64,000 bases of DNA from Pseudazoarcus pumilus. Lineage in GTDB: Bacteria; Pseudomonadota; Gammaproteobacteria; Burkholderiales; Rhodocyclaceae. Positions 1 through 64,000 of the stretch are shown piece by piece (within the stretch, counting starts at the first letter, position 1; each line of letters opens with the position of its first letter). A program made the translations under genes and the position numbers. Location of the stretch: NCBI RefSeq assembly GCF_002872475.1, contig NZ_CP025682.1:2542001-2606000 (forward strand), written 5' to 3'. The notes beneath the pieces were generated by a model. That model was not told where the DNA came from. It saw nothing but the letters and a program-made list of their open reading frames with translations, and ran no database searches.

Positions 1-1
1 C

Positions 2-1489
2 GCCGCGCTGATCATGCTGTTGTGCGTGTCGCTGATCGCGCTCGACATCCGTCATACCAGCGAGGCGCGCGAGCTTCGCCTGAGCCAGGCCGAGAAGGTG
101 CTGGGCAACTTCACGCGCTCGCTCGCGCAGCACGCCGAGGACAAGATCAAGGAGGCCGACACCTATCTGGCGCAACTGGTCGAGCGCCTGGAGGCGGAAG
201 GCATGGGTGACGCGCACGCCGCACGCCTGCACCCGCTGCTGATGGACAGCGTACGCGACATGCCGCAACTGCACGGCCTGTTCGTCTACGACGAGACCGG
301 GCGCTGGATCGTCAATTCGCAGCCGGTGCTGCTCACGCAGTACAACAACTCCGACCGCGACTACTTCATCCAACACCGCGACGATCCTTCCAGGCGGGTA
401 TTCATCGGCCCGCCGATCCGCAGCCGCTCCACCGGCGACTGGATCATCACCGTGTCGCGGCGCGTCGACCAGCCCGACGGGCGCTTCGGCGGCGTGGCGC
501 TGGCGACCATGGCGATGGCCCATTTCAACGAGTACTACAAGGGCTACGATATCGGCGCGAGCGGCACGATCTCGCTGCTGCTCACCAACGGCACGCTGCT
601 CGCGCGCCACCCCTTCGTCGAGGACGCGATGGGGGCCTCGCTCGCCGAGCAGGCACTCTACCGTGACCACGTACTCGTCGCCGAGCGCGGCGTGCTGCGC
701 GAAGCGGGCGAGTACGGCGAACGACTCGTCGCCTTCCGCCACCTCAAGCGCTATCCGCTCGCGGTGGTCGTCACGCAGTCGCGCGAGGAGGTGCTCGCCG
801 GCTGGATCGGCGAGGCGCGCCGCGGTACGCTGGGCGTGGTCCTGCTGTCGATCAGCCTGGCCGGCGCGGGCCTGTTCGTGCTGCGCCTGATGGCGCAACG
901 CCTGCGCGCCGAGGACGAATTGCGCGACGCGCGCGATGCGCTGCGCGAGGCCAATGTGCGACTGCAGCGTCTGGCCGCCGAGGACGGGCTGACCGGGCTG
1001 GCCAACCGACGCGCCTTCGACGAGCGTCTGGCTGCCGAGATTGCCCGGGCGCGGCGCGAACGTACGCCGCTGTCGTTGCTGCTCGTCGACGTCGACCACT
1101 TCAAGCCCTACAACGATCTATACGGCCATCTCGAGGGCGACGACTGTCTGCGCGAGGTGGCCGCGCTGATCCGACAGGTCGCCACCCATCGCGGTGGCGA
1201 TTTCGCGGCGCGCTACGGCGGCGAGGAGTTCGCGGTGCTGCTCTCCGGCACGGCCGAAGACGGCGCGGCGCGCGTCGGCGAGCGCCTGCGCGCGGCCATC
1301 GCCGACGCGGGCATCGAGCATGCGGGCAGCCCGTGCGGCTACCTGACCTTGAGCGTCGGCGCGGCCGCATTGTGCATCGACATGCCCGGCGACGCCCAGG
1401 ACCTGATGCGCCGTGCCGACCGGGCCCTGTATCAGGCCAAACATGACGGACGCGACCGCGTCGTCGTCGATGTCGCCTCGCCGGGCTGA
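2..1489 (+). CDS. dCACHE-GGDEF diguanylate cyclase, 5' end outside window
   Basis: Membrane-bound diguanylate cyclase expected to make cyclic di-GMP from two GTP in response to a periplasmic signal. A periplasmic sensor of double CACHE type follows the first membrane helix (DRDYF about residues 113-117 counted from the ATG at 14). A second helix lies near residues 277-295, then a coiled linker and the GGDEF domain, with active-site motif GGEEF at about 402-406. RGGD five residues before it matches the RxxD inhibitory site, so product feedback is likely. The frame is open to base 2 and the first helix already begins before the ATG at 14, so the true start is probably upstream of the window. 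The family assignment is firm; the sensed ligand is unknown. Confidence 0.9.
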   Translation, partial: AALIMLLCVSLIALDIRHTSEARELRLSQAEKVLGNFTRSLAQHAEDKIKEADTYLAQLVERLEAEGMGDAHAARLHPLLMDSVRDMPQLHGLFVYDETGRWIVNSQPVLLTQYNNSDRDYFIQHRDDPSRRVFIGPPIRSRSTGDWIITVSRRVDQPDGRFGGVALATMAMAHFNEYYKGYDIGASGTISLLLTNGTLLARHPFVEDAMGASLAEQALYRDHVLVAERGVLREAGEYGERLVAFRHLKRYPLAVVVTQSREEVLAGWIGEARRGTLGVVLLSISLAGAGLFVLRLMAQRLRAEDELRDARDALREANVRLQRLAAEDGLTGLANRRAFDERLAAEIARARRERTPLSLLLVDVDHFKPYNDLYGHLEGDDCLREVAALIRQVATHRGGDFAARYGGEEFAVLLSGTAEDGAARVGERLRAAIADAGIEHAGSPCGYLTLSVGAAALCIDMPGDAQDLMRRADRALYQAKHDGRDRVVVDVASPG

Positions 1490-1598
1490 CGCGCATCGGC
1501 GCGCGCGCGATAATCAGGTTTTCACCATGGTCGTGGCGCAGTACGCACCACAGCCGAGACCGCATCCGACACGCGCCGGCGCACCTGCGCGACAACCG

Positions 1599-2756
1599 AT
1601 GAAACCACCCCGTCGCATCGCCCACCTCGACATGGACGCCTTCTATGCGTCGGTCGAACTGCTGCGCTACCCGCAGCTGCGCGGCCGCGCGGTCGTCGTC
1701 GGCGGACGCCGCGCGCAGGCACCGCAACGCCTGCCCGACGGTTCACTGCGCTTCGCGCGTCTGGCCGACTACGTCGGACGTGGCGTGGTCACGACTTCGA
1801 CCTACGAGGCACGCGCGCTCGGCGTGTTCTCGGCGATGGGCATGATGAAGGCCGCAAGGCTCGCGCCCGACGCCGTGCTGCTGCCGGCCGACTTCGACGC
1901 CTACCGCCACTACTCGCGGATGTTCAAGGCGGCCGTGGCGACCATCGCACCGAGCATCGAGAACCGCGGCATCGACGAGATCTACATCGACCTGACAAAC
2001 ATCGACGATGACTCGTTGTCGCTGGCGCGCCGTATCAAGGCGGCGGTGCGCGACGCCACCGGCCTGAGCTGCTCGATCGCCGTCGCGCCCAACAAGCTGC
2101 TCGCCAAGATCGGCTCCGAACTCGACAAGCCCGACGGACTGACCCTGCTCGACCTGGCCGACGTGGCGACGCGCATCTGGCCGCTGCCGGCCGGCAGGAT
2201 CAACGGCATCGGGCCGAAGAGCGCCGAGCGCCTCGCCGCGCTCGGGCTCGCTACCGTCGGCGACATCGCGCGCGCCGACCCCGCCATGCTGCGCGAGCAC
2301 TTCGGACACAGCTACGCCACCTGGCTGGCGGACGTAGCCCATGGGCGCGACGAGCGACCGGTAGTGACCCACTCGGAGCCGAAGTCGATCAGCCGCGAGA
2401 CCACCTTCGAGCGTGACCTGCATGCGCAGCGCGACCGCGAGGAACTGTCGGGCGTGTTCACGGCGCTATGCGAGCGCGTTGCCGAGGACCTCTCGCGCAA
2501 GGGCTATCGCGGACGCACCATCGGCATCAAGCTGCGCTACGCCGATTTCAGCACGGTGACGCGCGATCTGACGCTGCCAGCGGCCATCGACGATGCCGCC
2601 GCCATCCGGCGCGCGGCCGGCGCCTGCCTGCGACGCGTAGGCCTGGAGCAGCGGCTGCGTCTGCTGGGCGTGCGTGTGGGCGGTCTCGAAGCGGCGACAG
2701 GCGTACCGGACGCTTCCGGTTACCAGGTCGAGTTGCCCCTGCAGGTGACGTCTTGA
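1599..2756 (+). CDS. dinB: DNA polymerase IV (Y-family)
   Basis: Error-prone translesion DNA polymerase of the DinB family, 385 residues. The first catalytic motif HLDMDAFYAS stands at residues 9-18 from the ATG at 1599. The second catalytic segment reads GIDEIYIDLT, giving the metal-binding D-E pair. Helix-hairpin-helix sequence (GIGPKSAERL) and the little-finger region follow. The frame is open further upstream to 1413, but the family start fits 1599. An extra stretch of about 25 residues sits between VVVGG and GVVTTSTYEAR compared with the compact E. coli form. Its TGA overlaps the TTG start of the next gene (TTGA), so the two are probably translationally coupled although functionally unrelated. 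Confidence 0.93.
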   Translation: MKPPRRIAHLDMDAFYASVELLRYPQLRGRAVVVGGRRAQAPQRLPDGSLRFARLADYVGRGVVTTSTYEARALGVFSAMGMMKAARLAPDAVLLPADFDAYRHYSRMFKAAVATIAPSIENRGIDEIYIDLTNIDDDSLSLARRIKAAVRDATGLSCSIAVAPNKLLAKIGSELDKPDGLTLLDLADVATRIWPLPAGRINGIGPKSAERLAALGLATVGDIARADPAMLREHFGHSYATWLADVAHGRDERPVVTHSEPKSISRETTFERDLHAQRDREELSGVFTALCERVAEDLSRKGYRGRTIGIKLRYADFSTVTRDLTLPAAIDDAAAIRRAAGACLRRVGLEQRLRLLGVRVGGLEAATGVPDASGYQVELPLQVTS

Positions 2757-3661
2757 GGCGGGCGCTGATCGCCGTGCTCGTGTGTCTGGCAACTGCCGCC
2801 GATGCCGCCGGAGTGCGCATCGTCGACGACGCGCAGCGCGCGGTCGAACTGAGCGCGCCCGCCACGCGCATCGTCAGCATCGCACCGCATGTCACCGAAT
2901 TGCTGTTCGCCGCCGGTGCCGGCGATCACGTGGTCGGCGTCGACGAGTTCAGCGATCACCCGCCCCCCGCGCGTGCGCTGCCGCGCATCGGCCGCCACTC
3001 GGGTCTGGACCTGGAAGCCATCGTGGCCTTGCGCCCGGATCTGGTCGTGGGCTGGGCCAGCGGCAACCGCATGCCGCAACTCGAGCGGCTCGAGTCGCTC
3101 GGCATCCCGCTCTATCTCAACGAGATCCGCAGCGTCGACGACATCGCCGCAAGCATCGAGACCTTCGGCCGGCTTGCCGGCACGCAGACGGCCGCCGGTG
3201 CCGCGGCCGACGCCCTGCGCCAACGTGCCGACGCCCTGCGCACGCACGGGCGGGCGCCTCGCCTGCGCGTGTTCTATCAGGTCTGGGACAGGCCACTGAT
3301 GACGATCAACGGCGAGCATCTGATCTCGCGTGCGATCGAACGCTGCGGTGGACGCAATGTGTTCGCGTCGTTGTCGCAACTGGCTCCGACGGTATCGGTG
3401 GAGGCTGTTCTCGCGGCCGATCCGCAGGCCATCATCGCCACGCGCATCGACGATACTGACCCGGCCGGGTTGGGCGGGTGGCGGCGCTGGCCGGATCTGG
3501 CAGCGAGTCGTCACGACAACCTGCTGGCCCTGCCCGCCGACCTGCTGCAGCGCCCCGGACCGCGCTTCATCAACGGCGTCGAGGCGCTGTGCGCGGCGCT
3601 GGACGAGGCACGGGCACGCCTCGCTCAACCCGACGAGGCATCGGGACGGGAACGCAGGTAG
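2753..3661 (+). CDS. btuF: Periplasmic cobalamin-binding protein, BtuF-like
   Basis: Substrate-binding protein of the helical-backbone class (BtuF/FhuD/TroA fold) that would deliver vitamin B12 to the BtuCD importer. A TTG at 2753 gives a short signal peptide (RRALIAVLVCLATAADA) and a mature protein of about 280 residues. Class features are the RIVSIAPHVTELLFAAGAG segment at the start of the first lobe, LRPDLVVGW, and PGPRFINGVEALC near the C-terminus. An upstream in-frame extension to 2468 lies inside dinB and is unlikely. B12 rather than haem or iron is inferred from the neighbourhood: btuBCD-like genes under a cobalamin riboswitch and cobT within 8 kb. The 3' end overlaps the convergent M48 gene by 37 bases. 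Confidence 0.82.
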   Translation: MRRALIAVLVCLATAADAAGVRIVDDAQRAVELSAPATRIVSIAPHVTELLFAAGAGDHVVGVDEFSDHPPPARALPRIGRHSGLDLEAIVALRPDLVVGWASGNRMPQLERLESLGIPLYLNEIRSVDDIAASIETFGRLAGTQTAAGAAADALRQRADALRTHGRAPRLRVFYQVWDRPLMTINGEHLISRAIERCGGRNVFASLSQLAPTVSVEAVLAADPQAIIATRIDDTDPAGLGGWRRWPDLAASRHDNLLALPADLLQRPGPRFINGVEALCAALDEARARLAQPDEASGRERR

Positions 3662-4752
3662 GCGTCGCGCCACTCGTAGCGCATCTCGGCCCACCAGGCA
3701 CGATCCAGTTCCCACGCCAGGCGCGGCACCAGCAGCGCCAGATGGCGCTCGGCCACCGAATCCTCGACCGGCATGTCGCTCGCCGGCCACTCGCCCAGCG
3801 CCGCCAGGCGCTCGGCCAGCGATGGATGCAAGGCGTCGCCCTCGTCGCATATCGCACGCAGGCAGGCGCCGCGCCCGTCACCCGGCAAAAAGCCGGCGAC
3901 CATGCCCAGCCCCATGTCGCGATAGGGTCGCATGCGCGGACGCGGGCTGGAGGCGCACTGAGCCATGACCTTGACCCAGAAGTCGCAACGCAGGAATCGC
4001 TCGCGCGCGGCGACCTCGACCAGGGTTTCGGCGAGCAGGTCGGCGCCGACCGCGCCGGCCGCCACCCGGTCAGCCTCGAACTCCTCGATGCGCGCCAGCC
4101 GCAAGGCCGTGCACACCTCGTTGCGGGTGAGTCGATCGAGCATCGCCCCGAACAGCGGCAGGCGATCGATGCAGCGCTCGACGGCGCGAAACCATGCACT
4201 GCGCGCCTGCGCACCCCAGGCGTCGACGAAGCGGCTCTGCACCGCCAGGTGGCCGTATTCGTGGGCGACGATCGCGCACAGCTGACGTTCGGAGACGCTG
4301 TGCGCCAGGGGCAGGCCGATCAGCAGGTGGGTTTCGATCGGGCCGACCAGACCCCAGCGCGGACGCCGCAATACCGCCGCATTGATGTCGCCGGTGATCC
4401 ACACCGTGTCGACCGGCCGTCCACCGCAGTCGCGGCCGATGCGATCGCACAGCGCATACAGGGACGGCGCCAGTTCGCGTGCCAGCGGCACCCCCTCGGG
4501 TGGTGGCGCAGCGACGAGCAGGCAGCCACCGATGCGCCACGCCAGCAGCACGCCAGCGACGGCCGTCGCACCCCATGGCAGCGCCAGCCACCAGGCGTCA
4601 TCGCCCGCCAGTACGCCGGCGAACCACAGCGATCCGATCGAGCCGCCGATCAACACGGCGAGCAGCAAGGACAGCAGCGCGAGGCCGGCCAGCGCACGCA
4701 ATGCGAGCCGGCGCCCGATGTGCGATATCTCGGCGGGTTCCTCGTCGATCAT
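3625..4752 (-). CDS. M48-family zinc metallopeptidase, membrane-anchored
   Basis: Predicted membrane-embedded zinc protease of the M48 (HtpX/Ste24-like) group. After a short N-terminal tail come two hydrophobic segments (ALAGLALLSLLLAVLIGG and a second around residues 45-75). The zinc site HEYGH (HExxH) follows, with the third ligand supplied by EEFEADR downstream. The ATG at 4752 was chosen; the frame runs to 4818 but the extra residues have no support. The gene is convergent with btuF, overlapping it at the end, and divergent from the ComEA-like gene. The natural substrate cannot be told from sequence. Confidence 0.8.
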   Translation of the reverse strand: MIDEEPAEISHIGRRLALRALAGLALLSLLLAVLIGGSIGSLWFAGVLAGDDAWWLALPWGATAVAGVLLAWRIGGCLLVAAPPPEGVPLARELAPSLYALCDRIGRDCGGRPVDTVWITGDINAAVLRRPRWGLVGPIETHLLIGLPLAHSVSERQLCAIVAHEYGHLAVQSRFVDAWGAQARSAWFRAVERCIDRLPLFGAMLDRLTRNEVCTALRLARIEEFEADRVAAGAVGADLLAETLVEVAARERFLRCDFWVKVMAQCASSPRPRMRPYRDMGLGMVAGFLPGDGRGACLRAICDEGDALHPSLAERLAALGEWPASDMPVEDSVAERHLALLVPRLAWELDRAWWAEMRYEWRDAYLRSRPDASSG

Positions 4753-4950
4753 ACGGTCTCCCGGACGTACGAGAACGCCCGGACTATAGGATGATCGCCT
4801 ACCGGCTTGTGTATACATGATCCGACAGCGGGACTATGTCACACCCTGCACGGCTCGCCGCGCAGCAGCGAGGGCAAATGTTGAATGTTGACATTTGCAT
4901 ACGTGCACGGCATAAACGACACGCCTGTTGGCACTACATCGGAGGTCCTC

Positions 4951-5235
4951 ATGTACAAGTCATTGCGTTGTCTCGTACTCGCTTGCCTGTTCGCACCGCT
5001 GGTGGTCTTCGCTGCCGGGGTGGACATCAACACGGCCGATGCGGCCGCGCTCGAACAGGTCAGGGGCATCGGCCCGGCCCGGGCCGCGGCCATCATCGAC
5101 TACCGCGACAAGAACGGGCCGTTCAAGTCGGTCGACGAACTGACCAAGGTACCGGGCATCGGCGAGAAGTCACTGGACTCCATGCGAGATCAGGTGCGCG
5201 TCGGCGCCGCCAAGAGCGCAAAGGGCGTCAAATAG
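4951..5235 (+). CDS. ComEA-like secreted helix-hairpin-helix protein
   Basis: Small exported protein of 94 residues: a signal peptide (LRCLVLACLFAPLVVFAAG) followed by a ComEA-type double helix-hairpin-helix domain (VDINTADAAALEQVRGIGPARA, then VPGIGEKSL). Such proteins bind double-stranded DNA in the periplasm and can help pull DNA in during natural transformation. Many beta-proteobacteria carry several stand-alone copies of uncertain role. A strong Shine-Dalgarno GGAGG lies just before the ATG at 4951, which decides the start over the longer open frame from 4885. No other competence gene is nearby. Confidence 0.85.
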   Translation: MYKSLRCLVLACLFAPLVVFAAGVDINTADAAALEQVRGIGPARAAAIIDYRDKNGPFKSVDELTKVPGIGEKSLDSMRDQVRVGAAKSAKGVK

Positions 5236-5242
5236 GCGCTGA

Positions 5243-5270
5243 CGGGGCCGGTCAGTCGCGACCGGCCCCG
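5243..5270. terminator. Bidirectional hairpin between comEA-like gene and cobA
   Basis: Perfect 10-bp inverted repeat CGGGGCCGGT / ACCGGCCCCG with an 8-base loop, lying 7 bases after the ComEA-like stop. It contains the stop codon of the convergent cobA gene in its loop. There is no strong T-tract on either side, so intrinsic termination is likely but not certain. Confidence 0.65.
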
Positions 5271-6079
5271 CGTTCGGTCGCCTCGCGGCCGCCCTCGCCC
5301 GATGCGGCAAACCACGCCAGCCGCGGATACAGACCGACTACGCCACCGACCACCGTCAGCGCCGGCGGACGGATGCCGGCCTCGCGCACCCGATCGGCCA
5401 GATCGGCGAGCGTACCGACGCACACGCGTTGCGCATCGGTCGTGCCGCGTTCGATGACACCGGCCGGGGTGTCCTCCGCGAGTCCATGCTCGACCAGCCG
5501 CGCACAGATGTCCGCGAGCCGCGAAATACCCATGTAGATCACCAGCGTCTGCCCGCCGCGCGCGAGCATCGGCCAGTCCAGATCGAGGGCCCCGTCCTTG
5601 AGGAAACCGGTGGCGAACACCACCGACTGCGCGTGATCGCGATGCGTCAGCGGAATGCCGGCATAGGCCGCCACCCCTGCCGCGGCGGTCACGCCGGGTA
5701 CCACCTCGAAGGTGATGCCCGCATCGACCAGCGCCTCGATCTCCTCGCCGCCGCGACCGAAGATGAACGGGTCCCCACCCTTGAGGCGCACCACCCGACG
5801 CCCCTCGCGCGCGTGGCGCACCAGCAGCGCATTGATCTCGTCCTGCGGCAGCACATGGTCGGCGGCCTTCTTGCCGACGTAGATGCGCTCGGCCGAAGCG
5901 GGTGCCAGTTCGAGAATACGCGCGCTCACCAGGTTGTCGTAGAGCACCACATCGGCGCCGGCGAGCAGCGTCGCGCCGCGCAAGGTGAGCAGCTCCGGGT
6001 CGCCAGGCCCGGCGCCGACCAGATACACGCAGCCGGGCTGCGGGCCGGGACGGGCATTGCGGATCGCGGGAATGGACAT
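5252..6079 (-). CDS. cobA: Uroporphyrinogen-III C-methyltransferase
   Basis: SUMT: transfers two methyl groups from S-adenosylmethionine to uroporphyrinogen III to give precorrin-2, the branch point to sirohaem and cobalamin. Diagnostic segments are YLVGAGPGDPELLTLRG near the N-terminus, VVRLKGGDPFIFGRGGEE, and VPGVTAAAGVAAYAGIPLTHR. At 275 residues it is the stand-alone form, not the CysG fusion. The ATG at 6079 (MSIPAIRNARP) is preferred to 6106. It is the last gene of the leftward btuB-btuC-btuD unit, 68 bases after btuD, so it may be partly under the same riboswitch. Whether it serves sirohaem or B12 cannot be decided here. Confidence 0.92.
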   Translation of the reverse strand: MSIPAIRNARPGPQPGCVYLVGAGPGDPELLTLRGATLLAGADVVLYDNLVSARILELAPASAERIYVGKKAADHVLPQDEINALLVRHAREGRRVVRLKGGDPFIFGRGGEEIEALVDAGITFEVVPGVTAAAGVAAYAGIPLTHRDHAQSVVFATGFLKDGALDLDWPMLARGGQTLVIYMGISRLADICARLVEHGLAEDTPAGVIERGTTDAQRVCVGTLADLADRVREAGIRPPALTVVGGVVGLYPRLAWFAASGEGGREATERGAGRD

Positions 6080-6147
6080 GGACGGCTCCGGATGTGCGGG
6101 GCGCAATCGTCGTTCAATCGCCCCTGCAGTTCAAGCCTAGACGCTGG

Positions 6148-6924
6148 TCAGCGCGCCACGAAGATCGATCGCCCAGCGTCATCGACCACCCCGATCGGAT
6201 GGTCGAAGGCGCGGCTCAGGCGCGTCGCGTCGAGCATCGCGGCCGCGTCACCGGCCTGCGCCCCACCATCGCCGTCGAAGAGCACGACGGAATCGGCGTA
6301 GCGTGCGGCCAGATTGATGTCGTGCAGCACCATCACCACCGCGCGCCCCTGTCCGGCCAGATCCCGGAACAGGTCGAGCGCGGCGATCTGGTGGTGCAGG
6401 TCGAGATGATTGGTCGGCTCGTCGAGCAGCAGCAGACGCGGCGCTTGCACCAGCAGGGTCGCGATCGCCACGCGCTGGCGCTCGCCCCCCGAGAGGGTAA
6501 GCACATCACGCGCGGCCATTCCCGTCAGACCCACCGCGGCCAGCGCCTCGCGCGCCACGGCTGCGTCCTCGGCGCCTTCCCAGCCCCAGCGCCCCAGATG
6601 CGGGTGGCGTCCGACCAGCACCGTCTCGAGCACCGTCGCCGGAAAGTGGTCGTCCTGCTGTTGCGCGAGCAGGCCACGAAAGCGCGCCAGCTCCGCCGCC
6701 GGCCAGGCCTGCGGTGCCCGGCCGGCCAGCGACACCGAGCCGGCGGCCGGCGCACGCAGGCCGGCGAGCGTGTGCAACAAGGTGGTCTTGCCCGATCCGT
6801 TGGGGCCAAGCAGCACCACGCAGCGGCCGGCAGCGACCTCCAGCGAGACGCCGCAGCAGAACACGCGCCCGCCTGCCTGCAGGGCGAGATCACGCGCTTC
6901 GAGGAGGATTTCACCGGCGTTCAT
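6148..6924 (-). CDS. btuD: Cobalamin ABC importer ATPase, BtuD-like
   Basis: ATP-binding subunit of a FecE/BtuD-type metal-chelate importer, 258 residues. Walker A is GPNGSGKTT, the Q-loop glutamines are in AQQQDDHF, the signature is LSGGERQR, and Walker B is LLLLDEPTNHLD with the switch histidine in VLHDINLA. Its start overlaps the end of the permease gene by 4 bases, so the two subunits are coupled. B12 specificity rests on the upstream receptor gene and riboswitch, because the ATPase itself does not show substrate. Confidence 0.88.
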   Translation of the reverse strand: MNAGEILLEARDLALQAGGRVFCCGVSLEVAAGRCVVLLGPNGSGKTTLLHTLAGLRAPAAGSVSLAGRAPQAWPAAELARFRGLLAQQQDDHFPATVLETVLVGRHPHLGRWGWEGAEDAAVAREALAAVGLTGMAARDVLTLSGGERQRVAIATLLVQAPRLLLLDEPTNHLDLHHQIAALDLFRDLAGQGRAVVMVLHDINLAARYADSVVLFDGDGGAQAGDAAAMLDATRLSRAFDHPIGVVDDAGRSIFVAR

Positions 6925-7907
6925 CGGCGCGGCGCATGACGCGAGAGCAGGAACAGGAACATCGGCACGCCGATCAGCGCGGTGAGCACCCCCACCGGCA
7001 ACTGCACCGGCGCAACAACGGTGCGCGCGGCGGTGTCGGCGATCAGCAGCAAAGTGCCGCCAGCCAGCGTCGCCGCCGGCAGCAGCACGCGCTGGTCATT
7101 GCCGACAGCGAGCCGCACCAGGTGCGGCACGATCAGGCCGACGAAGCCGACCGAGCCCACCAGCGTGACCGCGGTGGCCGTCATCAGCGAGGCAGCCAAA
7201 TAGAGCACGATGCGCAGCCGCCCGACTTCCACGCCCAGGCTGCGCGCGGTCAGTTCGCCGCGCGCGAGCACGTTGAGCTCGCGCGCCCGTGGCGCGACCA
7301 GCGCCAGGGCTAGGGCCAGCACGACGAAGCCGGCCCACGGCCGCGATGCCCCGGAGGCATCGCCCATCAGCCAGAACAGCATGGAGTGCACGCGCACGTC
7401 GGTAGCCAGCGCGAGCATCAGCGTGATCGCCGCGCCGCAGCCGGCGGCCACCACCACGCCGGTGAGCAACAGACGCGTCTGCGTCCACGAGCCGTCGCCG
7501 TGCGCCAGCCCGAACACCAGCAGCACCGCGCCCATCGCCCCGGCGAAGGCGGCGCCGTCGACGATCCATGTCGCGGCACCGACGATCATCGCCGCCAGCG
7601 CACCGACCGCCGCCCCGCCGGCGATGCCGAGGATGTAGGGATCGGCCAGCGGGTTGCGCAGCAGCACCTGCATCAGCGCGCCGGCCGCCGCCAGCAGCGC
7701 GCCGGCGGCGAACACCGCCGCAGCGCGCGGCAGGCGCAACTCGCGCACGATGGCCGCATCCATGCCCTCGGCTTCCCCGCCCAGGGCGGCCAGGATGCGC
7801 GCCGGCGCAACGGCGACCTCGCCCGCCGACAGCGCCCACATCAGCGCGACCAGTCCCGCCACTGCAAGCGCGAACAAGGCGAGGATGGCGCGCCGCCGGC
7901 CCGGCAT
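6921..7907 (-). CDS. btuC: Cobalamin ABC importer permease, BtuC/FecCD family
   Basis: Inner-membrane permease with about ten hydrophobic segments, 328 residues. Family features include LRLPRAAAVFAAGALLAAAGALMQ, the RNPLADPYILGI segment, and FVGLIVPHLVRL, which contacts the ATPase. The gene lies 19 bases downstream of btuB and overlaps btuD, forming the btuBCD order on the minus strand. Related permeases carry haem or siderophores; the cobalamin call is from the riboswitch-controlled context. Confidence 0.88.
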   Translation of the reverse strand: MPGRRRAILALFALAVAGLVALMWALSAGEVAVAPARILAALGGEAEGMDAAIVRELRLPRAAAVFAAGALLAAAGALMQVLLRNPLADPYILGIAGGAAVGALAAMIVGAATWIVDGAAFAGAMGAVLLVFGLAHGDGSWTQTRLLLTGVVVAAGCGAAITLMLALATDVRVHSMLFWLMGDASGASRPWAGFVVLALALALVAPRARELNVLARGELTARSLGVEVGRLRIVLYLAASLMTATAVTLVGSVGFVGLIVPHLVRLAVGNDQRVLLPAATLAGGTLLLIADTAARTVVAPVQLPVGVLTALIGVPMFLFLLSRHAPRR

Positions 7908-7926
7908 CAGACCCCTCCGCGCATCG

Positions 7927-9885
7927 TCAGAAGGCGTAGCGCGCGTCGACCATCAGCGTGCGCCCGTCGGCCGGGTAGTAGCTCTCGCCGAAGCCGTAGT
8001 TGAACGCGGTCGGCGCATACTTGCGGTCGAACAGGTTGAGCGCGCGCGCGCGCAGCGTCCACGCGTCGATGCGCTTGGACACGGCGAGATCAACCACGGT
8101 GTATGAGGGCAGGCGACGGAAGGCATTGGCGTTGTCGCCAGCGTAGTAGCGCTCGCCGACGAAGTTGGCCGCGGCATTCGCGCTCCAGCCGGACGGGCCG
8201 GTCCAGGTCAGGTTCGCGTTGGCGCTCCATTCGGGCACCAGCGGCAACCGCTCGCCGCGATTGTCGCCCGCGCGAAATTCCGCCTTCTGCCAGGTGATGC
8301 CACCGCCCAGACGCCAGGCGCGAGCGAGTTCCACGCTGCCGTCGACCTGCACGCCGCGGTGGCGGCTGCGCGCCAGATTCTCGTTCTCGAACGTCATCGG
8401 GTTGTAGGCGATCTCGTCGGTCATGTCGAGATTGTAGGCCGTCACCCCCAGACGCCAGCCCGAGCCCGAGAACTCGGCGCCGACATCGACGAAGTCCCCG
8501 ACTTCGGGGCGCACCGGCTGCGAGACGAAACCGCCGAAAGTGGTCAGCTCGTCCAGGTTGGCGAAGCGGAAGGTCTCGCCGAAACGCGTGAACACACGCA
8601 CGGCCTGCGTGATGCGCCAGCTCGCACCGGCCTCCCAGATGGTTTCCGCGTGGTCGTTGTCGCGGCGCTTGCCGCCGCTGTCGCGCGCGGACTGGTCCAC
8701 GTTCTGACGTCGCACGCCCACGCTGACGGTGAGTGCGTCGGTGAGCATCGTGTGGTTGTGCAGATAGAAGGCATCGCTTTGCTGGTCGATGCGCACGCTG
8801 TTGGTCGTCGGCGCGGACGGGCTGGCCGCGCTGTCGGCGTCGAGCCGGCCGTCGTAATGGTCGAAGCCGATAACCGTGGTGCTGGCCAGCGAGCCCAGGC
8901 CATGACGCCACTTGAGCCGCGGCGTGAGCGACAGCGTGCGCGTCTCGCGGTCCTGGAAGGTCGGCCAGTTGGAGATGAACGAACGCCCGCGCGTCTCGCC
9001 CAGTCCCAGTTCCGCCGCGAACTCCAGCGTATCGGAGAACGCGTAGCGCACGCCGGGACGCACGTAGGCACTGTCTCGCTCGGCGAAGCTGTCGTCGGTC
9101 TCGGCCTGGCGCGGATCGTCGTCGTACTGCGCGTTGGTGAGCGCACCGGGCAGGCCGAAGCGGGTCCTGGCGCCACCGGCCTCGAGGGTGATCTCGCCGC
9201 GTTCGAGTGCATAGGCGAGGTTGGCCGCGAGCGCGTTGTGCTCCTGCCGGTTGTTGTCGCGCCAGCCGCGACTGGCACGGTGTTCGGCGCTCAGTGCCAC
9301 GCTCAGGTCGCCGCTGCGCGTGGCGTAGTCGGCCGACAGTTCGCGCGTGTCGAAGCTGCCCCAGCCAGCCGTGACGCTCCCGCCCTGCTCGTCGCTCGAT
9401 GTGATGATGTTGATGACGCCGCCCACGGCATTGTCGCCATACTGAACGGCGCCGCTGCCATGGCGCACCTCGATGCGCTCGATGCGCGACAGCGGCACCT
9501 GCGACCAGTCCACACTGGCCGAATCGAGCGGATTGAGGCGCCGGCCATTGAGCAGCACCAGCACGCGCTGTGCGCCACCCTCGCCGAAGCCGCGCATGTC
9601 CACCGCGGTATCGCCGGTCACGCTGCCGTACAGGCCGCGCACCTGCACGCCGGTGACGCGGCGCAGCACGTCGGGCACGGACAGCGCGCCGCTCGCGGCG
9701 ATCTCCTCGCGCGAGATCGTGACCACACGGCCGATGACGTCGATCGATTGTTCGGGAAAGCGCGTCGCGGTCACGATGACCGGCTCGCCGATGGATTCGT
9801 GCACGAGCGTCTGCGCAGCTGCGCCCGACGCGAGGACAGCCGTCAGGGCCGCCGGAACGGCGGATACGAGGGGATGGGATTTCAT
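7927..9885 (-). CDS. btuB: TonB-dependent outer-membrane receptor, BtuB-like
   Basis: Outer-membrane beta-barrel receptor for vitamin B12 uptake, 652 residues. It has a signal peptide (PAALTAVLASGAAAQ), a TonB-box-like stretch (EPVIVTATR), a plug domain (PDVLRRVTGVQVRG and VLVLLNGRRLNPLD) and a barrel ending in an aromatic residue (DARYAF), as required for barrel assembly. The ATG at 9885 follows a GGAG; the frame extends to 9918 without support. Expression is expected to fall when cobalamin is abundant because a complete B12 riboswitch precedes it. Barrel families are hard to assign by substrate alone, so the name leans on that RNA element. Confidence 0.9.
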   Translation of the reverse strand: MKSHPLVSAVPAALTAVLASGAAAQTLVHESIGEPVIVTATRFPEQSIDVIGRVVTISREEIAASGALSVPDVLRRVTGVQVRGLYGSVTGDTAVDMRGFGEGGAQRVLVLLNGRRLNPLDSASVDWSQVPLSRIERIEVRHGSGAVQYGDNAVGGVINIITSSDEQGGSVTAGWGSFDTRELSADYATRSGDLSVALSAEHRASRGWRDNNRQEHNALAANLAYALERGEITLEAGGARTRFGLPGALTNAQYDDDPRQAETDDSFAERDSAYVRPGVRYAFSDTLEFAAELGLGETRGRSFISNWPTFQDRETRTLSLTPRLKWRHGLGSLASTTVIGFDHYDGRLDADSAASPSAPTTNSVRIDQQSDAFYLHNHTMLTDALTVSVGVRRQNVDQSARDSGGKRRDNDHAETIWEAGASWRITQAVRVFTRFGETFRFANLDELTTFGGFVSQPVRPEVGDFVDVGAEFSGSGWRLGVTAYNLDMTDEIAYNPMTFENENLARSRHRGVQVDGSVELARAWRLGGGITWQKAEFRAGDNRGERLPLVPEWSANANLTWTGPSGWSANAAANFVGERYYAGDNANAFRRLPSYTVVDLAVSKRIDAWTLRARALNLFDRKYAPTAFNYGFGESYYPADGRTLMVDARYAF

Positions 9886-9901
9886 CGATGGACTCCGGTT
9901 G

Positions 9902-9921
9902 TCCGTGCGCCCCCGCACGGA
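9902..9921 (-). promoter_or_regulatory. Hairpin between riboswitch and btuB ribosome site
   Basis: Perfect 8-bp stem TCCGTGCG / CGCACGGA with a 4-base loop, lying just ahead of the GGAG (complement of 9893-9896) and the btuB ATG. It may be part of the riboswitch expression platform that hides or frees the ribosome site; the mechanism is inferred. Confidence 0.5.
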
Positions 9922-10004
9922 TCGACCTGTTCAAAACCGAAGTACACGGAGAACGACCTCAGGACACGCATCCCGTCGCCACCCCGCGACACTTCGCCGG
10001 TTCG

Positions 10005-10220
10005 TGTCCGGGCCGGTATCCGGGCTCGCAGACTGAACGGCCGGCCCTGAAGGGCCTCCGCCGGACACATCGCCTTCCCAAACTCGCGTTCAGTGGCTGT
10101 GAGGATGCGTCTTTCGTCTGCTTACCGTTGCGGGGGCAGCACAGGACTTGCGTGGACCGGCCGAACCGGTCACGCGCACCTGTTTCCCGTTCAACCCTGC
10201 GGCACGATCTGCCGCCGGGC
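10005..10220 (-). ncRNA. Cobalamin (AdoCbl-type) riboswitch upstream of btuB
   Basis: Minus-strand leader with the conserved cobalamin riboswitch blocks in order. First is TTGAACGGGAAACAGGTGC (about 10176-10194), then TGCCCCCGCAACGGTAAGC (around 10118-10136), then the TTTGGGAAGG segment. Last is the B12 box GAGCCCGGATACCGGCC (10011-10027). In this class, ligand binding rearranges the downstream RNA and shuts off translation or transcription of B12 uptake genes. It controls the leftward btuB unit and not divergent cobT. The outer boundaries are approximate because the closing stem was not folded. Confidence 0.9.
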
Positions 10221-10372
10221 ACCTGGAGCACGCTCGCCCGTGAGGCGAGGCACGCATGATAGCGCGAAGCCATGCCGTCGTCACAGTCCGCGCGCCCCGC
10301 CCCCGGACATCCCCGATGCGCACTGCGAAGCCGGTGGTAGACTGGCCGCGGACACGACGACGACCCCAGCGC

Positions 10373-11389
10373 ATGCACATTCGCATCGACCCTCCCGACG
10401 AGAATCTTGCCGACGCCCTGCGCGCGAGCGTCGGCGATGCGCTGGGCCGCGTCGGCGAGCTGGCCGTGCAGATCGGGCTTGCCCAGGGAACGCTGCAGCC
10501 GCAGATGCACCGCCCCGCAATCGTGCTGTTCGCCGGCGATCACGGCGCGATCGCCGCCGGTGCCTCGGCACGCCCGCAAAAGATCACGTGGCAGAGCGTG
10601 GAGCGCATCGTCGCCGGCCGTGCGCCGATCAACCTCGCCTGCCGGCAGATGGCACTCGCCCTGTCGGTGGTCGATGCCGGCGTGAGCCACGATTTCGGCG
10701 CGCACGCGGGACTGGTGGACGCCAAGATCGAGCACGGCACGGCCAACTTCGGCCTGGAGCCGGCGATGTGGCGCTCGCAGCTCGAACGCGCGCTCGAACG
10801 CGGCCGCGCCCTCGCCCATGAGTACGCTGCGCTGGGTTGCAGCGCGATCGGCTTCGGCTCGATCGGCGTCGGTGCGCGCGCCTCGGCCACCCTGCTCACG
10901 CACTGCCTGACCGACGTGCCGCTGGATGCGCTGTCGGGCGCCAGCGATGCGAGCGACCCGGCGCCGACCCGACGACGCGCACTGTTCGAGCGCGCGATCG
11001 CGCGCGCCGGACGCCCCGCCGATGCGCACGAGGCGTTGCGCGAGTTCGGCGGTTTCGAGATCGCGATGATGAGCGGCGCCATGCTCGGCGCAGCCGAACG
11101 CCGGCTACTCGTCGTCGTCGACGGCTTGGTGGCGGGCGCCGCGCTGCTGGCCGCCCGCGCCATCGCACCGCAGATCATCGCTTACGCCGCTCTCGCCGAC
11201 CGTTCGCCCGAGCCCGGACATGATCACCTGGCGGCCGCGCTTGGCCTGTGCCCGCTGCTGGAACTGGGGCTGGCCGGCGGCGACGGCCTCGCCGCCGCCC
11301 TGGCGATGCCACTGCTGCGCACGGCCGCCGGGTGCACCAGCGCCGCCGGCGGTCTTGCACCCGCCGGGCGTGACAGCCGGAGTCCCTGA
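10373..11389 (+). CDS. cobT: Nicotinate-nucleotide:dimethylbenzimidazole phosphoribosyltransferase
   Basis: CobT makes alpha-ribazole phosphate, the activated lower ligand of cobalamin, from nicotinate mononucleotide and dimethylbenzimidazole. Recognisable blocks are VLFAGDHGAIAAG, the RAPINLACRQM segment, FGSIGVGARASA and FGGFEIAMMSGAMLGAA. The ATG at 10373 (MHIRIDPPDEN) gives 338 residues, close to family length; the open frame back to 10256 is not supported. The C-terminal motif that normally reads LGEGxGA with the catalytic glutamate appears here as AGGDGLA, so the residue may be aspartate. It is divergent from the riboswitch. No complete corrin pathway is seen, so lower-ligand remodelling of scavenged corrinoids is plausible. 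Confidence 0.9.
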   Translation: MHIRIDPPDENLADALRASVGDALGRVGELAVQIGLAQGTLQPQMHRPAIVLFAGDHGAIAAGASARPQKITWQSVERIVAGRAPINLACRQMALALSVVDAGVSHDFGAHAGLVDAKIEHGTANFGLEPAMWRSQLERALERGRALAHEYAALGCSAIGFGSIGVGARASATLLTHCLTDVPLDALSGASDASDPAPTRRRALFERAIARAGRPADAHEALREFGGFEIAMMSGAMLGAAERRLLVVVDGLVAGAALLAARAIAPQIIAYAALADRSPEPGHDHLAAALGLCPLLELGLAGGDGLAAALAMPLLRTAAGCTSAAGGLAPAGRDSRSP

Positions 11390-11417
11390 CGGCGACACGC
11401 GTATGTGCAGCTTCGCT

Positions 11418-11423
11418 TATAAT
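11418..11423 (+). promoter_or_regulatory. Perfect -10 hexamer TATAAT before the degenerate GGDEF gene
   Basis: TATAAT lies 18 bases before the ATG at 11441 in the short gap after cobT. No good -35 hexamer is seen at 16-18 bases upstream, so this is a candidate promoter only. Confidence 0.35.
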
Positions 11424-11440
11424 CCACCACCGATCCGTCA

Positions 11441-12208
11441 ATGCGGCTCAGCATCCCATCCGAGGTCGAATCCGTGCCACCCGAATTCCTGTACCTTGCC
11501 CTGACGCTGATTCTCGGTCTCGCCATCGGCTTCTACGCCGGCCAGGTATCCACCCGCCGCAGCCGCTCGGCACGCACCGCCGACGCCGTCGTACCCGCGC
11601 GCGCCTCGGCCACCCAGACCGAAGCCGGGGATCTGGCGCGCAAGCTGGCCGAGCGCACGCGCGAGGCCGAATCGCTGCGCGCCAGACTCTCCGCGAACGA
11701 GCGGCAGGTGCGCGAGCGCGCGCTGACCGACCCGCTCACCGGCGTAGGCAACGGCATGCTGCTGTCCGATCGCATCGAACATGCAATCACGCGCGGGCGC
11801 CGCCACAACGCACGCCTGGGCATCATCGTGCTCGACCTCGAAGCGTTCGGTGCCATCAACGAAGGCATCGGCCGCCCGGCCGGTGACCGTCTGCTCGTCG
11901 AAGTCGCGCGCAAGCTGCGCGAGGCCGTGCGTGCCGAGGACACTGTCGCCCATGTGCACGGCGACCGCTTCGCGATCGCGCTCGAGGGCGTGTTCGAGCG
12001 CGAGGACCTTGAACGCGCACGCGAAGCCGTACAGCGCGTATTCGCCGAGCCTTTCACGCTCGACGACAAGGAAATCGAACTCAAGGCGCGCATCGGCAGC
12101 GCACTGTTCCCCAGCGACGGCGAGAACGCCGAGACGCTGCTGCGCGCAGCAGAGCAACAACTCTCGATCGGACGCAAGCGCAAGCGCGCCGCCACGCAGT
12201 CGTCCTGA
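11441..12208 (+). CDS. Membrane protein with degenerate GGDEF domain
   Basis: 255-residue protein: one N-terminal membrane helix (FLYLALTLILGLAIGFYAG), a coiled segment (about residues 60-88) and a GGDEF-fold domain beginning at the usual LTDPLTGVGN. The active-site motif is HGDRF instead of GG[D/E]EF, so diguanylate cyclase activity is improbable. RAED stands exactly five residues before it, in the position of the RxxD inhibitory site that binds cyclic di-GMP, so the protein could be a receptor. A GTG at 11474, preceded by GAGG, is an alternative start that would remove 11 residues. It sits alone between cobT and the LPS core genes. Confidence 0.8.
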   Translation: MRLSIPSEVESVPPEFLYLALTLILGLAIGFYAGQVSTRRSRSARTADAVVPARASATQTEAGDLARKLAERTREAESLRARLSANERQVRERALTDPLTGVGNGMLLSDRIEHAITRGRRHNARLGIIVLDLEAFGAINEGIGRPAGDRLLVEVARKLREAVRAEDTVAHVHGDRFAIALEGVFEREDLERAREAVQRVFAEPFTLDDKEIELKARIGSALFPSDGENAETLLRAAEQQLSIGRKRKRAATQSS

Positions 12209-12277
12209 CGCCCCCCGCACGGGCGGCCGGATCATGAAATAATCCGGGTTTGTCACCCGACGAGCCCGCCCCGCCTC

Positions 12278-13243
12278 ATGAGCGTTCCGCTTCCCGATTT
12301 TTCCACCGGTCGTGTCGTCGTCGTCGGCGACGTCATGCTCGACCGCTACTGGCACGGCTCCACCAACCGCATCTCGCCCGAGGCGCCGGTGCCCATCGTG
12401 CGCGTCGAACAGGACGAGTTCCGCGCCGGCGGCGCCGGCAACGTCGCGATCAACGTCGCCTCGTTGGGCGCGCGCGCCGACATCGTCGGCCTGATCGGCC
12501 ACGACGAGGCCGGCACGCTGCTGCGTCACCGCCTCGAGGACGCCGGCGTCGCCTGCCGCCTGATCGAGGCGCCGCACCATCCGACCATCACCAAGCTGCG
12601 CATCATCAGTCGCCACCAGCAACTGATCCGGCTGGATTTCGAGGAGAGCTTCGCGGTGCTCGAATCGGCCGGCATCGAGGCCGAATGCGACGCCGCCCTG
12701 CCCGGCGCCGGCGCGCTGGTGCTCTCCGACTACGGCAAGGGCACGCTCGCCCAGGTCGGCTCGCTGATCCGCGCCGCGCGCGAGGCCGGCGTGCCGGTCG
12801 TGGTGGACCCCAAGGGCACGGATTTCGGCCGCTACTGCGGCGCGAGCGTAATCACCCCCAACCTTTCCGAGTTCGAGGCCGTGGTCGGGCACTGCGCGAA
12901 CGATGAAGTGCTGGTCGAGCGCGGCGAGGCCCTGCGCGAGGCGCTCGACCTGCAGGCCGTGCTGATCACGCGCAGCGAGCGCGGCATGACGCTGATCGCA
13001 CGCGCGGCCGCACCCCTGACCCTGCCGGCGCGCGCGCGCGACGTGTTCGACGTCACCGGCGCCGGCGACACCGTCGTCGCGCTGCTCGGCGCGGGCCTGG
13101 CCTGCGGTCTGCCGCTGGCCGAGGCGACGCTGCTGGCCAACGTCGCCGCCGGCATCGTCGTCGGCAAGCTGGGCACCGCCAGCGTGAGCCCCGAAGAACT
13201 GCTGCGCGGCCTCGAACAGGCACCCACTGGAGAAACCGCATGA
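12278..13243 (+). CDS. hldA: D-glycero-beta-D-manno-heptose-7-phosphate kinase
   Basis: PfkB/ribokinase-family kinase forming heptose-1,7-bisphosphate for ADP-heptose synthesis, equivalent to the N-terminal half of bifunctional HldE (RfaE domain I). Motifs: [13 protein letters not shown] and [11 protein letters not shown] near the N-terminus, GGAGNVAIN for sugar binding, and DVTGAGDTV for the catalytic base and anion hole. At 321 residues it lacks the adenylyltransferase half, which must be encoded elsewhere. Its last bases overlap the start of hldD (ATGA), so both are co-translated. Confidence 0.93.
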
Positions 13244-14190
13244 TCATCGTCACCGGCGGCGCCGGCTTCATCGGCAGCAATATCGTGCAGGGGCTCAACG
13301 CCCGCGGCATCGACGACATCCTGGTCGTCGACGACCTGTCCGACGGCCACAAGTGCCTGAATCTCAACGACGCCGACATCGCCGACTACATGGACAAGGA
13401 CGATTTCCTCGCGCGCATCCGCGCCGGTCAGGATTTCGGCCGCGTCGAGGCGATCTTTCACGAAGGCGCGTGCTCGTCGACCACCGAGTGGGACGGGCGC
13501 TTCGTGATGCAGGTGAACTACGAGTATTCCAAGGCCGTGCTCGATTGGTGTGCACCGACCCGCGTGCCGCTGATCTATGCCTCGTCGGCCTCGGTGTACG
13601 GCATGGGCCCGACCTTCCGCGAGGCGCGCGAGTTCGAACGCCCCCTCAACATGTACGCCTACTCCAAGTTCCAGTTCGACTGCCATCTGCGCCGTCACAT
13701 GCACGCCCTCGAAGGCCAGGTCGCCGGCCTGCGCTACTTCAACGTCTATGGCCCGCGTGAACAGCACAAGGGTTCGATGGCGAGCGTCGCCTGGCACTTC
13801 TACAACCAGCTGGAGACGGCCGGGCGCGTGCGCCTGTTCGAGGGCTCGGACGGCTACGGCCCGGGCGAGCAGCAGCGCGATTTCATCCATGTCGACGACG
13901 TCGTCGCGGTCAACCTGTGGCTGTTCGACAACCCGCAGGTCTCGGGCATCTTCAACGTCGGCACCGGCCGCGCGCAGAGCTTCAACGACGTCGCCCACGC
14001 CGCGATCGGCTGGCACGGTGCCGGCGGCATCGACTACATCCCCTTCCCGGACCACCTCAAGGGCCGCTACCAGAGCTTCACCCAGGCCGACATGGGGACG
14101 CTGCGCGCGGCCGGCTTCGAGCACCGCTTCACCCCGGTCGAGGAAGGCGTGCCGCGCTATCTGGACTGGCTGAAGGACCGAGGACTGTAA
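13240..14190 (+). CDS. hldD: ADP-L-glycero-D-manno-heptose 6-epimerase
   Basis: Short-chain dehydrogenase-type epimerase that converts ADP-D-glycero- to ADP-L-glycero-heptose for the LPS inner core. It has the NAD(P)-binding GGAGFIGSN at residues 6-14, the conserved [12 protein letters not shown] stretch, and the YAYSKFQFD segment holding the YxxxK catalytic pair. Other family features are [13 protein letters not shown] and [12 protein letters not shown]. The length of 316 residues is typical. It directly follows the heptose kinase and precedes the heptosyltransferases. Confidence 0.96.
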
Positions 14191-14469
14191 TGCGACAAGA
14201 CGACGCGACACCGGCTCGACGAAATGCGCCGGCGGGGTTACCCGAAATCGCCGGCGTGCGCTGGGCACGCGGCACGCCCGAACTCACCCGACCGCTATCC
14301 GCCCGACCGGTCAATACCGGCACGCCGATATCCGACTGGATCGTCGAGAACCGCCGTTGAGCGCCGCACTCGATCTGGTGGCGTACTTCGCCCCGGCCAT
14401 CGTAGATATCTACCCGCACGGCTGCCAAGACTGCATTTTGCAGATTTTGCACCCCTCGCATGAACCGCG
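14191..14469. other. Gap between hldD and waaF with one short open frame
   Basis: About 280 bases without a recognised gene. An ATG overlapping the hldD stop (TAATG at 14188-14192) opens a 56-codon frame ending at 14360. It has no recognisable family, signal peptide or clear ribosome site, and could be chance. A small inverted repeat CTGCA/TGCAG lies near 14430. Confidence 0.3.
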
Positions 14470-15552
14470 ATGAACCCGACCATCCCTGATCCCGACGATA
14501 TCGAAGACGCCCCCGCCGGCCCGGTGCGCGGCATCCTCGTCGTCGGCCCATCGTGGGTCGGCGACATGGTCATGGCGCAGAGCCTGTTCAAGGTGCTCAA
14601 GGCCGCCGAGCCCGAATGCATCATCGATGTGCTGGCGCCCGAATGGTCGCTGCCCATTCTCGATCGCATGCCCGAGGTGCGCCGCGGCGTGGTGATGCCG
14701 GTGGGCCACGGCAAGCTCGAGCTGGGCACGCGCTGGGCGCTGGGCCAGCAGCTCGGCCGGATCGGTTACAGCCACGCCATCGTGCTGCCCAATTCGCTCA
14801 AATCCGCGCTCGTTCCCGCCTTCGCCGGCATCGCCACGCGCACCGGTTTCCGCGGCGAGATGCGCTACTGGCTGATCAACGACATGCGGCTGCTGTCCAG
14901 GCGTCGCCTGCCGCTGACCGTGCAGCGCTTCGTCGCGCTCGGCCGCACGATCCATCAGCCGCTGCCCGAACCGATCCCGCGCCCGCGACTGGTCGCCGAC
15001 GCAGCCAACCAGGCGCGGTTGCGTGAGGCGCTGGAGTTGCCGCCGGAACGACGCGCCGTGGCCTTCATGCCGGGCGCCGAGTACGGTCCGGCCAAGCAGT
15101 GGCCGCTGGAGCACTTCGCAGCGCTCGCGCGCGAGCTGGTGGCACGCGGGCGCGACGTGTGGATCGTCGGCTCGGGCAAGGACCATGACGCCGGCGAGGC
15201 GATCGCGCAGGCCGCCGGCAGCGGCGTGATCAATCTCGCCGGGCGCACCACGTTGGGCGATGCCGTCGACCTGCTGGCGATGGCCGAGGCTGCGGTCACC
15301 AACGACTCCGGCCTGATGCATGTGGCCGCCGCGGTGGGCGTGCCGCTGGTGGCGATCTTCGGCTCCTCCACGCCGGACCACACGCCGCCGCTGGCCGATC
15401 CGGCACGCGCCAAGGTGCTCTACCTGGGCCTGGAGTGCTCGCCCTGCTTCAAGCGCACCTGCCCTCTCGGCCATCTGCGCTGCCTCACCGAAATCACGCC
15501 GGCCGGCGTGCTCGGCGCACTGGACGAACTGGGCGTGGCTCAGCCGGGATGA
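14470..15552 (+). CDS. waaF: ADP-heptose:LPS heptosyltransferase II
   Basis: GT9-family enzyme adding the second heptose to the LPS inner core at the cytoplasmic face of the inner membrane, 360 residues. Family features: VVGPSWVGDMVMAQSL at the N-terminal Rossmann fold, SLKSALVPAFAGI, MPGAEYGPAKQWPLEHF for nucleotide-sugar contact, NDSGLMHVAAAVGVP and IFGSSTPDHTPPL. A cysteine-rich stretch near the C-terminus (CSPCFKRTCPLGHLRC) is usual for WaaF. The stop overlaps the waaC start by 4 bases. Confidence 0.94.
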   Translation: MNPTIPDPDDIEDAPAGPVRGILVVGPSWVGDMVMAQSLFKVLKAAEPECIIDVLAPEWSLPILDRMPEVRRGVVMPVGHGKLELGTRWALGQQLGRIGYSHAIVLPNSLKSALVPAFAGIATRTGFRGEMRYWLINDMRLLSRRRLPLTVQRFVALGRTIHQPLPEPIPRPRLVADAANQARLREALELPPERRAVAFMPGAEYGPAKQWPLEHFAALARELVARGRDVWIVGSGKDHDAGEAIAQAAGSGVINLAGRTTLGDAVDLLAMAEAAVTNDSGLMHVAAAVGVPLVAIFGSSTPDHTPPLADPARAKVLYLGLECSPCFKRTCPLGHLRCLTEITPAGVLGALDELGVAQPG

Positions 15553-16634
15553 AAGTACTCGTCGTCAAGACCTCCTCGCTGGGCGACGTGATCCACACGC
15601 TGCCGGCGCTCACCGACGCCGCGCGCGCGATCCCCGGCGTGCGCTTCGACTGGCTGGTGGAGGAGAACTTCGCCGAAGTGCCGGCCTGGCACCCGGCCGT
15701 CGAGCGCGTGATCCCGGTCGCGCTGCGTCGCTGGCGGCGTTCCGTGCTGCGCACCTGGCTGGCCGGCGAATGGCAGGCGATGACGCGTTCGGTGAAGCTT
15801 GCCGACTACGATCTGGTGATCGACGCCCAGGGTCTGATCAAGAGCGCGATCCTCACCCGCTATGCCGGCGCACCGGTGCACGGGCTGGACCGCGCATCGA
15901 TCCGCGAGCCGCTGGCGAGCCGCTTCTACGACCAGCGCCATGCCGTCGCCAAGGGACGCCACGCGGTCGAGCGCGTGCGCGAACTGTTCGCCAAGGCGCT
16001 GGGCTACGACAAACCCGACACGCCCTGCGATTACGGGCTGGAGCGCACCCGCGTATTTGGCGACGCACCGCCGCCGGCCACGCCAACGCTGCTCTTCCTG
16101 CACGGCACGACCTGGGCCACCAAGCACTGGCCGGAGATGTACTGGCGAGATCTGACCGAGCGCTGCACGCGCGCCGGCTGGCAGCTGCGCCTGCCGTGGG
16201 GGAATGACGCAGAGCGCGAGCGCGCCGAACGCATCGCCGCCAACCTGTCGGGCGTCACCGTGCTGCCGCGCCTGACGCTGGCCGGCATCGCGGGGGAGCT
16301 CGCCGGCGCCGCGGCCTGCGTCGCGGTCGACACCGGCCTGGGGCATCTGGCCGCCGCGCTCGACGTACCCACCGTCTCGCTGTTCGGTCCCACGCGACCC
16401 GAGCTGACCGGCGCCTGGGGGCCACGCCAACGCCACCTCGCCTCGGACTTCCCGTGCGCGCCATGCCTGTCCGCGCGCTGCCGCCACTACCCGACCAAGG
16501 ACGAGCTGGCGCGCTTCGACGTGGTGCGCGAAAAACCGCTGTGCTACACGCGGCTGGAACCGGATCGCGTGTTCGCCGAGCTGTCCGCGCTGGTCAATGA
16601 GTCCGGGCGACCGGCGCCGGAGACGGCGCGATGA
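15549..16634 (+). CDS. waaC: ADP-heptose:LPS heptosyltransferase I
   Basis: GT9-family enzyme adding the first heptose onto Kdo. It starts with VKTSSLGDVIHTLPALTDA, the hallmark of WaaC, and contains FLHGTTWATKHWPEMYW, DTGLGHLAAALDVP and LFGPTRPELTGAWG. The length is 361 residues from the ATG at 15549, which overlaps the waaF TGA; an upstream frame extension to 15435 is inside waaF. It overlaps the next gene by 4 bases, giving a tightly coupled waaF-waaC-waaG order. Confidence 0.95.
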   Translation: MKVLVVKTSSLGDVIHTLPALTDAARAIPGVRFDWLVEENFAEVPAWHPAVERVIPVALRRWRRSVLRTWLAGEWQAMTRSVKLADYDLVIDAQGLIKSAILTRYAGAPVHGLDRASIREPLASRFYDQRHAVAKGRHAVERVRELFAKALGYDKPDTPCDYGLERTRVFGDAPPPATPTLLFLHGTTWATKHWPEMYWRDLTERCTRAGWQLRLPWGNDAERERAERIAANLSGVTVLPRLTLAGIAGELAGAAACVAVDTGLGHLAAALDVPTVSLFGPTRPELTGAWGPRQRHLASDFPCAPCLSARCRHYPTKDELARFDVVREKPLCYTRLEPDRVFAELSALVNESGRPAPETAR

Positions 16635-17752
16635 ATCTGGCCTTCTGCCTTTACAAGTACTTCCCTTACGGGGGCCTGCAGCGCGACTTCCTGCGTATCG
16701 CACAGGCCTGCGTCGCGCGCGGGCATGCGGTGCGCGTCTATACCCTGGGATGGGAAGGCGAGCAGCCCGACGAACTCGACATCGAGATCGTGCCGGCACG
16801 CGGCCTGACCAACCCCGCGCGCTATCGCATGTTCACCGAACTGGTACAGCGCGACCTGGCCGTGCGGCCGGTCGATCGCGTGGTCGGCTTCAACAAGATG
16901 CCGTGGCTCGACGTCTATTACGCCGCCGACCCGTGCTACGCCGAGAAGGCAGCGGCACGACGCGGGCGGCTGTACCGGCTGTCGGGGCGCTACCGGCATT
17001 TCTCGGCGTACGAGCACGCGGTGTTCGATCCCGAGTCGGCCACCGAGATCCTGATGATCTCGAGCGTGCAGCAGCCGCTGTTCGAGAGGCACTACGGCAC
17101 GTCGAAGACGCGCTTTCACCTGCTGCCGCCGGGCATCGCGCCGGACCGTCGCGCACCGCCCGACGCGGCCGAGATCCGCGCGGCGTTCCGCCGCAAGTTC
17201 GACCTCGCCGACGACGAGCGCCTGATCGTGCAGATCGGCTCGGGCTTTCGCACCAAGGGGCTGGACCGCAGCCTGAAGGCGCTGGCGGCGCTGCCCGACG
17301 AACTGCGCGCGCGCACCCGCCTGATCGTCATCGGCCAGGACGACCCGCGCCCCTTCCGCGTGCAGGCCAAGGCCTTGCGCATTCTCGATCGCGTCGCCTT
17401 CCTCGCCGGGCGCGACGACATCCCGCGCTTTCTGCTCGGCGCCGATGTGCTGATCCACCCGGCCTATGCCGAGAACACCGGCACCGTGCTGCTCGAAGCC
17501 GTGGTCGCCGGCCTGCCGGTGCTGACCACGGCGGTATGCGGCTACGCGCACTACGTCGAGGAAGCCGGCGCCGGCCGCGTGCTGGCCGAACCCTTCGAAC
17601 AAAGTACGCTCGACGCCGCCCTGGCGGACATGCTCATGGACGACACCGCGCGCGCGGCGATGTCGCGCAGCGGACTGACCTGGGCCGAGCGTGCCGACAT
17701 CTACTCGCTGCCCGAGCGCGCGGCCGACGTGATCCTGGGAGACCACCGGTGA
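16631..17752 (+). CDS. waaG: LPS core glycosyltransferase, WaaG-like
   Basis: GT4-family retaining transferase of 373 residues, expected to attach the first outer-core hexose (glucose in enteric WaaG) to heptose II. Features include CLYKYFPYGGLQRDFLRIA at the acceptor domain, DVYYAADPCYAEKA, IGSGFRTKGLDR at the donor domain, and HPAYAENTGTVLLEAV with the E-x7-E motif of GT4 enzymes. Its position after waaC and before waaP is the same as in enteric and Pseudomonas core operons. The actual donor sugar is not certain. Confidence 0.88.
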   Translation: MNLAFCLYKYFPYGGLQRDFLRIAQACVARGHAVRVYTLGWEGEQPDELDIEIVPARGLTNPARYRMFTELVQRDLAVRPVDRVVGFNKMPWLDVYYAADPCYAEKAAARRGRLYRLSGRYRHFSAYEHAVFDPESATEILMISSVQQPLFERHYGTSKTRFHLLPPGIAPDRRAPPDAAEIRAAFRRKFDLADDERLIVQIGSGFRTKGLDRSLKALAALPDELRARTRLIVIGQDDPRPFRVQAKALRILDRVAFLAGRDDIPRFLLGADVLIHPAYAENTGTVLLEAVVAGLPVLTTAVCGYAHYVEEAGAGRVLAEPFEQSTLDAALADMLMDDTARAAMSRSGLTWAERADIYSLPERAADVILGDHR

Positions 17753-17766
17753 TGCTCCCTTCCCAT

Positions 17767-17877
17767 CGTAGGTCGCATCGAGCCGAAGGCGAGGGCGACG
17801 CCCCGGCCCGAACCTCCGCCTCGCCGCGCCAGGCCCTGCCGGGGATGTCGCACTCGCTGCGCTCGTCACGACCTACG
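17767..17877. repeat. REP-like palindromic element, copy A (full)
   Basis: Starts GTAGGTCGCATCGAGCCGAAG (17768-17788) and ends with TGTCGCACTCGCTGCGCTCG and CACGACCTAC (17847-17876). The termini GTAGGTCG / CGACCTAC are nearly inverted copies, and the inner arms also pair. It fills most of the 160-base gap between waaG and waaP. A partial second right arm (GCTCGTCACGACC) follows immediately. Confidence 0.8.
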
Positions 17878-17912
17878 CGCTCGTCACGACCCAAGGATGC
17901 GAGGGGCGATCG

Positions 17913-18731
17913 ATGAACCACGTGTGGCTCGCCCCGCCCTTCGACCGCCTGTGGGCGGACCGCGACCCCTTCGAGGCCGTCGAGGCCCTGCAGGGCGAGA
18001 CCTTCCGCGAACTGGAAGCACGCCGTACCCTGCGCTTCGAAATCGAGGGACGTGCCTATTTCGCCAAGCTGCACCGCGGCGTGGGCTGGTTCGAGATCGT
18101 CGAGAATCTGGCGCGCGGGCGCATTCCGGTGCTCGGTGCGGAGAACGAGTACTCCGCCATCGGCCGGCTGGAAGAACTCGGCGTGGCCACCATGACGCCG
18201 GTGGCCTTCGGCCAGCGCGGCGCCAATCCGGCCACGCGGCGCTCGTTTCTGGTCACCGAGGCGCTTGAACCGACGCAGCCGCTCGACGAACACTGCCGCA
18301 GCTGGCGCAACGACCCGCCCGATACGCGCTGGCGCCGCGCCGTGATCGAGCGCGTGGCCGAAATGACGCGGCGCATGCACGAGGGCGGCATCAACCACCG
18401 CGATCTGTATCTGGTGCACTTCCTGCTGCATCTCGACCCGGCTCCGACGCCGGACGATTTCCGCATCTCGCTGATCGACCTGCACCGCGCGCAGATTCGC
18501 GCAAGCACCCCGCGCCGCTGGCGCGACAAGGATCTGGCCGCGCTGAATTTCGCCTCGCTGGAAGCGGGCCTGACTGACCGCGACCGGCTGCGCTTTGCAC
18601 GCATCTACTTCGGACGGCCGCTGCGCGCGGTGCTGCGCGACGAGGCACGGCTGTTCGCGTTTCTCGAGCGCGAGGGCCTGCGCCTGATGGCGCGCTGGAA
18701 ACGAAAATTCGCTCCGGGAGCGACGTCGTGA
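17913..18731 (+). CDS. waaP: LPS core heptose(I) kinase
   Basis: Eukaryotic-like kinase of the WaaP (RfaP) family that phosphorylates heptose I of the inner core, a modification important for outer-membrane integrity. Seen are LQGETFRELEARRTLRFEIEG at the glycine-poor lobe, FAKLHRGVGWFEI with the ATP-contacting lysine, and EYSAIGRLEELGV. The catalytic loop HRDLYLVHFLLH follows, with LIDLHRAQ in the DFG position. The 272 residues match the family. First of three successive kinase genes; the next starts inside its stop codon. Confidence 0.93.
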   Translation: MNHVWLAPPFDRLWADRDPFEAVEALQGETFRELEARRTLRFEIEGRAYFAKLHRGVGWFEIVENLARGRIPVLGAENEYSAIGRLEELGVATMTPVAFGQRGANPATRRSFLVTEALEPTQPLDEHCRSWRNDPPDTRWRRAVIERVAEMTRRMHEGGINHRDLYLVHFLLHLDPAPTPDDFRISLIDLHRAQIRASTPRRWRDKDLAALNFASLEAGLTDRDRLRFARIYFGRPLRAVLRDEARLFAFLEREGLRLMARWKRKFAPGATS

Positions 18732-19477
18732 AGCACTGGACGCTCGCCCCCGAATACGCGCACGGCGCAGCCGCCGAGGCCTTCGCGAGCCTGGATGCGG
18801 TGTTCGACCTGTGCGGCGAGCATGTGGCCGCCGCGCCGATGTCCGAAGTCGTGCGCGTCGACATCGCCGGCACGCGCTATTACGTCAAGCGCTACAGCGG
18901 CGCCGGCAAGAACCCGCTGCGGCGCTGGTTCGCGCGACCGCGCGTGCAGATCGAGTGGGAGAACCTGCGCCGTTTCGCTGCCTGGAGCATTCCCACCGCC
19001 CCCGTCGTCGGCTACGGACTGGAACGCCGCGCCGGCGCCTTCGTGCGCGGCGCGATGATCACCGAGGAAATCCCCGACACCAGCGATCTGGCGGCCCTGG
19101 CGATCCGGGACGACACGCGCCTGCACGACGGGGCGTGGGTCGATGCGGTGTCGCGCCAGATCGCGCGCATCGCGCGCACGCTGCACGCCCACCGCTTCGC
19201 CCACAACGACCTCAAGTGGCGCAACCTGCTGGTCACGACGGGCGAGGCGTCCACGGTGTTCCTGATCGACTGCCCCGCAGGCATGCACTGGCCCGAGCCG
19301 TTCCTGCGTCACCGCATCGTCAAGGATCTGGCCTGCCTGGACAAGGTCGCCAAGCAGCAACTCACGCGCACCCAGCGCCTGCGCTTCTACCATCACTACA
19401 CCGGCCGCACACGCCTGAATGCGGCTGATCGCAAGCGCATCCGCCACGTGCTGCGCTACTTCGAGGGGCGCGAATGA
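18728..19477 (+). CDS. WaaP/InaA-family LPS kinase
   Basis: 249-residue kinase-fold protein. A GTG at 18728 overlaps the waaP stop (GTGA). Lysines of the ATP site are in YYVKRYSG, the catalytic loop reads HNDLKWRNLLV, and LIDCPAG replaces the DFG-type metal site while keeping the aspartate. It probably phosphorylates another core sugar (heptose II or Kdo), as related genes in Pseudomonas core clusters are thought to do. The specific acceptor is not readable from sequence. Confidence 0.82.
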   Translation: MKHWTLAPEYAHGAAAEAFASLDAVFDLCGEHVAAAPMSEVVRVDIAGTRYYVKRYSGAGKNPLRRWFARPRVQIEWENLRRFAAWSIPTAPVVGYGLERRAGAFVRGAMITEEIPDTSDLAALAIRDDTRLHDGAWVDAVSRQIARIARTLHAHRFAHNDLKWRNLLVTTGEASTVFLIDCPAGMHWPEPFLRHRIVKDLACLDKVAKQQLTRTQRLRFYHHYTGRTRLNAADRKRIRHVLRYFEGRE

Positions 19478-20889
19478 GCGCGCCACGCACCGATGTCGCG
19501 ACGCTGCGCGCGGCCGGACGCGAACCCGCGCTGCCTGCGACGCTGTTGCTCGACGACGGACGCGAACTGCATCTGCTGCGCGCGCTGCGCGTGCTGCCCG
19601 GCAAGCGGCTGACCGCCGAAGCACAACTCGACGGCGAGCCGGTGCTCGCCAAGCTCTTCCTCTCCGCCAAGGCCTCCCGCCACGCAGCGCGCGAACGCGC
19701 CGGGCTCGAAGCGTTGATCGCCGCCGGCTTGCCCACGCCGGCACACGTGGCCGATGCGACCCTGCACGGCGGGGGCGAACTGGTCGCCACACGCTTTCTA
19801 CCCGGCGCGACCAGCCTGCTCGATGCCTGGAACGCACTGCCACGCCCGCCCGCAGACACCGCCGCCATCGCCTTGCTGGCACCGGCACTGGCGCTGCTCG
19901 CGCGCATGCACGCGGCCGGGCTGACCCAGAGCGATCTGCATCTGGGCAATTTCCTGCAGCAGGGCAATACGCTGTATCTGGTCGACGGCGACGCGGTCGA
20001 ATCCCATCCCGCCCCGCTCGCGCCAGATGCGGCGCGCGCGAACCTGGCCATTCTGCTTGCGCAATTGCCCCTGTCCTGGGACGCCCACCTGAACGCGCTG
20101 ATCGCGCCCTATGTCGCGGCCGGCGGCGACGCACCGGAACCCGCGGCCCTGCTGCGCGAAATCGCCGCGGTGCGCGAATGGCGTCTGACCGACCTGCTCG
20201 CCAAGAGCGTGCGCGACTGTTCGCTGTTCGCCGTGAGCCGCTCGGCCACGCGCTTCAGCTCGGTCGTGCGCGACGAGGCGGACGCGCTCGCCCCGCTGCT
20301 CGCCGACCCGGACGCGGCGATGCTCGCCGGGACCGTGCTCAAGGATGGCAACACCGCGACGGTCGCGCGCATCGACGTCGGCGCACGCGCGCTGGTCATC
20401 AAGCGCTACAACCTCAAGAGCGCACGCCACGCCCTGTCGCGTCTGTGGCGCCCCTCGCGCGCCTGGCATTCCTGGCGCGCCGCCCACCGACTGGCCTTCT
20501 TCGGCATCGCCACGCCACGCCCGCTCGCGCTCATCGAGGAACGCGCCGGCCCGCTGCGCCGACGCGCCTGGCTCGTCACCGAACACTGCCCGGGGCCGAA
20601 CCTGCTCGAAGTGCTCGACGCCGACGCGCCGCCCCCCGACCACATCGCCGCCGCGCTGAGCGAGACCTTGCGCACCTTGCACACGGCCCGCATCCATCAC
20701 GGCGACCTCAAGGCCACCAACCTGCTGTGGCACGACGCGCGCCTGTGGCTGATCGATCTGGACGCGACCACCGCGCATCGCTCGAGCGCGGCATTCGAGC
20801 GCGCCTGGGCGCGCGACCGCGCACGGCTGCTGCGCAACTGGCCGGCCGGAAGCGCGCTGGTCGAGTGGCTGGAGCGCGCCCTGCCATGA
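19474..20889 (+). CDS. Tandem two-domain LPS kinase-like protein
   Basis: 471 residues holding two kinase-fold units in one chain. The first (about residues 1-230) has VLAKLFLS for the lysine, QSDLHLGNFL for the catalytic loop and LVDGDAV for the metal site. The second (about 270-471) has LVIKRYNLK, HGDLKATNLLW and LIDLDATT. Both keep the aspartates expected for catalysis, although the first loop has Q-S-D instead of H-x-D. It begins with an ATGA overlap with the preceding kinase gene. The double architecture suggests phosphorylation at two positions or a catalytic/regulatory pair; neither is shown by sequence alone. Confidence 0.75.
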   Translation: MSAPRTDVATLRAAGREPALPATLLLDDGRELHLLRALRVLPGKRLTAEAQLDGEPVLAKLFLSAKASRHAARERAGLEALIAAGLPTPAHVADATLHGGGELVATRFLPGATSLLDAWNALPRPPADTAAIALLAPALALLARMHAAGLTQSDLHLGNFLQQGNTLYLVDGDAVESHPAPLAPDAARANLAILLAQLPLSWDAHLNALIAPYVAAGGDAPEPAALLREIAAVREWRLTDLLAKSVRDCSLFAVSRSATRFSSVVRDEADALAPLLADPDAAMLAGTVLKDGNTATVARIDVGARALVIKRYNLKSARHALSRLWRPSRAWHSWRAAHRLAFFGIATPRPLALIEERAGPLRRRAWLVTEHCPGPNLLEVLDADAPPPDHIAAALSETLRTLHTARIHHGDLKATNLLWHDARLWLIDLDATTAHRSSAAFERAWARDRARLLRNWPAGSALVEWLERALP

Positions 20890-20973
20890 GTCGTCACGGG
20901 CTCGCGGTATCATTGTCGCCCTCGCCGACCGGCCGCGCGCCGGCGGCCTGACTCACCGCAGCCGGAACAGCGC

Positions 20974-23900
20974 ATGCAGCAAACCCAGGTCAGCGTGGTG
21001 GTGCCCGCATACAACCACGCCCGCTACGTCGTCGAAGCCGTCGAAAGCGTCCTCGCGCAGGACATCGACGGTCTCGAGTGCATCGTCATCGATGACGCCT
21101 CCACCGACGACACGCGCGAGCGGTTGGCCACCCTCGACGACACGAGAGTGCGCGTGATGCACCACGACACCAACCGCGGCGCGCACGCGACGCTGACCGA
21201 AGGCCTGGACGCCGCGCGCGGGCGCGTGCTTGCCGTGCTCAACTCCGACGACCGCTACCTGCCAGGCCGACTGGCCGAATGCATGGCGTACATCGACGCC
21301 GGCCATGATCTGGTCGGCAGCGACATCCGCCTGATCGACGGCGACGGCGCCGAGGTGCTGGAACACTGGTGGATCGATGCCTTCGCCGCGCTCAAGCGGG
21401 TGCGCGCCGACGGCGGCGACTGGGTCGCCAGCCTGCTCGAGGGCAACGTCTTCATGACCACCTCGAACATGGTGTTCACCCGAGCGCTGTGGCAGCGCCT
21501 GCGCCCGCTGCGCAATCTGCGCTACGTGCATGACTATGACTTCGTGCTGCGCGCGTTGCGCGAGGGCGCACGCCTGGACTGGATCGACACGCCGCTGCTC
21601 GACTACCGCCTGCACGAGGCGAACACGATCTCTGCCGGGCCGCTGGCGGCCAACCTCGAATGCACGGCCTTGCTGCGCGAACACCTGCCGGCACTGCTCG
21701 CGCGTACCGATGCCCCGGAGACTGCCCTGCAGCATCTGGCCTCGCAGTGGTCACGCTGCGAGCGCTACGAAGTCGACATCCTGCGCGCATTGCAGCACGA
21801 AGCGCTGGTCGAGAAGGACCGCGACTGGGGACGCATGGTCGAGGACCGCGACCGCTGGATCGCCGAGCGCGATGCCTGGATTGCCGAGCGCGATGCCTGG
21901 ATTGCCGAGCGCGACCGCCGCATACGGGATCGCGATGACTGGATCGTCGAGCGCGACATGCTGATTGCAACCTTGCGGGTACGCCTGGACGAATTGCACC
22001 GCACACCGCTGCGCTACGCCTGGCGCCGGACCCGCGAGCGGCTCGGACACTTGCGCAGTCGCGCGGCACGCGCATTCTCGGCGATGCAGCTGCCCGGACG
22101 CCGGGCTCCGACCCGCGCAGCCGGCTTCAATGCGCTACGCGGCGGCGTCGAACGCGCTGGCGCGGGACTGTCCGCGATCAGTTTCGACGTGTTCGACACC
22201 CTGGTCGAACGCTGTGTCGAACCGCCCGAATGGATCCACCGGCGCGTTGCCCACGAACTGGCGAACGCACTCGCACGCGACGACATCGATACCGTGTGGG
22301 CCGCCCGCCGCAACGCCGAGACACGCCTGCGCAAGCGCGCGCTCGAGGACGGACGCGACCACGAATGTCATTACGACGAGTTGCTGCACGCATGGGTGAC
22401 CGAACTGTGCGGTCGTCCCGACGCGGCGCTGATCGCGCGCGCACAGGACTTCGAGGCACGCCTCGAACGCCATGCCTTGCGCGCCAAGCCCGGCGCGGCG
22501 GCCTTCCTCGCATGGGCGCGGGAACGCGGTCTGCGCTGCATCGCGGTCTCCGACATGTATCTGGGCGAGAGCCATGTGCGCGAGATCCTCGCGCACTGCG
22601 GACTGGGCGAGTCGATCGACGCCGTGCACGTCTCGTCCGAGCATGGTCTGGCCAAGTACTCGACGCGGCTGCACGCACATGTGCTCGAACTCGAGGGGCT
22701 GACGGTCGCGCAGGTGCTGCATGTGGGCGACAATCTCTATTCGGACGCGCTGGCCCCCTGCCGCATCGGCATGCACGGCGTGTGGTTCGACGACGCGCGC
22801 GCGCGTCGCCGCCGCCGGCGCCAGCGTCGTTCGGCACAGATGACCGCCCGCGGCGGCATCTGGCCGGGCCGCATGCAGGCCGAGATCGTCGCCGAGCGGC
22901 TCGCACTCGAGGCGCGCACGACCGATGCCGACCCCTACTACCGCTACGGGCTGGAAGTGCTCGGCCCGATCTTCTCGCTGTTCACACTCGGACTGGTCGA
23001 GCGGCTGCGTGCACGGCCCGCCGACCGGCTGATGTTCCTCGCGCGCGACGGCCATCTGTTCATGCGCATGTACGCGCGCTGGCGCGAACTGGACGACGAC
23101 GACGCGCTGCCCGAGCCGTCCTATGTCTACGCCAGCCGACGCGTGGTCGCCAGCGCCGCCGTCGCCGACGGACTCACCGCGGCGATGATCCCCATCGCAC
23201 TGGCCAATCCCAAGCAGTGCGGGCTCGCATCCATCCTCAAGACCTACGGTCTGCTTGCCGAGGATTTCCAGGAAGCTGCCGCGCGCCACGGCCTGCAGCC
23301 AATCGATGCGCCGCTGGCAGCGGCCGACGACGAACGCCTGACGGCCTTTCTCGCCGACGACGCGGTGCAGGCGGCGATCCGCACCCACGGGCGGCGCGCA
23401 CGCACGCGGCTGGAGAAGTATTTCGAGCAGCAGGGATTCTTCGGCAGCCGCGACGTGGCCTTCGTCGACATCGGCTGGAATGGCACGATCCAGCATTTTC
23501 TCGCCGAGAGCTTCGGCACGCGCGCCGACTACCCCGACGTGGCCGGCTACTACTTCGCACTGGTCAACAGCTTCCACACGCCGGGCGAGCGCTGCGGCCT
23601 CACCGACGGCCTGCTGCTCGACGGCAAGCGCGGCAACCCGTGCGAACGTGCGGCGATGGATTTCGAAGAGTTGTTCGAGCAGGGCGCGCGCGCGCTCGAA
23701 GCCACCACGCTGAGCTACGACGAGGATGCCGACGGCCGCGTCATCCCAGTCCTCAAGGGCGACGACGCCCCCGACCGTCGCGAGGAACTGGCCTGCAATC
23801 CGCGCATCGACGCGCTGCAGCGCGGCGTGCTCGCCCACCTGGAACACTTCCACGCCGCACAAACGCTGACCGGCTTCGATTTCGAGGCGCTGCGTCCCTA

Positions 23901-24177
23901 CGGTCTGGCGCTGATCGAGCGCGCCGTGGTCTATCCCGAGCGCGACGAGGTCGCGCTGGTCGGCGGCCTGGCGCATTCGGAGGATTTCGGTCACGACCAC
24001 GTGCTCGACATTTCCGGCGGCGACATCGGCTGGCGCGACTTCCTGAGACCACGCCGGCTCTCGCAGCGCCTGCGCGCGCAGGCCTGGCGCTACGCCCCCT
24101 TCGCCCGTTTTCGCAACCCGCTGCCGGCCCTCCTAGCGCGCGTGCAGCATCTGCGCCAGTTGCGCGGGAGGCCCTGA
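20974..24177 (+). CDS. GT2 glycosyltransferase fused by heptad repeats to HAD-type domain
   Basis: 1067-residue multidomain protein. Residues 1-220 are a GT2 glycosyltransferase (VSVVVPAYNHARYV; the NSDDRY metal-binding motif). Residues about 289-332 are seven-residue repeats of the form D-x-W-I-x-E-R, predicted coiled coil. From about 402 a HAD hydrolase-like domain begins (SFDVFDTLVE, later SDMYLG and VGDNLYSDALAP). The remaining 450 residues contain MFLARDGHLFMRMY and FVDIGWNGTIQHFL, typical of large HAD-related proteins in polysaccharide loci. It lies at the end of the LPS core unit, so transfer of a sugar or phospho-sugar to LPS is likely, but the exact reaction is unknown. Confidence 0.85.
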   Translation: MQQTQVSVVVPAYNHARYVVEAVESVLAQDIDGLECIVIDDASTDDTRERLATLDDTRVRVMHHDTNRGAHATLTEGLDAARGRVLAVLNSDDRYLPGRLAECMAYIDAGHDLVGSDIRLIDGDGAEVLEHWWIDAFAALKRVRADGGDWVASLLEGNVFMTTSNMVFTRALWQRLRPLRNLRYVHDYDFVLRALREGARLDWIDTPLLDYRLHEANTISAGPLAANLECTALLREHLPALLARTDAPETALQHLASQWSRCERYEVDILRALQHEALVEKDRDWGRMVEDRDRWIAERDAWIAERDAWIAERDRRIRDRDDWIVERDMLIATLRVRLDELHRTPLRYAWRRTRERLGHLRSRAARAFSAMQLPGRRAPTRAAGFNALRGGVERAGAGLSAISFDVFDTLVERCVEPPEWIHRRVAHELANALARDDIDTVWAARRNAETRLRKRALEDGRDHECHYDELLHAWVTELCGRPDAALIARAQDFEARLERHALRAKPGAAAFLAWARERGLRCIAVSDMYLGESHVREILAHCGLGESIDAVHVSSEHGLAKYSTRLHAHVLELEGLTVAQVLHVGDNLYSDALAPCRIGMHGVWFDDARARRRRRRQRRSAQMTARGGIWPGRMQAEIVAERLALEARTTDADPYYRYGLEVLGPIFSLFTLGLVERLRARPADRLMFLARDGHLFMRMYARWRELDDDDALPEPSYVYASRRVVASAAVADGLTAAMIPIALANPKQCGLASILKTYGLLAEDFQEAAARHGLQPIDAPLAAADDERLTAFLADDAVQAAIRTHGRRARTRLEKYFEQQGFFGSRDVAFVDIGWNGTIQHFLAESFGTRADYPDVAGYYFALVNSFHTPGERCGLTDGLLLDGKRGNPCERAAMDFEELFEQGARALEATTLSYDEDADGRVIPVLKGDDAPDRREELACNPRIDALQRGVLAHLEHFHAAQTLTGFDFEALRPYGLALIERAVVYPERDEVALVGGLAHSEDFGHDHVLDISGGDIGWRDFLRPRRLSQRLRAQAWRYAPFARFRNPLPALLARVQHLRQLRGRP
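21850..21954 (+). repeat. Tandem 21-bp coding repeats
   Basis: Five successive 21-base units inside the GT2-HAD gene. The units at 21871-21891 and 21892-21912 are identical (GATGCCTGGATTGCCGAGCG plus C) and the unit at 21850 differs by a few bases; the last two are diverged. They encode the heptad D-x-W-I-x-E-R. Identical adjacent units point to recent slippage or unequal crossover. Confidence 0.85.
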
Positions 24178-24180
24178 CCC

Positions 24181-24387
24181 ATGCGACGTCGACGACTCGT
24201 TCTCGCCCCGTCCAGGCTGTGGCTGATGAACCAGCCCTTCCGCGTGCTGGGCGCCGCCGCACGCGGCTTCGGACCCGGCTCGGGCAACGTGCTGCGCGTC
24301 TGGGGCGGTGCCCTGCGCGACACGCTCGTCGACCCCGACCGCCTGCGCTGGTGGCTGGTCCGTGCGCTCAACCCGCGCCGGCGCTGA
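24181..24387 (+). CDS. Small arginine-rich protein, unknown
   Basis: A 68-codon frame opening three bases after the GT2-HAD stop. The product is very basic, with tryptophans clustered near the C-terminus (WLMNQPFRVLG, RWWLVRALNPRRR) and no signal peptide or known domain. Its position suggests co-transcription with the LPS core unit, but short frames arise readily in such GC-rich DNA, so reality is uncertain. Confidence 0.4.
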   Translation: MRRRRLVLAPSRLWLMNQPFRVLGAAARGFGPGSGNVLRVWGGALRDTLVDPDRLRWWLVRALNPRRR

Positions 24388-24469
24388 ACCGGGACCCGCG
24401 AAGATTGCCTAAACGGCTCAAAGCCGATAGCTTTCACCCCATCGTCATAGACCGACCGGAACCCTGCCC

Positions 24470-27097
24470 GTGACCGCTCGCCACCTCGCCCTCGCCCTGT
24501 GCGCGCTGACGCTCGCCGCCACGCCGCTTTCCTCGCAGTCCCAGACCTGGTCCGGGGCCGTCGCGACCGCGCCCGCGACATCGACCTGGCTGCTCGCCGT
24601 ACAGGTCCATCCGCGCAACGCCATCGCCGACATGGATGTGCCCCCCGACGAGGCCCTGGAAGCGATCGCGACCGCCACCGGAACCACGGTCGCGTTCGTC
24701 GGACGCGCCACGTCGCGCGGCCCCTTCCTGTTGCGCCTGAGCGACGGCGATGACTTCGATGCAATCAGCGATGGTGCCAATGCGGTGCGCATGCTCGACG
24801 ACGTGCTGTGGGTCTCGATTCTTTCCGAGGCCGACGCCGCCGCCCCTGTCACACCATCGTCCGGAGGACCGGCGCAGGCCGCAGGCGAGACAGTCTCGCG
24901 CATCCTGGTGAACTTCCGCGACCCGGCCACGCAACGGGCTCGTTCGCGCCAGGACGCCCTGCCCGAGTTGCTGATCGAGGCCATGCGCCGGCAGGCCGGC
25001 AGCAACCTCGAGCTGGTCCGCGCGATGTCGGGCGGCGCCTGGGTGTTCGATCTGCCCCAAGCACTGCCCGAGCCCGACGCCGTGGCGCTGATCGCACGGC
25101 TACGGGCGATGCCGCAGGTCGCGTCGGTCAGCGCCTCGCAACGCGTCCTGCCGCAATTGGAGCCGAATGATCCCTACTTTCCGATCACCGGCTCACTGGG
25201 CCAGTACAACCTGGTCGCGCCCGGCACCGCGGGCCCTTGGGGCGGCCCGGTGTTCGGCATCGATGCGGTCAACGCCTGGAACATCACGACCGGCTCGACC
25301 AATAACCGCGTCGCGGTGCTCGACACCGGCGTGCTGTTCAACCACCCCGACATCGCCGGCCGGTTCATGCCGGGCTACGACTTCGTCGACAACGACAGCA
25401 ACGCCTCCGACCCCGGTGACTACTGCAACGTGGAAGGTCAGGAGAGCGCCAGTTCCTGGCACGGCACCCACATTTCCGGCACCATCGCCGCGAACACCAA
25501 CGACGGCGTCGGCGCGGCCGGCGTCGACTGGGCCACGCGCATCGTGCCGGTGCGGGTGCTCGGCCAGTGCGGCGGCATGGCCGAGGACGTCATCGACGGC
25601 ATGCGCTGGGCGGCCGGCCTGCCCGTTCCCGGCACGCCGGTGAATGCCAATCCGGTTCGTGTCATCAACCTGAGTCTGGCCGGCATCGGCGCCTGTACCG
25701 CGTCCTGGCAGCAGGTCATTGACGACGTCACCGCCGCCGGGGCGCTGGTGATCGTCTCGGCCGGCAACTACCAGAGTCCGATCGACAACTATTCCCCGGC
25801 CTCGTGCAACGGCGTGATCACCGTCGTCGCCTCCGACCCCAACGGCGACAAGGCCTCCTACAGCAATTTCGGCGGCAACCGACTGCCCGAACTGGCCGCA
25901 CCCGGCGGCGACCTGGGCCGCTTCGGCGATGTCCGTGCGGGCATTATCGCGGCCGGCAATGACGGCACGACAACCCCAAAAAACAACGTAATGATGTCTA
26001 TGTCCGGCACCAGCATGGCCGTGCCGCACGTGGTGGGCACCGCCTCGCTGATGTTGGCCATCAACCCGGCGCTGTCACCGTCGCAACTGTTCTCGATGAT
26101 CACCGCCACCGAGAATCTCACCGCGTTCGCGCACGATTCGGACTTCACGTTCAACTATCCGCTGGGAGGACGGGGCATCCTCAACGCCTACAAGGCCGTG
26201 CAGGCGGCGCAGGCCACCGTCCAGCCACCGGCGCCGGGGGGCGCGGCGCCGATGCTGCTGCGCGACGCGATCTACCTGTACGGACAGCCGCTCACGGCGA
26301 ACGGCGGCCAGAACCTGGTCGGCGTCGATTGCGACGTGTTCCAGCTCGTGCTCGACGTCACGTCGGGCCACACCGACCTGGCCATGGGTCAGGCCTCGAC
26401 GCTGGCCGGCTCGCTGGCCGGCGCGACGCCCTACCCGGACCGCATTTTCTCGTCTGCCGCGATGTTCGCCTATGCGCTCTACGGCCCGGAGCAGGTCAAG
26501 AGCTTCACCGCACGCGACGCGATCACGCCGGAATCGGAAGACGTCGTAGGCACTGCCACGGCTTTCGGCTACTGCTTCTCGCGCAACCCGGACGCACGCG
26601 TCTACGCGCATGACAAGACGAGTTGCACCAACGTCTATTCGGACGGACGACAGACCGCCTGCACCGCGACCGACAACGGTGTCGGCGGCGCCGCACCGAG
26701 CGCGATGACGCTGCGCGACGCGATCTATCTGTACGGCGAGGATGTGCGTGCCGACGGCCAGCTGCAGCTGGGTGGCGACCAATGTGACGTGCTGCAACTG
26801 GTGCTCGACGTCGAATCCGGGCACGCCGACCTCACCATGACCGAAGGCGCGTCGTCCTTCGACTACCCCGACCGCATCTTCGCCGCAGCCGACATGTTCG
26901 CCTACGCGCTGTATTCGGACGCGCCGCACAAGCGCTTCGGCCTGGGCCAGCATGACGGCGACGCGGACGGGCTGGTCGGCAATGCCACGGCCTTCGCGTA
27001 CTGCTACTCCACCCAGCCGGACGCCTACGTCTATTGGAAGGACGGTCAGACGCCGATGTGCACGAGGTCAAACGGGCAAGAAACCACCTGCCCGTAG
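24470..27097 (+). CDS. Secreted S8 subtilisin-like protease with two C-terminal repeat modules
   Basis: 875-residue exported serine protease. A signal peptide (LALALCALTLAATPLSS) is followed by an N-terminal region and propeptide to about residue 230. The catalytic domain has Asp285 (VLDTGV), His331 (HGTHISG) and Ser515 (GTSMAVPH); cysteine pairs inside it suggest disulfides. Two copies of an unfamiliar module of about 130 residues close the protein (about 594-725 and 742-875), each with LRDAIYLYG, CDV.QLVLDV.SGH, YPDRIF, MFAYALY and ATAF.YC. The same module forms most of the convergent neighbour. The stop codon TAG lies inside a REP-like arm (GTAGGTCGG). Confidence 0.9.
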   Translation: MTARHLALALCALTLAATPLSSQSQTWSGAVATAPATSTWLLAVQVHPRNAIADMDVPPDEALEAIATATGTTVAFVGRATSRGPFLLRLSDGDDFDAISDGANAVRMLDDVLWVSILSEADAAAPVTPSSGGPAQAAGETVSRILVNFRDPATQRARSRQDALPELLIEAMRRQAGSNLELVRAMSGGAWVFDLPQALPEPDAVALIARLRAMPQVASVSASQRVLPQLEPNDPYFPITGSLGQYNLVAPGTAGPWGGPVFGIDAVNAWNITTGSTNNRVAVLDTGVLFNHPDIAGRFMPGYDFVDNDSNASDPGDYCNVEGQESASSWHGTHISGTIAANTNDGVGAAGVDWATRIVPVRVLGQCGGMAEDVIDGMRWAAGLPVPGTPVNANPVRVINLSLAGIGACTASWQQVIDDVTAAGALVIVSAGNYQSPIDNYSPASCNGVITVVASDPNGDKASYSNFGGNRLPELAAPGGDLGRFGDVRAGIIAAGNDGTTTPKNNVMMSMSGTSMAVPHVVGTASLMLAINPALSPSQLFSMITATENLTAFAHDSDFTFNYPLGGRGILNAYKAVQAAQATVQPPAPGGAAPMLLRDAIYLYGQPLTANGGQNLVGVDCDVFQLVLDVTSGHTDLAMGQASTLAGSLAGATPYPDRIFSSAAMFAYALYGPEQVKSFTARDAITPESEDVVGTATAFGYCFSRNPDARVYAHDKTSCTNVYSDGRQTACTATDNGVGGAAPSAMTLRDAIYLYGEDVRADGQLQLGGDQCDVLQLVLDVESGHADLTMTEGASSFDYPDRIFAAADMFAYALYSDAPHKRFGLGQHDGDADGLVGNATAFAYCYSTQPDAYVYWKDGQTPMCTRSNGQETTCP

Positions 27098-27120
27098 GTC
27101 GGCGCGAGCGCAGCGAGGTC
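27094..27120. repeat. REP-like arm, copy C (single arm)
   Basis: GTAGGTCGGCGCGAGCGCAG followed by CGAGGT is the reverse complement of the right arm of copies B and G. Its TAG is the subtilase stop codon. A 7-bp inverted repeat ACGGGCA/TGCCCGT (27072-27095) overlaps its left end and could act as a weak terminator. Confidence 0.65.
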
Positions 27121-27177
27121 CGGGCAGCGGCGGCGAGGCGGGCGGTAACTTTCTTGAGCGACCGCGCGCCACCGCAA

Positions 27178-27747
27178 TCAGTCGAAGAACTCGTCGTAGG
27201 TGTTCCAGAAAGCGCTGTCCGCGTTGGCCTTGGTCGAGAAGCAGTAGCCGAACGCCGTCACCCGGGCCGGCTGGTTGTCGCCCTCGTAGTCCCCGTTCTT
27301 GAGCAAGAAGCCTTTGAGCGGATTGTTGGAGTAGAGGGTGTAGGCGAACATGCCGGCCCCGACGCCCAGCTTGTCCGGATAAATACTCATACCCTGGCTC
27401 AGTTGATACTCCGACGTCCCCGCCGCCTCTACGGTCACCAGGGACACCGCCCCGTCGAGCACCGTCATCACGAGCTGGTAGATGTCGCAATCGACGGCCA
27501 GGAACAAGAGTTCGTACCCCTCCGGCACGATGTTCTCGTGGTAACGATAGTGCGCATCACGCAGCAGCAGATTGCCGTTGACCAGTGCGTTGGGCTTGAC
27601 GGTGGAACTCCCGTTAGCCCGCTCCTGCTCGAACTCCCAGAGCCTGTGCTCGATGGTGTCGGTCGCGTCCGGGGGAATATGCTGGGCGAACGGTCCCGTG
27701 GCGAACGTCGCCAGAAACAAGGATGACAGAATCAGTTTTGACTTCAT
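27178..27747 (-). CDS. Small secreted protein made of the subtilase C-terminal module
   Basis: 189-residue protein starting at the ATG at 27747 behind a clear GAGGAG. It has a signal peptide (KLILSSLFLATFATGPFAQ), then one module homologous to the two repeats at the end of the neighbouring protease. Shared positions: LLRDAHYRY, VDCDIYQLVMTV, YPDKLG, MFAYTLYSNNPLKGF and VTAFGYCFS. No known family is recognised. Convergent orientation, only 80 bases from the protease stop, and the shared module suggest a partner role, for example a ligand, inhibitor or chaperone of the protease; that is inference. The longer frame to 28044 runs into msbA antisense and is not credible. Confidence 0.8.
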   Translation of the reverse strand: MKSKLILSSLFLATFATGPFAQHIPPDATDTIEHRLWEFEQERANGSSTVKPNALVNGNLLLRDAHYRYHENIVPEGYELLFLAVDCDIYQLVMTVLDGAVSLVTVEAAGTSEYQLSQGMSIYPDKLGVGAGMFAYTLYSNNPLKGFLLKNGDYEGDNQPARVTAFGYCFSTKANADSAFWNTYDEFFD

Positions 27748-27941
27748 GCGTGCTCCTCGAAAAGACGGGAAATCCCGGACGAGCTGAAGCGCGATCGGGC
27801 CAACCGATGGTACATCTTCACGCCCCGCATGGATCATGTTGCATGTCTGTGCGTGGAATAGTTCGCACCCGCACCACACCGGCTTGAACTCCGCCGGCCT
27901 ACGCGCGACCAGGCCCGCCGAAGAGATGGACCCATGCCCGA

Positions 27942-29762
27942 CTAGCCGGCGGCGTCCGCGTCGCTGAACTGCACCGCGTGCAGCCGCGCGTAATGGCCGC
28001 CGACCGCCAGCAATTCGGCGTGGGTGCCGCGCTCGACGATGCACCCGCGTTCCATGACGAGGATCTGGTCGGCCTTCTCGATGGTGGACAGGCGGTGGGC
28101 GATGACCAGCGTGGTGCGGCCCTGCATGACGCGGTCGAGCGCGGCCTGGATGTGGCGTTCGGATTCGGTATCGAGTGCCGAGGTGGCTTCGTCGAGGATG
28201 AGCAGCGGCGCGTCCTTGAGCACGGCGCGGGCAATCGCCAGGCGCTGACGCTGGCCGCCCGAGAGCAGCACGCCGTTTTCGCCGACGACGGTGTCCAGCC
28301 CCTGGGGGAGATGATCGATGAACTCGCGCGCATAGGCTGCCTCGGCCGCGGCCTCGATGGCCTCGCGCGGCGCACCCGCCAGATCGCCGTAGGCGATGTT
28401 GTTGGCGACGGTGTCGTTGAACAGCGTCACGTGCTGGGTGACCAGCGCGATGTGACGGCGCAGGTTGCGCAGCGTGTAGTCCTCGACGTCGACACCGTCG
28501 ATCAGGATGGCGCCGCGCTCGTGGTGGTAGAAACGCGGGATCAGACTCGCCAGCGTGGACTTGCCGCTGCCCGAACGCCCCACCAGCGCGATCATCTGCC
28601 CTGGCTCGGCGGTGAAGCTGACGCCGTCGAGCACGTCGAGATCACCGCCGGGATAGCGGAAGCTCAGGTCGCGCACCTCCAGGCGACCAGACACGCGCTC
28701 GCGCTCGATGCTGCCGGAATCGGGCTCGACCGGCTGGTCGAGCTGCTCGAAGATGCTCTCCGCCCCGGCGAGACCCTTCTGGATCGTGGAGCTGACTTCG
28801 GAGAGCTGGCGGATGGGCTTGGGCAGCAGGCCGGCAGCGGTGATGTAGGCCACCAGGTCGCCCGCGGTGGCGTCGCCGCGCAGCAGCAGCACCAGGAACA
28901 GCAACACGGCCATGGCGCTGAAGGTCACCAGCTGCAGCGACGGCGTGAACACCGCGGCGGTCTTCACCATGCGCAATTGGCGCGCCATGTTGTCCTGGCT
29001 GGCCTCGCCGAAACGGCGCGATTCGTACTCCTCGCCGCCGAAACTGCGCACCACGCGATAGCCCTGGATGGTCTCCGAGGCGACATGGGTAACGTCGCCC
29101 ATGCTCGCCTGGATCTTGCGGCTTTGCTTGCGGAACTTGCGGCTGGCGCTGCTCACCATGACGCCGATCAGCGGCAGGATGGCGAGCATCACCAGCGTGA
29201 GCTTCCAGTTCATCCACAGCAGGTAGGCGAACAGGAATACGATGGTCAGACCTTCGCGCACGACGGTCTTGATCGCGTCGGTGGCCGCACCGGTGACCAT
29301 GGTCACGTTGTAGGTGATGCGCGAGACCAGATGGCCGGAATTGCTCTGGTCGAAGTAGCCGTTGGGCAGACGCAGCAGGCTGTCGAACAGGGCGCGGCGC
29401 AGGCTGTCGATCAGCCCCAGCGACACGCGCGCCAGATAGTAGTTGCCCAGATAGGCGCCCACGCCCTGCCACGCGGCGATCGCGACCAGCATCAGCGGCA
29501 CGGCGTAGAGCAGTTCCATGCCGTCGAACAGCGGCACGCCGCGAATCACCGCGGACGAGGGCTGCGTGAGGCCGTCGACGAAGTACTTGAGGATGCCCGC
29601 CATCATCGGTTGCGACGAGGCGAAGATCATGTAGCCGAGCAGGCTCACCGCGAACCAGCCCACGAACGGACGCACGTAGGTCAGCAGCCTCAGGTAGATC
29701 CTGAGGGAGGACGTGTTCGAAGGGTTCGGAGGCCGCGTCGGCGGCACCGGCGGGGTGCTCAT
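27942..29762 (-). CDS. msbA: Lipid A export ABC transporter MsbA
   Basis: 606-residue half-transporter that flips lipid A-core across the inner membrane. Six membrane helices in the N-terminal half contain PNGYFDQSNSGHLVSRI and ETIQGYRVVRSFGGE, usual for MsbA. The ATPase half has Walker A GRSGSGKST, signature LLSGGQRQR, Walker B LLILDEATSALD and the switch IAHRLSTI. Placement near LPS core genes fits. It is preceded by rpoH with a hairpin between them, so it is probably transcribed separately. Confidence 0.93.
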   Translation of the reverse strand: MSTPPVPPTRPPNPSNTSSLRIYLRLLTYVRPFVGWFAVSLLGYMIFASSQPMMAGILKYFVDGLTQPSSAVIRGVPLFDGMELLYAVPLMLVAIAAWQGVGAYLGNYYLARVSLGLIDSLRRALFDSLLRLPNGYFDQSNSGHLVSRITYNVTMVTGAATDAIKTVVREGLTIVFLFAYLLWMNWKLTLVMLAILPLIGVMVSSASRKFRKQSRKIQASMGDVTHVASETIQGYRVVRSFGGEEYESRRFGEASQDNMARQLRMVKTAAVFTPSLQLVTFSAMAVLLFLVLLLRGDATAGDLVAYITAAGLLPKPIRQLSEVSSTIQKGLAGAESIFEQLDQPVEPDSGSIERERVSGRLEVRDLSFRYPGGDLDVLDGVSFTAEPGQMIALVGRSGSGKSTLASLIPRFYHHERGAILIDGVDVEDYTLRNLRRHIALVTQHVTLFNDTVANNIAYGDLAGAPREAIEAAAEAAYAREFIDHLPQGLDTVVGENGVLLSGGQRQRLAIARAVLKDAPLLILDEATSALDTESERHIQAALDRVMQGRTTLVIAHRLSTIEKADQILVMERGCIVERGTHAELLAVGGHYARLHAVQFSDADAAG

Positions 29763-29783
29763 GTGCGGCGCATATTAGCACGC

Positions 29784-29818
29784 GAGGGCGCCGCTCCCGG
29801 CAGGGGAACGGCGCCCTC
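29784..29818 (-). terminator. Hairpin after rpoH
   Basis: Perfect 10-bp inverted repeat GAGGGCGCCG / CGGCGCCCTC with a 15-base loop, 24 bases past the rpoH stop and just before the msbA start. No U-run follows strongly, so this is a probable terminator. Confidence 0.55.
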
Positions 29819-29841
29819 GACGGGTCCGCTCGGGCGGCGTA

Positions 29842-30690
<849 letters not shown>

Positions 30691-30718
30691 GAACTTGAAT
30701 CCTCCTGTGCACCGAAGT

Positions 30719-30745
30719 TTAGCACTCGAGCGATAAGAGTGCTAA
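30719..30745 (-). promoter_or_regulatory. CIRCE operator (HrcA site) in front of rpoH
   Basis: TTAGCACTC, nine bases, GAGTGCTAA: an exact match to the canonical CIRCE inverted repeat bound by the heat-shock repressor HrcA. It ends 24 bases before the stop of the preceding gene and overlaps the likely rpoH leader. HrcA itself is not encoded in the window. Confidence 0.92.
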
Positions 30746-30769
30746 CCGCACAACGAGTTCCCGATCGAC

Positions 30770-31447
30770 TCACGCCACGCCACCGGTCACGTCCAGCGGA
30801 GATCGCTCGATGCGTCGCGCCGGACAACCCACATACACACCATCGGGCTCCGTATCGGCGACGACCACCGCGCCGGCGCCGATGAAGCAGCCATCGGCCA
30901 CATGCACGCCGTTGCGCAGGACCGCCCCGAGGCCGATCACGCATCGGCTACCGATGCGCACCCGCCCGCCGGCCACTGCGCGCGCCCCGATGAAGCAGTC
31001 GTCGCCCACGCGCACATGATGCGAGAGCACCACACCCGAGCGAATGTGGACATTTTCTCCAATCTCGCAGAACGGCCCGATGATTGTCCCTTCGTCGATA
31101 CAGGTATTCTCGCCTGGGCTCACGCCCTGAGCCACGCAGGCCGACGCAGCCACGAAACGCCCGATCATGTAGCCCATCGCACGCGCCTGACACAAGCGTT
31201 CTCGCCGCAACGCGTTCATGCCGGTCCACCCCAGTGGCAGGAGCATTTCGCACGAATCCGGGGGAAAGCGCGTCGAGGCCTCTTCGAAGGGCACCAACGC
31301 GAGCCCGTCGAAGCGATCGCTGGTGCAGTATTGGCGGTCCACGGTGAAGCCGACGACCGTCGTCGGCGTTTCATGGCGCAGATGATGCGCCATCACGCTG
31401 GCGAGATCGCCGGCGCCGAAAATCAGCACCCCCCTGTTCGCGGCCAT
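30770..31447 (-). CDS. Hexapeptide-repeat acyltransferase, PglD-like
   Basis: 225-residue protein with an N-terminal nucleotide-sugar-binding Rossmann half (GVLIFGAGDLASVMAHHL) and a C-terminal left-handed beta-helix of hexapeptide repeats (GENTCIDEGTIIGPFCEIG, RIGSRCVIGLGAVL, GCFIGAGAVV). PglD-type enzymes acetylate amino sugars for glycans; sialic-acid O-acetyltransferases have the same build. The ATG at 31447 fits the fold start; the frame extends to 31561 without support. It lies ahead of rpoH on the same strand but separated by CIRCE. Confidence 0.8.
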   Translation of the reverse strand: MAANRGVLIFGAGDLASVMAHHLRHETPTTVVGFTVDRQYCTSDRFDGLALVPFEEASTRFPPDSCEMLLPLGWTGMNALRRERLCQARAMGYMIGRFVAASACVAQGVSPGENTCIDEGTIIGPFCEIGENVHIRSGVVLSHHVRVGDDCFIGARAVAGGRVRIGSRCVIGLGAVLRNGVHVADGCFIGAGAVVVADTEPDGVYVGCPARRIERSPLDVTGGVA

Positions 31448-31575
31448 GCAGCCCCCTCGTCGACCCCGTCCGTTCCCACTCCCGGCGACTGTGCCACACC
31501 GCCCGGCGGCCGGCCAGCGTCGCCTGCAGGCGTCACAGCAGGTAGACTCGCCGCACGTCATTCAGCGGAACCGTC

Positions 31576-32169
31576 TTGGACAAGATCACCTTAGATATCT
31601 GGCAGCGCGTGCGTGAAGGCGCAAGAGTCGTCGAGGCCGACCCCTGGGGCGACAAGGTGCTTTTGCTGCCCGACGGCACTTACGTGAAGCTGTTCCGGCG
31701 CAAGCGGCTGATCTCGTCGGCGGCGTGGTATCCGTACGCGCGACGCTTCGCCGACAATGCCGCCGCGCTGGCCGTACGCGGCGTGCCCTGCCCGCGCGTG
31801 ATCGACGTACTGCGCATCCCCGCCATCGAACGCGACGCCGTGCACTATCACCCCCTGCCCGGCGAGACCCTGCGTGCGCTGGTGCGCGGCGGCGCGATGG
31901 ACGACAACGAAAACGCCTATCTGCGTGACGCGTTCAATCGCTTCGTGCGTCGTCTGCACGACCAGGGCATCTATTTCCGCTCCCTGCATCTGGGCAACGT
32001 CGTGATGACGCCGCTGGGCGAACTGGGTCTGATCGACATCTCCGACATCCGCGTGCATCGCGGTCCGCTCTCGCGCTTCTGGCGGATGCGCAATCTGCGG
32101 CGCATGGAGGCCATCGCCGACGAACGCGACTGGATCGACCGCGACACCATTCTCCGCGCGAAGGACTGA
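31576..32169 (+). CDS. InaA/WaaP-type kinase-fold protein
   Basis: 197-residue single kinase lobe-pair related to the LPS kinases further upstream in the window. It has YVKLFRRKRL for the ATP-lysine region, a catalytic loop modified to FRSLHLGNVVM (S instead of D at the expected base position) and LIDISDIR at the metal site. Similar proteins have been labelled toluene-tolerance or Kdo/heptose kinases. The start is a TTG at 31576. Loss of the canonical catalytic aspartate may make it a pseudokinase; a related loop (LHLGN) also occurs in the first unit of the tandem kinase, but with D kept. Confidence 0.7.
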   Translation: MDKITLDIWQRVREGARVVEADPWGDKVLLLPDGTYVKLFRRKRLISSAAWYPYARRFADNAAALAVRGVPCPRVIDVLRIPAIERDAVHYHPLPGETLRALVRGGAMDDNENAYLRDAFNRFVRRLHDQGIYFRSLHLGNVVMTPLGELGLIDISDIRVHRGPLSRFWRMRNLRRMEAIADERDWIDRDTILRAKD

Positions 32170-32194
32170 CCGCGCCCCCCTGACCGCGCGTCAC

Positions 32195-32286
32195 CGTAGG
32201 TCGCCGATGAGCCGAAGGCGAATTGCGACACTCACGCCCATTCTTTGCGCGGTGTGTCGCACCTCGCTGCGCTCGCCACGACCTAC
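32195..32286. repeat. REP-like palindromic element, copy B (full)
   Basis: GTAGGTCGCCGATGAGCCGA at the left, then TGTCGCACCTCGCTGCGCTC and GCCACGACCTAC at the right. It occupies the 200-base gap between two kinase-type genes, 26 bases after the stop of the first. Confidence 0.8.
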
Positions 32287-32370
32287 AAATTCGACACGAC
32301 CTATATACCTGTCCGGCCATGCACTCGGCCTGTGGCAAAATCGCGTGTTCCGTAACGCCATACCCCCCGC

Positions 32371-34590
32371 ATGCCGTCGCGCGCCCACTACGAATTCCTG
32401 AAGGCCAATCTCGCGGCGCTGTTGCGTGGGCGACTGCGCTTACGCGAAGGACACCGGCCCGTCTCCGGGCACGCGGTGCCGGCAGACTTCGTCGGCGTGG
32501 GCGTCGCGACCTCGGCCGATGCGGCCACCGATGCGGCGGTGCTCGATGCCGTGAGCGCCCTCGGCGTGCGTCGCGTGCGCCTCGACTTCACCCAGGACGA
32601 CGCGAACGGCCCTGTCGCCCGCCTTCTCGACGCGCTGATTGAAGCAGGTCACGATGTCTGGCTGCACCTGGTGCAACCGGCCGAGGCCGCACGGCGCATG
32701 CCGGGCGAGGCGGCCGGGCAGGAATGGCGGGAGTTCGTCGACAGCGTGCTGGCGCGCTGGGGCGCTCGCGTTGGCGCCGTCGAAATCGGCTCCACGGTCA
32801 ACCGCCAACGCTGGGCCGGCTACACGCTGGAAGGTTTCCTTTCTGCCTGGGACATCGCCTGGCACACGGCGCGGCGCCACGACGTGACCATCGCCGGCCC
32901 GAATGTCACCGACTTCGAGCCCCCATGGACCGTCGGTCTGCTCGACCTGCTGCGCCGACGCGGGCAATTGCCCGACATTCACAGCGACAACCTCTTCGCC
33001 GAACGCGCCACCGAACCGGAACGCTGGGACCACAAGATTCTCGGCCGGCGTCTGGCGCCGCTGCTGCGCGTGAACCTGATGCGCAAGGCACGATTGCTGC
33101 AGCGCCTGGGCGCGGACGCCGGGGTGGCGCGCATGGTGTCGCCGGCCGCGTTCTGGACGCTGCCGCGCATCGAACGCCGCCTGCCCGACAGCGAACAGAA
33201 GCAGGCCGACTACCTCGCGCGCTATCTCATCCTGTGCGCGGCCTCCGGCGCGCTCGAAGCCGCCTTCTGGGGGCCGTTGGCCTGCCACCGCGAGGGGCTG
33301 ATCGATGACGGCGCCGCGCCCTACCCCAGGCTCGAACGCATCACGCATTACGCCGGCATCGAGGGCGATCCGGCCCAGTGGCGCCGGCGACCGGCCTTCG
33401 ACGCGCTCGCCGCCTTCAACCGCCTGATCCCCGGCAGCCTGTATGCCGGACGGCTCAATCGCGGCGACGGCCTGGAAATGCACGCCTTCGAACGCGGCGA
33501 CGCCCGCGTGCACGCACTGTGGACCACCGACGGCCGGGCCGCCGCGCTGATCGACCTGTATCCGCCCGAGGCACTCGCCGCGGCCGAATGGCTGGATCGC
33601 GACGGCCGCAGCCTCGACGAGGCACCCACGCTGGTCACCGAGTCGCCGCTGTACGCACGCTGGCCCGCGAGTGCCGACGTGCGCACCAAGCCGGATGCCG
33701 CGCCGCTCGCGGACGTCGTCATCCACCGTCATTGCGCGCAGCGCCACTACTACGTGCGCGACGCCGAATGGCACGGCATCGTACGCGCGCGTGATCGCGC
33801 CGAGGCCGATCGACTGATCGCAGGCCTGCACCCGCGCGCAATCGGCGCCGCGCCCGACAAGGCCGGCTCGATGCGCCTGGCGCGCAACGCCATCTGGGCC
33901 ATTCCCGATCCGCGCGATGAATCCCGTCGCCTGGTCGCCAAGCAGCCCGTGCGCCATCACCTGCACAAGCGCCTGCTCGACCGCTTCAAGCCATCCAAGG
34001 CGCGGCGCAGCTGGAACGGCGCCTGCGAGCTGCAGCGCCGCGGGCTGGGTACGGCCGCACCGGTGGCCTGGTTCGAGCAACGCTCGGGGCGCACGCTCAC
34101 GCGCAACTGGTATGTATGCGAATTCGTCGCCGGCGGACTGTCGGTAGGCAACCTGTTCGCCACCTGGGCGCGTGGCGAGACTCATGCTTCGGGCATCGAA
34201 CGGGACACGCTGTTTCACGCGCTGGCGGACTTTCTCGTGCGCATGCACAACCGCGGCATCCACTTCCGCGACCTGTCCGGCGGCAACATCCTGGTCCGTC
34301 AGGACGACGGACTTGCGTTCAGCCTGATCGACACCGGGCGCATCCACGTTTACCCCGCCGGCGTGCCGCTGCGCGCGCGTCTGGGCGACCTGGCGCGTGC
34401 CACCAACAAGCTGCCGCGCAGCGCTCGCGAGCGCATGCTGCGCCTGTATCTCGCGGGAATCGGGCGCAAGCTCCGCCCGTGGCACGTGTGGCCGCTGGCC
34501 ATCTACGACTTCAAGGTGCGGCTCAAGCGGCGCATCGGCCGCAAGGCCTGGAAGCGCTGGTTCGCGCGCTTGCGCCCGCGCAAAGGCTAG
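32371..34590 (+). CDS. Glycosidase-like barrel fused to an LPS-kinase-like domain
   Basis: 739 residues in two parts. Residues about 38-480 look like a clan-A glycoside hydrolase barrel plus beta domain: a strand VRRVRLDF, then VEIGSTVNRQRW with Glu138 in the usual acid/base position, and PWTVGLLDLLRRRG with HSDN further on. Residues about 500-739 are a kinase fold: LVAKQPVRHHL (Lys524), HFRDLSGGNIL (Asp634) and LIDTGR. The kinase half resembles the WaaP/InaA group. A combined sugar-recognising and phosphorylating role on cell-surface glycans is a guess; glycosidase activity is unproven because the second catalytic acid was not identified. It shares its last four bases (CTAG) with the convergent gene. 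Confidence 0.72.
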   Translation: MPSRAHYEFLKANLAALLRGRLRLREGHRPVSGHAVPADFVGVGVATSADAATDAAVLDAVSALGVRRVRLDFTQDDANGPVARLLDALIEAGHDVWLHLVQPAEAARRMPGEAAGQEWREFVDSVLARWGARVGAVEIGSTVNRQRWAGYTLEGFLSAWDIAWHTARRHDVTIAGPNVTDFEPPWTVGLLDLLRRRGQLPDIHSDNLFAERATEPERWDHKILGRRLAPLLRVNLMRKARLLQRLGADAGVARMVSPAAFWTLPRIERRLPDSEQKQADYLARYLILCAASGALEAAFWGPLACHREGLIDDGAAPYPRLERITHYAGIEGDPAQWRRRPAFDALAAFNRLIPGSLYAGRLNRGDGLEMHAFERGDARVHALWTTDGRAAALIDLYPPEALAAAEWLDRDGRSLDEAPTLVTESPLYARWPASADVRTKPDAAPLADVVIHRHCAQRHYYVRDAEWHGIVRARDRAEADRLIAGLHPRAIGAAPDKAGSMRLARNAIWAIPDPRDESRRLVAKQPVRHHLHKRLLDRFKPSKARRSWNGACELQRRGLGTAAPVAWFEQRSGRTLTRNWYVCEFVAGGLSVGNLFATWARGETHASGIERDTLFHALADFLVRMHNRGIHFRDLSGGNILVRQDDGLAFSLIDTGRIHVYPAGVPLRARLGDLARATNKLPRSARERMLRLYLAGIGRKLRPWHVWPLAIYDFKVRLKRRIGRKAWKRWFARLRPRKG

Positions 34591-36041
34591 TCGGAGACGT
34601 CCGTGCCAACGGGCGCGGCGACGATGACCGCCCCGCCGTTACCCCCGGCGAATCGCCGCACCACTTCCAGGCCGACGCCGTCCAGCCAGGGTTCGACCGG
34701 GCCGTCGCTGTCGGAAACCTCGAGCACGTACAGCGTGTGGCGCCCGCCGCGCACCGCGCGTTCGACCGCGGCACGGGCGCCGGGTGGGGCGAGCGGCACG
34801 AAATACCAGCGCGCGTAGTGCGCCACACGGCGGCTGTCGATATACACCGTGTCCGATTCTTCCGCATTGGCCGCGAGCCAGCGGCCGGCCTCGACCACGT
34901 GATGCCTGGGCTCACCGGTGGACACCACATTGGCCAGCGCGAGCAACACGGCCACCGTCACCACAGCCAGCCGCGTACCTGGCCAGCGCCCGGTGAAGCG
35001 GAACAGGCCGGCGGCGACGAAGGGCACCAGCATCAGCAGACTCAGTCCCACATAGCGCCCGGCGAGAAACTGCAGATCGGCGACGAAGACGCACAGCACC
35101 GGCAGGTGGGCGGCAAACCCCCATGCGAACAACGCATGCCGCGAGGCGCTCGAGCGCACGGCGCGCGCGTGCATGAGGAAGATCAGCGGCAGCACGAACG
35201 GACCGAGCTTCTGCACCAGCTCGAAGGGCACAAGCGCGAGCGAGCCGGCGAGCAGGATGAAGCCGGCGTTGCCCTCGGCCCAGTTCACCAGCGTCGAGGC
35301 CAGCACCGCAGCCTTTGCGTCGAAACGCTCCAGGCTGAAGCGCCCCAGATCCATCGCCAGGCGCCCGTCGAGCAGCCCGGCCGACCACGCCCACAACAGG
35401 GCGAGGCCGCTCAGCGCGGGCAGGCCGGCGATCATCGCGACCCGCCGCAGACGCTGGCCGGGCGCCGCGCTCGCCGCCTGCCAGGCCGCGAGTGCGGCGA
35501 ACAGCACCAGTGCCTCGGAGCGAAACAGCGCGGCCACGAGCAGCGCCGCCTGCACCGCCAGCGCTCCAAGCCAACCGGGCCGCGCATCCCAATCGAGCGC
35601 CAGCCGGAAGGCCAGCAGCGCGAAGAACCAGCAGCCATATTCGCGCAGCAACTCATGACGGTATTCGTTGATCCCGATCACCGACAGCACCGCCAGGCAA
35701 GCCCACCAGGCCAGCTCCGGCTGGCGCCGGCCGACACAGGAGACCAAGAGCGCGCAGGTGCCGGCCATGAACAGCGCATTGAACAACTGTCCCACCGCTT
35801 CCGGACCCAGACCGGTGAGGCGGGAGCCCCAGGCCATCAGGATGGGCAGGAACAGCCAGTCGAAGGATTCGCGCGCGGCCTCCAGCCCGCCGGCCAGATA
35901 GGCCTCGGCCGTGCGCACGTAGAGCATGCCGTCGCGATTGAGGGTATTGGTCGCCAGCGCGATCGCGCTCAGCAGCAGGCTGCCGAAGAAGGCCGCCGGC
36001 GCCGGCCCCAAGGAGCGCAGGCGCTGCAGCGCCGCATTCAT
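34587..36041 (-). CDS. Polytopic membrane protein, GT-C glycosyltransferase-like
   Basis: 484 residues with about eleven hydrophobic segments and a soluble C-terminal part of about 130 residues (GEPRHHVVEAGRWL, YYARWYFVPLAPPG-like stretch). The first loop after the leading helix contains NTLNRDGMLYVRTAEAYLAGG-type sequence, reminiscent of ArnT/PMT enzymes that use polyprenyl-linked sugars in the periplasm. It lies 22 bases downstream of the carbamoyltransferase gene on the same strand, so the two likely form a unit for surface glycan decoration. The donor and acceptor are unknown. Confidence 0.65.
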   Translation of the reverse strand: MNAALQRLRSLGPAPAAFFGSLLLSAIALATNTLNRDGMLYVRTAEAYLAGGLEAARESFDWLFLPILMAWGSRLTGLGPEAVGQLFNALFMAGTCALLVSCVGRRQPELAWWACLAVLSVIGINEYRHELLREYGCWFFALLAFRLALDWDARPGWLGALAVQAALLVAALFRSEALVLFAALAAWQAASAAPGQRLRRVAMIAGLPALSGLALLWAWSAGLLDGRLAMDLGRFSLERFDAKAAVLASTLVNWAEGNAGFILLAGSLALVPFELVQKLGPFVLPLIFLMHARAVRSSASRHALFAWGFAAHLPVLCVFVADLQFLAGRYVGLSLLMLVPFVAAGLFRFTGRWPGTRLAVVTVAVLLALANVVSTGEPRHHVVEAGRWLAANAEESDTVYIDSRRVAHYARWYFVPLAPPGARAAVERAVRGGRHTLYVLEVSDSDGPVEPWLDGVGLEVVRRFAGGNGGAVIVAAPVGTDVSD

Positions 36042-36063
36042 CGTCGCACGCCGCCGGTCATGC

Positions 36064-37800
36064 TCAGGCCGGCTCCTTGACGACGAGGATGTCTTCCATC
36101 ACCAGATACTGCAGGTCGGAACCGAAGAACATGTTGAGTGCGTCGGTGGGCGAGCAGATCATCGGTTCGCCACGACGGTTGAGCGACGTGTTGAGCACCA
36201 CGCCGTTGCCGGTGAGGCGCTCCAGCTCGACCATCAGGTCATAGTAGCGCGGGTTGTGCGCGCGCTCGAGCACCTGCGCGCGCGCCGTGCCGTCCTCGTG
36301 CACGACTTCGGGCACGCGACGGCGCCATTCCTCGGCCACCTCGAAGGTGAAGGTCATGAACGGCGCCGGATGGTCGGTGGCGAGCATGCGCGGGCCGACG
36401 GTGTCGAGCATGCTCGGGCAGAACGGCCGCCAGCGCTCGCGGAACTTGATCTGCTCGTTGATGCGGTCGGCCACGCCCTGCGCGCTCGGGCAGCCGAGGA
36501 TGGAACGCCCGCCCAGCGCACGCGGGCCGAACTCCATGCGTCCCTGAAACCAGGCCACCGGATGGCCGTCGGCGAGGATCTGCGCGATACGCTCGGGCAC
36601 CTTGTCGATGCGCGTCCATTGCGGCTGCGACGGATGCCTGGCGCAGGCGGCGATGACTTCCTCGTTGGTGTAGGCCGGGCCGAGATAGACGTGCTCCATC
36701 TTCTCGACCGGCACGCCGCGCGCGACCGACACGTAGGAGGCCGCACCCACCGCCGTGCCCGAGTCGCCCGAGGCCGGCTGCACGAACAGCTCGCGCACTT
36801 CGGGCCGGGCGATGATCTTCTGGTTGAGCTTGACGTTGAGCGCCCCGCCGCCGGCAAAGGCCAGGCGTCCGGTCTCGCGCAGGATGTCGCCCAGGTAATG
36901 GTCCATCATCTGCAGCGCGAGATCCTCGAACAGCTTCTGCATGCTCGCCGCGTAATGGATGTAGGGGTCGTCGGCGATGTCGCCGTGGCGCATCGGCCCC
37001 AGCCACTCGACCAGCTTGGGCGAAAAGTAGTAGCCCTTGCCGTTTTCTTTGTAGCGGCGAAAGCCGATCACGTTGGCGTAGTCGGTGTTGATGATCAGCT
37101 CGCCGTTCTCGAATGTCGCCAGCCGCGAGAAATCGTACTTCGCCGCGTCGCCGTAGGGCGCCATGCCCATCACCTTGTACTCGCCGTCGAGCATCTCGAA
37201 GCCCAGGTATTCGGTCAGCGCCCCGTACAGGCCGCCGAGCGAATCGGGGTCGTAGAACTCCTTGATCTTGTGGATCTGCCCGTTCTCGCCCCAGCCGAAG
37301 AAGGTCGTCGCGTACTCCCCCTTGCCGTCGATGCCGAGAATCGCGGTCTTCTCCGCAAAGCCCGAGCAGTGATAGGCGCTGGAGGCGTGCGTCAGGTGGT
37401 GCTCGACCGGCACCAGTTCGACCTTGGCCAGATCGAAACCGAGCTGCTGCAGACACCATTCGATACGGCGGCGATAGCGGCGATAACGCCGGTTGCCATT
37501 GAGGATCGCGTCGAGCGCGCGGTCCGGCGCATACCAGTAGCGCTTGGCGTAATGCCAGCGCGCCGGCCCCATCAGGCTGATCGGCGCGAACGGGATCGCC
37601 ACCACGTCCACGTCGGCCGGCTTCACGCCGGCGAAGTCCAGGCAGAACTTGGCCGACTCGTACGGCATGCGGCCCTTGGCATGCTTGTCGCGCACGAAGC
37701 GCTCTTCCTCGGCCGCCGCGACCAGCTTGCCGTCGACGTACAGCGCCGCCGACGGATCGTGCGTGAGTGCGCCGGACAGGCCGAGAATCGTCAATGCCAC
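36064..37800 (-). CDS. NodU/CmcH-family carbamoyltransferase
   Basis: About 578 residues, transferring a carbamoyl group from carbamoyl phosphate, through an adenylate, to a sugar or secondary-metabolite hydroxyl. N-terminal Kae1-like part: LGLSGALTHDPSAAL, VEHHLTHASSAYHCSGF with metal-binding histidines, GIDGKGEYATTF. C-terminal YrdC-like part: GGGALNVKLNQKI, WFQGRMEFGPRALGGRSIL and NTSLNRRGEPM. No ATG fits; a GTG at 37800 gives the natural start just before the first strand. Surface polysaccharide decoration is likely from its neighbours. Confidence 0.88.
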   Translation of the reverse strand: MALTILGLSGALTHDPSAALYVDGKLVAAAEEERFVRDKHAKGRMPYESAKFCLDFAGVKPADVDVVAIPFAPISLMGPARWHYAKRYWYAPDRALDAILNGNRRYRRYRRRIEWCLQQLGFDLAKVELVPVEHHLTHASSAYHCSGFAEKTAILGIDGKGEYATTFFGWGENGQIHKIKEFYDPDSLGGLYGALTEYLGFEMLDGEYKVMGMAPYGDAAKYDFSRLATFENGELIINTDYANVIGFRRYKENGKGYYFSPKLVEWLGPMRHGDIADDPYIHYAASMQKLFEDLALQMMDHYLGDILRETGRLAFAGGGALNVKLNQKIIARPEVRELFVQPASGDSGTAVGAASYVSVARGVPVEKMEHVYLGPAYTNEEVIAACARHPSQPQWTRIDKVPERIAQILADGHPVAWFQGRMEFGPRALGGRSILGCPSAQGVADRINEQIKFRERWRPFCPSMLDTVGPRMLATDHPAPFMTFTFEVAEEWRRRVPEVVHEDGTARAQVLERAHNPRYYDLMVELERLTGNGVVLNTSLNRRGEPMICSPTDALNMFFGSDLQYLVMEDILVVKEPA

Positions 37801-37881
37801 CGCAAAACCTCGCTCGTTCGCCACCCGTTCAGGGTGGCCGCATGCAAAGGCGCGATTATACCTGCGCAACCCCCACCCTCA

Positions 37882-37912
37882 GCGTCGGCCCTCTCTACGC
37901 TCGCACCGACTT
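37882..37912. repeat. REP-like arm, copy D (degenerate)
   Basis: GCGTCGGCCCTCTCTACGCT followed by CGCACCGACTT, matching the right arm of copy G (GCGTCGGCCCTCGCTGCGCT) with a few mismatches. It lies upstream of the carbamoyltransferase start. Confidence 0.5.
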
Positions 37913-37971
37913 GGCCGCCAACCCGAAACGCCGCAGGTTGCCTATCGATGCTCAGGATGGATGGCCCCGCG

Positions 37972-37994
37972 ATGTATTGACAAAATCAATACAT
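37972..37994 (+). promoter_or_regulatory. Operator-like palindrome and promoter of brnT
   Basis: Perfect 9-bp inverted repeat ATGTATTGA / TCAATACAT separated by CAAAA. It overlaps a consensus -35 TTGACA (37977-37982); 16 bases later comes TATTCT (37999-38004), seven bases before the brnT ATG. Autorepression by the antitoxin complex is typical of such modules; binding here is inferred. Confidence 0.6.
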
Positions 37995-38010
37995 CGCCTA
38001 TTCTTCATCC

Positions 38011-38304
38011 ATGGACGTGCGCTTCGACCTCGACGGTGACTCGTTCGCTTGGGATGCAGACAAGGCGATGTCGAACTTGCGCAAGCACGGAGTCCGCTTC
38101 GAAGACGCCGCGACGGTCTTTGCCGACCCACTGTTCATCGTCGTCGATGCATCCCGCAACGAAGAGGCCCGCGATGCCGTCATCGGCCTCGATGCATCCG
38201 GACGGATTCTGTTTGTTGTACATGTCGAAGTCGAGTCGCGATTCATCAGAATCATCTCCGCTCGCCGCGCCACCCGGCGCGAAGAAGGTCAATATGCTCA
38301 GTGA
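38011..38304 (+). CDS. brnT: BrnT-family toxin
   Basis: 97-residue RelE-fold ribonuclease toxin of type II toxin-antitoxin systems. The BrnT signature is present: FAWDADKAMSNLRKHGV, FEDAATVFADP and, at the end, IRIISARRATRREE. No Shine-Dalgarno sequence precedes the ATG, and the best promoter would start RNA at or next to the ATG, so the message may be leaderless. The antitoxin gene overlaps its last 11 bases. Confidence 0.9.
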   Translation: MDVRFDLDGDSFAWDADKAMSNLRKHGVRFEDAATVFADPLFIVVDASRNEEARDAVIGLDASGRILFVVHVEVESRFIRIISARRATRREEGQYAQ

Positions 38305-38578
38305 ACGACTCAAATCCCGTCTGGACAAGAACCGCCCAATGACCTCGATTACGCTTCGAATCCCGGTCGACGTGGTCGAATCGCTCAAGCGCATAGCGCC
38401 GCTGCGTGGCTTTTCCGGCTACCAGACGTTGCTCAAGGCCTATATCTCTGACGGTTTGCGACGCGACGAGGCACGCTTTCACGACGAACGGGAGGCACGC
38501 TTCATCGACGCGCTCAAGCGCCGTGGCGTGCCGGACAGCGTGATCGAAGAAGCCGGGCGGGAATTGACCGGGGAATAG
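38294..38578 (+). CDS. brnA: BrnA-type ribbon-helix-helix antitoxin
   Basis: 94-residue partner of BrnT, starting at an ATG inside the toxin 3' end behind GAAGAAGG. A short N-terminal helix precedes a ribbon-helix-helix-like core (SITLRIPVDVVESLKRIA, GYQTLLKAYISDGL), suited to DNA binding and autorepression; the C-terminal tail ends ELTGE. The order toxin-antitoxin matches brnTA modules. A REP-like arm starts just after the stop. Confidence 0.82.
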   Translation: MLSERLKSRLDKNRPMTSITLRIPVDVVESLKRIAPLRGFSGYQTLLKAYISDGLRRDEARFHDEREARFIDALKRRGVPDSVIEEAGRELTGE

Positions 38579-38580
38579 GC

Positions 38581-38602
38581 CTCGCTGCGCTCGCACCGAC
38601 CT
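38581..38602. repeat. REP-like arm, copy E
   Basis: CTCGCTGCGCTCGCACCGAC followed by CT matches the right arm of full copies; it starts three bases after the brnA stop codon. Confidence 0.55.
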
Positions 38603-38913
38603 TGTATGTTGAAGGTGACTGCCTGAGCAGCCGATGTAGTCGATCACCGGGGAGGCCGTTCCGACGTTGAGGCAGTGTGTTTCTGACCTCGCGCGTAGAG
38701 CGGCTCCCCCGCCTCATTGCCGACTTCGAGGAGTATCCGAAAGCCAGCGCTGAGCTGAGCTTTGCATCACAAGGTCGAAGCGGCAAGAAGTGCGAGGTCA
38801 GGGAAGCCGGTGTTCACAGTTACCAAACTTCGCGCTGGAGGGAAAGCCCATGTGTGTGGTGGGAATCGATATGCCGCCAAGAGTTTCGATCTACCGCCCG
38901 GACACGACCGCGG

Positions 38914-38944
38914 TGGGTCGCCGATGAGCCGAAGGCGAAGCGAT
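38914..38944. repeat. REP-like left arm, copy F
   Basis: GGGTCGCCGATGAGCCGAAG followed by GCGAAGCGATG matches the left arm of copy B (GTAGGTCGCCGATGAGCCGA); the right side of the element has decayed. Confidence 0.6.
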
Positions 38945-39010
38945 GCCCGCCCGGCACCAGCCATAGCGTCGGTCCGAGACAGGCAGGCGGGCATCGCGCA
39001 AAGCAGCACG

Positions 39011-40009
<999 letters not shown>

Positions 40010-40048
40010 GACGCTCCCCGCGTTCAAGACATCATCATAACCCACACG

Positions 40049-40163
40049 TCAAAATCTGACCCGACGGGCGGCGTCGAACATCACCATGCCGATGAAGCGC
40101 CGCTCGAAGGCCGGCCACAGCATCATCGGCACCAAGCCGCATCCAACGGCAAAAAGGTCGAGT
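40049..40163 (-). pseudogene. Duplicated 3' end of the exosortase H-associated gene
   Basis: The minus-strand reading gives LDLFAVGCGLVPMMLW and ERRFIGMVMFDAARR, a diverged copy of the last 45 residues of the gene at 40249-40896 with about 10 residues deleted inside. DNA identity is obvious over 40066-40133 versus 40275-40342. A full REP-like element lies between original and copy. Confidence 0.8.
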
Positions 40164-40253
40164 CGTAGGTCGCATCGAGCCGAAGGCGAGTGCGACACAT
40201 CCGCCCAACACCTGCCACCGCGTCGGCCCTCGCTGCGCTCGCACCGACCTACC
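40164..40253. repeat. REP-like palindromic element, copy G (full)
   Basis: GTAGGTCGCATCGAGCCGAA at the left and GCGTCGGCCCTCGCTGCGCT plus CGCACCGACCTAC at the right. Its right terminus supplies the TAG stop codon (complement of 40249-40251) of the exosortase-associated gene. Confidence 0.8.
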
Positions 40254-40896
40254 GCGAACGTGTCGCGCCGTCGAGGGCGGCGTCGAACATCACCATGCCG
40301 ATGAAGCGTCGCTCGAAGGCGAGCCACAGCAGCATCGGCACCAGCGTCGGCAGCAGCAGGAAGCCGAGCTGGTAGCCCACCGCGAAGAGGTTGAGCTGCA
40401 AGGCCGAGAAGCCGGTGACGGCCGCAGACAGGTGGTGCATCTGCACGCCGGTCTTGACCAGCAGATCGAACACCATGCCCCAGGTCTGGAAGGGCAGGAT
40501 CACCAGTGCGCCGAGGGGAAACTTCCACCACAGGCCGCGGCTGCGGGAGGCGATCAGCAGCGCCAGCAGCATCGGCAAACCGTAGCAGTAGGTCAGCACG
40601 TTCGCTTCCGGCGCCAGTTCGGCGATCATGCCGCCGGGCTGGGGCACGCGGATGGTCGTGAGCAACACCTGGGTCGTGCCTTGCAGCTCGGTGGTGTAGA
40701 CCCAGCCGGGGAAGAAGAACAGCATCACGCGCTCGACCAGCCACGCGACCGGCTGCACCACCCACTCGCGCGCCCAGTACCAGACGGCCAGCGCCGGCAC
40801 CAGCGCGAGGATGGTGCGCAGGAAGAACCCGCCGACGACGCTAAGCCCGCGCTGCACCGTCGAACTCCACCGGCGCGCTGTCGTTGCGCGCGACAT
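40249..40896 (-). CDS. Exosortase H-associated membrane protein
   Basis: 215-residue polytopic protein with several hydrophobic segments, of the type found directly after exosortase H. Features: WVVQPVAWLVERVMLFFFPGW, a periplasmic region (QVLLTTIRVPQPGG), and a C-terminal LVPMLLWLAFERRFIGMVMF. It overlaps the xrtH gene by 56 bases from the listed ATG, or 17 bases if a GTG at 40857 is used. Its function is unproven; partners of exosortases are thought to assist sorting of C-terminally tagged proteins. Confidence 0.75.
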   Translation of the reverse strand: MSRATTARRWSSTVQRGLSVVGGFFLRTILALVPALAVWYWAREWVVQPVAWLVERVMLFFFPGWVYTTELQGTTQVLLTTIRVPQPGGMIAELAPEANVLTYCYGLPMLLALLIASRSRGLWWKFPLGALVILPFQTWGMVFDLLVKTGVQMHHLSAAVTGFSALQLNLFAVGYQLGFLLLPTLVPMLLWLAFERRFIGMVMFDAALDGATRSR

Positions 40897-41359
40897 AGCG
40901 AATCCACAGCAGCCACACGACCAGCACGTCGATCATGATCAGCACCTGCCAAAGGTACAGGTGGGCGAACTCGAACCATTGCTGATTCCAGTCGGCCAGA
41001 TAGAACAGCGTGATCACGCGCAAGACGTTGACCGCCTGGATGGCGACGAAGCCGATCAGGATGCCGGCGAGCTTCATGCGCCACGGCGCCGGATAGGCCA
41101 GCACGCCGGCGGTCAGGATGATGCAGGCCTCGATGCCGTTGCAGCCGGCCTCGATCGACACCCCCACACCGGTGCCCGCGTGCTGCAGGATCTTGCCGTA
41201 GCTGATCACCTGCGGGTCGAACATCCCCACCAGCCAGGCGCTGATCGCCGCCAGCGTGGACGTCCACGGCACCACCACGGCCTTCTGTACCGGTGGGGTG
41301 AGCTCGGCGACGAACATCGCCACCAGCAGGACCATGAACACGGCGAAGAAGCGGAACAT
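40841..41359 (-). CDS. xrtH: Exosortase H
   Basis: 172-residue membrane cysteine transpeptidase-like enzyme of the exosortase/archaeosortase superfamily, expected to cut and transfer proteins with an IPTL-type PEP-CTERM-like sorting tail. The catalytic triad can be read: Cys in IEAGCNGIEAC, Arg in NVLRVI and His in FAHLYLWQ, spread over several membrane helices. The H subtype is inferred from length and from the adjacent partner gene. No protein in the window shows a clear IPTL-CTERM tail. Confidence 0.85.
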   Translation of the reverse strand: MFRFFAVFMVLLVAMFVAELTPPVQKAVVVPWTSTLAAISAWLVGMFDPQVISYGKILQHAGTGVGVSIEAGCNGIEACIILTAGVLAYPAPWRMKLAGILIGFVAIQAVNVLRVITLFYLADWNQQWFEFAHLYLWQVLIMIDVLVVWLLWIRYVARNDSAPVEFDGAARA

Positions 41360-41362
41360 GCG

Positions 41363-41743
41363 CTACCCCTCTTTCGCTTCGGGCGACGCGATCGGCGCAG
41401 CGCGTTGTTCCGCCTCGACCAGGCGTGCTTCGAGCACCGCCATGCGCTGATTGAGCGTGCGCAGGTCGCGTTCCAGCCGGGTGTTCTCGCTGTCGATGTG
41501 CAAGGCCTTGAGCGTGAGCACGATGACCGCCGCGAGCAACAGGAAGGCCGGCGAATACGAGATGCCGAACCAGTCGCCGACGCGGTCGATCAGGCGCGGC
41601 CACGCCCCGAGGATGCCGGCGGCCAGCGCCACGGCAAACCAGAACAGGCCATGCGACGTGTGCATGTAGTCACGTCGCAACAGATACAGGATCAGCACGG
41701 CCAGCCCGATGCCGAGGGTGGCGGTGAACAGTTCAAGACTCAT
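41363..41743 (-). CDS. DUF2304-type small membrane protein
   Basis: 126 residues: hydrophobic segments LFTATLGIGLAVLILYLL, GLFWFAVALAAGILGAW and PAFLLLAAVIVLTLKAL, then a coiled C-terminal tail (NTRLERDLRTLNQRMAVLEARL). This pattern fits the DUF2304 family, often beside glycosyltransferases that use polyprenyl sugars. The stop lies 3 bases before the xrtH start, so it heads the same leftward unit. Function unknown. Confidence 0.72.
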   Translation of the reverse strand: MSLELFTATLGIGLAVLILYLLRRDYMHTSHGLFWFAVALAAGILGAWPRLIDRVGDWFGISYSPAFLLLAAVIVLTLKALHIDSENTRLERDLRTLNQRMAVLEARLVEAEQRAAPIASPEAKEG

Positions 41744-42081
41744 CGTTCGTCCGTTTCGGGTCGGCCGATGCCCGGCGAGGCTGACCGACGATGCGCGCAT
41801 GATACCTGCTTGACGCCCTGCGCCGCCGCGTCGCCACACCGAAACGCCAGACCACGTCGCCGCCATTCTCGCAGTTCGGGATGAACCGCAGGCGACTGCC
41901 GACGCCGCCGCCCGATGCGGGCATGTCGCACCCTCTGCGCTCGTCGCGACCTGCGCAGAAGCGCCCGAGGACTGGCCTGCAAAAAAGCCACACTACCTGG
42001 CATACAGCCGGAAATGAGCATGGCAAAGGTCGTGCGGCTGGCGTATATCTGAAACATGGCGCACTGACATGGCAAATCCGG
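41744..42081. other. Divergent gap with a REP-like arm
   Basis: 338 bases between the DUF2304 gene and the diguanylate cyclase. It contains a REP right arm (41923-41955: ATGTCGCACCCTCTGCGCTC then GTCGCGACCTGCG). The cyclase frame is open back to 41881, through the repeat, so the start there is not favoured. No promoter is clear. Confidence 0.5.
41923..41955. repeat. REP-like right arm, copy H
   Basis: ATGTCGCACCCTCTGCGCTC then GTCGCGACCTGCG aligns with copy A (ATGTCGCACTCGCTGCGCTC then GTCACGACCTACG) with small gaps. Confidence 0.6.
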
Positions 42082-44289
42082 ATGTCTTCGCACGACGCCT
42101 CTCCGGACGGCAACCAAACGCCCCGGCGCCCTGGCAGCCGTCACGTACCGCGACTGGTCTGGATCACCGCCAGCCTCGTGGGCGCGATATTGCTCGCCAC
42201 CATGGGCTTCGTGATCCGCGGCCAGGAACAGGCCGAGGCACGCCTGATGGCCGAAGACACGGCGCGCACCTACGCCCTTCTCACGCAGAACATTCTCGAA
42301 GACGTCGACCGCGTGATCGGTGACGCCGCGCGCGACTGGTTCGCCGGCGGCGACGCCGGCCAGCGCCTGCACATCGAGCGCACGCTGCAGCGGCGCAAGC
42401 ACACCAGTCCGTACATCCTCGAACTGGTCCTGATCGACGCCGACGCACGTATCGTCGCCTGGACCGGCGACGGTGCGCCGCCCCCCGTGCATGATCGCCC
42501 CTACTACACCTTCCATCGCGACACGCCAGGCAGCGCGCTGCACGTCTCGCCCCCGCTGCGCTCGCGCGCGCACGACGGCGAATGGTTCTTCTCGCTGTCG
42601 CGCGCGGTGCGCGATAGCGACGGCCACCTGCTCGGCATCGGCGTCGCCGCGCTGCTTCCCGTCGCCATGCAGGGGCAATTCGACCGCCACCTCACCGACC
42701 CGCGCCAGTCCCTGTCGCTGGTGCACCGCGACGGGCTGCTGGTGTTCCGCATCCCGCGCGAACCCCTTGCGATCGGCACGGACATGAACCGCTATGCCCC
42801 ACCGGGCGGCGTCCCTTTCGGCGAGACCTTCGATGTCCCACAAGGGCTGCGCGGCGAGCGGCGGGCCGTGCATGTCCGCGAAGTACTCGACGGCTCGCTT
42901 CTGGTCGCCGGCACCAGCAATCTCGACATCGGCCTGGCCACCTGGCGCCTGGGCATGTTCTCGGCCGTCGGCCTGTGGGCGCTGTTCGTCGCACTGGGCT
43001 ATCTCGTGGTGCGCGAGCTCAACCGCCGCCACTTGCGCGAACAGGAAGCCTTCGCGCTGTATCACGAACTCTTCGAGGCCGCGCCCGACACGCTGTTCGT
43101 CATCGCCGTCGAAGCCGGCGGCCAGCGCTTCCGCTACGTCGCGGGCAACCCCGCCCTCGAATCGGGCATCGGCATCCCGCTGGATCGCTTCGTCGGCAGC
43201 ACGCCGCACGACCTGATGCCCGCCGACAAGGCCGACGCGCTGTGCGAGCGCTATCGCCGTTGCATGCTTGAACGCAGGCCGGAGCGATTCGAGGAAAGCT
43301 TCGACATGCCAGCCGGATGCGCTTACTGGATGATCGTGCTGGCACCCATCGTCCACCCGGTGTCAGGGCGCGTCGACCGCATCATCGGCATCGCACGCGA
43401 CATCACGCACGAACGCTCGCTGACCGAGCGCCTGCAGAGCATCACGTCCAACCTGCCCGGCTTCGTCTACCAGTTGCGGCGCGACGCACAAGGACGCTTC
43501 GAGTACGTCTATGCCAGCGAAGGCGTGGAGGACTTCGTCGGCATACCGCTCGACGCGGTGCTGGCCGACGCCGACACCTTGCTGCGACGCATCCATCCGG
43601 ACGATTTCGACCCGATCATCGCCGCGCGCCTCGACGACGCGCAACGGCTGGCCCCATGGCATGCCACCTTCCGCATGACCCACGCCGACGGCCGCACACA
43701 GTGGGTCGAGGCCCACGACACCGCCCAACGCCTGCCCGACGGCAGCATCCTGTGGACCGGCTACGCCAACGACGTCACCGAACGCAAACGGCTCGAGGAA
43801 CAGGTACGCCACCTGGCCCACCATGACACGCTCACCGGCCTGCCCAACCGCAGCCGCTTCATGGAGATCGCCGAGCGCGAACGGCGCCTGGCCGAGCGCC
43901 GCGGCAGCCGGCTGGCGCTGCTGTTCATCGATCTCGACCGCTTCAAGCCCGTCAACGACACCCACGGCCACGCCATCGGCGACCGCCTGCTGCAGCAGGC
44001 CGCCCACCGCATCACCGAATGCGTGCGCGCCACCGACGTCGCCGCCCGCCTTGGTGGCGACGAGTTCGTCGTGCTGCTGCAGGACGTCTCCGGGCCCGAG
44101 GATGCGATGCACGTGGCCGAGAAGATCCGCCGTGCCGTGTCGAATGAGTTTGTCGTCGAAGGTCTCACCCTCGAACTGTCGTGCAGCATCGGCGTGGCGC
44201 TGTATCCCGACGATGCGAGGACGGTTACCGAACTGATGCGGCGGGCGGACCAGGCGATGTATCTGGCCAAGGCGGCGGGCCGAAACTGA
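42082..44289 (+). CDS. dCACHE-PAS-PAS-GGDEF diguanylate cyclase
   Basis: 735-residue membrane sensor that would make cyclic di-GMP. Helix WITASLVGAILLATMGFVI is followed by a periplasmic double CACHE domain (DRPYYTFHRD, GEWFFSLSRAVRD), a second helix near residue 290-310, two PAS domains (about 330-455 and 460-575) and the GGDEF domain. The active site LGGDEF is at about 657-662, and RATD five residues before it is an inhibitory RxxD site, so product feedback is expected. The ATG at 42082 is preferred to 41881 because the earlier stretch covers a repeat. No EAL domain is present. Confidence 0.9.
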   Translation: MSSHDASPDGNQTPRRPGSRHVPRLVWITASLVGAILLATMGFVIRGQEQAEARLMAEDTARTYALLTQNILEDVDRVIGDAARDWFAGGDAGQRLHIERTLQRRKHTSPYILELVLIDADARIVAWTGDGAPPPVHDRPYYTFHRDTPGSALHVSPPLRSRAHDGEWFFSLSRAVRDSDGHLLGIGVAALLPVAMQGQFDRHLTDPRQSLSLVHRDGLLVFRIPREPLAIGTDMNRYAPPGGVPFGETFDVPQGLRGERRAVHVREVLDGSLLVAGTSNLDIGLATWRLGMFSAVGLWALFVALGYLVVRELNRRHLREQEAFALYHELFEAAPDTLFVIAVEAGGQRFRYVAGNPALESGIGIPLDRFVGSTPHDLMPADKADALCERYRRCMLERRPERFEESFDMPAGCAYWMIVLAPIVHPVSGRVDRIIGIARDITHERSLTERLQSITSNLPGFVYQLRRDAQGRFEYVYASEGVEDFVGIPLDAVLADADTLLRRIHPDDFDPIIAARLDDAQRLAPWHATFRMTHADGRTQWVEAHDTAQRLPDGSILWTGYANDVTERKRLEEQVRHLAHHDTLTGLPNRSRFMEIAERERRLAERRGSRLALLFIDLDRFKPVNDTHGHAIGDRLLQQAAHRITECVRATDVAARLGGDEFVVLLQDVSGPEDAMHVAEKIRRAVSNEFVVEGLTLELSCSIGVALYPDDARTVTELMRRADQAMYLAKAAGRN

Positions 44290-44472
44290 TTGCCCGAACA
44301 AGACTGCGCCGGCGCCCAGAATCAGCCACAATATGGCCTTTCCGCCAACTGCCCACCGCCGAGGCCATGTCACACGGCACCCGCCCGATGTCCCCGCCAG
44401 CCCACCTGAAGCCGCGCGACGTCGCGCCTGCGGAGACCGCGGCTTGACTGACGGACAGCGAGCGCCGGTCCG

Positions 44473-46215
44473 ATGACCTGGCCGCCCTCGATGTTCGCAA
44501 CCGGGTGGCGGGACATCCGGCATCTGGCGCGAATCACCTTCCGCCTTCTCGATGGCGGACAGAAGCGCCGCTTCTGGCTGGTATCCGTCTGGGCTGGCCT
44601 GTTCTCGCTGCTCGAGATGCTGGTCGCCGCCATGGTGATCCCCTACGTGCAGTGCCTGGGCGGCCAGTGCAGCCCCGTTGTCGCGGACATCGCCGCGCCG
44701 ACCGGGCTGGGGGAGATTCCCTTCCTGACCATGCTGCTGTTCGCGATGATCACGCTCAAGCTGGCCGTCGAGGCGGGGCTCGCCTGGCGCACCGCCGGGC
44801 TGGCGCAGGAGGTGCAGCGCAGCACCGTCATGCGCCTTCTGTCAGCCTACATGCACCTGGGATGGAAGACCTTCCACTCGCGCAACCGCGCCCACTACTA
44901 CCGGCGCTGCGCTTCCACCGCGGTGGAAGCGGCGGCCACCTGCCAGCAGGTCATGGCAATCGTCTCGTCGAGCCTCGTCATCGCGCTGCTGACCGCGCTC
45001 ATGATCTGGCAGAACCCACCTGTCGCGCTGGCCCTGATCGCGGGCTTCGCACTGGTCAACATGGTCACGCAGCACCTCATTTCGGCCGCCCAGAAAAGAG
45101 CCGCCCTGGAGCGCGAGAACGCCCTCCATCGCTGGAATACCGGCATGGCCGAAGCCTTCGCCTCGTTTCGCGAAATTCGCACCTACGGTACGGAAGGGCT
45201 GTTCCTGCAACACGTCTCCGACGCAACGGACCGCCTCGCCACCACCAACCGCTCGCTGAGCTTTCTCCCCGCACTGCCCCGGTTGGTCATGGATTTCGGC
45301 GTACTCGCCGTGCTGCTGTCGGTGGTTACGCTGTGGCTCAACCTCGGACGTCCCATCGGCGGCCTGCTGCCACACCTCGTGTTCTACGCGGTGGTGGCGC
45401 GCACGCTGCTTCCCGCGATGATGATTCTAGGCAAGAACCGCGCGGAGGCCCGCGCATCTTCGCTGAACATCGAACTGGTTCTGCAGGAACTCGACGAGGC
45501 CGACCGGGCCCGGGTCGAGCGGATCGGCGTGCCGGTGACACCGTCCGATACGTCATGCTTCGTCCTCGACAACGTCTGCTTTCGTCACGAGCGCGACGCC
45601 GCTCCGCTGCTCGACCGCATCTCGGCGACTTTCCCTCACCCGTCCTGGACCGCCATCACCGGCCCTTCGGGTGCGGGCAAATCTACGCTGCTCGAACTGC
45701 TGTGCGGCATCCATCAGCCCGACTCCGGCGAAGTACGCCACGCCTGGGTAGTGCGCGAGAGCGCCGAGGCGCCGCACATTGCCCTCGTACCCCAACACGT
45801 CGCGCTGCTCGACGCCAGCATCGCTGACAACATTGTGTTCGGATTCGACGCGGGCGAGCGGGCGCGCGTCGAACAGGCGCTGCGCCTGGCCTGCCTGGAC
45901 GACGTGGTTCGCGACCTGCCGGACGGCATCGACAGCCCGGTCGGGGCCGACGGGCTGAGCCTCTCCGGCGGTCAGCGCCAGCGCCTTGCGATCGCCCGTG
46001 CGCTCTACCGCAAGCCCGACCTTCTGCTCATCGACGAAGCCACCTCGGGCCTCGACCGCGACACTGAAGCCCGCCTCTTCGACAACCTGCGCCGCTGGCG
46101 GCCAATGATGAGCGTCATCGCCATCTCGCACCGCACGGAGACGCTCGCGGTCTTCGATCGTCGCTATGATCTGCAGTCAGGTGCGCTGCGTGAGTTCTCT
46201 TCCCACCGCCTCTGA
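44473..46215 (+). CDS. PglK-like ABC exporter/flippase
   Basis: 580-residue half-transporter. Six membrane helices occupy residues about 30-330, followed by an ATPase with Walker A GPSGAGKST, signature LSLSGGQRQRL, Walker B LLLIDEATSGLD and switch ISHRTE. The membrane half resembles flippases for lipid-linked oligosaccharides (PglK) more than MsbA. It starts a rightward group with a mutase-like flavoprotein and a GtrA-like protein, which supports a role in exporting a lipid-linked glycan. An in-frame ATG at 44494 is an alternative start. Confidence 0.82.
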   Translation: MTWPPSMFATGWRDIRHLARITFRLLDGGQKRRFWLVSVWAGLFSLLEMLVAAMVIPYVQCLGGQCSPVVADIAAPTGLGEIPFLTMLLFAMITLKLAVEAGLAWRTAGLAQEVQRSTVMRLLSAYMHLGWKTFHSRNRAHYYRRCASTAVEAAATCQQVMAIVSSSLVIALLTALMIWQNPPVALALIAGFALVNMVTQHLISAAQKRAALERENALHRWNTGMAEAFASFREIRTYGTEGLFLQHVSDATDRLATTNRSLSFLPALPRLVMDFGVLAVLLSVVTLWLNLGRPIGGLLPHLVFYAVVARTLLPAMMILGKNRAEARASSLNIELVLQELDEADRARVERIGVPVTPSDTSCFVLDNVCFRHERDAAPLLDRISATFPHPSWTAITGPSGAGKSTLLELLCGIHQPDSGEVRHAWVVRESAEAPHIALVPQHVALLDASIADNIVFGFDAGERARVEQALRLACLDDVVRDLPDGIDSPVGADGLSLSGGQRQRLAIARALYRKPDLLLIDEATSGLDRDTEARLFDNLRRWRPMMSVIAISHRTETLAVFDRRYDLQSGALREFSSHRL

Positions 46216-46364
46216 CGCTTGGCCAACATTGTCCCCGCACGCAGGACAGGCCAACGCTCAGCACCTTCAATTGCACTGATCCACCTGCCACACCAGCCGG
46301 GATTACGCGCAAAAGCGAAGATTCTGCTAGTTTCGACGCACCCATCGAATCCGCAGGAGCACGC

Positions 46365-47789
46365 ATGCCCTCATCCGTTGCCGTGATCGGCGCCGGCCCG
46401 GCCGGCCTGACGGCCGCCCTGCAACTCGCCCGTCGCGGAATCGACGTCGAAGTCTTCGAGGCCGGCCCCCACGTCGGGGGCATGTCGCGCAGCTTCGACT
46501 TGTGGGGGCAGCGCGTGGACATTGGCCCGCACCGTTTCTACAGCAGCGATCCGCGCGTCAACGGTTTCTGGCTGGACATCATGGGGCGCGACTACTGCAT
46601 GGTCGAGCGGCTCACCCGCATCTACTACCGCAACCGCTTCTTCGACTATCCACTCAAGCCCTTCAATGCATTGAAAGGTCTGGGGCCGATGGAAGCCGCC
46701 CGCTGTCTGGCGAGCTACGCCGTGGTCAAACTGCGTCCGCCAGCCCACACGGACAACTTCGAAGCCTGGGTCACGAAACGCTTCGGTGCGCGCCTCTACG
46801 AAATCTTCTTCAAGTCCTACAGCGAAAAACTGTGGGGCATCCCGTGCGACCAGCTGGATTCCGACTTCGCCACCCAGCGCATCAAGAACTTCTCGCTGTT
46901 CGAGGCCGTTAAATCGGCGCTCATCGGTCGTCGCGGCAAAAAGCACAAGACGCTCATCGATCAGTTCGCCTATCCGCTACGCGGTGCCGGTGAAGTCTAC
47001 GAGCGCATGCATGCTTCACTGGCCGCACTTGGTGTGCTCGTGCATCTCGAAACGCCCATCACCGGCCTTCAGACCGCTCACCACGGCGCTGACACGCCGG
47101 CGATCAGCTTCCCGGACGGCAACGTGCGCAGGTTCGACCACATCGTTTCCACCATGCCACTTACCCGGCTCGTGGAGGGGCTGAGCGCACCGGCGGACGT
47201 ACTGCGCCACGCGAGGGCACTGACATTCCGCAACACGATTCTGGTCTACCTTCGCGTCAGCGGCGCAAATCCGTTCCCGGATCAATGGATCTACGTGCAT
47301 TCGGCCGGCCTGAAGACCGGGCGAATCACCAACTTCAGCAACTGGTCGCCGACAATCAATGCCGGCCAGACCGACACCATCCTGTGCATGGAATACTGGT
47401 GCAACGACGACGACCCGTTCTGGCGCACGGCAGATGACGAACTTGTGATCCTGGCCACCCGGGAGATCCACGCCACGGGGCTTGTCGCCGAAGGCCTGGT
47501 GCGCGATGGCATGGTGATGCGCGTACCCAAGTCGTACCCGGTCTACGCGCAGGACTACAAATCGCACCTGAAGCCCATCCAGGAATTCCTTGACGACCAG
47601 CGCGGCATCACCGCGATCGGACGCTACGGCGCCTTCAAGTACAACAACCAGGACCACAGCATCCTGATGGGCCTGCTCGCCGCCGAGAACATCACCGGCG
47701 AGGCCTCACACGATCTGTGGGCGCTCAACACCGACTACGAATACCAGGAGTCGGCCACCATCACCGCCACCGGGCTTTCTCGAGACTGA
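46365..47789 (+). CDS. UDP-galactopyranose mutase-like flavoprotein
   Basis: 474-residue FAD enzyme. N-terminal dinucleotide-binding VIGAGPAGLTAALQLARRG, then GGMSRSFDLWGQRVDIGPHRF, where the flavin-adjacent histidine of mutase-type enzymes stands. Later come FFKSYSEKLWGIPCDQL and, near the end, GRYGAFKYNNQDHSILMG, which also points to the UGM/protoporphyrinogen-oxidase-like superfamily. A clear AGGAG precedes the ATG. Neighbouring GtrA and flippase genes support an activated-sugar role, but a plain amine oxidase-type function cannot be excluded. Confidence 0.75.
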   Translation: MPSSVAVIGAGPAGLTAALQLARRGIDVEVFEAGPHVGGMSRSFDLWGQRVDIGPHRFYSSDPRVNGFWLDIMGRDYCMVERLTRIYYRNRFFDYPLKPFNALKGLGPMEAARCLASYAVVKLRPPAHTDNFEAWVTKRFGARLYEIFFKSYSEKLWGIPCDQLDSDFATQRIKNFSLFEAVKSALIGRRGKKHKTLIDQFAYPLRGAGEVYERMHASLAALGVLVHLETPITGLQTAHHGADTPAISFPDGNVRRFDHIVSTMPLTRLVEGLSAPADVLRHARALTFRNTILVYLRVSGANPFPDQWIYVHSAGLKTGRITNFSNWSPTINAGQTDTILCMEYWCNDDDPFWRTADDELVILATREIHATGLVAEGLVRDGMVMRVPKSYPVYAQDYKSHLKPIQEFLDDQRGITAIGRYGAFKYNNQDHSILMGLLAAENITGEASHDLWALNTDYEYQESATITATGLSRD

Positions 47790-48211
47790 TGTCGCGGATG
47801 CCCAAAGTTTCGCGCGAATTCTCCGCTTACTTCGCGTGCAGTGCGGCCGCCTTGGGTGTCGACTACGCCACATACTGGACCGTCGCACGCAACACTGCCG
47901 CCAGCCTGGAGTGGGCAGCCGTGATCGGCTATGGGGTGGGCATGGTCGTCGCCTACGCGCTGCTCATCCGGTTCGTTTTCCCGCAAGGATGGTTGCGCAG
48001 CCGGCGCAAGCTCGAAGCCACGCTGTTCGCCCTCACCGGACTTTTGGGGCTGCTGCTGACCTATGTCTCGGTGGCGCTGGTCGTATCTCTGCTGGGAGAA
48101 CACCTGCATACCGCCAAGATCGTCGCGGCCGGCGTCAGTTTCACCGGGGTCTTCGTCGTGCGCAAACTGGTGGTTTTCCGCTCCGAAGCACTCAACCACA
48201 ACGCCCCCTGA
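47789..48211 (+). CDS. GtrA-like membrane protein
   Basis: 140-residue protein with four hydrophobic segments (YFACSAAALGVDYATYW, AAVIGYGVGMVVAYALLIRFVF, LFALTGLLGLLLTYVSVALVV, a last one ending VFVVRKLVVF). This is the GtrA pattern, whose members help move undecaprenyl-linked sugars across the membrane. The ATG overlaps the stop of the flavoprotein gene (TGATG), so they are coupled. Confidence 0.85.
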   Translation: MSRMPKVSREFSAYFACSAAALGVDYATYWTVARNTAASLEWAAVIGYGVGMVVAYALLIRFVFPQGWLRSRRKLEATLFALTGLLGLLLTYVSVALVVSLLGEHLHTAKIVAAGVSFTGVFVVRKLVVFRSEALNHNAP

Positions 48212-48238
48212 TAGTTCGTTGGCGGCACCACCCGCGCG

Positions 48239-50122
48239 TCAGTCGCCGACTCTCATCAACTCGTAGCCGCTTATGCTCAACCGGGATTCCTTGCCCACAT
48301 GCACTCGGACCTCGACCTGCCGCTCCGGACGAGGGATCACGAAGGTCAAGTCCGCGACGACGTCGCTCCCGGGCTTGAACGGCAGCTTCGCGTACGTTAC
48401 CCATCCGCCACGGGCGACCACATCGATCCAGGCACCCTCCGCGGCGGCAACATCCCCGAACATCCGCAAACGATAAGTGCCCGCGTCCAGCGCACGATAC
48501 GGCCCATAGAAAAGGGCCCCGCTCTTGCCCGTCGTGCGCACCCCGTGTTCACTCCGCCAGCCGACGTGCCCTGATTGCGACGCGAGTTCAGCGCCTTCAA
48601 ATGCCCAGCCATGGTTGCCCGATGCAACCTGAACTGCCCTTGTCTCCGGAATCCCGCGCTCGAGCAGCAGCCGCCACCCAGCGTGCTCTCCGGGAATGAA
48701 AGCCCGCTCCCTCAAGCGAAGCGGGCCCACATAGCGGTTTGCGTCGTCCACGCACCGATCAGGGCCCATGCGAACGCAAATGACGGGCAAGACGCCTTTT
48801 TCATCGATCACACGCTCTGCATAGGACCTGAGCGCCTCTCCGTTACCGTTCGCCCGACCTGCAACCCCGTACGCCTCTTCCCCCCTGAGCGTGGCATTCA
48901 TCACAGCCGACCAGGCGTAATCATAATCTCCGGTGTAGACCGCGCCATCGGCCACATCGACGAAAGGAGATGTCTGACGTACGAATTCATAATCGCTCAA
49001 CGCAACGAACGGCCTGTACAAGACAGCAGCAAGCAGCAAACCGGAAACAACCACTGCACCGTGGCGCAACCAGGGCCGAGGCATGGAAACTCCGGCAACC
49101 GCAATCGAAACGGGCACCGACACCGCGAACAGCGCAACGATGAAATAGCGCATGTGGTGTTGATTCACCTCCACCCAGGCATTCCCGGAAAAAAACAATA
49201 TCCATCCGAGCGAAAAGAAGGCGGCAAATGCTCCGGCGAGCGCGGGCCTCATGCCGCGAACGCCATTCGGGGCCGATCCCGAAAACCGCGACACCACCAT
49301 CAAGGCAAGGACCCCCAGGAGGATGGCCGCCAGCTTCGTCACATCCATTGCGTGGTACAGCCCGCCGAGCACCAGCGGCAATCCCTCTCGAAGGGTTTGC
49401 AATGCGAAGCCTCCGTAAACGCCGGTATCCGGCCCGGGAAACAGCCTCGCCACAACCCACCAAGCAGCAAATACACACCCCGCGATGAAACCGAACACCA
49501 CCGTATCTGCGTCGATGCGCCGACACACGACCATACGCGTGGAAACGACTGCCATGGCTGGCAGAAGGATGCTGAAATTGACCCCCGTCGCCAGCGCAAG
49601 CAACAGGGTCAGGCATGTGTAACGCACGATTCCGGCAGCCCGCCAGTCGAAGCACACCATCCACGCAAACGCGAGCAGCAGCAAAGAAAGCGGGTACTCG
49701 ACATGCCAGATCACGACCTCATAGACCGCATGATCCTCCAGGACCACCAGCCAGGCGCAGGCCTGCAGGACGAAAAGCGCACGCGCGTCAAATCCATTCC
49801 CGACCCCGCCCACCAAGCGCAGCACTTGAGCTGACCACACACGTAACAGCAGGAAGAATGTCAGCGATGGGAAGACAAGATTGGCAAGGAGATTCAACCC
49901 CGGCTCACGAATGATCGAGGTGAGCGCCGGACCGACGTTGAGAAGTCGATTCTGCTCCCAGAAGAACAAGCTGACGTTCTGCAACGACATCACCGAGTAG
50001 AGGATGACGTCCCCAATGACCCGATCGGGTGCGAAGCGGTTCACCGCCAATACGGACAAGGCCGCGACGAGGAGAACATCTACCCAGTAGCGCTTTGCGT
50101 AGACGGCGGCCCTTACGCTCAA
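48239..50122 (-). CDS. Large polytopic membrane protein with C-terminal soluble domain
   Basis: 627 residues. About ten hydrophobic segments span residues 15-375, including LTLLLALATGVNFSILLPAMAVV, followed by a soluble C-terminal region that ends in beta-rich sequence (TYRLRMFGDVAAAEG, ISGYELMRVGD). The start is a TTG overlapping the stop of the glycosyltransferase gene (TTGA). It ends the leftward polysaccharide unit. The layout recalls GT-C or O-antigen-modifying proteins, but no catalytic motif is certain and no family is claimed. Confidence 0.7.
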   Translation of the reverse strand: MSVRAAVYAKRYWVDVLLVAALSVLAVNRFAPDRVIGDVILYSVMSLQNVSLFFWEQNRLLNVGPALTSIIREPGLNLLANLVFPSLTFFLLLRVWSAQVLRLVGGVGNGFDARALFVLQACAWLVVLEDHAVYEVVIWHVEYPLSLLLLAFAWMVCFDWRAAGIVRYTCLTLLLALATGVNFSILLPAMAVVSTRMVVCRRIDADTVVFGFIAGCVFAAWWVVARLFPGPDTGVYGGFALQTLREGLPLVLGGLYHAMDVTKLAAILLGVLALMVVSRFSGSAPNGVRGMRPALAGAFAAFFSLGWILFFSGNAWVEVNQHHMRYFIVALFAVSVPVSIAVAGVSMPRPWLRHGAVVVSGLLLAAVLYRPFVALSDYEFVRQTSPFVDVADGAVYTGDYDYAWSAVMNATLRGEEAYGVAGRANGNGEALRSYAERVIDEKGVLPVICVRMGPDRCVDDANRYVGPLRLRERAFIPGEHAGWRLLLERGIPETRAVQVASGNHGWAFEGAELASQSGHVGWRSEHGVRTTGKSGALFYGPYRALDAGTYRLRMFGDVAAAEGAWIDVVARGGWVTYAKLPFKPGSDVVADLTFVIPRPERQVEVRVHVGKESRLSISGYELMRVGD

Positions 50123-52659
50123 GTCGCCCCCCGCGTCACGTTGCCGGAAAATCGCCCGTCGCCTTGATTATCCAGGAGCAGCCGCAGAAGGTTATCGGCG
50201 CTCTGCTCCCAGGAAAGCCACGGCATGCGCCCGGAACGCGGGTGTTTGCCAGCGCCCTCCAATGCGAGCCAGTCGACCACCGTCTGCGCGAGCACCTCGG
50301 GGCTTTCGCCCTCGAAGTAGTACGCGCATTGGCCCGCGACCTCCCTGAAGACGGGAAGGTCGCGGGCAATGATCGGGAGACCATGCCGCGCCGCCTCGAC
50401 CAGCGGCAGCCCGAACCCCTCGCCCCGAGAGGCCGCGATCAGACATTTAGCGGCGCCGTAAACACGCTCCAGATACTCGTCGCCGAGGGCGTCCAGCCAG
50501 AAGAGACGCTGACCTCGCTCCGGATGACCTCTCAGCCGTGCAGCCAACGCCTCCACCAGCCATCCCTGTTTGCCAACGATCACCAGCGCGATATCGAGCC
50601 CCTGCGCCCAAAGGCTCTCGAATGCCGCCAATACCTGGGCATGTCCTTTGCGAGGCTCGATGGTGCCAACCATCAGGAAACCAGGCTGACGGGAGAGCGC
50701 GTGAAAAATCCCGTCTGCATCACCCGGAAGGCCATGACTGGCGTGTGATGCAGAAATATCCGCACCGTTGTGAGACCAACCGATGCGGAAATGGCGACGC
50801 CGGGAGGCCTGCAAGCCGCCCAGCCAATCATGCAGTTCGAGCGCGACCGACTTGCTCACGCAAATTGCGCCATCGGAGTCGGCAACGACCGAGAGCCATT
50901 CGGGGAACTCTTCCGCCTCCTGCGCACCGAAGCACTCCGGCATGCTCACACATAGCAAGTCGTGCACGAGAAACTCGACGCGCACGCCCTCCCTGCGCAT
51001 TCGCCGAAACATCTCCCGGTGCTGCGCGACAACCCGCGGCTGGAAATCCAACCCGAAAAAGAGGTCTCCGGGCGCGAACTCTATGGGCTCATGCCCGAAT
51101 TCGTCACCACCCGCATGATCCAGCGTGCCCGCGATGAAATTGCGCGCGTAGCGATAGCCTTCCCTGAATGTTGCGAAGACCGGTTCAACGCGGTAACCGA
51201 CGGGCGGCTGACGCAGCCAGTGATGCAGCACGCCACGCACCACACGTTGGATCCCCGTTCGGGCATCGTGCCGGACGATTTCCGACACATCCACGAGCAA
51301 CTGCTTCGGTCCTTTCGCGTAGCCGCCCGCAAGCCGGTTCTGGGCAATGCATGCGGACAGCGAAACAAGTTGCTGTTCGTCGAAATCCCGGATGTGTCTT
51401 GCCACGGCCTGCAGCACGTCTTGATCAGACGGCCACTGCGACTCGGAAGGAGGGCGCAGCCGCCCCCACGCGGCGATCGCCCGTCTGGCCGTTTCATCCC
51501 ACGAAAAGCACCCGGCCCGCGCTCGTCCATGCCGAATCAAGCGACCCCGCCAGCGCGGATCGGTGAGCGCCCTCTCCATCGAAGCCCGAATGGCATCCAC
51601 ATCGAAAGGATCGAACAGCGCCTCGTCCAGCCCCACCACTTCCGGCAGACTGCTTCGATTGCCTGCCAGCACCGGCGCGCCGCACGCCATCGCCTCGATC
51701 ACCGGCAGCCCGAAGCCTTCCTGCCACGATGGAAACACGAACAGTGCGCAATGCGAGTACAAGCCGACGAGCTCTTCATCGCTGACATAGTCCGAAAAAC
51801 GGACTTCGTCGGGCCGCAGGCCCTGAGCTCTCACGAATTTTCGGAGCTGAAAGACGTCTCCCTCGACAAACTTGCCAGCCAGCACAAGCTGATGCGCGCT
51901 GCGCACGCTCGCGGGCAATTGCGCGAAGGCCTCGATCAGGCGCGGCAGGTTCTTGCGTCGATCGGCCCCGCCAACGTACAGCACGAACGAGCGATCGACA
52001 CCCAATCGCCGCAGCAATGCATCGATTTCACCCGTTTCCGGGCGAAACAGTTCATCCACCCCCTCCGAGGCATTGACCGTTTGTTCCGCACCGATGCCCA
52101 GATGCTCGGCAGCTTCGCTCAGGGACGATTCGGAAATCCCCAGCAACAGCGAAGCGCGGCGCAACTCTTCAAGTCTGGATCGATAGAAGCGCTCGTATCC
52201 CGGATAGGGTTCCATGTATTCCTTTGCATTGAGCAACGGAATCAGATCATGCAAGGTCACGCTGACCGGCGTATGCAGATCGAATCGCCGCACACTCATC
52301 ACGGCATCGTCCGCATAGCCCTCGAACAGACTGCTCACATGGATCACATCCGGCCGCAGGCTCGCGAGAAACGCCTCTCGCAGAATCTCCGCGACCACCC
52401 ATCTGGGGGCGTTGGCTGAGTGAATCCGCCCGACCGGAGCGGGCGCATGCCATACACGGATATTGTCTTGCGGCAAGACGCCTTCGAACGCATCCCGGAT
52501 TGCGTCGATCGGTTCTGGAAAAAGTCCGTTCAGGGCGAGAAACACCTCGTGCTCACCGCGATTTCGGCATACGGCACGAGCGAACGACAGCGTGTATCGG
52601 CCCAACCCACGAAAACGGCTGGCCGTCTGCGCGCCCTGCATGTCAAGCACGATCCGCAT
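50119..52659 (-). CDS. Two-domain GT4 glycosyltransferase
   Basis: 846 residues with two GT4 (GT-B fold) catalytic units in one chain. The first begins RIVLDMQGAQTASRFRGLGRY and has DRRKNLPRLIEAF and EGFGLPVIEAMACGAPVLA. The second has VDVSEIVRHDARTGIQRV near its start and IEPRKGHAQVLAAFE, then EGFGLPLVEAARHGLPIIA. Both carry the E-x7-E pair. Such tandem enzymes usually add two sugars in alternating fashion to an O-chain. The ATG at 52659 overlaps the stop of the upstream gene (ATGA); the open frame to 53070 is not supported. Confidence 0.87.
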   Translation of the reverse strand: MRIVLDMQGAQTASRFRGLGRYTLSFARAVCRNRGEHEVFLALNGLFPEPIDAIRDAFEGVLPQDNIRVWHAPAPVGRIHSANAPRWVVAEILREAFLASLRPDVIHVSSLFEGYADDAVMSVRRFDLHTPVSVTLHDLIPLLNAKEYMEPYPGYERFYRSRLEELRRASLLLGISESSLSEAAEHLGIGAEQTVNASEGVDELFRPETGEIDALLRRLGVDRSFVLYVGGADRRKNLPRLIEAFAQLPASVRSAHQLVLAGKFVEGDVFQLRKFVRAQGLRPDEVRFSDYVSDEELVGLYSHCALFVFPSWQEGFGLPVIEAMACGAPVLAGNRSSLPEVVGLDEALFDPFDVDAIRASMERALTDPRWRGRLIRHGRARAGCFSWDETARRAIAAWGRLRPPSESQWPSDQDVLQAVARHIRDFDEQQLVSLSACIAQNRLAGGYAKGPKQLLVDVSEIVRHDARTGIQRVVRGVLHHWLRQPPVGYRVEPVFATFREGYRYARNFIAGTLDHAGGDEFGHEPIEFAPGDLFFGLDFQPRVVAQHREMFRRMRREGVRVEFLVHDLLCVSMPECFGAQEAEEFPEWLSVVADSDGAICVSKSVALELHDWLGGLQASRRRHFRIGWSHNGADISASHASHGLPGDADGIFHALSRQPGFLMVGTIEPRKGHAQVLAAFESLWAQGLDIALVIVGKQGWLVEALAARLRGHPERGQRLFWLDALGDEYLERVYGAAKCLIAASRGEGFGLPLVEAARHGLPIIARDLPVFREVAGQCAYYFEGESPEVLAQTVVDWLALEGAGKHPRSGRMPWLSWEQSADNLLRLLLDNQGDGRFSGNVTRGAT

Positions 52660-53054
52660 CAGTCGTTCGCCCCGCGCTCGTCCTCGACGATTCGACGCAG
52701 TTCGGCGTGGACTCGGCGGGCTCCCGGCGGTAGCTGGGAAGCATCCGCCCCGTGCCACCACAATCCCGGACCGTGTTCGAATCGCCCGCTCACCTGCCCT
52801 TCCAGTACGCCGTTGCGACGCGCAACCGAAAGAAGATACCGGTAGATGCCCGGAAACCGGGTCAGGACCCTGTTGATCGGATTGCTCAGGAACGGTCGTT
52901 GGAGCACGAACCGGATGCACCATGCGAGCGGGCGCTGAGCGGTCTTCATCGAGCCTCGCATGAGACGGCCAGACAAACGGCGCAGAGACTTCAACGGCCA
53001 CTCCCAAATTCGTTCCGACACGCTGTTCATGCGATCCGGCAGGCGCAGCATCAT
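52659..53054 (-). CDS. 131-residue protein of unknown function in the glycan unit
   Basis: Short frame between an FkbM-type methyltransferase and the two-domain glycosyltransferase, overlapping both by 4 bases (ATGA), which supports a real gene. The product is basic with amphipathic helices (WPLKSLRRLSGRLM, FPGIYRYLLSVARR). It resembles the helical stretches that often tail glycosyltransferases and methyltransferases in such loci. It may be a detached piece of such a protein. No function is assigned. Confidence 0.6.
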   Translation of the reverse strand: MMLRLPDRMNSVSERIWEWPLKSLRRLSGRLMRGSMKTAQRPLAWCIRFVLQRPFLSNPINRVLTRFPGIYRYLLSVARRNGVLEGQVSGRFEHGPGLWWHGADASQLPPGARRVHAELRRIVEDERGAND

Positions 53055-54091
53055 CGTCCAATCGTCCCATCCACGCCCGGGTCGGCGCAGCGGCCGCCAG
53101 ATACCGGTTCCGGATACTCGAACCGCCCCAGCCACAGATCCGGGCGATCCGGGTGGTTCGGCTGATCCAGTGGCGTCGGAAAACATCGGTCGTCCGGCTT
53201 CGTGCGCGCCAGGTCGCGCCGCACGTAGGTCACCTCCAGCACCGGAGCGATGCACACCCCGCCCAGAACACGCAGCCCGCCGTAGTTGTTGCCATGCACA
53301 TGCACCGGAACAAACTCGCGCCGCAAACGCGACAGCGCCTCGTGCGCCGTGGCGAAGAAGGCCGCGTCGCCGGCCCGGTCCAGCCAGTGCAATTCGACCA
53401 CGATCTGCGCAAAACAGCGCAGGGACTCGGCAGGCATCGCGGCGAACACCTCCCATTCCGCACCTTCCACGTCGATCTTCAGCACCAGATCGCGGCGCGC
53501 CGCATGGCCGTTGCGCTCGAGCAGCGCATAGAGGGAACGCAAGCGCCCGCCATCCCGCCCCGACGGGCAGATCCCCACTGCTTCGAAATGGAAGCGTTCA
53601 TGAGAATCCGGCAGCCGTTCGATGGTGTGGTCGTACTGGAACACTTCGTAACCACGCTCCGCCATGTCCGCGTCCCACGAGACGTCGTCCGCGATACCGA
53701 ACGAATATGCGACGCCCCCATTCAGCAAATCCGCAGCCATCACGTAGCCCCCGTCGTGATCGCGTCCCAGGCGAACATAATCCCCATCGACCAAGGCTTC
53801 CGGCTTGAGCAGATGCATCAGCACGCAGGCCCGCTCCCCGGCATCCTCATCATGTTCCGGATAGCCTTTCACCACGCCCCGTTTCAGAATCTCCACCCGC
53901 GGATGAATGCCCGCACCGTGCAAGGCATCCACGAAGTCATCGGGCATCGCCCGCAATTCGGACTCGAGCGCATCGATGCGCGCGATCACCGCACGATCTT
54001 CAAGCACTTTCAGGACCGACCCGCCAACCACCCGATCGATCAGTCGGCGCACCCATCGGCGCAACGCGGCATCCATCCGTCGGAATTGCAT
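53051..54091 (-). CDS. FkbM-type methyltransferase
   Basis: 346 residues. After an N-terminal helical part (RWVRRLIDRVVGGSVLKVLE) comes a SAM-dependent FkbM-like core: RLGRDHDGGYVMAADLLNGG with the glycine-rich stretch, AYSFGIADDVSWDADMAERG, YDHTIERLP, and the signature LVLKIDVEGAEWEVFAAMP. The enzyme would O-methylate a sugar of the exported polysaccharide. The ATG at 54091 lies 2 bases after the flippase stop; the upstream open frame is antisense to nothing useful and is ignored. Confidence 0.82.
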   Translation of the reverse strand: MQFRRMDAALRRWVRRLIDRVVGGSVLKVLEDRAVIARIDALESELRAMPDDFVDALHGAGIHPRVEILKRGVVKGYPEHDEDAGERACVLMHLLKPEALVDGDYVRLGRDHDGGYVMAADLLNGGVAYSFGIADDVSWDADMAERGYEVFQYDHTIERLPDSHERFHFEAVGICPSGRDGGRLRSLYALLERNGHAARRDLVLKIDVEGAEWEVFAAMPAESLRCFAQIVVELHWLDRAGDAAFFATAHEALSRLRREFVPVHVHGNNYGGLRVLGGVCIAPVLEVTYVRRDLARTKPDDRCFPTPLDQPNHPDRPDLWLGRFEYPEPVSGGRCADPGVDGTIGR

Positions 54092-54093
54092 CC

Positions 54094-55323
54094 TCACCCC
54101 CGCGATTTCATGGCCTTCAGCCGCCGAACGGATATCCCGCCCGCCAACGCCACCGCGAGCACCGCATGTGCCAGCGCGACGCCTGCGGCAAAACCCTTCG
54201 CCCCGTGCCCCCACCATCCCACCGCCGCGAAACCGACCATCGCGGCAGCGCAAGCCCACAGGGCCAAAGCCAGCTGACGATCCCGTTCCAGCGCGATCCA
54301 GGCCTGAATCAGCACCAGACTCACGAAGAGCGGCGGCAGAACCAGCAGTACCCACGGGATCAGCGCGTGCGCCTGGCGAAACCCCTCGCCGAACACCAAT
54401 ACGACGATCGGCTCTGCAAGCAGCCAGCCTGCTGCCCAACCCAGCATGGCCAGCACGCCAGCCAATGCCGCCCACCCCGCAACTTCCCGGCCGAAGCGCG
54501 CGCTATCCGCGGCCGCCAGCCGAAACACGCGCAGCAACACATTGGTGAGCGGCGCGAACAACAATACCGCGGCCTCGACGAAGCGCGTCACCGCCGCGTA
54601 CGCCGACAGCGTGACCGGCTCCGCGCCAAACAACTCGAGCAGGACCATGTCCGCACGCAGCAGGAAGATGCTCGCCCCGGCCAGCAGCATCAGCGCGAAC
54701 GCACTGCGCCGCGCCTGTCTACCGGCCGCAAAGTTCGGCCGCACCAACCAACTGCGCCCGAAAAACGCCACCCACAGCAACAGCCCCGCCGCCCACGCCG
54801 CGAACACCACGGCGCTGCCCGCAGCCGGCAGCGTCGTCAGCGCAGCCACGATCAGGATGGCAGAGACCACGCGCCCGCCGAACTGCCAGCCCGCCTCCAG
54901 CTCGAATCGGCCCGCACCCCGCATGCGTGCCGAGGCCAGATTCATCACCCCCACCAGGGACAGGCACAGCACGGCCACCGAGAACGTCGGCGCGTGCTTC
55001 CACGCCCAGTTGCCCGTCAAGCCAATGCCTGCGAGGATCGCGCCGACGATCAGCACGTTCGCCATGCCGGCAGCGCACGCCGTGTCGCCCCGCACCACAC
55101 GGCCTGGCCGACCCACGGATTCCCGATAGACCAGCGTCGGCCACCCCCCTTCGATCAGCACGCCCGCGAGAATCGCAGCATTGAGCACCACCACGTAGGC
55201 GCCAAACTGCTCCGCACCCAGCGCCCGCGCAAGCCACGCCACTAGGGCGAAGGAAACCAGCGCACAGGCGGCGGCCCCCGCCCCTTGGGCCGCCATCGCG
55301 CGCAGCGCGCCCGCGCCACTCAC
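54094..55323 (-). CDS. wzx: Wzx-like polysaccharide flippase
   Basis: 409 residues with about twelve hydrophobic segments, a pattern of the MOP-superfamily oligosaccharide flippases (VAWLARALGAEQFGAYVVVLNA at the start, LLRADMVLLELFGAEPVTLSAYAAVTRF in the middle, with a charged pair in helix 7). It would move undecaprenyl-linked repeat units to the periplasm. The start is a GTG at 55323. It heads the leftward unit, back to back with the Wzz-like gene, which is the usual place for a flippase. Confidence 0.85.
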   Translation of the reverse strand: MSGAGALRAMAAQGAGAAACALVSFALVAWLARALGAEQFGAYVVVLNAAILAGVLIEGGWPTLVYRESVGRPGRVVRGDTACAAGMANVLIVGAILAGIGLTGNWAWKHAPTFSVAVLCLSLVGVMNLASARMRGAGRFELEAGWQFGGRVVSAILIVAALTTLPAAGSAVVFAAWAAGLLLWVAFFGRSWLVRPNFAAGRQARRSAFALMLLAGASIFLLRADMVLLELFGAEPVTLSAYAAVTRFVEAAVLLFAPLTNVLLRVFRLAAADSARFGREVAGWAALAGVLAMLGWAAGWLLAEPIVVLVFGEGFRQAHALIPWVLLVLPPLFVSLVLIQAWIALERDRQLALALWACAAAMVGFAAVGWWGHGAKGFAAGVALAHAVLAVALAGGISVRRLKAMKSRG

Positions 55324-55337
55324 GCGCAGACCTCACC

Positions 55338-55361
55338 GGCTACCTCGCTGGCTACCTCGCT
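55338..55361. repeat. Two tandem 12-mers upstream of wzx
   Basis: GGCTACCTCGCT occurs twice in succession in the short divergent region between wzx and the Wzz-like gene. No known regulator site is recognised; it could be slippage only. Confidence 0.5.
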
Positions 55362-55466
55362 GGCGGCCTTGATCCCTCGGCACATTACATTCGGCCAAAC
55401 TTGATTCTTATGCTTCATCGGCCCTTCGTGCGAGAATCCCCGCACCACGACTTGCCCAGATAACGA

Positions 55467-56615
55467 ATGACGAATACAGCATCGCCCCCTCCGCAACGAG
55501 AGCCAAACCTGCAACCCGACGAAATCGACCTGCGGGAAGTCATTCTGAGTCTGTGGGCACGACGCTGGCTGATCGCCATCTTAACCGTCATGGGCGCGCT
55601 CATCGGCCTCGCGCTCAGCCTGCATTCCACGCGCCACGTCGCGCAGACGGTGCTGCTGGCTCCCGGCATGGATGTCACCACCTATCGCAGATACGAAATC
55701 GCGCTGCAGGACCGCGGCAATTTCGAAGGTTTTCTCGACCGGCAGCAACAGTCTTCCGACGCCATCGGCAGGTTGCGCGACCTGGCCCCGCAATCGCTCG
55801 GTGCATGGATTCGCCCCAGGTTCAGCCTCACCGAGCAGGAAGCCCGGGCCATGGGCATCCGCCCCGACGGCAATCGCGACATGCTCGGCTTCAACCTGCG
55901 CATCGAAAGCCGCGACGCCGGCGCCGCACAACTGATCCCCGTCCTCTCCGAGTACGTACGCGACACCGTCACACGCGTCGACATCGCCAGCAGTGCCAGC
56001 GCATCCTGCACCCAGGCACGCTCCGCCCTCGGCGAACTCGCAGCCGCACAGCTCGAAGTCCAATCGCAACGGGAGCAACTCGCCGCCCGCGCAGATCGGC
56101 TGCGCGCCCTGCTTGCACAGGCAGACACCCTGCGCCCATCGGTCACATCCGCATTCGTGCCCACACCCGAAGAAACCGTGATGTCGAGACTCATCGAGAC
56201 GGAAATCGACATCGCAGACAGCGAACTCGACATCGCAGCGCAGACACGTCAAACGCAACTGGAAGATCTGCGCGCCAGCTACTACTGCACCTTGCAAACG
56301 TTGAGCGCACAAGCGCCGTCCGCGACGGCACTCATCGAACAAGCTGGCGACCTCATCGACCAAACGAAGTCGAATGATTCCGTCGAACAAGACCCGCTAT
56401 TGAAGCAACTCTACGGGACGCTCGCCGCCGAATACGACCTGTGGCGAATCGCCCATCAACGTACTACGAACATCGGCTCCCCGAGTGAAGCTGAAGACTC
56501 CAAGAGCCGCCGCCCTACCCTCTCCGTTGCGGCGGGCGTCGGCGCATTCGGCGGGATGTTCATCGGCTTCTTCCTCACTCTTGTCCTTGGATGGTGGGGA
56601 AGGACCGCCTCCTGA
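55467..56615 (+). CDS. Wzz-type chain-length determinant protein
   Basis: 382 residues: a short cytoplasmic tail, helix LIAILTVMGALIGLALSL near 35-52, a long periplasmic region rich in coiled coil (RSALGELAAAQLEVQSQREQLAARAD) and a second helix GGMFIGFFLTLVLGWW at the C-terminus. This two-helix frame is that of polysaccharide co-polymerases. It starts the rightward polysaccharide group. The periplasmic part is not close to enteric Wzz by eye, so the role is by architecture. Confidence 0.78.
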   Translation: MTNTASPPPQREPNLQPDEIDLREVILSLWARRWLIAILTVMGALIGLALSLHSTRHVAQTVLLAPGMDVTTYRRYEIALQDRGNFEGFLDRQQQSSDAIGRLRDLAPQSLGAWIRPRFSLTEQEARAMGIRPDGNRDMLGFNLRIESRDAGAAQLIPVLSEYVRDTVTRVDIASSASASCTQARSALGELAAAQLEVQSQREQLAARADRLRALLAQADTLRPSVTSAFVPTPEETVMSRLIETEIDIADSELDIAAQTRQTQLEDLRASYYCTLQTLSAQAPSATALIEQAGDLIDQTKSNDSVEQDPLLKQLYGTLAAEYDLWRIAHQRTTNIGSPSEAEDSKSRRPTLSVAAGVGAFGGMFIGFFLTLVLGWWGRTAS

Positions 56616-56619
56616 TCGC

Positions 56620-57789
56620 ATGACAAAGAATCACGAAATCAACCGCGCATCGACTAACGAACAAGTCGTCGCAATCATTCAGCGCCGCCTTACCCATTAT
56701 CGGGTTCCCCTATTCGAGCGTCTCCGCGATAGCCTCGCCGAGCAAAACATCCGACTTCGACTCGTGCATGGTGAACCTACTGAGGCTGAACGATCCAAAC
56801 GTGACGAAGGTCAGTTAGATTGGGCCGAGAAAATCAGAAACACTTACGTTCGTATCGGCAAAACTACGCTGTGTTGGCAGCATCTTCCCGAAGACCTTGA
56901 TCAAGTTGACCTAGTCATTCTGACGCAAGAGAACAGTATCTTATCCAACCTGCCCTGGCTTCTTAGAAAACGACAGAACGGGCCACGCATCGCCTTCTGG
57001 GGTCATGGAGCAAATTTTCAATCCGCATCGCCCAGAGGCATCAAGGAATCGTTCAAACGATGGACCACTAACCGGGTGGACTGGTGGTTTGCATATACTG
57101 ATTTGAGCACCTCTCAGATCGCAGAATCCGGATTCCCTGCCTCACGCACCACAACCCTCAACAACGCAATCGATACCGTTGCTCTGGCAAAAGACCTTGA
57201 ATCGACCACTACGGAAGACATTGAAAAGCTACGTCAAGATCTCGGCCTCAAAGAGGGGAGAACGGGGATATTCATCGGCTCTCTTTACCCCCAAAAGCGC
57301 CTAGACTTCTTGATAACGGCTGCAATCGAAATCCGCGACCGCCTGACGGACTTTTCCCTGATTATTGTGGGCGACGGACCGGAGAGGCAACGCGTAGCTC
57401 AAATGGCGTCCTTGCACCCATGGATACATGTCATCGGCGCACTGCACGGCCGTGAAAAGGCAAAATACCTGCGCTGCTCCGACGTGATACTCAACCCCGG
57501 ACTTGTGGGCCTTGGCATACTTGATTCATTTTCTGCAGGCGTACCGCTAATAACCACAGAGTACCCATTCCATTCCCCTGAGATTGCCTATCTTCGCCAT
57601 CGCACCAATGGAATACGCACTCAAAACTGTCCAACTTCATACGCCTCCGAAACGGTGCACCTCCTAACGGATCCTGAAACCTTGCGGGATCTTCGCAACA
57701 ACCTGAAATTCTGCGCCGCACGTTATAGTCTTTACGCCATGAACGAAAATTTCGCATCCGGAATATATAAATCACTTAAAAATTCTTAG
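56620..57789 (+). CDS. GT4-like glycosyltransferase
   Basis: 389 residues. Early VVAIIQRRLTHYRVPLFERL and later GTGIFIGSLYPQKRLDFLI-type sequence (GIFIGSLYPQKRLDFL), VGDGPERQRVAQ, and an end region with GVPLITTEYPFHSPEIAYL, consistent with a GT4/GT1-like fold. The E-x7-E pair is not obvious. The ATG at 56620 follows the Wzz-like stop closely; the frame open to 56485 overlaps that gene. From here DNA becomes clearly richer in A/T. Confidence 0.75.
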   Translation: MTKNHEINRASTNEQVVAIIQRRLTHYRVPLFERLRDSLAEQNIRLRLVHGEPTEAERSKRDEGQLDWAEKIRNTYVRIGKTTLCWQHLPEDLDQVDLVILTQENSILSNLPWLLRKRQNGPRIAFWGHGANFQSASPRGIKESFKRWTTNRVDWWFAYTDLSTSQIAESGFPASRTTTLNNAIDTVALAKDLESTTTEDIEKLRQDLGLKEGRTGIFIGSLYPQKRLDFLITAAIEIRDRLTDFSLIIVGDGPERQRVAQMASLHPWIHVIGALHGREKAKYLRCSDVILNPGLVGLGILDSFSAGVPLITTEYPFHSPEIAYLRHRTNGIRTQNCPTSYASETVHLLTDPETLRDLRNNLKFCAARYSLYAMNENFASGIYKSLKNS

Positions 57790-57814
57790 AAGATCAAAAC
57801 CAGGTAGAAAACCT

Positions 57815-58459
57815 ATGATCAGTAGAAAGTCACTTCGCAGCGCCGCTAAATTGGCATATGTTTTATTGCACATACCGATCTCTCGAATTCAGTTCAGAAA
57901 GCTAAAATCCACCACATCAATTAAACTCAACCTGGGCTCCGGAAAAACAAAAGGCCGTCAAGGATGGACAACCGTCGACCTACACGGGGCCGACATTGTT
58001 CACGACTTGAGGTGGGGGATCCCCTTACCTAACAACTCGGTAGACTTTATTTACTCCTCACACACACTTGAACACATCCCTTATCCACACCAAAATCCGT
58101 TCCTTGTTGAGTGCGTGCGCGTACTTAAACCTGGCGGAATCATCTCTCTTGCTGTTCCAAACGCATCCCTATATGTCGACGCCTATGTGAGCAGGAGACC
58201 ATTCAGAGATCCCTCTTCACTATATAAACCTGCAGCCGTGAACACCGGCTCACACCTCGACCAATTGAACTACATTGCATACATGGGTGGAGAACATCAT
58301 TACCTTTTTGACGAACAAAACCTCCAGAATACCTTAAAGTTAGCGGGATTTTATGACGTCCGTCTGCGCCCCTTCGATTCAGCAATTGATCATGCGGAGC
58401 GCGACTTCGAATCCATATACGTAGAGGGCAGAAAATCCGGCACAACAACCCAGAATTGA
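57815..58459 (+). CDS. Class I SAM-dependent methyltransferase
   Basis: 214 residues. The SAM-binding LNLGSGKTKGRQGWTTVDLH comes first, then IVHDLRWGIPLPNNSVDFIYSSHTLEH, the post-I acidic and motif regions, and VLKPGGIISLAVPNASL. This is a small Methyltransf_11-like enzyme common in polysaccharide clusters. The acceptor is unknown. A/T-rich DNA and codon use differ from the flanking core genome. Confidence 0.85.
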   Translation: MISRKSLRSAAKLAYVLLHIPISRIQFRKLKSTTSIKLNLGSGKTKGRQGWTTVDLHGADIVHDLRWGIPLPNNSVDFIYSSHTLEHIPYPHQNPFLVECVRVLKPGGIISLAVPNASLYVDAYVSRRPFRDPSSLYKPAAVNTGSHLDQLNYIAYMGGEHHYLFDEQNLQNTLKLAGFYDVRLRPFDSAIDHAERDFESIYVEGRKSGTTTQN

Positions 58460-58464
58460 TAATA

Positions 58465-59427
58465 ATGAACCGTACTTTTGAAAGCTTAGCCAGCACACTC
58501 TTCAGATACGCCAAGTTGCTAAAACAAAAGGCCGAACAGAAAGGGAAAATGGCTACGATACGCATTGTAATACTTAAGCCGTTATGCTGGGGAATTCTAA
58601 GGTGCAGTCCGAAAACACGGGTTTTCGACCACGCGTACCATTTCACTTGTTTTCTTAAGAATCACGGACGTCTTCCTCGAGAATCGAGGATGTACAACGA
58701 TATGCTCTATCGCATTTTAACAACGCACGAGATTCGGAATCCTCTGCGAACCTTCATTAGCGACAAGGAACATCTCAAGCAGTACGTAAAAGCAACGCTC
58801 GGAGACTCATTCAATGTTCGAACTTTCGCGGTACTCAAATCACCAGAAGAGGTCGATAACTATACTTTTTTAAATGCCTGTGTGGCAAAGCCCACCCATG
58901 GCTGCGGTCAAGTACTGATAATAGAAGAGCCTTTCAACCACTTCATTGATCGCAAGCTAATCAAGAGTTGGTTTCACTTTAATATTTACGACAATTGCCG
59001 ACAAGAGAATTACAAGAACCTTTTGCCTAAAATTATGATTGAGGAACTCCTTCCTCTCAGTCACGGCATGGATGAATACAAGGTATTTTGCATTCACGGG
59101 CAACCAAGGGCGATCATTCACTCCCGCGGATTCAAAGAAACCACGAAAGTTCGCTTCTACGATAGACAATGGAACACCCTCGACATTAAGCTCCTACCTT
59201 CGAATGACCCACTGCCACCATCACCCGCACCTAACAATTTGGAGGCAATGATTGATGCCGCTTCAATACTAAGCGCGCCTTTCGACTTTATTCGCGTCGA
59301 CTTGTATTCCGACGGTGAACGATGTCTTGTCTCAGAACTGACGAATTGCTCAGCAGGTGCATCGAGGCGATTTGCAAGCGGCCACGAAGAAGTCTTGTCA
59401 AGACTTCTATTTAAAACGGATAAATAA
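58465..59427 (+). CDS. TupA-like ATP-grasp protein
   Basis: 320 residues. Matches the TupA-type ATP-grasp group of polysaccharide loci by FLKNHGRLPRESRMYNDMLY, the FISDKEHLKQYVKATLGD stretch, CVAKPTHGCGQVLII, and DEYKVFCIHGQPRAI with the metal-ligand segment FDFIRVDLYS. Such enzymes link amino acids or similar acids to sugars by ATP-driven ligation. The ATG at 58465 is favoured over an in-frame TTG at 58456. It lies in the A/T-rich block. Confidence 0.8.
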   Translation: MNRTFESLASTLFRYAKLLKQKAEQKGKMATIRIVILKPLCWGILRCSPKTRVFDHAYHFTCFLKNHGRLPRESRMYNDMLYRILTTHEIRNPLRTFISDKEHLKQYVKATLGDSFNVRTFAVLKSPEEVDNYTFLNACVAKPTHGCGQVLIIEEPFNHFIDRKLIKSWFHFNIYDNCRQENYKNLLPKIMIEELLPLSHGMDEYKVFCIHGQPRAIIHSRGFKETTKVRFYDRQWNTLDIKLLPSNDPLPPSPAPNNLEAMIDAASILSAPFDFIRVDLYSDGERCLVSELTNCSAGASRRFASGHEEVLSRLLFKTDK

Positions 59428-59445
59428 CGCTTCGTTTTACACTTT

Positions 59446-60204
59446 ATGAAGCGGGCCTCAGTTTTCGTCACTGCCATCTCTTACGCAAATAAAATTACGG
59501 CGATAATGGACTTTCATAAATTAACAGCAAAACTGATACCTCACGATAACCGTTTGACAGTTTCTCCACCAGGAAAGCTGAAAGCTCGCTCAAATTACAA
59601 TAGCATTCCACATGTAATTGTTGCGTCAAAACGACGTTCGGGTACGCATTTGTTGATAGACACGCTGCTGAACAACTTCGAACCCTTCCGCAGAACCCCG
59701 CTTTACGTCAACTTGGACAGCTATGTCGTCAGCGGTCATACGATTGAATCGCTAAACGAATCTGGCCCTTATGTCATCAAAACGCACTATCCGCAGTCGA
59801 CAGACCCCAGAATAGCGGACGCGCTTGAAATGCTAATTTCGTCAGGAAGCAAGGTCATAATTACAGACAGAAAAGATTCAGAAATCCTGAAGTCACTCGA
59901 AGTTTTCTTGCCGAGTTTAGACGAAAATGCCGCTCGTAAATCTAATCATGAATTCGATATATTCTGGAAAGATCAAGACTATTTAAGAATTAAGTTTGAA
60001 GACATTATTAACACATTTTCATATACAGAAGTGGTCAACTCCATCAGCGATTATTTGAATATCAAACATAATGAATCCATAATATTTCCTCCAGGAAGAA
60101 GTGAACTCATAAAAGCCATGGCCTCAAAACTCCTGACACGCACGCTTGGGCGCCACGCTCCGGTCATCAATACGACGATCGCATTCAACAAGAAGGCTAA
60201 GTGA
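59446..60204 (+). CDS. Sulfotransferase-like protein
   Basis: 252 residues. The segment IVASKRRSGTHLLIDTLLNN fits the 5'-phosphosulfate-binding loop of PAPS-dependent sulfotransferases. Later YVIKTHYPQSTDP and DYLRIKFEDIINTF follow the usual pattern (RYEDL-like). It may add sulfate to a sugar of the polysaccharide. An ATG at 59506 is an alternative start. Local base composition is very A/T-rich (15 of 60 bases G/C at 59941-60000). Confidence 0.72.
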   Translation: MKRASVFVTAISYANKITAIMDFHKLTAKLIPHDNRLTVSPPGKLKARSNYNSIPHVIVASKRRSGTHLLIDTLLNNFEPFRRTPLYVNLDSYVVSGHTIESLNESGPYVIKTHYPQSTDPRIADALEMLISSGSKVIITDRKDSEILKSLEVFLPSLDENAARKSNHEFDIFWKDQDYLRIKFEDIINTFSYTEVVNSISDYLNIKHNESIIFPPGRSELIKAMASKLLTRTLGRHAPVINTTIAFNKKAK

Positions 60205-60222
60205 AAAGAGAATCCATCCTCG

Positions 60223-60810
60223 ATGATTGACACGCTAATCCTAACAAGAATCGTCTCCGACTTCATGTGGGAGCATAAGGAACTTAGCGTTATAAGCTCT
60301 GCTTTGTTTTTCAGCTACGGATGCGCACATTTTCTCGCATCTGGACGAACACGGTTTAAACTGACCCTGTCCGACTTCTTTATTGCAAGCTTTATCTTAC
60401 TGCTTCTTGTCACTGAAGCATTGAATCCAGCGACACACTCTCCGCTGGAGTTACTTAAGTTTGTGACCTTTTTTGCTGTATACGTCTCCGCACGAATCGC
60501 GCCGCCTAAATTGGGACGACTGCAGGTGATTGCCATGATTTCCTTGTTGGCGCTGGCTGCGTTTTCCGTTGCTTCTATAACTGGCTATGGCTACCAAACA
60601 TGGGGAAGGGTGCATACATTCAGCGGAGGCTACTTCTTCAAGACCGACATGGCTTTGTCAGCCTTGATACTCTTGTGCCTTGCTCTTGTCGGGCTGCGTT
60701 CCAAGGCCCTGTCTCTCGCGGCTGTCAGCATGGCGGGCTACCTGACCTTGCTGACCAATACACGGATCGCGATTCCGTTGATTCTCGCCATTCCGCTGCT
60801 GACTGGCTAG
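60223..60810 (+). pseudogene. 5' part of a Wzy/WaaL-type protein interrupted by IS30
   Basis: 195 codons ending LTNTRIAIPLILAIPLLTG then TAG. It has several hydrophobic segments of an O-antigen polymerase/ligase-type protein. The reading frame continues in register after the transposon, at 61882, so the two halves were one gene of about 395 codons. Without both halves an active enzyme is not expected. Confidence 0.82.
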
Positions 60811-60811
60811 T

Positions 60812-61882
60812 CTCAACTTCCAAGTGCAACACCCATCATTTAGGGTGTTGTCATGCAGAGAAACTACACACACTTGTCGGCTGAGGAGCGCGGTTTGATC
60901 ATGGCGGAGCGATTGCGCGGCAGTTCGGGAGCGCACATTGCGCGAATTCTGGGGCGCTGCCGTTCGACGATCTCGCGCGAGTTGAGCCGCAACCGGGTAC
61001 CGGATGGCGACTACCGAGCCACCATCGCCGGAGCCGCGTACCGGCGCCGTCGCCAAGCCTGCGTGCGGCCATTGAAACTGGTGGAAGGTGCGGCGCTGTA
61101 CGCTTTTGTGCGCCACAAGCTGCTCGACCGCTACTGGTCGCCGCAACAGATCGCTGCCAGACTGCGCCAGATGCATCCCGACGACCCCACCCGGCAGGTC
61201 AGCCACGAGACGATTTACGCGACCATCTATGCGCATCCGAAAGGGGCTTTGCGCCAGGACATGATCGCCGCGCTGCGCCAATCCAAGCCCGCGCGCGGGC
61301 GCCCGCGCAGGAGTGCGGCCCGTCCCGGCGGATTGCCCATCGCCGAGGCGCTGCGCATCCACAACCGCCCCGAGGAAATCGAATCGCGCCAGTTGCCAGG
61401 GCACTGGGAAGGAGATTTCATCAAGGGGGCGTTCAACCGCTCGGCCGTGGGTACGCTGGTCGAGCGCAAGAGCCGCTTCGTGGTGCTGTGCAAGATGGAC
61501 GGTTGCAGCGCCGAGGCGGCGCTGGAGGGTTTCACGCGGCAGATGAAAAAGGTGCCGGCCTTCCTGCGCGAGAGCCTGACCTACGACCGGGGCAGCGAGA
61601 TGGCGCGTCATGAGGAGTTGGCCCGGCGACTGAAGCTGGACATCTGGTTTGCCGATCCGTACAGCCCCTGGCAGCGCGGCAGCAACGAGAACACCAACGG
61701 CCTGCTGCGCCAGTTCCTGCCCAAGGGCGCGGACCTTTCACAAGTCAGCCAGATACAGCTCAACGCCATCGCCCGGCTGATGAACGGACGACCCAGACAG
61801 ACGCTGGAATGGAAAACACCGGAAGAAGTCATGGCCCAGGACATCGCTCAATTTCGCAACCGTGTTGCACTTGATTCTTGAG
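60812..61882 (+). mobile_element. IS30-family insertion sequence
   Basis: About 1071 bp bounded by 21-bp imperfect inverted repeats: CTCAACTTCCAAGTGCAACA plus C (60812-60832) and GTGTTGCACTTGATTCTTGA plus G (61862-61882), 17 of 21 positions matching. It holds one transposase gene. GGC at 60805-60807 and 61882-61884 may be the 3-bp target duplication; then the left boundary would be 60808. The element disrupts the O-antigen polymerase/ligase-like gene. Confidence 0.88.
60853..61881 (+). CDS. IS30-family transposase
   Basis: 342-residue transposase. N-terminal helix-turn-helix (EERGLIMAERLRGSSGAHIA and GRCRSTISRELSRN) binds the ends. The DDE catalytic residues are readable in GHWEGDFIKG, TYDRGSEMARHEE and SPWQRGSNENTNGLLRQFLP. 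The protein looks intact and its TGA lies in the right inverted repeat, so the element may still be mobile. Confidence 0.95.
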   Translation: MQRNYTHLSAEERGLIMAERLRGSSGAHIARILGRCRSTISRELSRNRVPDGDYRATIAGAAYRRRRQACVRPLKLVEGAALYAFVRHKLLDRYWSPQQIAARLRQMHPDDPTRQVSHETIYATIYAHPKGALRQDMIAALRQSKPARGRPRRSAARPGGLPIAEALRIHNRPEEIESRQLPGHWEGDFIKGAFNRSAVGTLVERKSRFVVLCKMDGCSAEAALEGFTRQMKKVPAFLRESLTYDRGSEMARHEELARRLKLDIWFADPYSPWQRGSNENTNGLLRQFLPKGADLSQVSQIQLNAIARLMNGRPRQTLEWKTPEEVMAQDIAQFRNRVALDS

Positions 61883-62487
61883 GCGGAGCTGTCGCAGTAC
61901 GCATGCGCTGGATAGACCATCTGAACTTGAGAACCTTGAGTTATGCCGCTATCGCTCTTGTCTGCGGGCTGAGCATATTCATGCTGGTCGATCTTCGGGG
62001 CTTGGGGATGCTCCCGCTAAGTTTCTCGGAGCCGTTTTCCAGCGCTAACCTACAGGGCCGAAACGTGATCTGGGCGCGACTCTGGGAGGCATTTATACAT
62101 GCAGATGCGTGGCAAATGATCATCGGTATGGGTTTGGCGGCCGATTCCTTCGCGACAACCTACTATGCCTTCACGGGTCACCTTGTTGGGGCGAGAGCTC
62201 ATAACAGCTATCTTTACCTGATTCTGTGCACCGGCGTTCTTGGGTTTGGTCTTTTCGCTGCGTTCGTGATTGAAGTGTTGCGCCACGTATCCCGACTCAT
62301 CGGACACGATGACGAGGAGTCCGTGAGGCTGGGTCTGTTGACGGGGCTTTTTTTGCTGATTTTTCCCTGGTTCTCACTCACGACGGAAATCGTGATTCGT
62401 CCGCAACTGATGGTTCTTCTTTTCTTTTTTGCGGGCGTGGCAGTGCAACGCAGCCTGTTGATAACGAGCGTGGATAAAAAGCGATGA
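61882..62487 (+). pseudogene. 3' part of the IS30-split Wzy/WaaL-type protein
   Basis: Continues the frame of the 5' part (GGC GGA GCT GTC GCA). A chance ATG at 61903 could allow a 194-residue fragment. It contains GRNVIWARLWEAFIH, GMGLAADSF and HNSYLYLILCTGVLGFGL, resembling the Wzy_C region of O-antigen ligases and polymerases, where the histidine is conserved. The following GT4 gene overlaps its stop by 4 bases. Confidence 0.82.
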
Positions 62488-63683
62488 AGCCCCGCGTCCT
62501 GCTTGCACACAACTACTATCGCTCACGCACGCCGTCCGGCGAGAATATCTGCTTCGAGTTAGAACGGTTGCTGCTAAAGCGAAAAGGAAACCTTGCCGGC
62601 TCTTTCGTTAGGCATAGTGATCAACTTGAAGGATGGGGAATCTTCGGAAAACTGGCCGGCGCTGCCAGCACGCCCTGGAACCCTTTCTCCGCTCGGACAC
62701 TTATCGGCGATATTGAGCGGTGCGCCCCCGACGTGGTTCATGTACACAACACATTTCCGTTGCTTTCGCCCTCGATCTTCAGGGCGATCGGCAACCGGAC
62801 TGCGAAGGTATTGACCTTGCACAATTACCGGCTGTTCTGCGCTGCGGCGATTCCGCTACGTGAAGGGCGCGTTTGCACCGAGTGCCTGGACCGACGATCT
62901 AGCGCTCCTGCGCTGAAATATGGTTGCTACCGGGGCAGCCGCCTCGCGACCGCGCCGCTGGCCTTGTCGATTTCCCTGCACCGCGCAATTGGAACCTGGC
63001 AACACCATGTAGACGCCTTCATCGTGTTGAGCGAGTTCCAGCGTGGGATGGTCGTAGCTGCAGGACTATCGGCAGAGAAAGTTCATGTGAAGCCCAACTA
63101 CTTTCCCGGGAATCCGGCAGTCGTGCCCTGGCAACAACGCGGAGACTACGTGGTATTCGTCGGGCGTCTGAGTAGCGAGAAGGGCGTGAGCGCCCTGATT
63201 CGCGCTTGGCGCGCCTGGGGTGATGGCGCGCCGGAATTGCGCATCGTGGGGGATGGACCGTTGAGAGCGGAGTTGGAAGAACTCGCCCGCGGCGCGCCTG
63301 TTCGCTTTATCGGTGCGGTTTCTCCAGCGGGCGCACACGCAGAGATTGCCCATGCACGTCTGCTCGTGCTGCCGTCCGAATGCTTCGAGGGTTTTCCGAT
63401 GACGCTGTGCGAAGCACTCGCCCTCGGCACCCCTGCGGGTGTATCCGATCTCGGGCCGCTCCCCGAGATTGTCGAGAACGGTGTTTCGGGCTTTACCTTC
63501 GAACCCGGCCAGCCGGAAGCGCTTCTCGCCGCGGTGCGCAGGCACTGGGATGACCAGCCCGAGCTGGAAAGGCTGGGCCGTGGTGCGCGCGCGGCGTTCG
63601 AAGCCCGCTATACCGAGGAAGCCAACTACAGGATGCTGATGGATATTTACCAATCCGCGATCGAGGCTGCGGCGCGTGCCTGA
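62484..63683 (+). CDS. GT4 glycosyltransferase
   Basis: 399-residue GT4 enzyme. N-terminal RVLLAHNYYRSRTPSGENI; HVHNTFPLLSPSIF; a cysteine-rich insertion (CTECLDRRSSAPALKYGC) like that of several capsule glycosyltransferases; donor-domain VFVGRLSSEKGVSAL, VGDGPLRAEL and CFEGFPMTLCEALALGTP with the E-x7-E pair. It starts inside the stop of the split gene (ATGA). Base composition is back to high GC. Confidence 0.9.
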   Translation: MKPRVLLAHNYYRSRTPSGENICFELERLLLKRKGNLAGSFVRHSDQLEGWGIFGKLAGAASTPWNPFSARTLIGDIERCAPDVVHVHNTFPLLSPSIFRAIGNRTAKVLTLHNYRLFCAAAIPLREGRVCTECLDRRSSAPALKYGCYRGSRLATAPLALSISLHRAIGTWQHHVDAFIVLSEFQRGMVVAAGLSAEKVHVKPNYFPGNPAVVPWQQRGDYVVFVGRLSSEKGVSALIRAWRAWGDGAPELRIVGDGPLRAELEELARGAPVRFIGAVSPAGAHAEIAHARLLVLPSECFEGFPMTLCEALALGTPAGVSDLGPLPEIVENGVSGFTFEPGQPEALLAAVRRHWDDQPELERLGRGARAAFEARYTEEANYRMLMDIYQSAIEAAARA

Positions 63684-64000
63684 AGTCAACCCACAGAAGC
63701 CTCGATGCACCGCGGACGTGATTGGATCCCCGATCGACGTGCTCGATTGGGATGGCGCGCTGCGGCAGATACACGCCTGGGCGATCGAGCGGGAAAGCCG
63801 CTATGTGTGCATCTGCAACGCACATTCCGTCGTCACTGCGCGACAGGACGCAAACTTCGGCGAGATCATCCGCAACGCAGACATGGCAACCGCCGATGGC
63901 GCGCCGGTGGCGTGGCTGATGCGCAGGCTCGGCCACGCCGGGCAGCAGCGCATCAACGGGCCGGACCTGATGTGGCGCTATTGCGAAGACGCTGCACGTC
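63676..64000 (+). CDS. WecG/TagA/CpsF-family glycosyltransferase, 3' end outside window
   Basis: Frame opening with a GTG at 63676, overlapping the end of the GT4 gene by 8 bases, and continuing to the window edge. Readable GT26 segments are VICIDVL-type start (DVIGSPIDVLDWDGAL), VCICNAHSVVTARQD, ADMATADGAPVAWLMRRLG and INGPDLM. These enzymes transfer N-acetylmannosaminuronate or similar sugars to lipid-linked GlcNAc. The gene has no ATG near this start, so it is easily missed. Confidence 0.8.
   Translation, partial: MPEVNPQKPRCTADVIGSPIDVLDWDGALRQIHAWAIERESRYVCICNAHSVVTARQDANFGEIIRNADMATADGAPVAWLMRRLGHAGQQRINGPDLMWRYCEDAAR

Follow-up and report, generated by a model that had tools for sequence, protein, structure and literature searches.

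A predicted jelly-roll module shared by a secreted subtilase and its convergent neighbour in Pseudazoarcus pumilus, and its association with one clade of ribofuranosyltransferases

The stretch of DNA analysed here, called the window, comprises 64,000 nucleotides of Pseudazoarcus pumilus (contig NZ_CP025682.1, positions 2,542,001 to 2,606,000). It includes the gene of a secreted subtilase, preceded directly by that of a large glycosyltransferase and followed on the other strand by that of a small secreted protein (Table 1). According to a preliminary description of this locus, the subtilase ends with two copies of a repeated module and a third copy constitutes the convergent protein; the coordinates, strands and gap that it gave all proved correct. 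The module is about 135 residues long. The small protein consists of a signal-peptide-like stretch, then a short linker, then the module. No terminator-like site was found in the gap between the two convergent genes. The product of the protease gene belongs to peptidase family S8, as had been proposed: it matches PF00082 and its Asp, His and Ser motifs (VAVLDTGV, HGTH and GTSM) are present.

Table 1. Features of the protease locus, with positions counted from the first nucleotide of the window
Feature	Position	Strand	Basis
GT2 glycosyltransferase fused to HAD phosphatase/phosphoribosyltransferase, beta-ribofuranosyltransferase type, 1067 aa, immediately preceding the protease gene	20974..24177	+	Pfam GT2 and HAD; PDB 7SHG
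HAD phosphatase (PRP) and gPRT part of the preceding gene	22156..24174	+	used in the co-occurrence survey
Secreted S8 subtilase, 875 aa, GTG start, two modules at the C-terminus	24470..27097	+	ORF and translation
Subtilase catalytic domain, residues 280-548	25307..26113	+	Pfam PF00082, E 1.8e-47
Module copy 1, protease tail	26252..26683	+	profile match; AlphaFold model m8336f56f275f, pLDDT 92.9
Module copy 2, protease tail, reaching the last residue	26702..27094	+	profile match
Gap separating the convergent genes, 80 bases	27098..27177	.	ORF coordinates
Free-standing module protein, 189 aa, signal-peptide-like N-terminus	27178..27747	-	translation; profile match, full E 8.4e-61
Module copy 3, inside the free-standing protein	27181..27570	-	alignment of the three copies and profile match

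Just upstream of the glycosyltransferase gene (17913-20889, + strand), the genes at 18728 and 19474 match the Kdo/WaaP LPS kinase family, which indicates an LPS core locus. A cobalamin riboswitch (Rfam RF00174, 85 bits) lies at 10007-10227 on the - strand, with apparent TonB receptor and ABC transporter genes downstream of it (7927-9918 and 6148-7907). GC content drops to 45-57% in the region 56000-62000, the first half of the window being at about 69%. This region includes an IS30-like transposase ORF (60853-61881); from these two features, it is likely an acquired island.

The alignment of the three copies of the window has 35 invariant columns, and the motifs L-R-D-A-x-Y-x-Y, C-D-x-x-Q-L-V, Y-P-D, M-F-A-Y-x-L-Y and A-F-x-Y-C follow each other in all three, as the preliminary description had reported. 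The likeness is far beyond chance: when the free-standing protein was compared with its own 3.2 Mb genome by tblastn, both protease tails were found (E 1.6e-17 and 2.0e-15, 39-40% identity) and no further match. A profile of the three copies retrieved about 30 further copies from other genomes, with E values down to 1e-42. The claim that the module lies outside the named families was confirmed: neither single copies nor the three-copy profile matched Pfam, NCBIfam, PHROGs or PDB sequences, and no family match emerged when 29 copies were scanned one by one against Pfam and NCBIfam, and a 29-copy profile against PDB sequences. The Pfam scan of the 29 copies lists only two unrelated families, the best at E 0.058; there was no match to a specific lectin or CBM family by sequence, nor to the SLH domain in the Pfam and NCBIfam scans. 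Like the module, the PPC (PF04151) and P/Homo B (P-proprotein, PF01483) domains and the tail of Tk-SP are C-terminal beta-sandwiches on secreted proteases. However, none of the 29 copies matched either of these two Pfam families or any Pfam carbohydrate-binding module at E values up to 1, and the module adds free copies and a link with a glycosyltransferase.

Few of the genomes surveyed carry the module. The three-copy profile detected it in seven of the 399 genomes of the window's family, a survey in which divergent modules may have escaped because this three-sequence profile is narrow. With the 29-copy profile, it was found in 2/399 genomes of the order, in three of 100 Thiobacillaceae, in four of the 22 genomes of an Azoarcus-like genus and, among 369 genomes of the class, only in the own genome of the window. 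The surveyed genome bins are incomplete, genes were called by a simple script and, in some searches, only a small number of candidates was scored for each genome. The carriers come from a few Betaproteobacteria; a scan of named genome contigs detected the module in Thiobacillus and Azoarcus MAGs and in the isolate Betaproteobacteria bacterium MS502-43. A phage or plasmid origin was rejected, since searches of phages, plasmids and the viral contigs of IMG/VR gave no match. A role in anti-phage defence was likewise rejected, the PADLOC matches being generic subtilase profiles only. Literature searches on COG5610 together with glycosyltransferase, and on a sorting-type tail common to both kinds of protease described below, found nothing.

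In larger proteins, the module is the last or nearly the last domain. S8 subtilases of the window and of Thiobacillus end with two copies, and trypsin-like S1 proteases, unrelated to S8, end with a single copy in the Azoarcus-like genus. The aligned module-bearing proteases possess the catalytic residues of S8 or S1. One genome (G360) holds about ten copies, several of them on large proteins without recognised protease domain, some of which carry InlB-type repeats. The modules of this genome (L037, L042-L046) lie on contigs other than that of its ribofuranosyltransferase gene, several of them on large secreted proteins. Thus, the module is not specific to proteases.

Loci fetched twice were counted once (L025/L035, L026/L123, L028/L122, L029/L124, L031/L034 and L033/L040). 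Among the ten protease loci that could be read on both sides, seven have an adjacent free copy, which is convergent and 24-82 bases from the protease gene in the window, L026, L027 and L029, and in tandem in L034, L035 and L040. Genes that encode only the module thus do recur beside module-bearing proteases, a point that the preliminary description had proposed to survey; at L028, L032 and L042, no nearby free copy was found. At L041, whose neighbour is truncated at the contig end, there is probably an adjacent free copy too. At L028 (7349-9694) and L032 (6535-8943), two Thiobacillus loci, the next gene encodes a TPR-GT41 (OGT-like) glycosyltransferase. In the module tree, the free copies of the termite Azoarcus-like genus form one branch (90/92) and the tails a separate one (98/96); outside this genus, placement is unsure. 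In relatives, the free copies show purifying selection (dN/dS 0.16-0.19). That of the window evolves fast: no other member of the family is as divergent, its end branch measuring 2.76 changes per column, and it lacks a C-terminal cysteine-containing stretch present in most copies.

The structure prediction of the module alone (AlphaFold2, 24 aligned copies), which the preliminary description had recommended, gives an almost all-beta sandwich with a pLDDT of 92.9 and a pTM of 0.87, so that a jelly-roll beta-sandwich is predicted with confidence. Two invariant cysteines might pair as a disulfide. This predicted fold has no clear relative. A Foldseek search of the PDB with the model returned no entry with an E value under 1e-3. 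After realignment, a spore-appendage subunit (VIA Z 8.1) and GOLD domains (7.8) rank first, and the Tk-SP subtilase tail (Z 6.4) and CBM51 (Z 5.8) come lower down. Searches by fold, in the PDB and among viral models, yielded only generic jelly rolls (spore appendage, GOLD, C1q-like and capsid domains among them), none of them outstanding; such a widespread fold does not assign the module to a family. The jelly-roll fold is frequent among binding domains.

The enzyme encoded directly upstream of the protease contains a HAD phosphatase and a phosphoribosyltransferase homologous to PDB 7SHG, a polysaccharide ribofuranosyl transferase, and thus belongs to the PRP-gPRT enzymes. The HAD and C-terminal part matches 7SHG over positions 9-526 of profile A4 (E 6.1e-39) and the capsule enzyme Bcs3 (E 7.4e-14); with the single sequence, the match to 7SHG has an E value of 4.8e-14. 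The same entries rank first when the predicted structure of the enzyme (pLDDT 75) is compared with the PDB by Foldseek (7SHG, E 2.2e-19). The homology with 7SHG and with the CrpP/CriT of Bcs3 extends over most of this part. However, the enzyme of the window differs from them in being fused to a GT2 domain, although in Thiobacillus GT2 and PRP-gPRT are encoded by two separate genes, and in being associated with a family of secreted proteins. PRP-gPRT enzymes transfer beta-ribofuranose phosphate from PRPP onto a glycan, with subsequent removal of the phosphate, and those characterised work on glycans in the cytoplasm (PMC11127046, PMC10299916). By homology, the enzyme of the window would be active as a PRPP-dependent beta-ribofuranosyltransferase. 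Outside the window, the same genome encodes a second, distant HAD/gPRT-like protein (G000:C1:2668528-2669406, 78 bits).

The module and this enzyme co-occur. In the 399 genomes of the family, close homologues of the enzyme (over 1000 bits, with two candidates scored per genome) were found in nine and the module in seven, all of them among these nine. Counted by genome, the hypergeometric probability of this overlap is 1e-13, and counted by genus it is 6e-6, both values ignoring shared ancestry. The full GT2-HAD protein, searched in 150 relatives, had retrieved only its own genome, and the HAD-gPRT profile was used instead because common GT2 domains crowd the few candidates scored. In the same way, the four genomes of the Azoarcus-like genus and the three Thiobacillaceae that hold the module are the very ones that hold the enzyme, and every module-bearing genome searched with both probes has the enzyme. 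Only two genomes (G139 and G314) have a close homologue of the enzyme but no detected module. When the neighbouring genes of 15 loci were grouped, GT2/PRP-gPRT proteins were found at 14 loci and module proteins at 12; the count of the enzyme is taken from the profile survey, because the GT2/PRP-gPRT group of neighbours chains in other GT2 enzymes. The next most shared family, which to judge from its sequence is probably the permease of an ABC-2 type polysaccharide transporter, occurs at 4/15 loci; no other family is widely common to the 15 loci, and the remaining neighbours differ.

The PRP-gPRT tree groups the enzymes of the window, of Thiobacillus, of the Azoarcus-like group and of G139/G215 in a clade of 14 rows (99/97). 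The module is found on all four deep branches of this clade and in no searched genome that lacks it. G215 encodes the module and the enzyme on different contigs, and the co-occurrence is therefore not only a matter of close physical linkage. Shared inheritance on a polysaccharide island could nevertheless account for much of it. In another genome (G305, L039), a decayed module gene (6446-6916) adjoins an intact ribofuranosyltransferase gene.

The module ends unlike exported proteins, exists in a free form and is linked to a single enzyme of glycan synthesis. For these reasons, the reading that fits best is that of a surface-retention domain that reads the glycan made by the GT2-PRP-gPRT enzyme, to which a probability of about 0.42 can be given and in which the binding is suggested by the co-occurrence. 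Capture of the protease at a surface was among the options of the preliminary description; it is retained here as the best-fitting one, in a form that involves the ribofuranosyltransferase gene directly upstream, which had gone unseen. The same linkage and co-occurrence would be expected if the module were instead an acceptor, the GT2-PRP-gPRT enzyme, with other glycosyltransferases, glycosylating the proteins that bear it. Dedicated glycosyltransferases modify linked autotransporters, and the GT41 family, encoded next to the protease in two Thiobacillus loci, includes protein glycosyltransferases. However, the PRP-gPRT enzymes that have been characterised work on glycans in the cytoplasm, whereas the hosts of the module have signal-peptide-like N-termini and the module would acquire its fold once exported. 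Furthermore, G139 and G314, which have the enzyme without detected module, would need another acceptor. Since the enzyme occurs without a detected module and no searched genome showed the module without the enzyme, a reader of the product fits better than a sole acceptor, and the acceptor hypothesis appears unlikely.

The module could also be an ordinary folding, stability or secretion domain, comparable to PPC or to the Tk-SP tail, its link with the enzyme being due to co-transfer on a polysaccharide island. Subtilases with jelly-roll C-terminal domains are indeed known, the Tk-SP tail is among the weak fold matches and the distribution of the module is patchy. Purifying selection on free-standing copies, attachment to unrelated hosts and an association kept across a deep enzyme clade while the other neighbours changed all argue against this explanation, which seems rather doubtful. 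As for the free copy, its position beside a module-bearing protease at most testable loci and the separate clades of free copies and tails in the termite Azoarcus-like genus would suit a binding partner of the tail, whether inhibitor, chaperone or protector of the protease. However, the same free family accompanies both S8 and S1 proteases and is thus unlikely to recognise one active site; moreover, the S8 proteases of L028 and L032 have no free copy nearby, and the 19 kb contig of G215 that carries a free copy encodes no protease recognised as bearing the module. Such a partnership is distinctly improbable. The narrower proposal of an inhibitor, or of a pair, specific to the subtilase finds no support, as the module also ends S1 proteases and proteins without recognised protease domain; a dedicated protease-specific inhibitor was judged unlikely on the same grounds.

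If the module is a glycan-reading surface domain, the GT2-PRP-gPRT enzyme would make, in the cytoplasm, a surface glycan containing beta-ribofuranose, for which LPS, O-polysaccharide or exopolysaccharide are candidates. The exported module would recognise this glycan, and one or two C-terminal copies would hold proteases with unlike folds, as well as other large proteins, on the cell surface. The free copy would be a secreted one-domain lectin that could act on the same glycan close to the protease, by occupying, cross-linking or capping it. We infer these three elements, i.e., the activity of the enzyme on a surface glycan, the binding of this glycan by the module and the role of the free copy, from the associations described above. 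Taken as a whole, these elements would make up a new Gram-negative surface-display system: a dedicated GT2-ribofuranosyltransferase would supply the ribofuranose glycan, and proteins would be kept on the cell surface by an undescribed jelly-roll lectin domain that reads this glycan, either on its own or as part of proteases and other large secreted proteins. Such a system can be put forward as a tentative proposal that is less probable than its alternatives together.

Two known systems offer partial parallels. SLH domains are anchored to a secondary cell wall polymer pyruvylated by CsaB (PMC6030368). The likeness is one of logic only, a terminal domain of unlike exported proteins being tied to one epitope-making enzyme, and the module does co-occur with an enzyme that could make its ligand. 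However, the SLH system is Gram-positive and its domain works as a trimer, with another fold and no sequence match to the module, whose binding to a glycan is here suggested by association. The S-layer protein RsaA of Caulobacter, which is attached to the O-antigen of LPS (PMC6978808), is similarly an exported protein of a Gram-negative bacterium kept on the surface by a glycan, but it forms a lattice and a PDB sequence search revealed no sequence relation to the module.

Whatever the mechanism, an undescribed domain family tightly associated with one glycosyltransferase clade provides a testable lead. If the proposed reading is true, the module and its enzyme would represent for Gram-negative bacteria what SLH/CsaB anchoring is for Gram-positive ones, one clade of the recently characterised ribofuranosyltransferases would gain a biological role, and the module would serve as a marker for finding displayed proteins.
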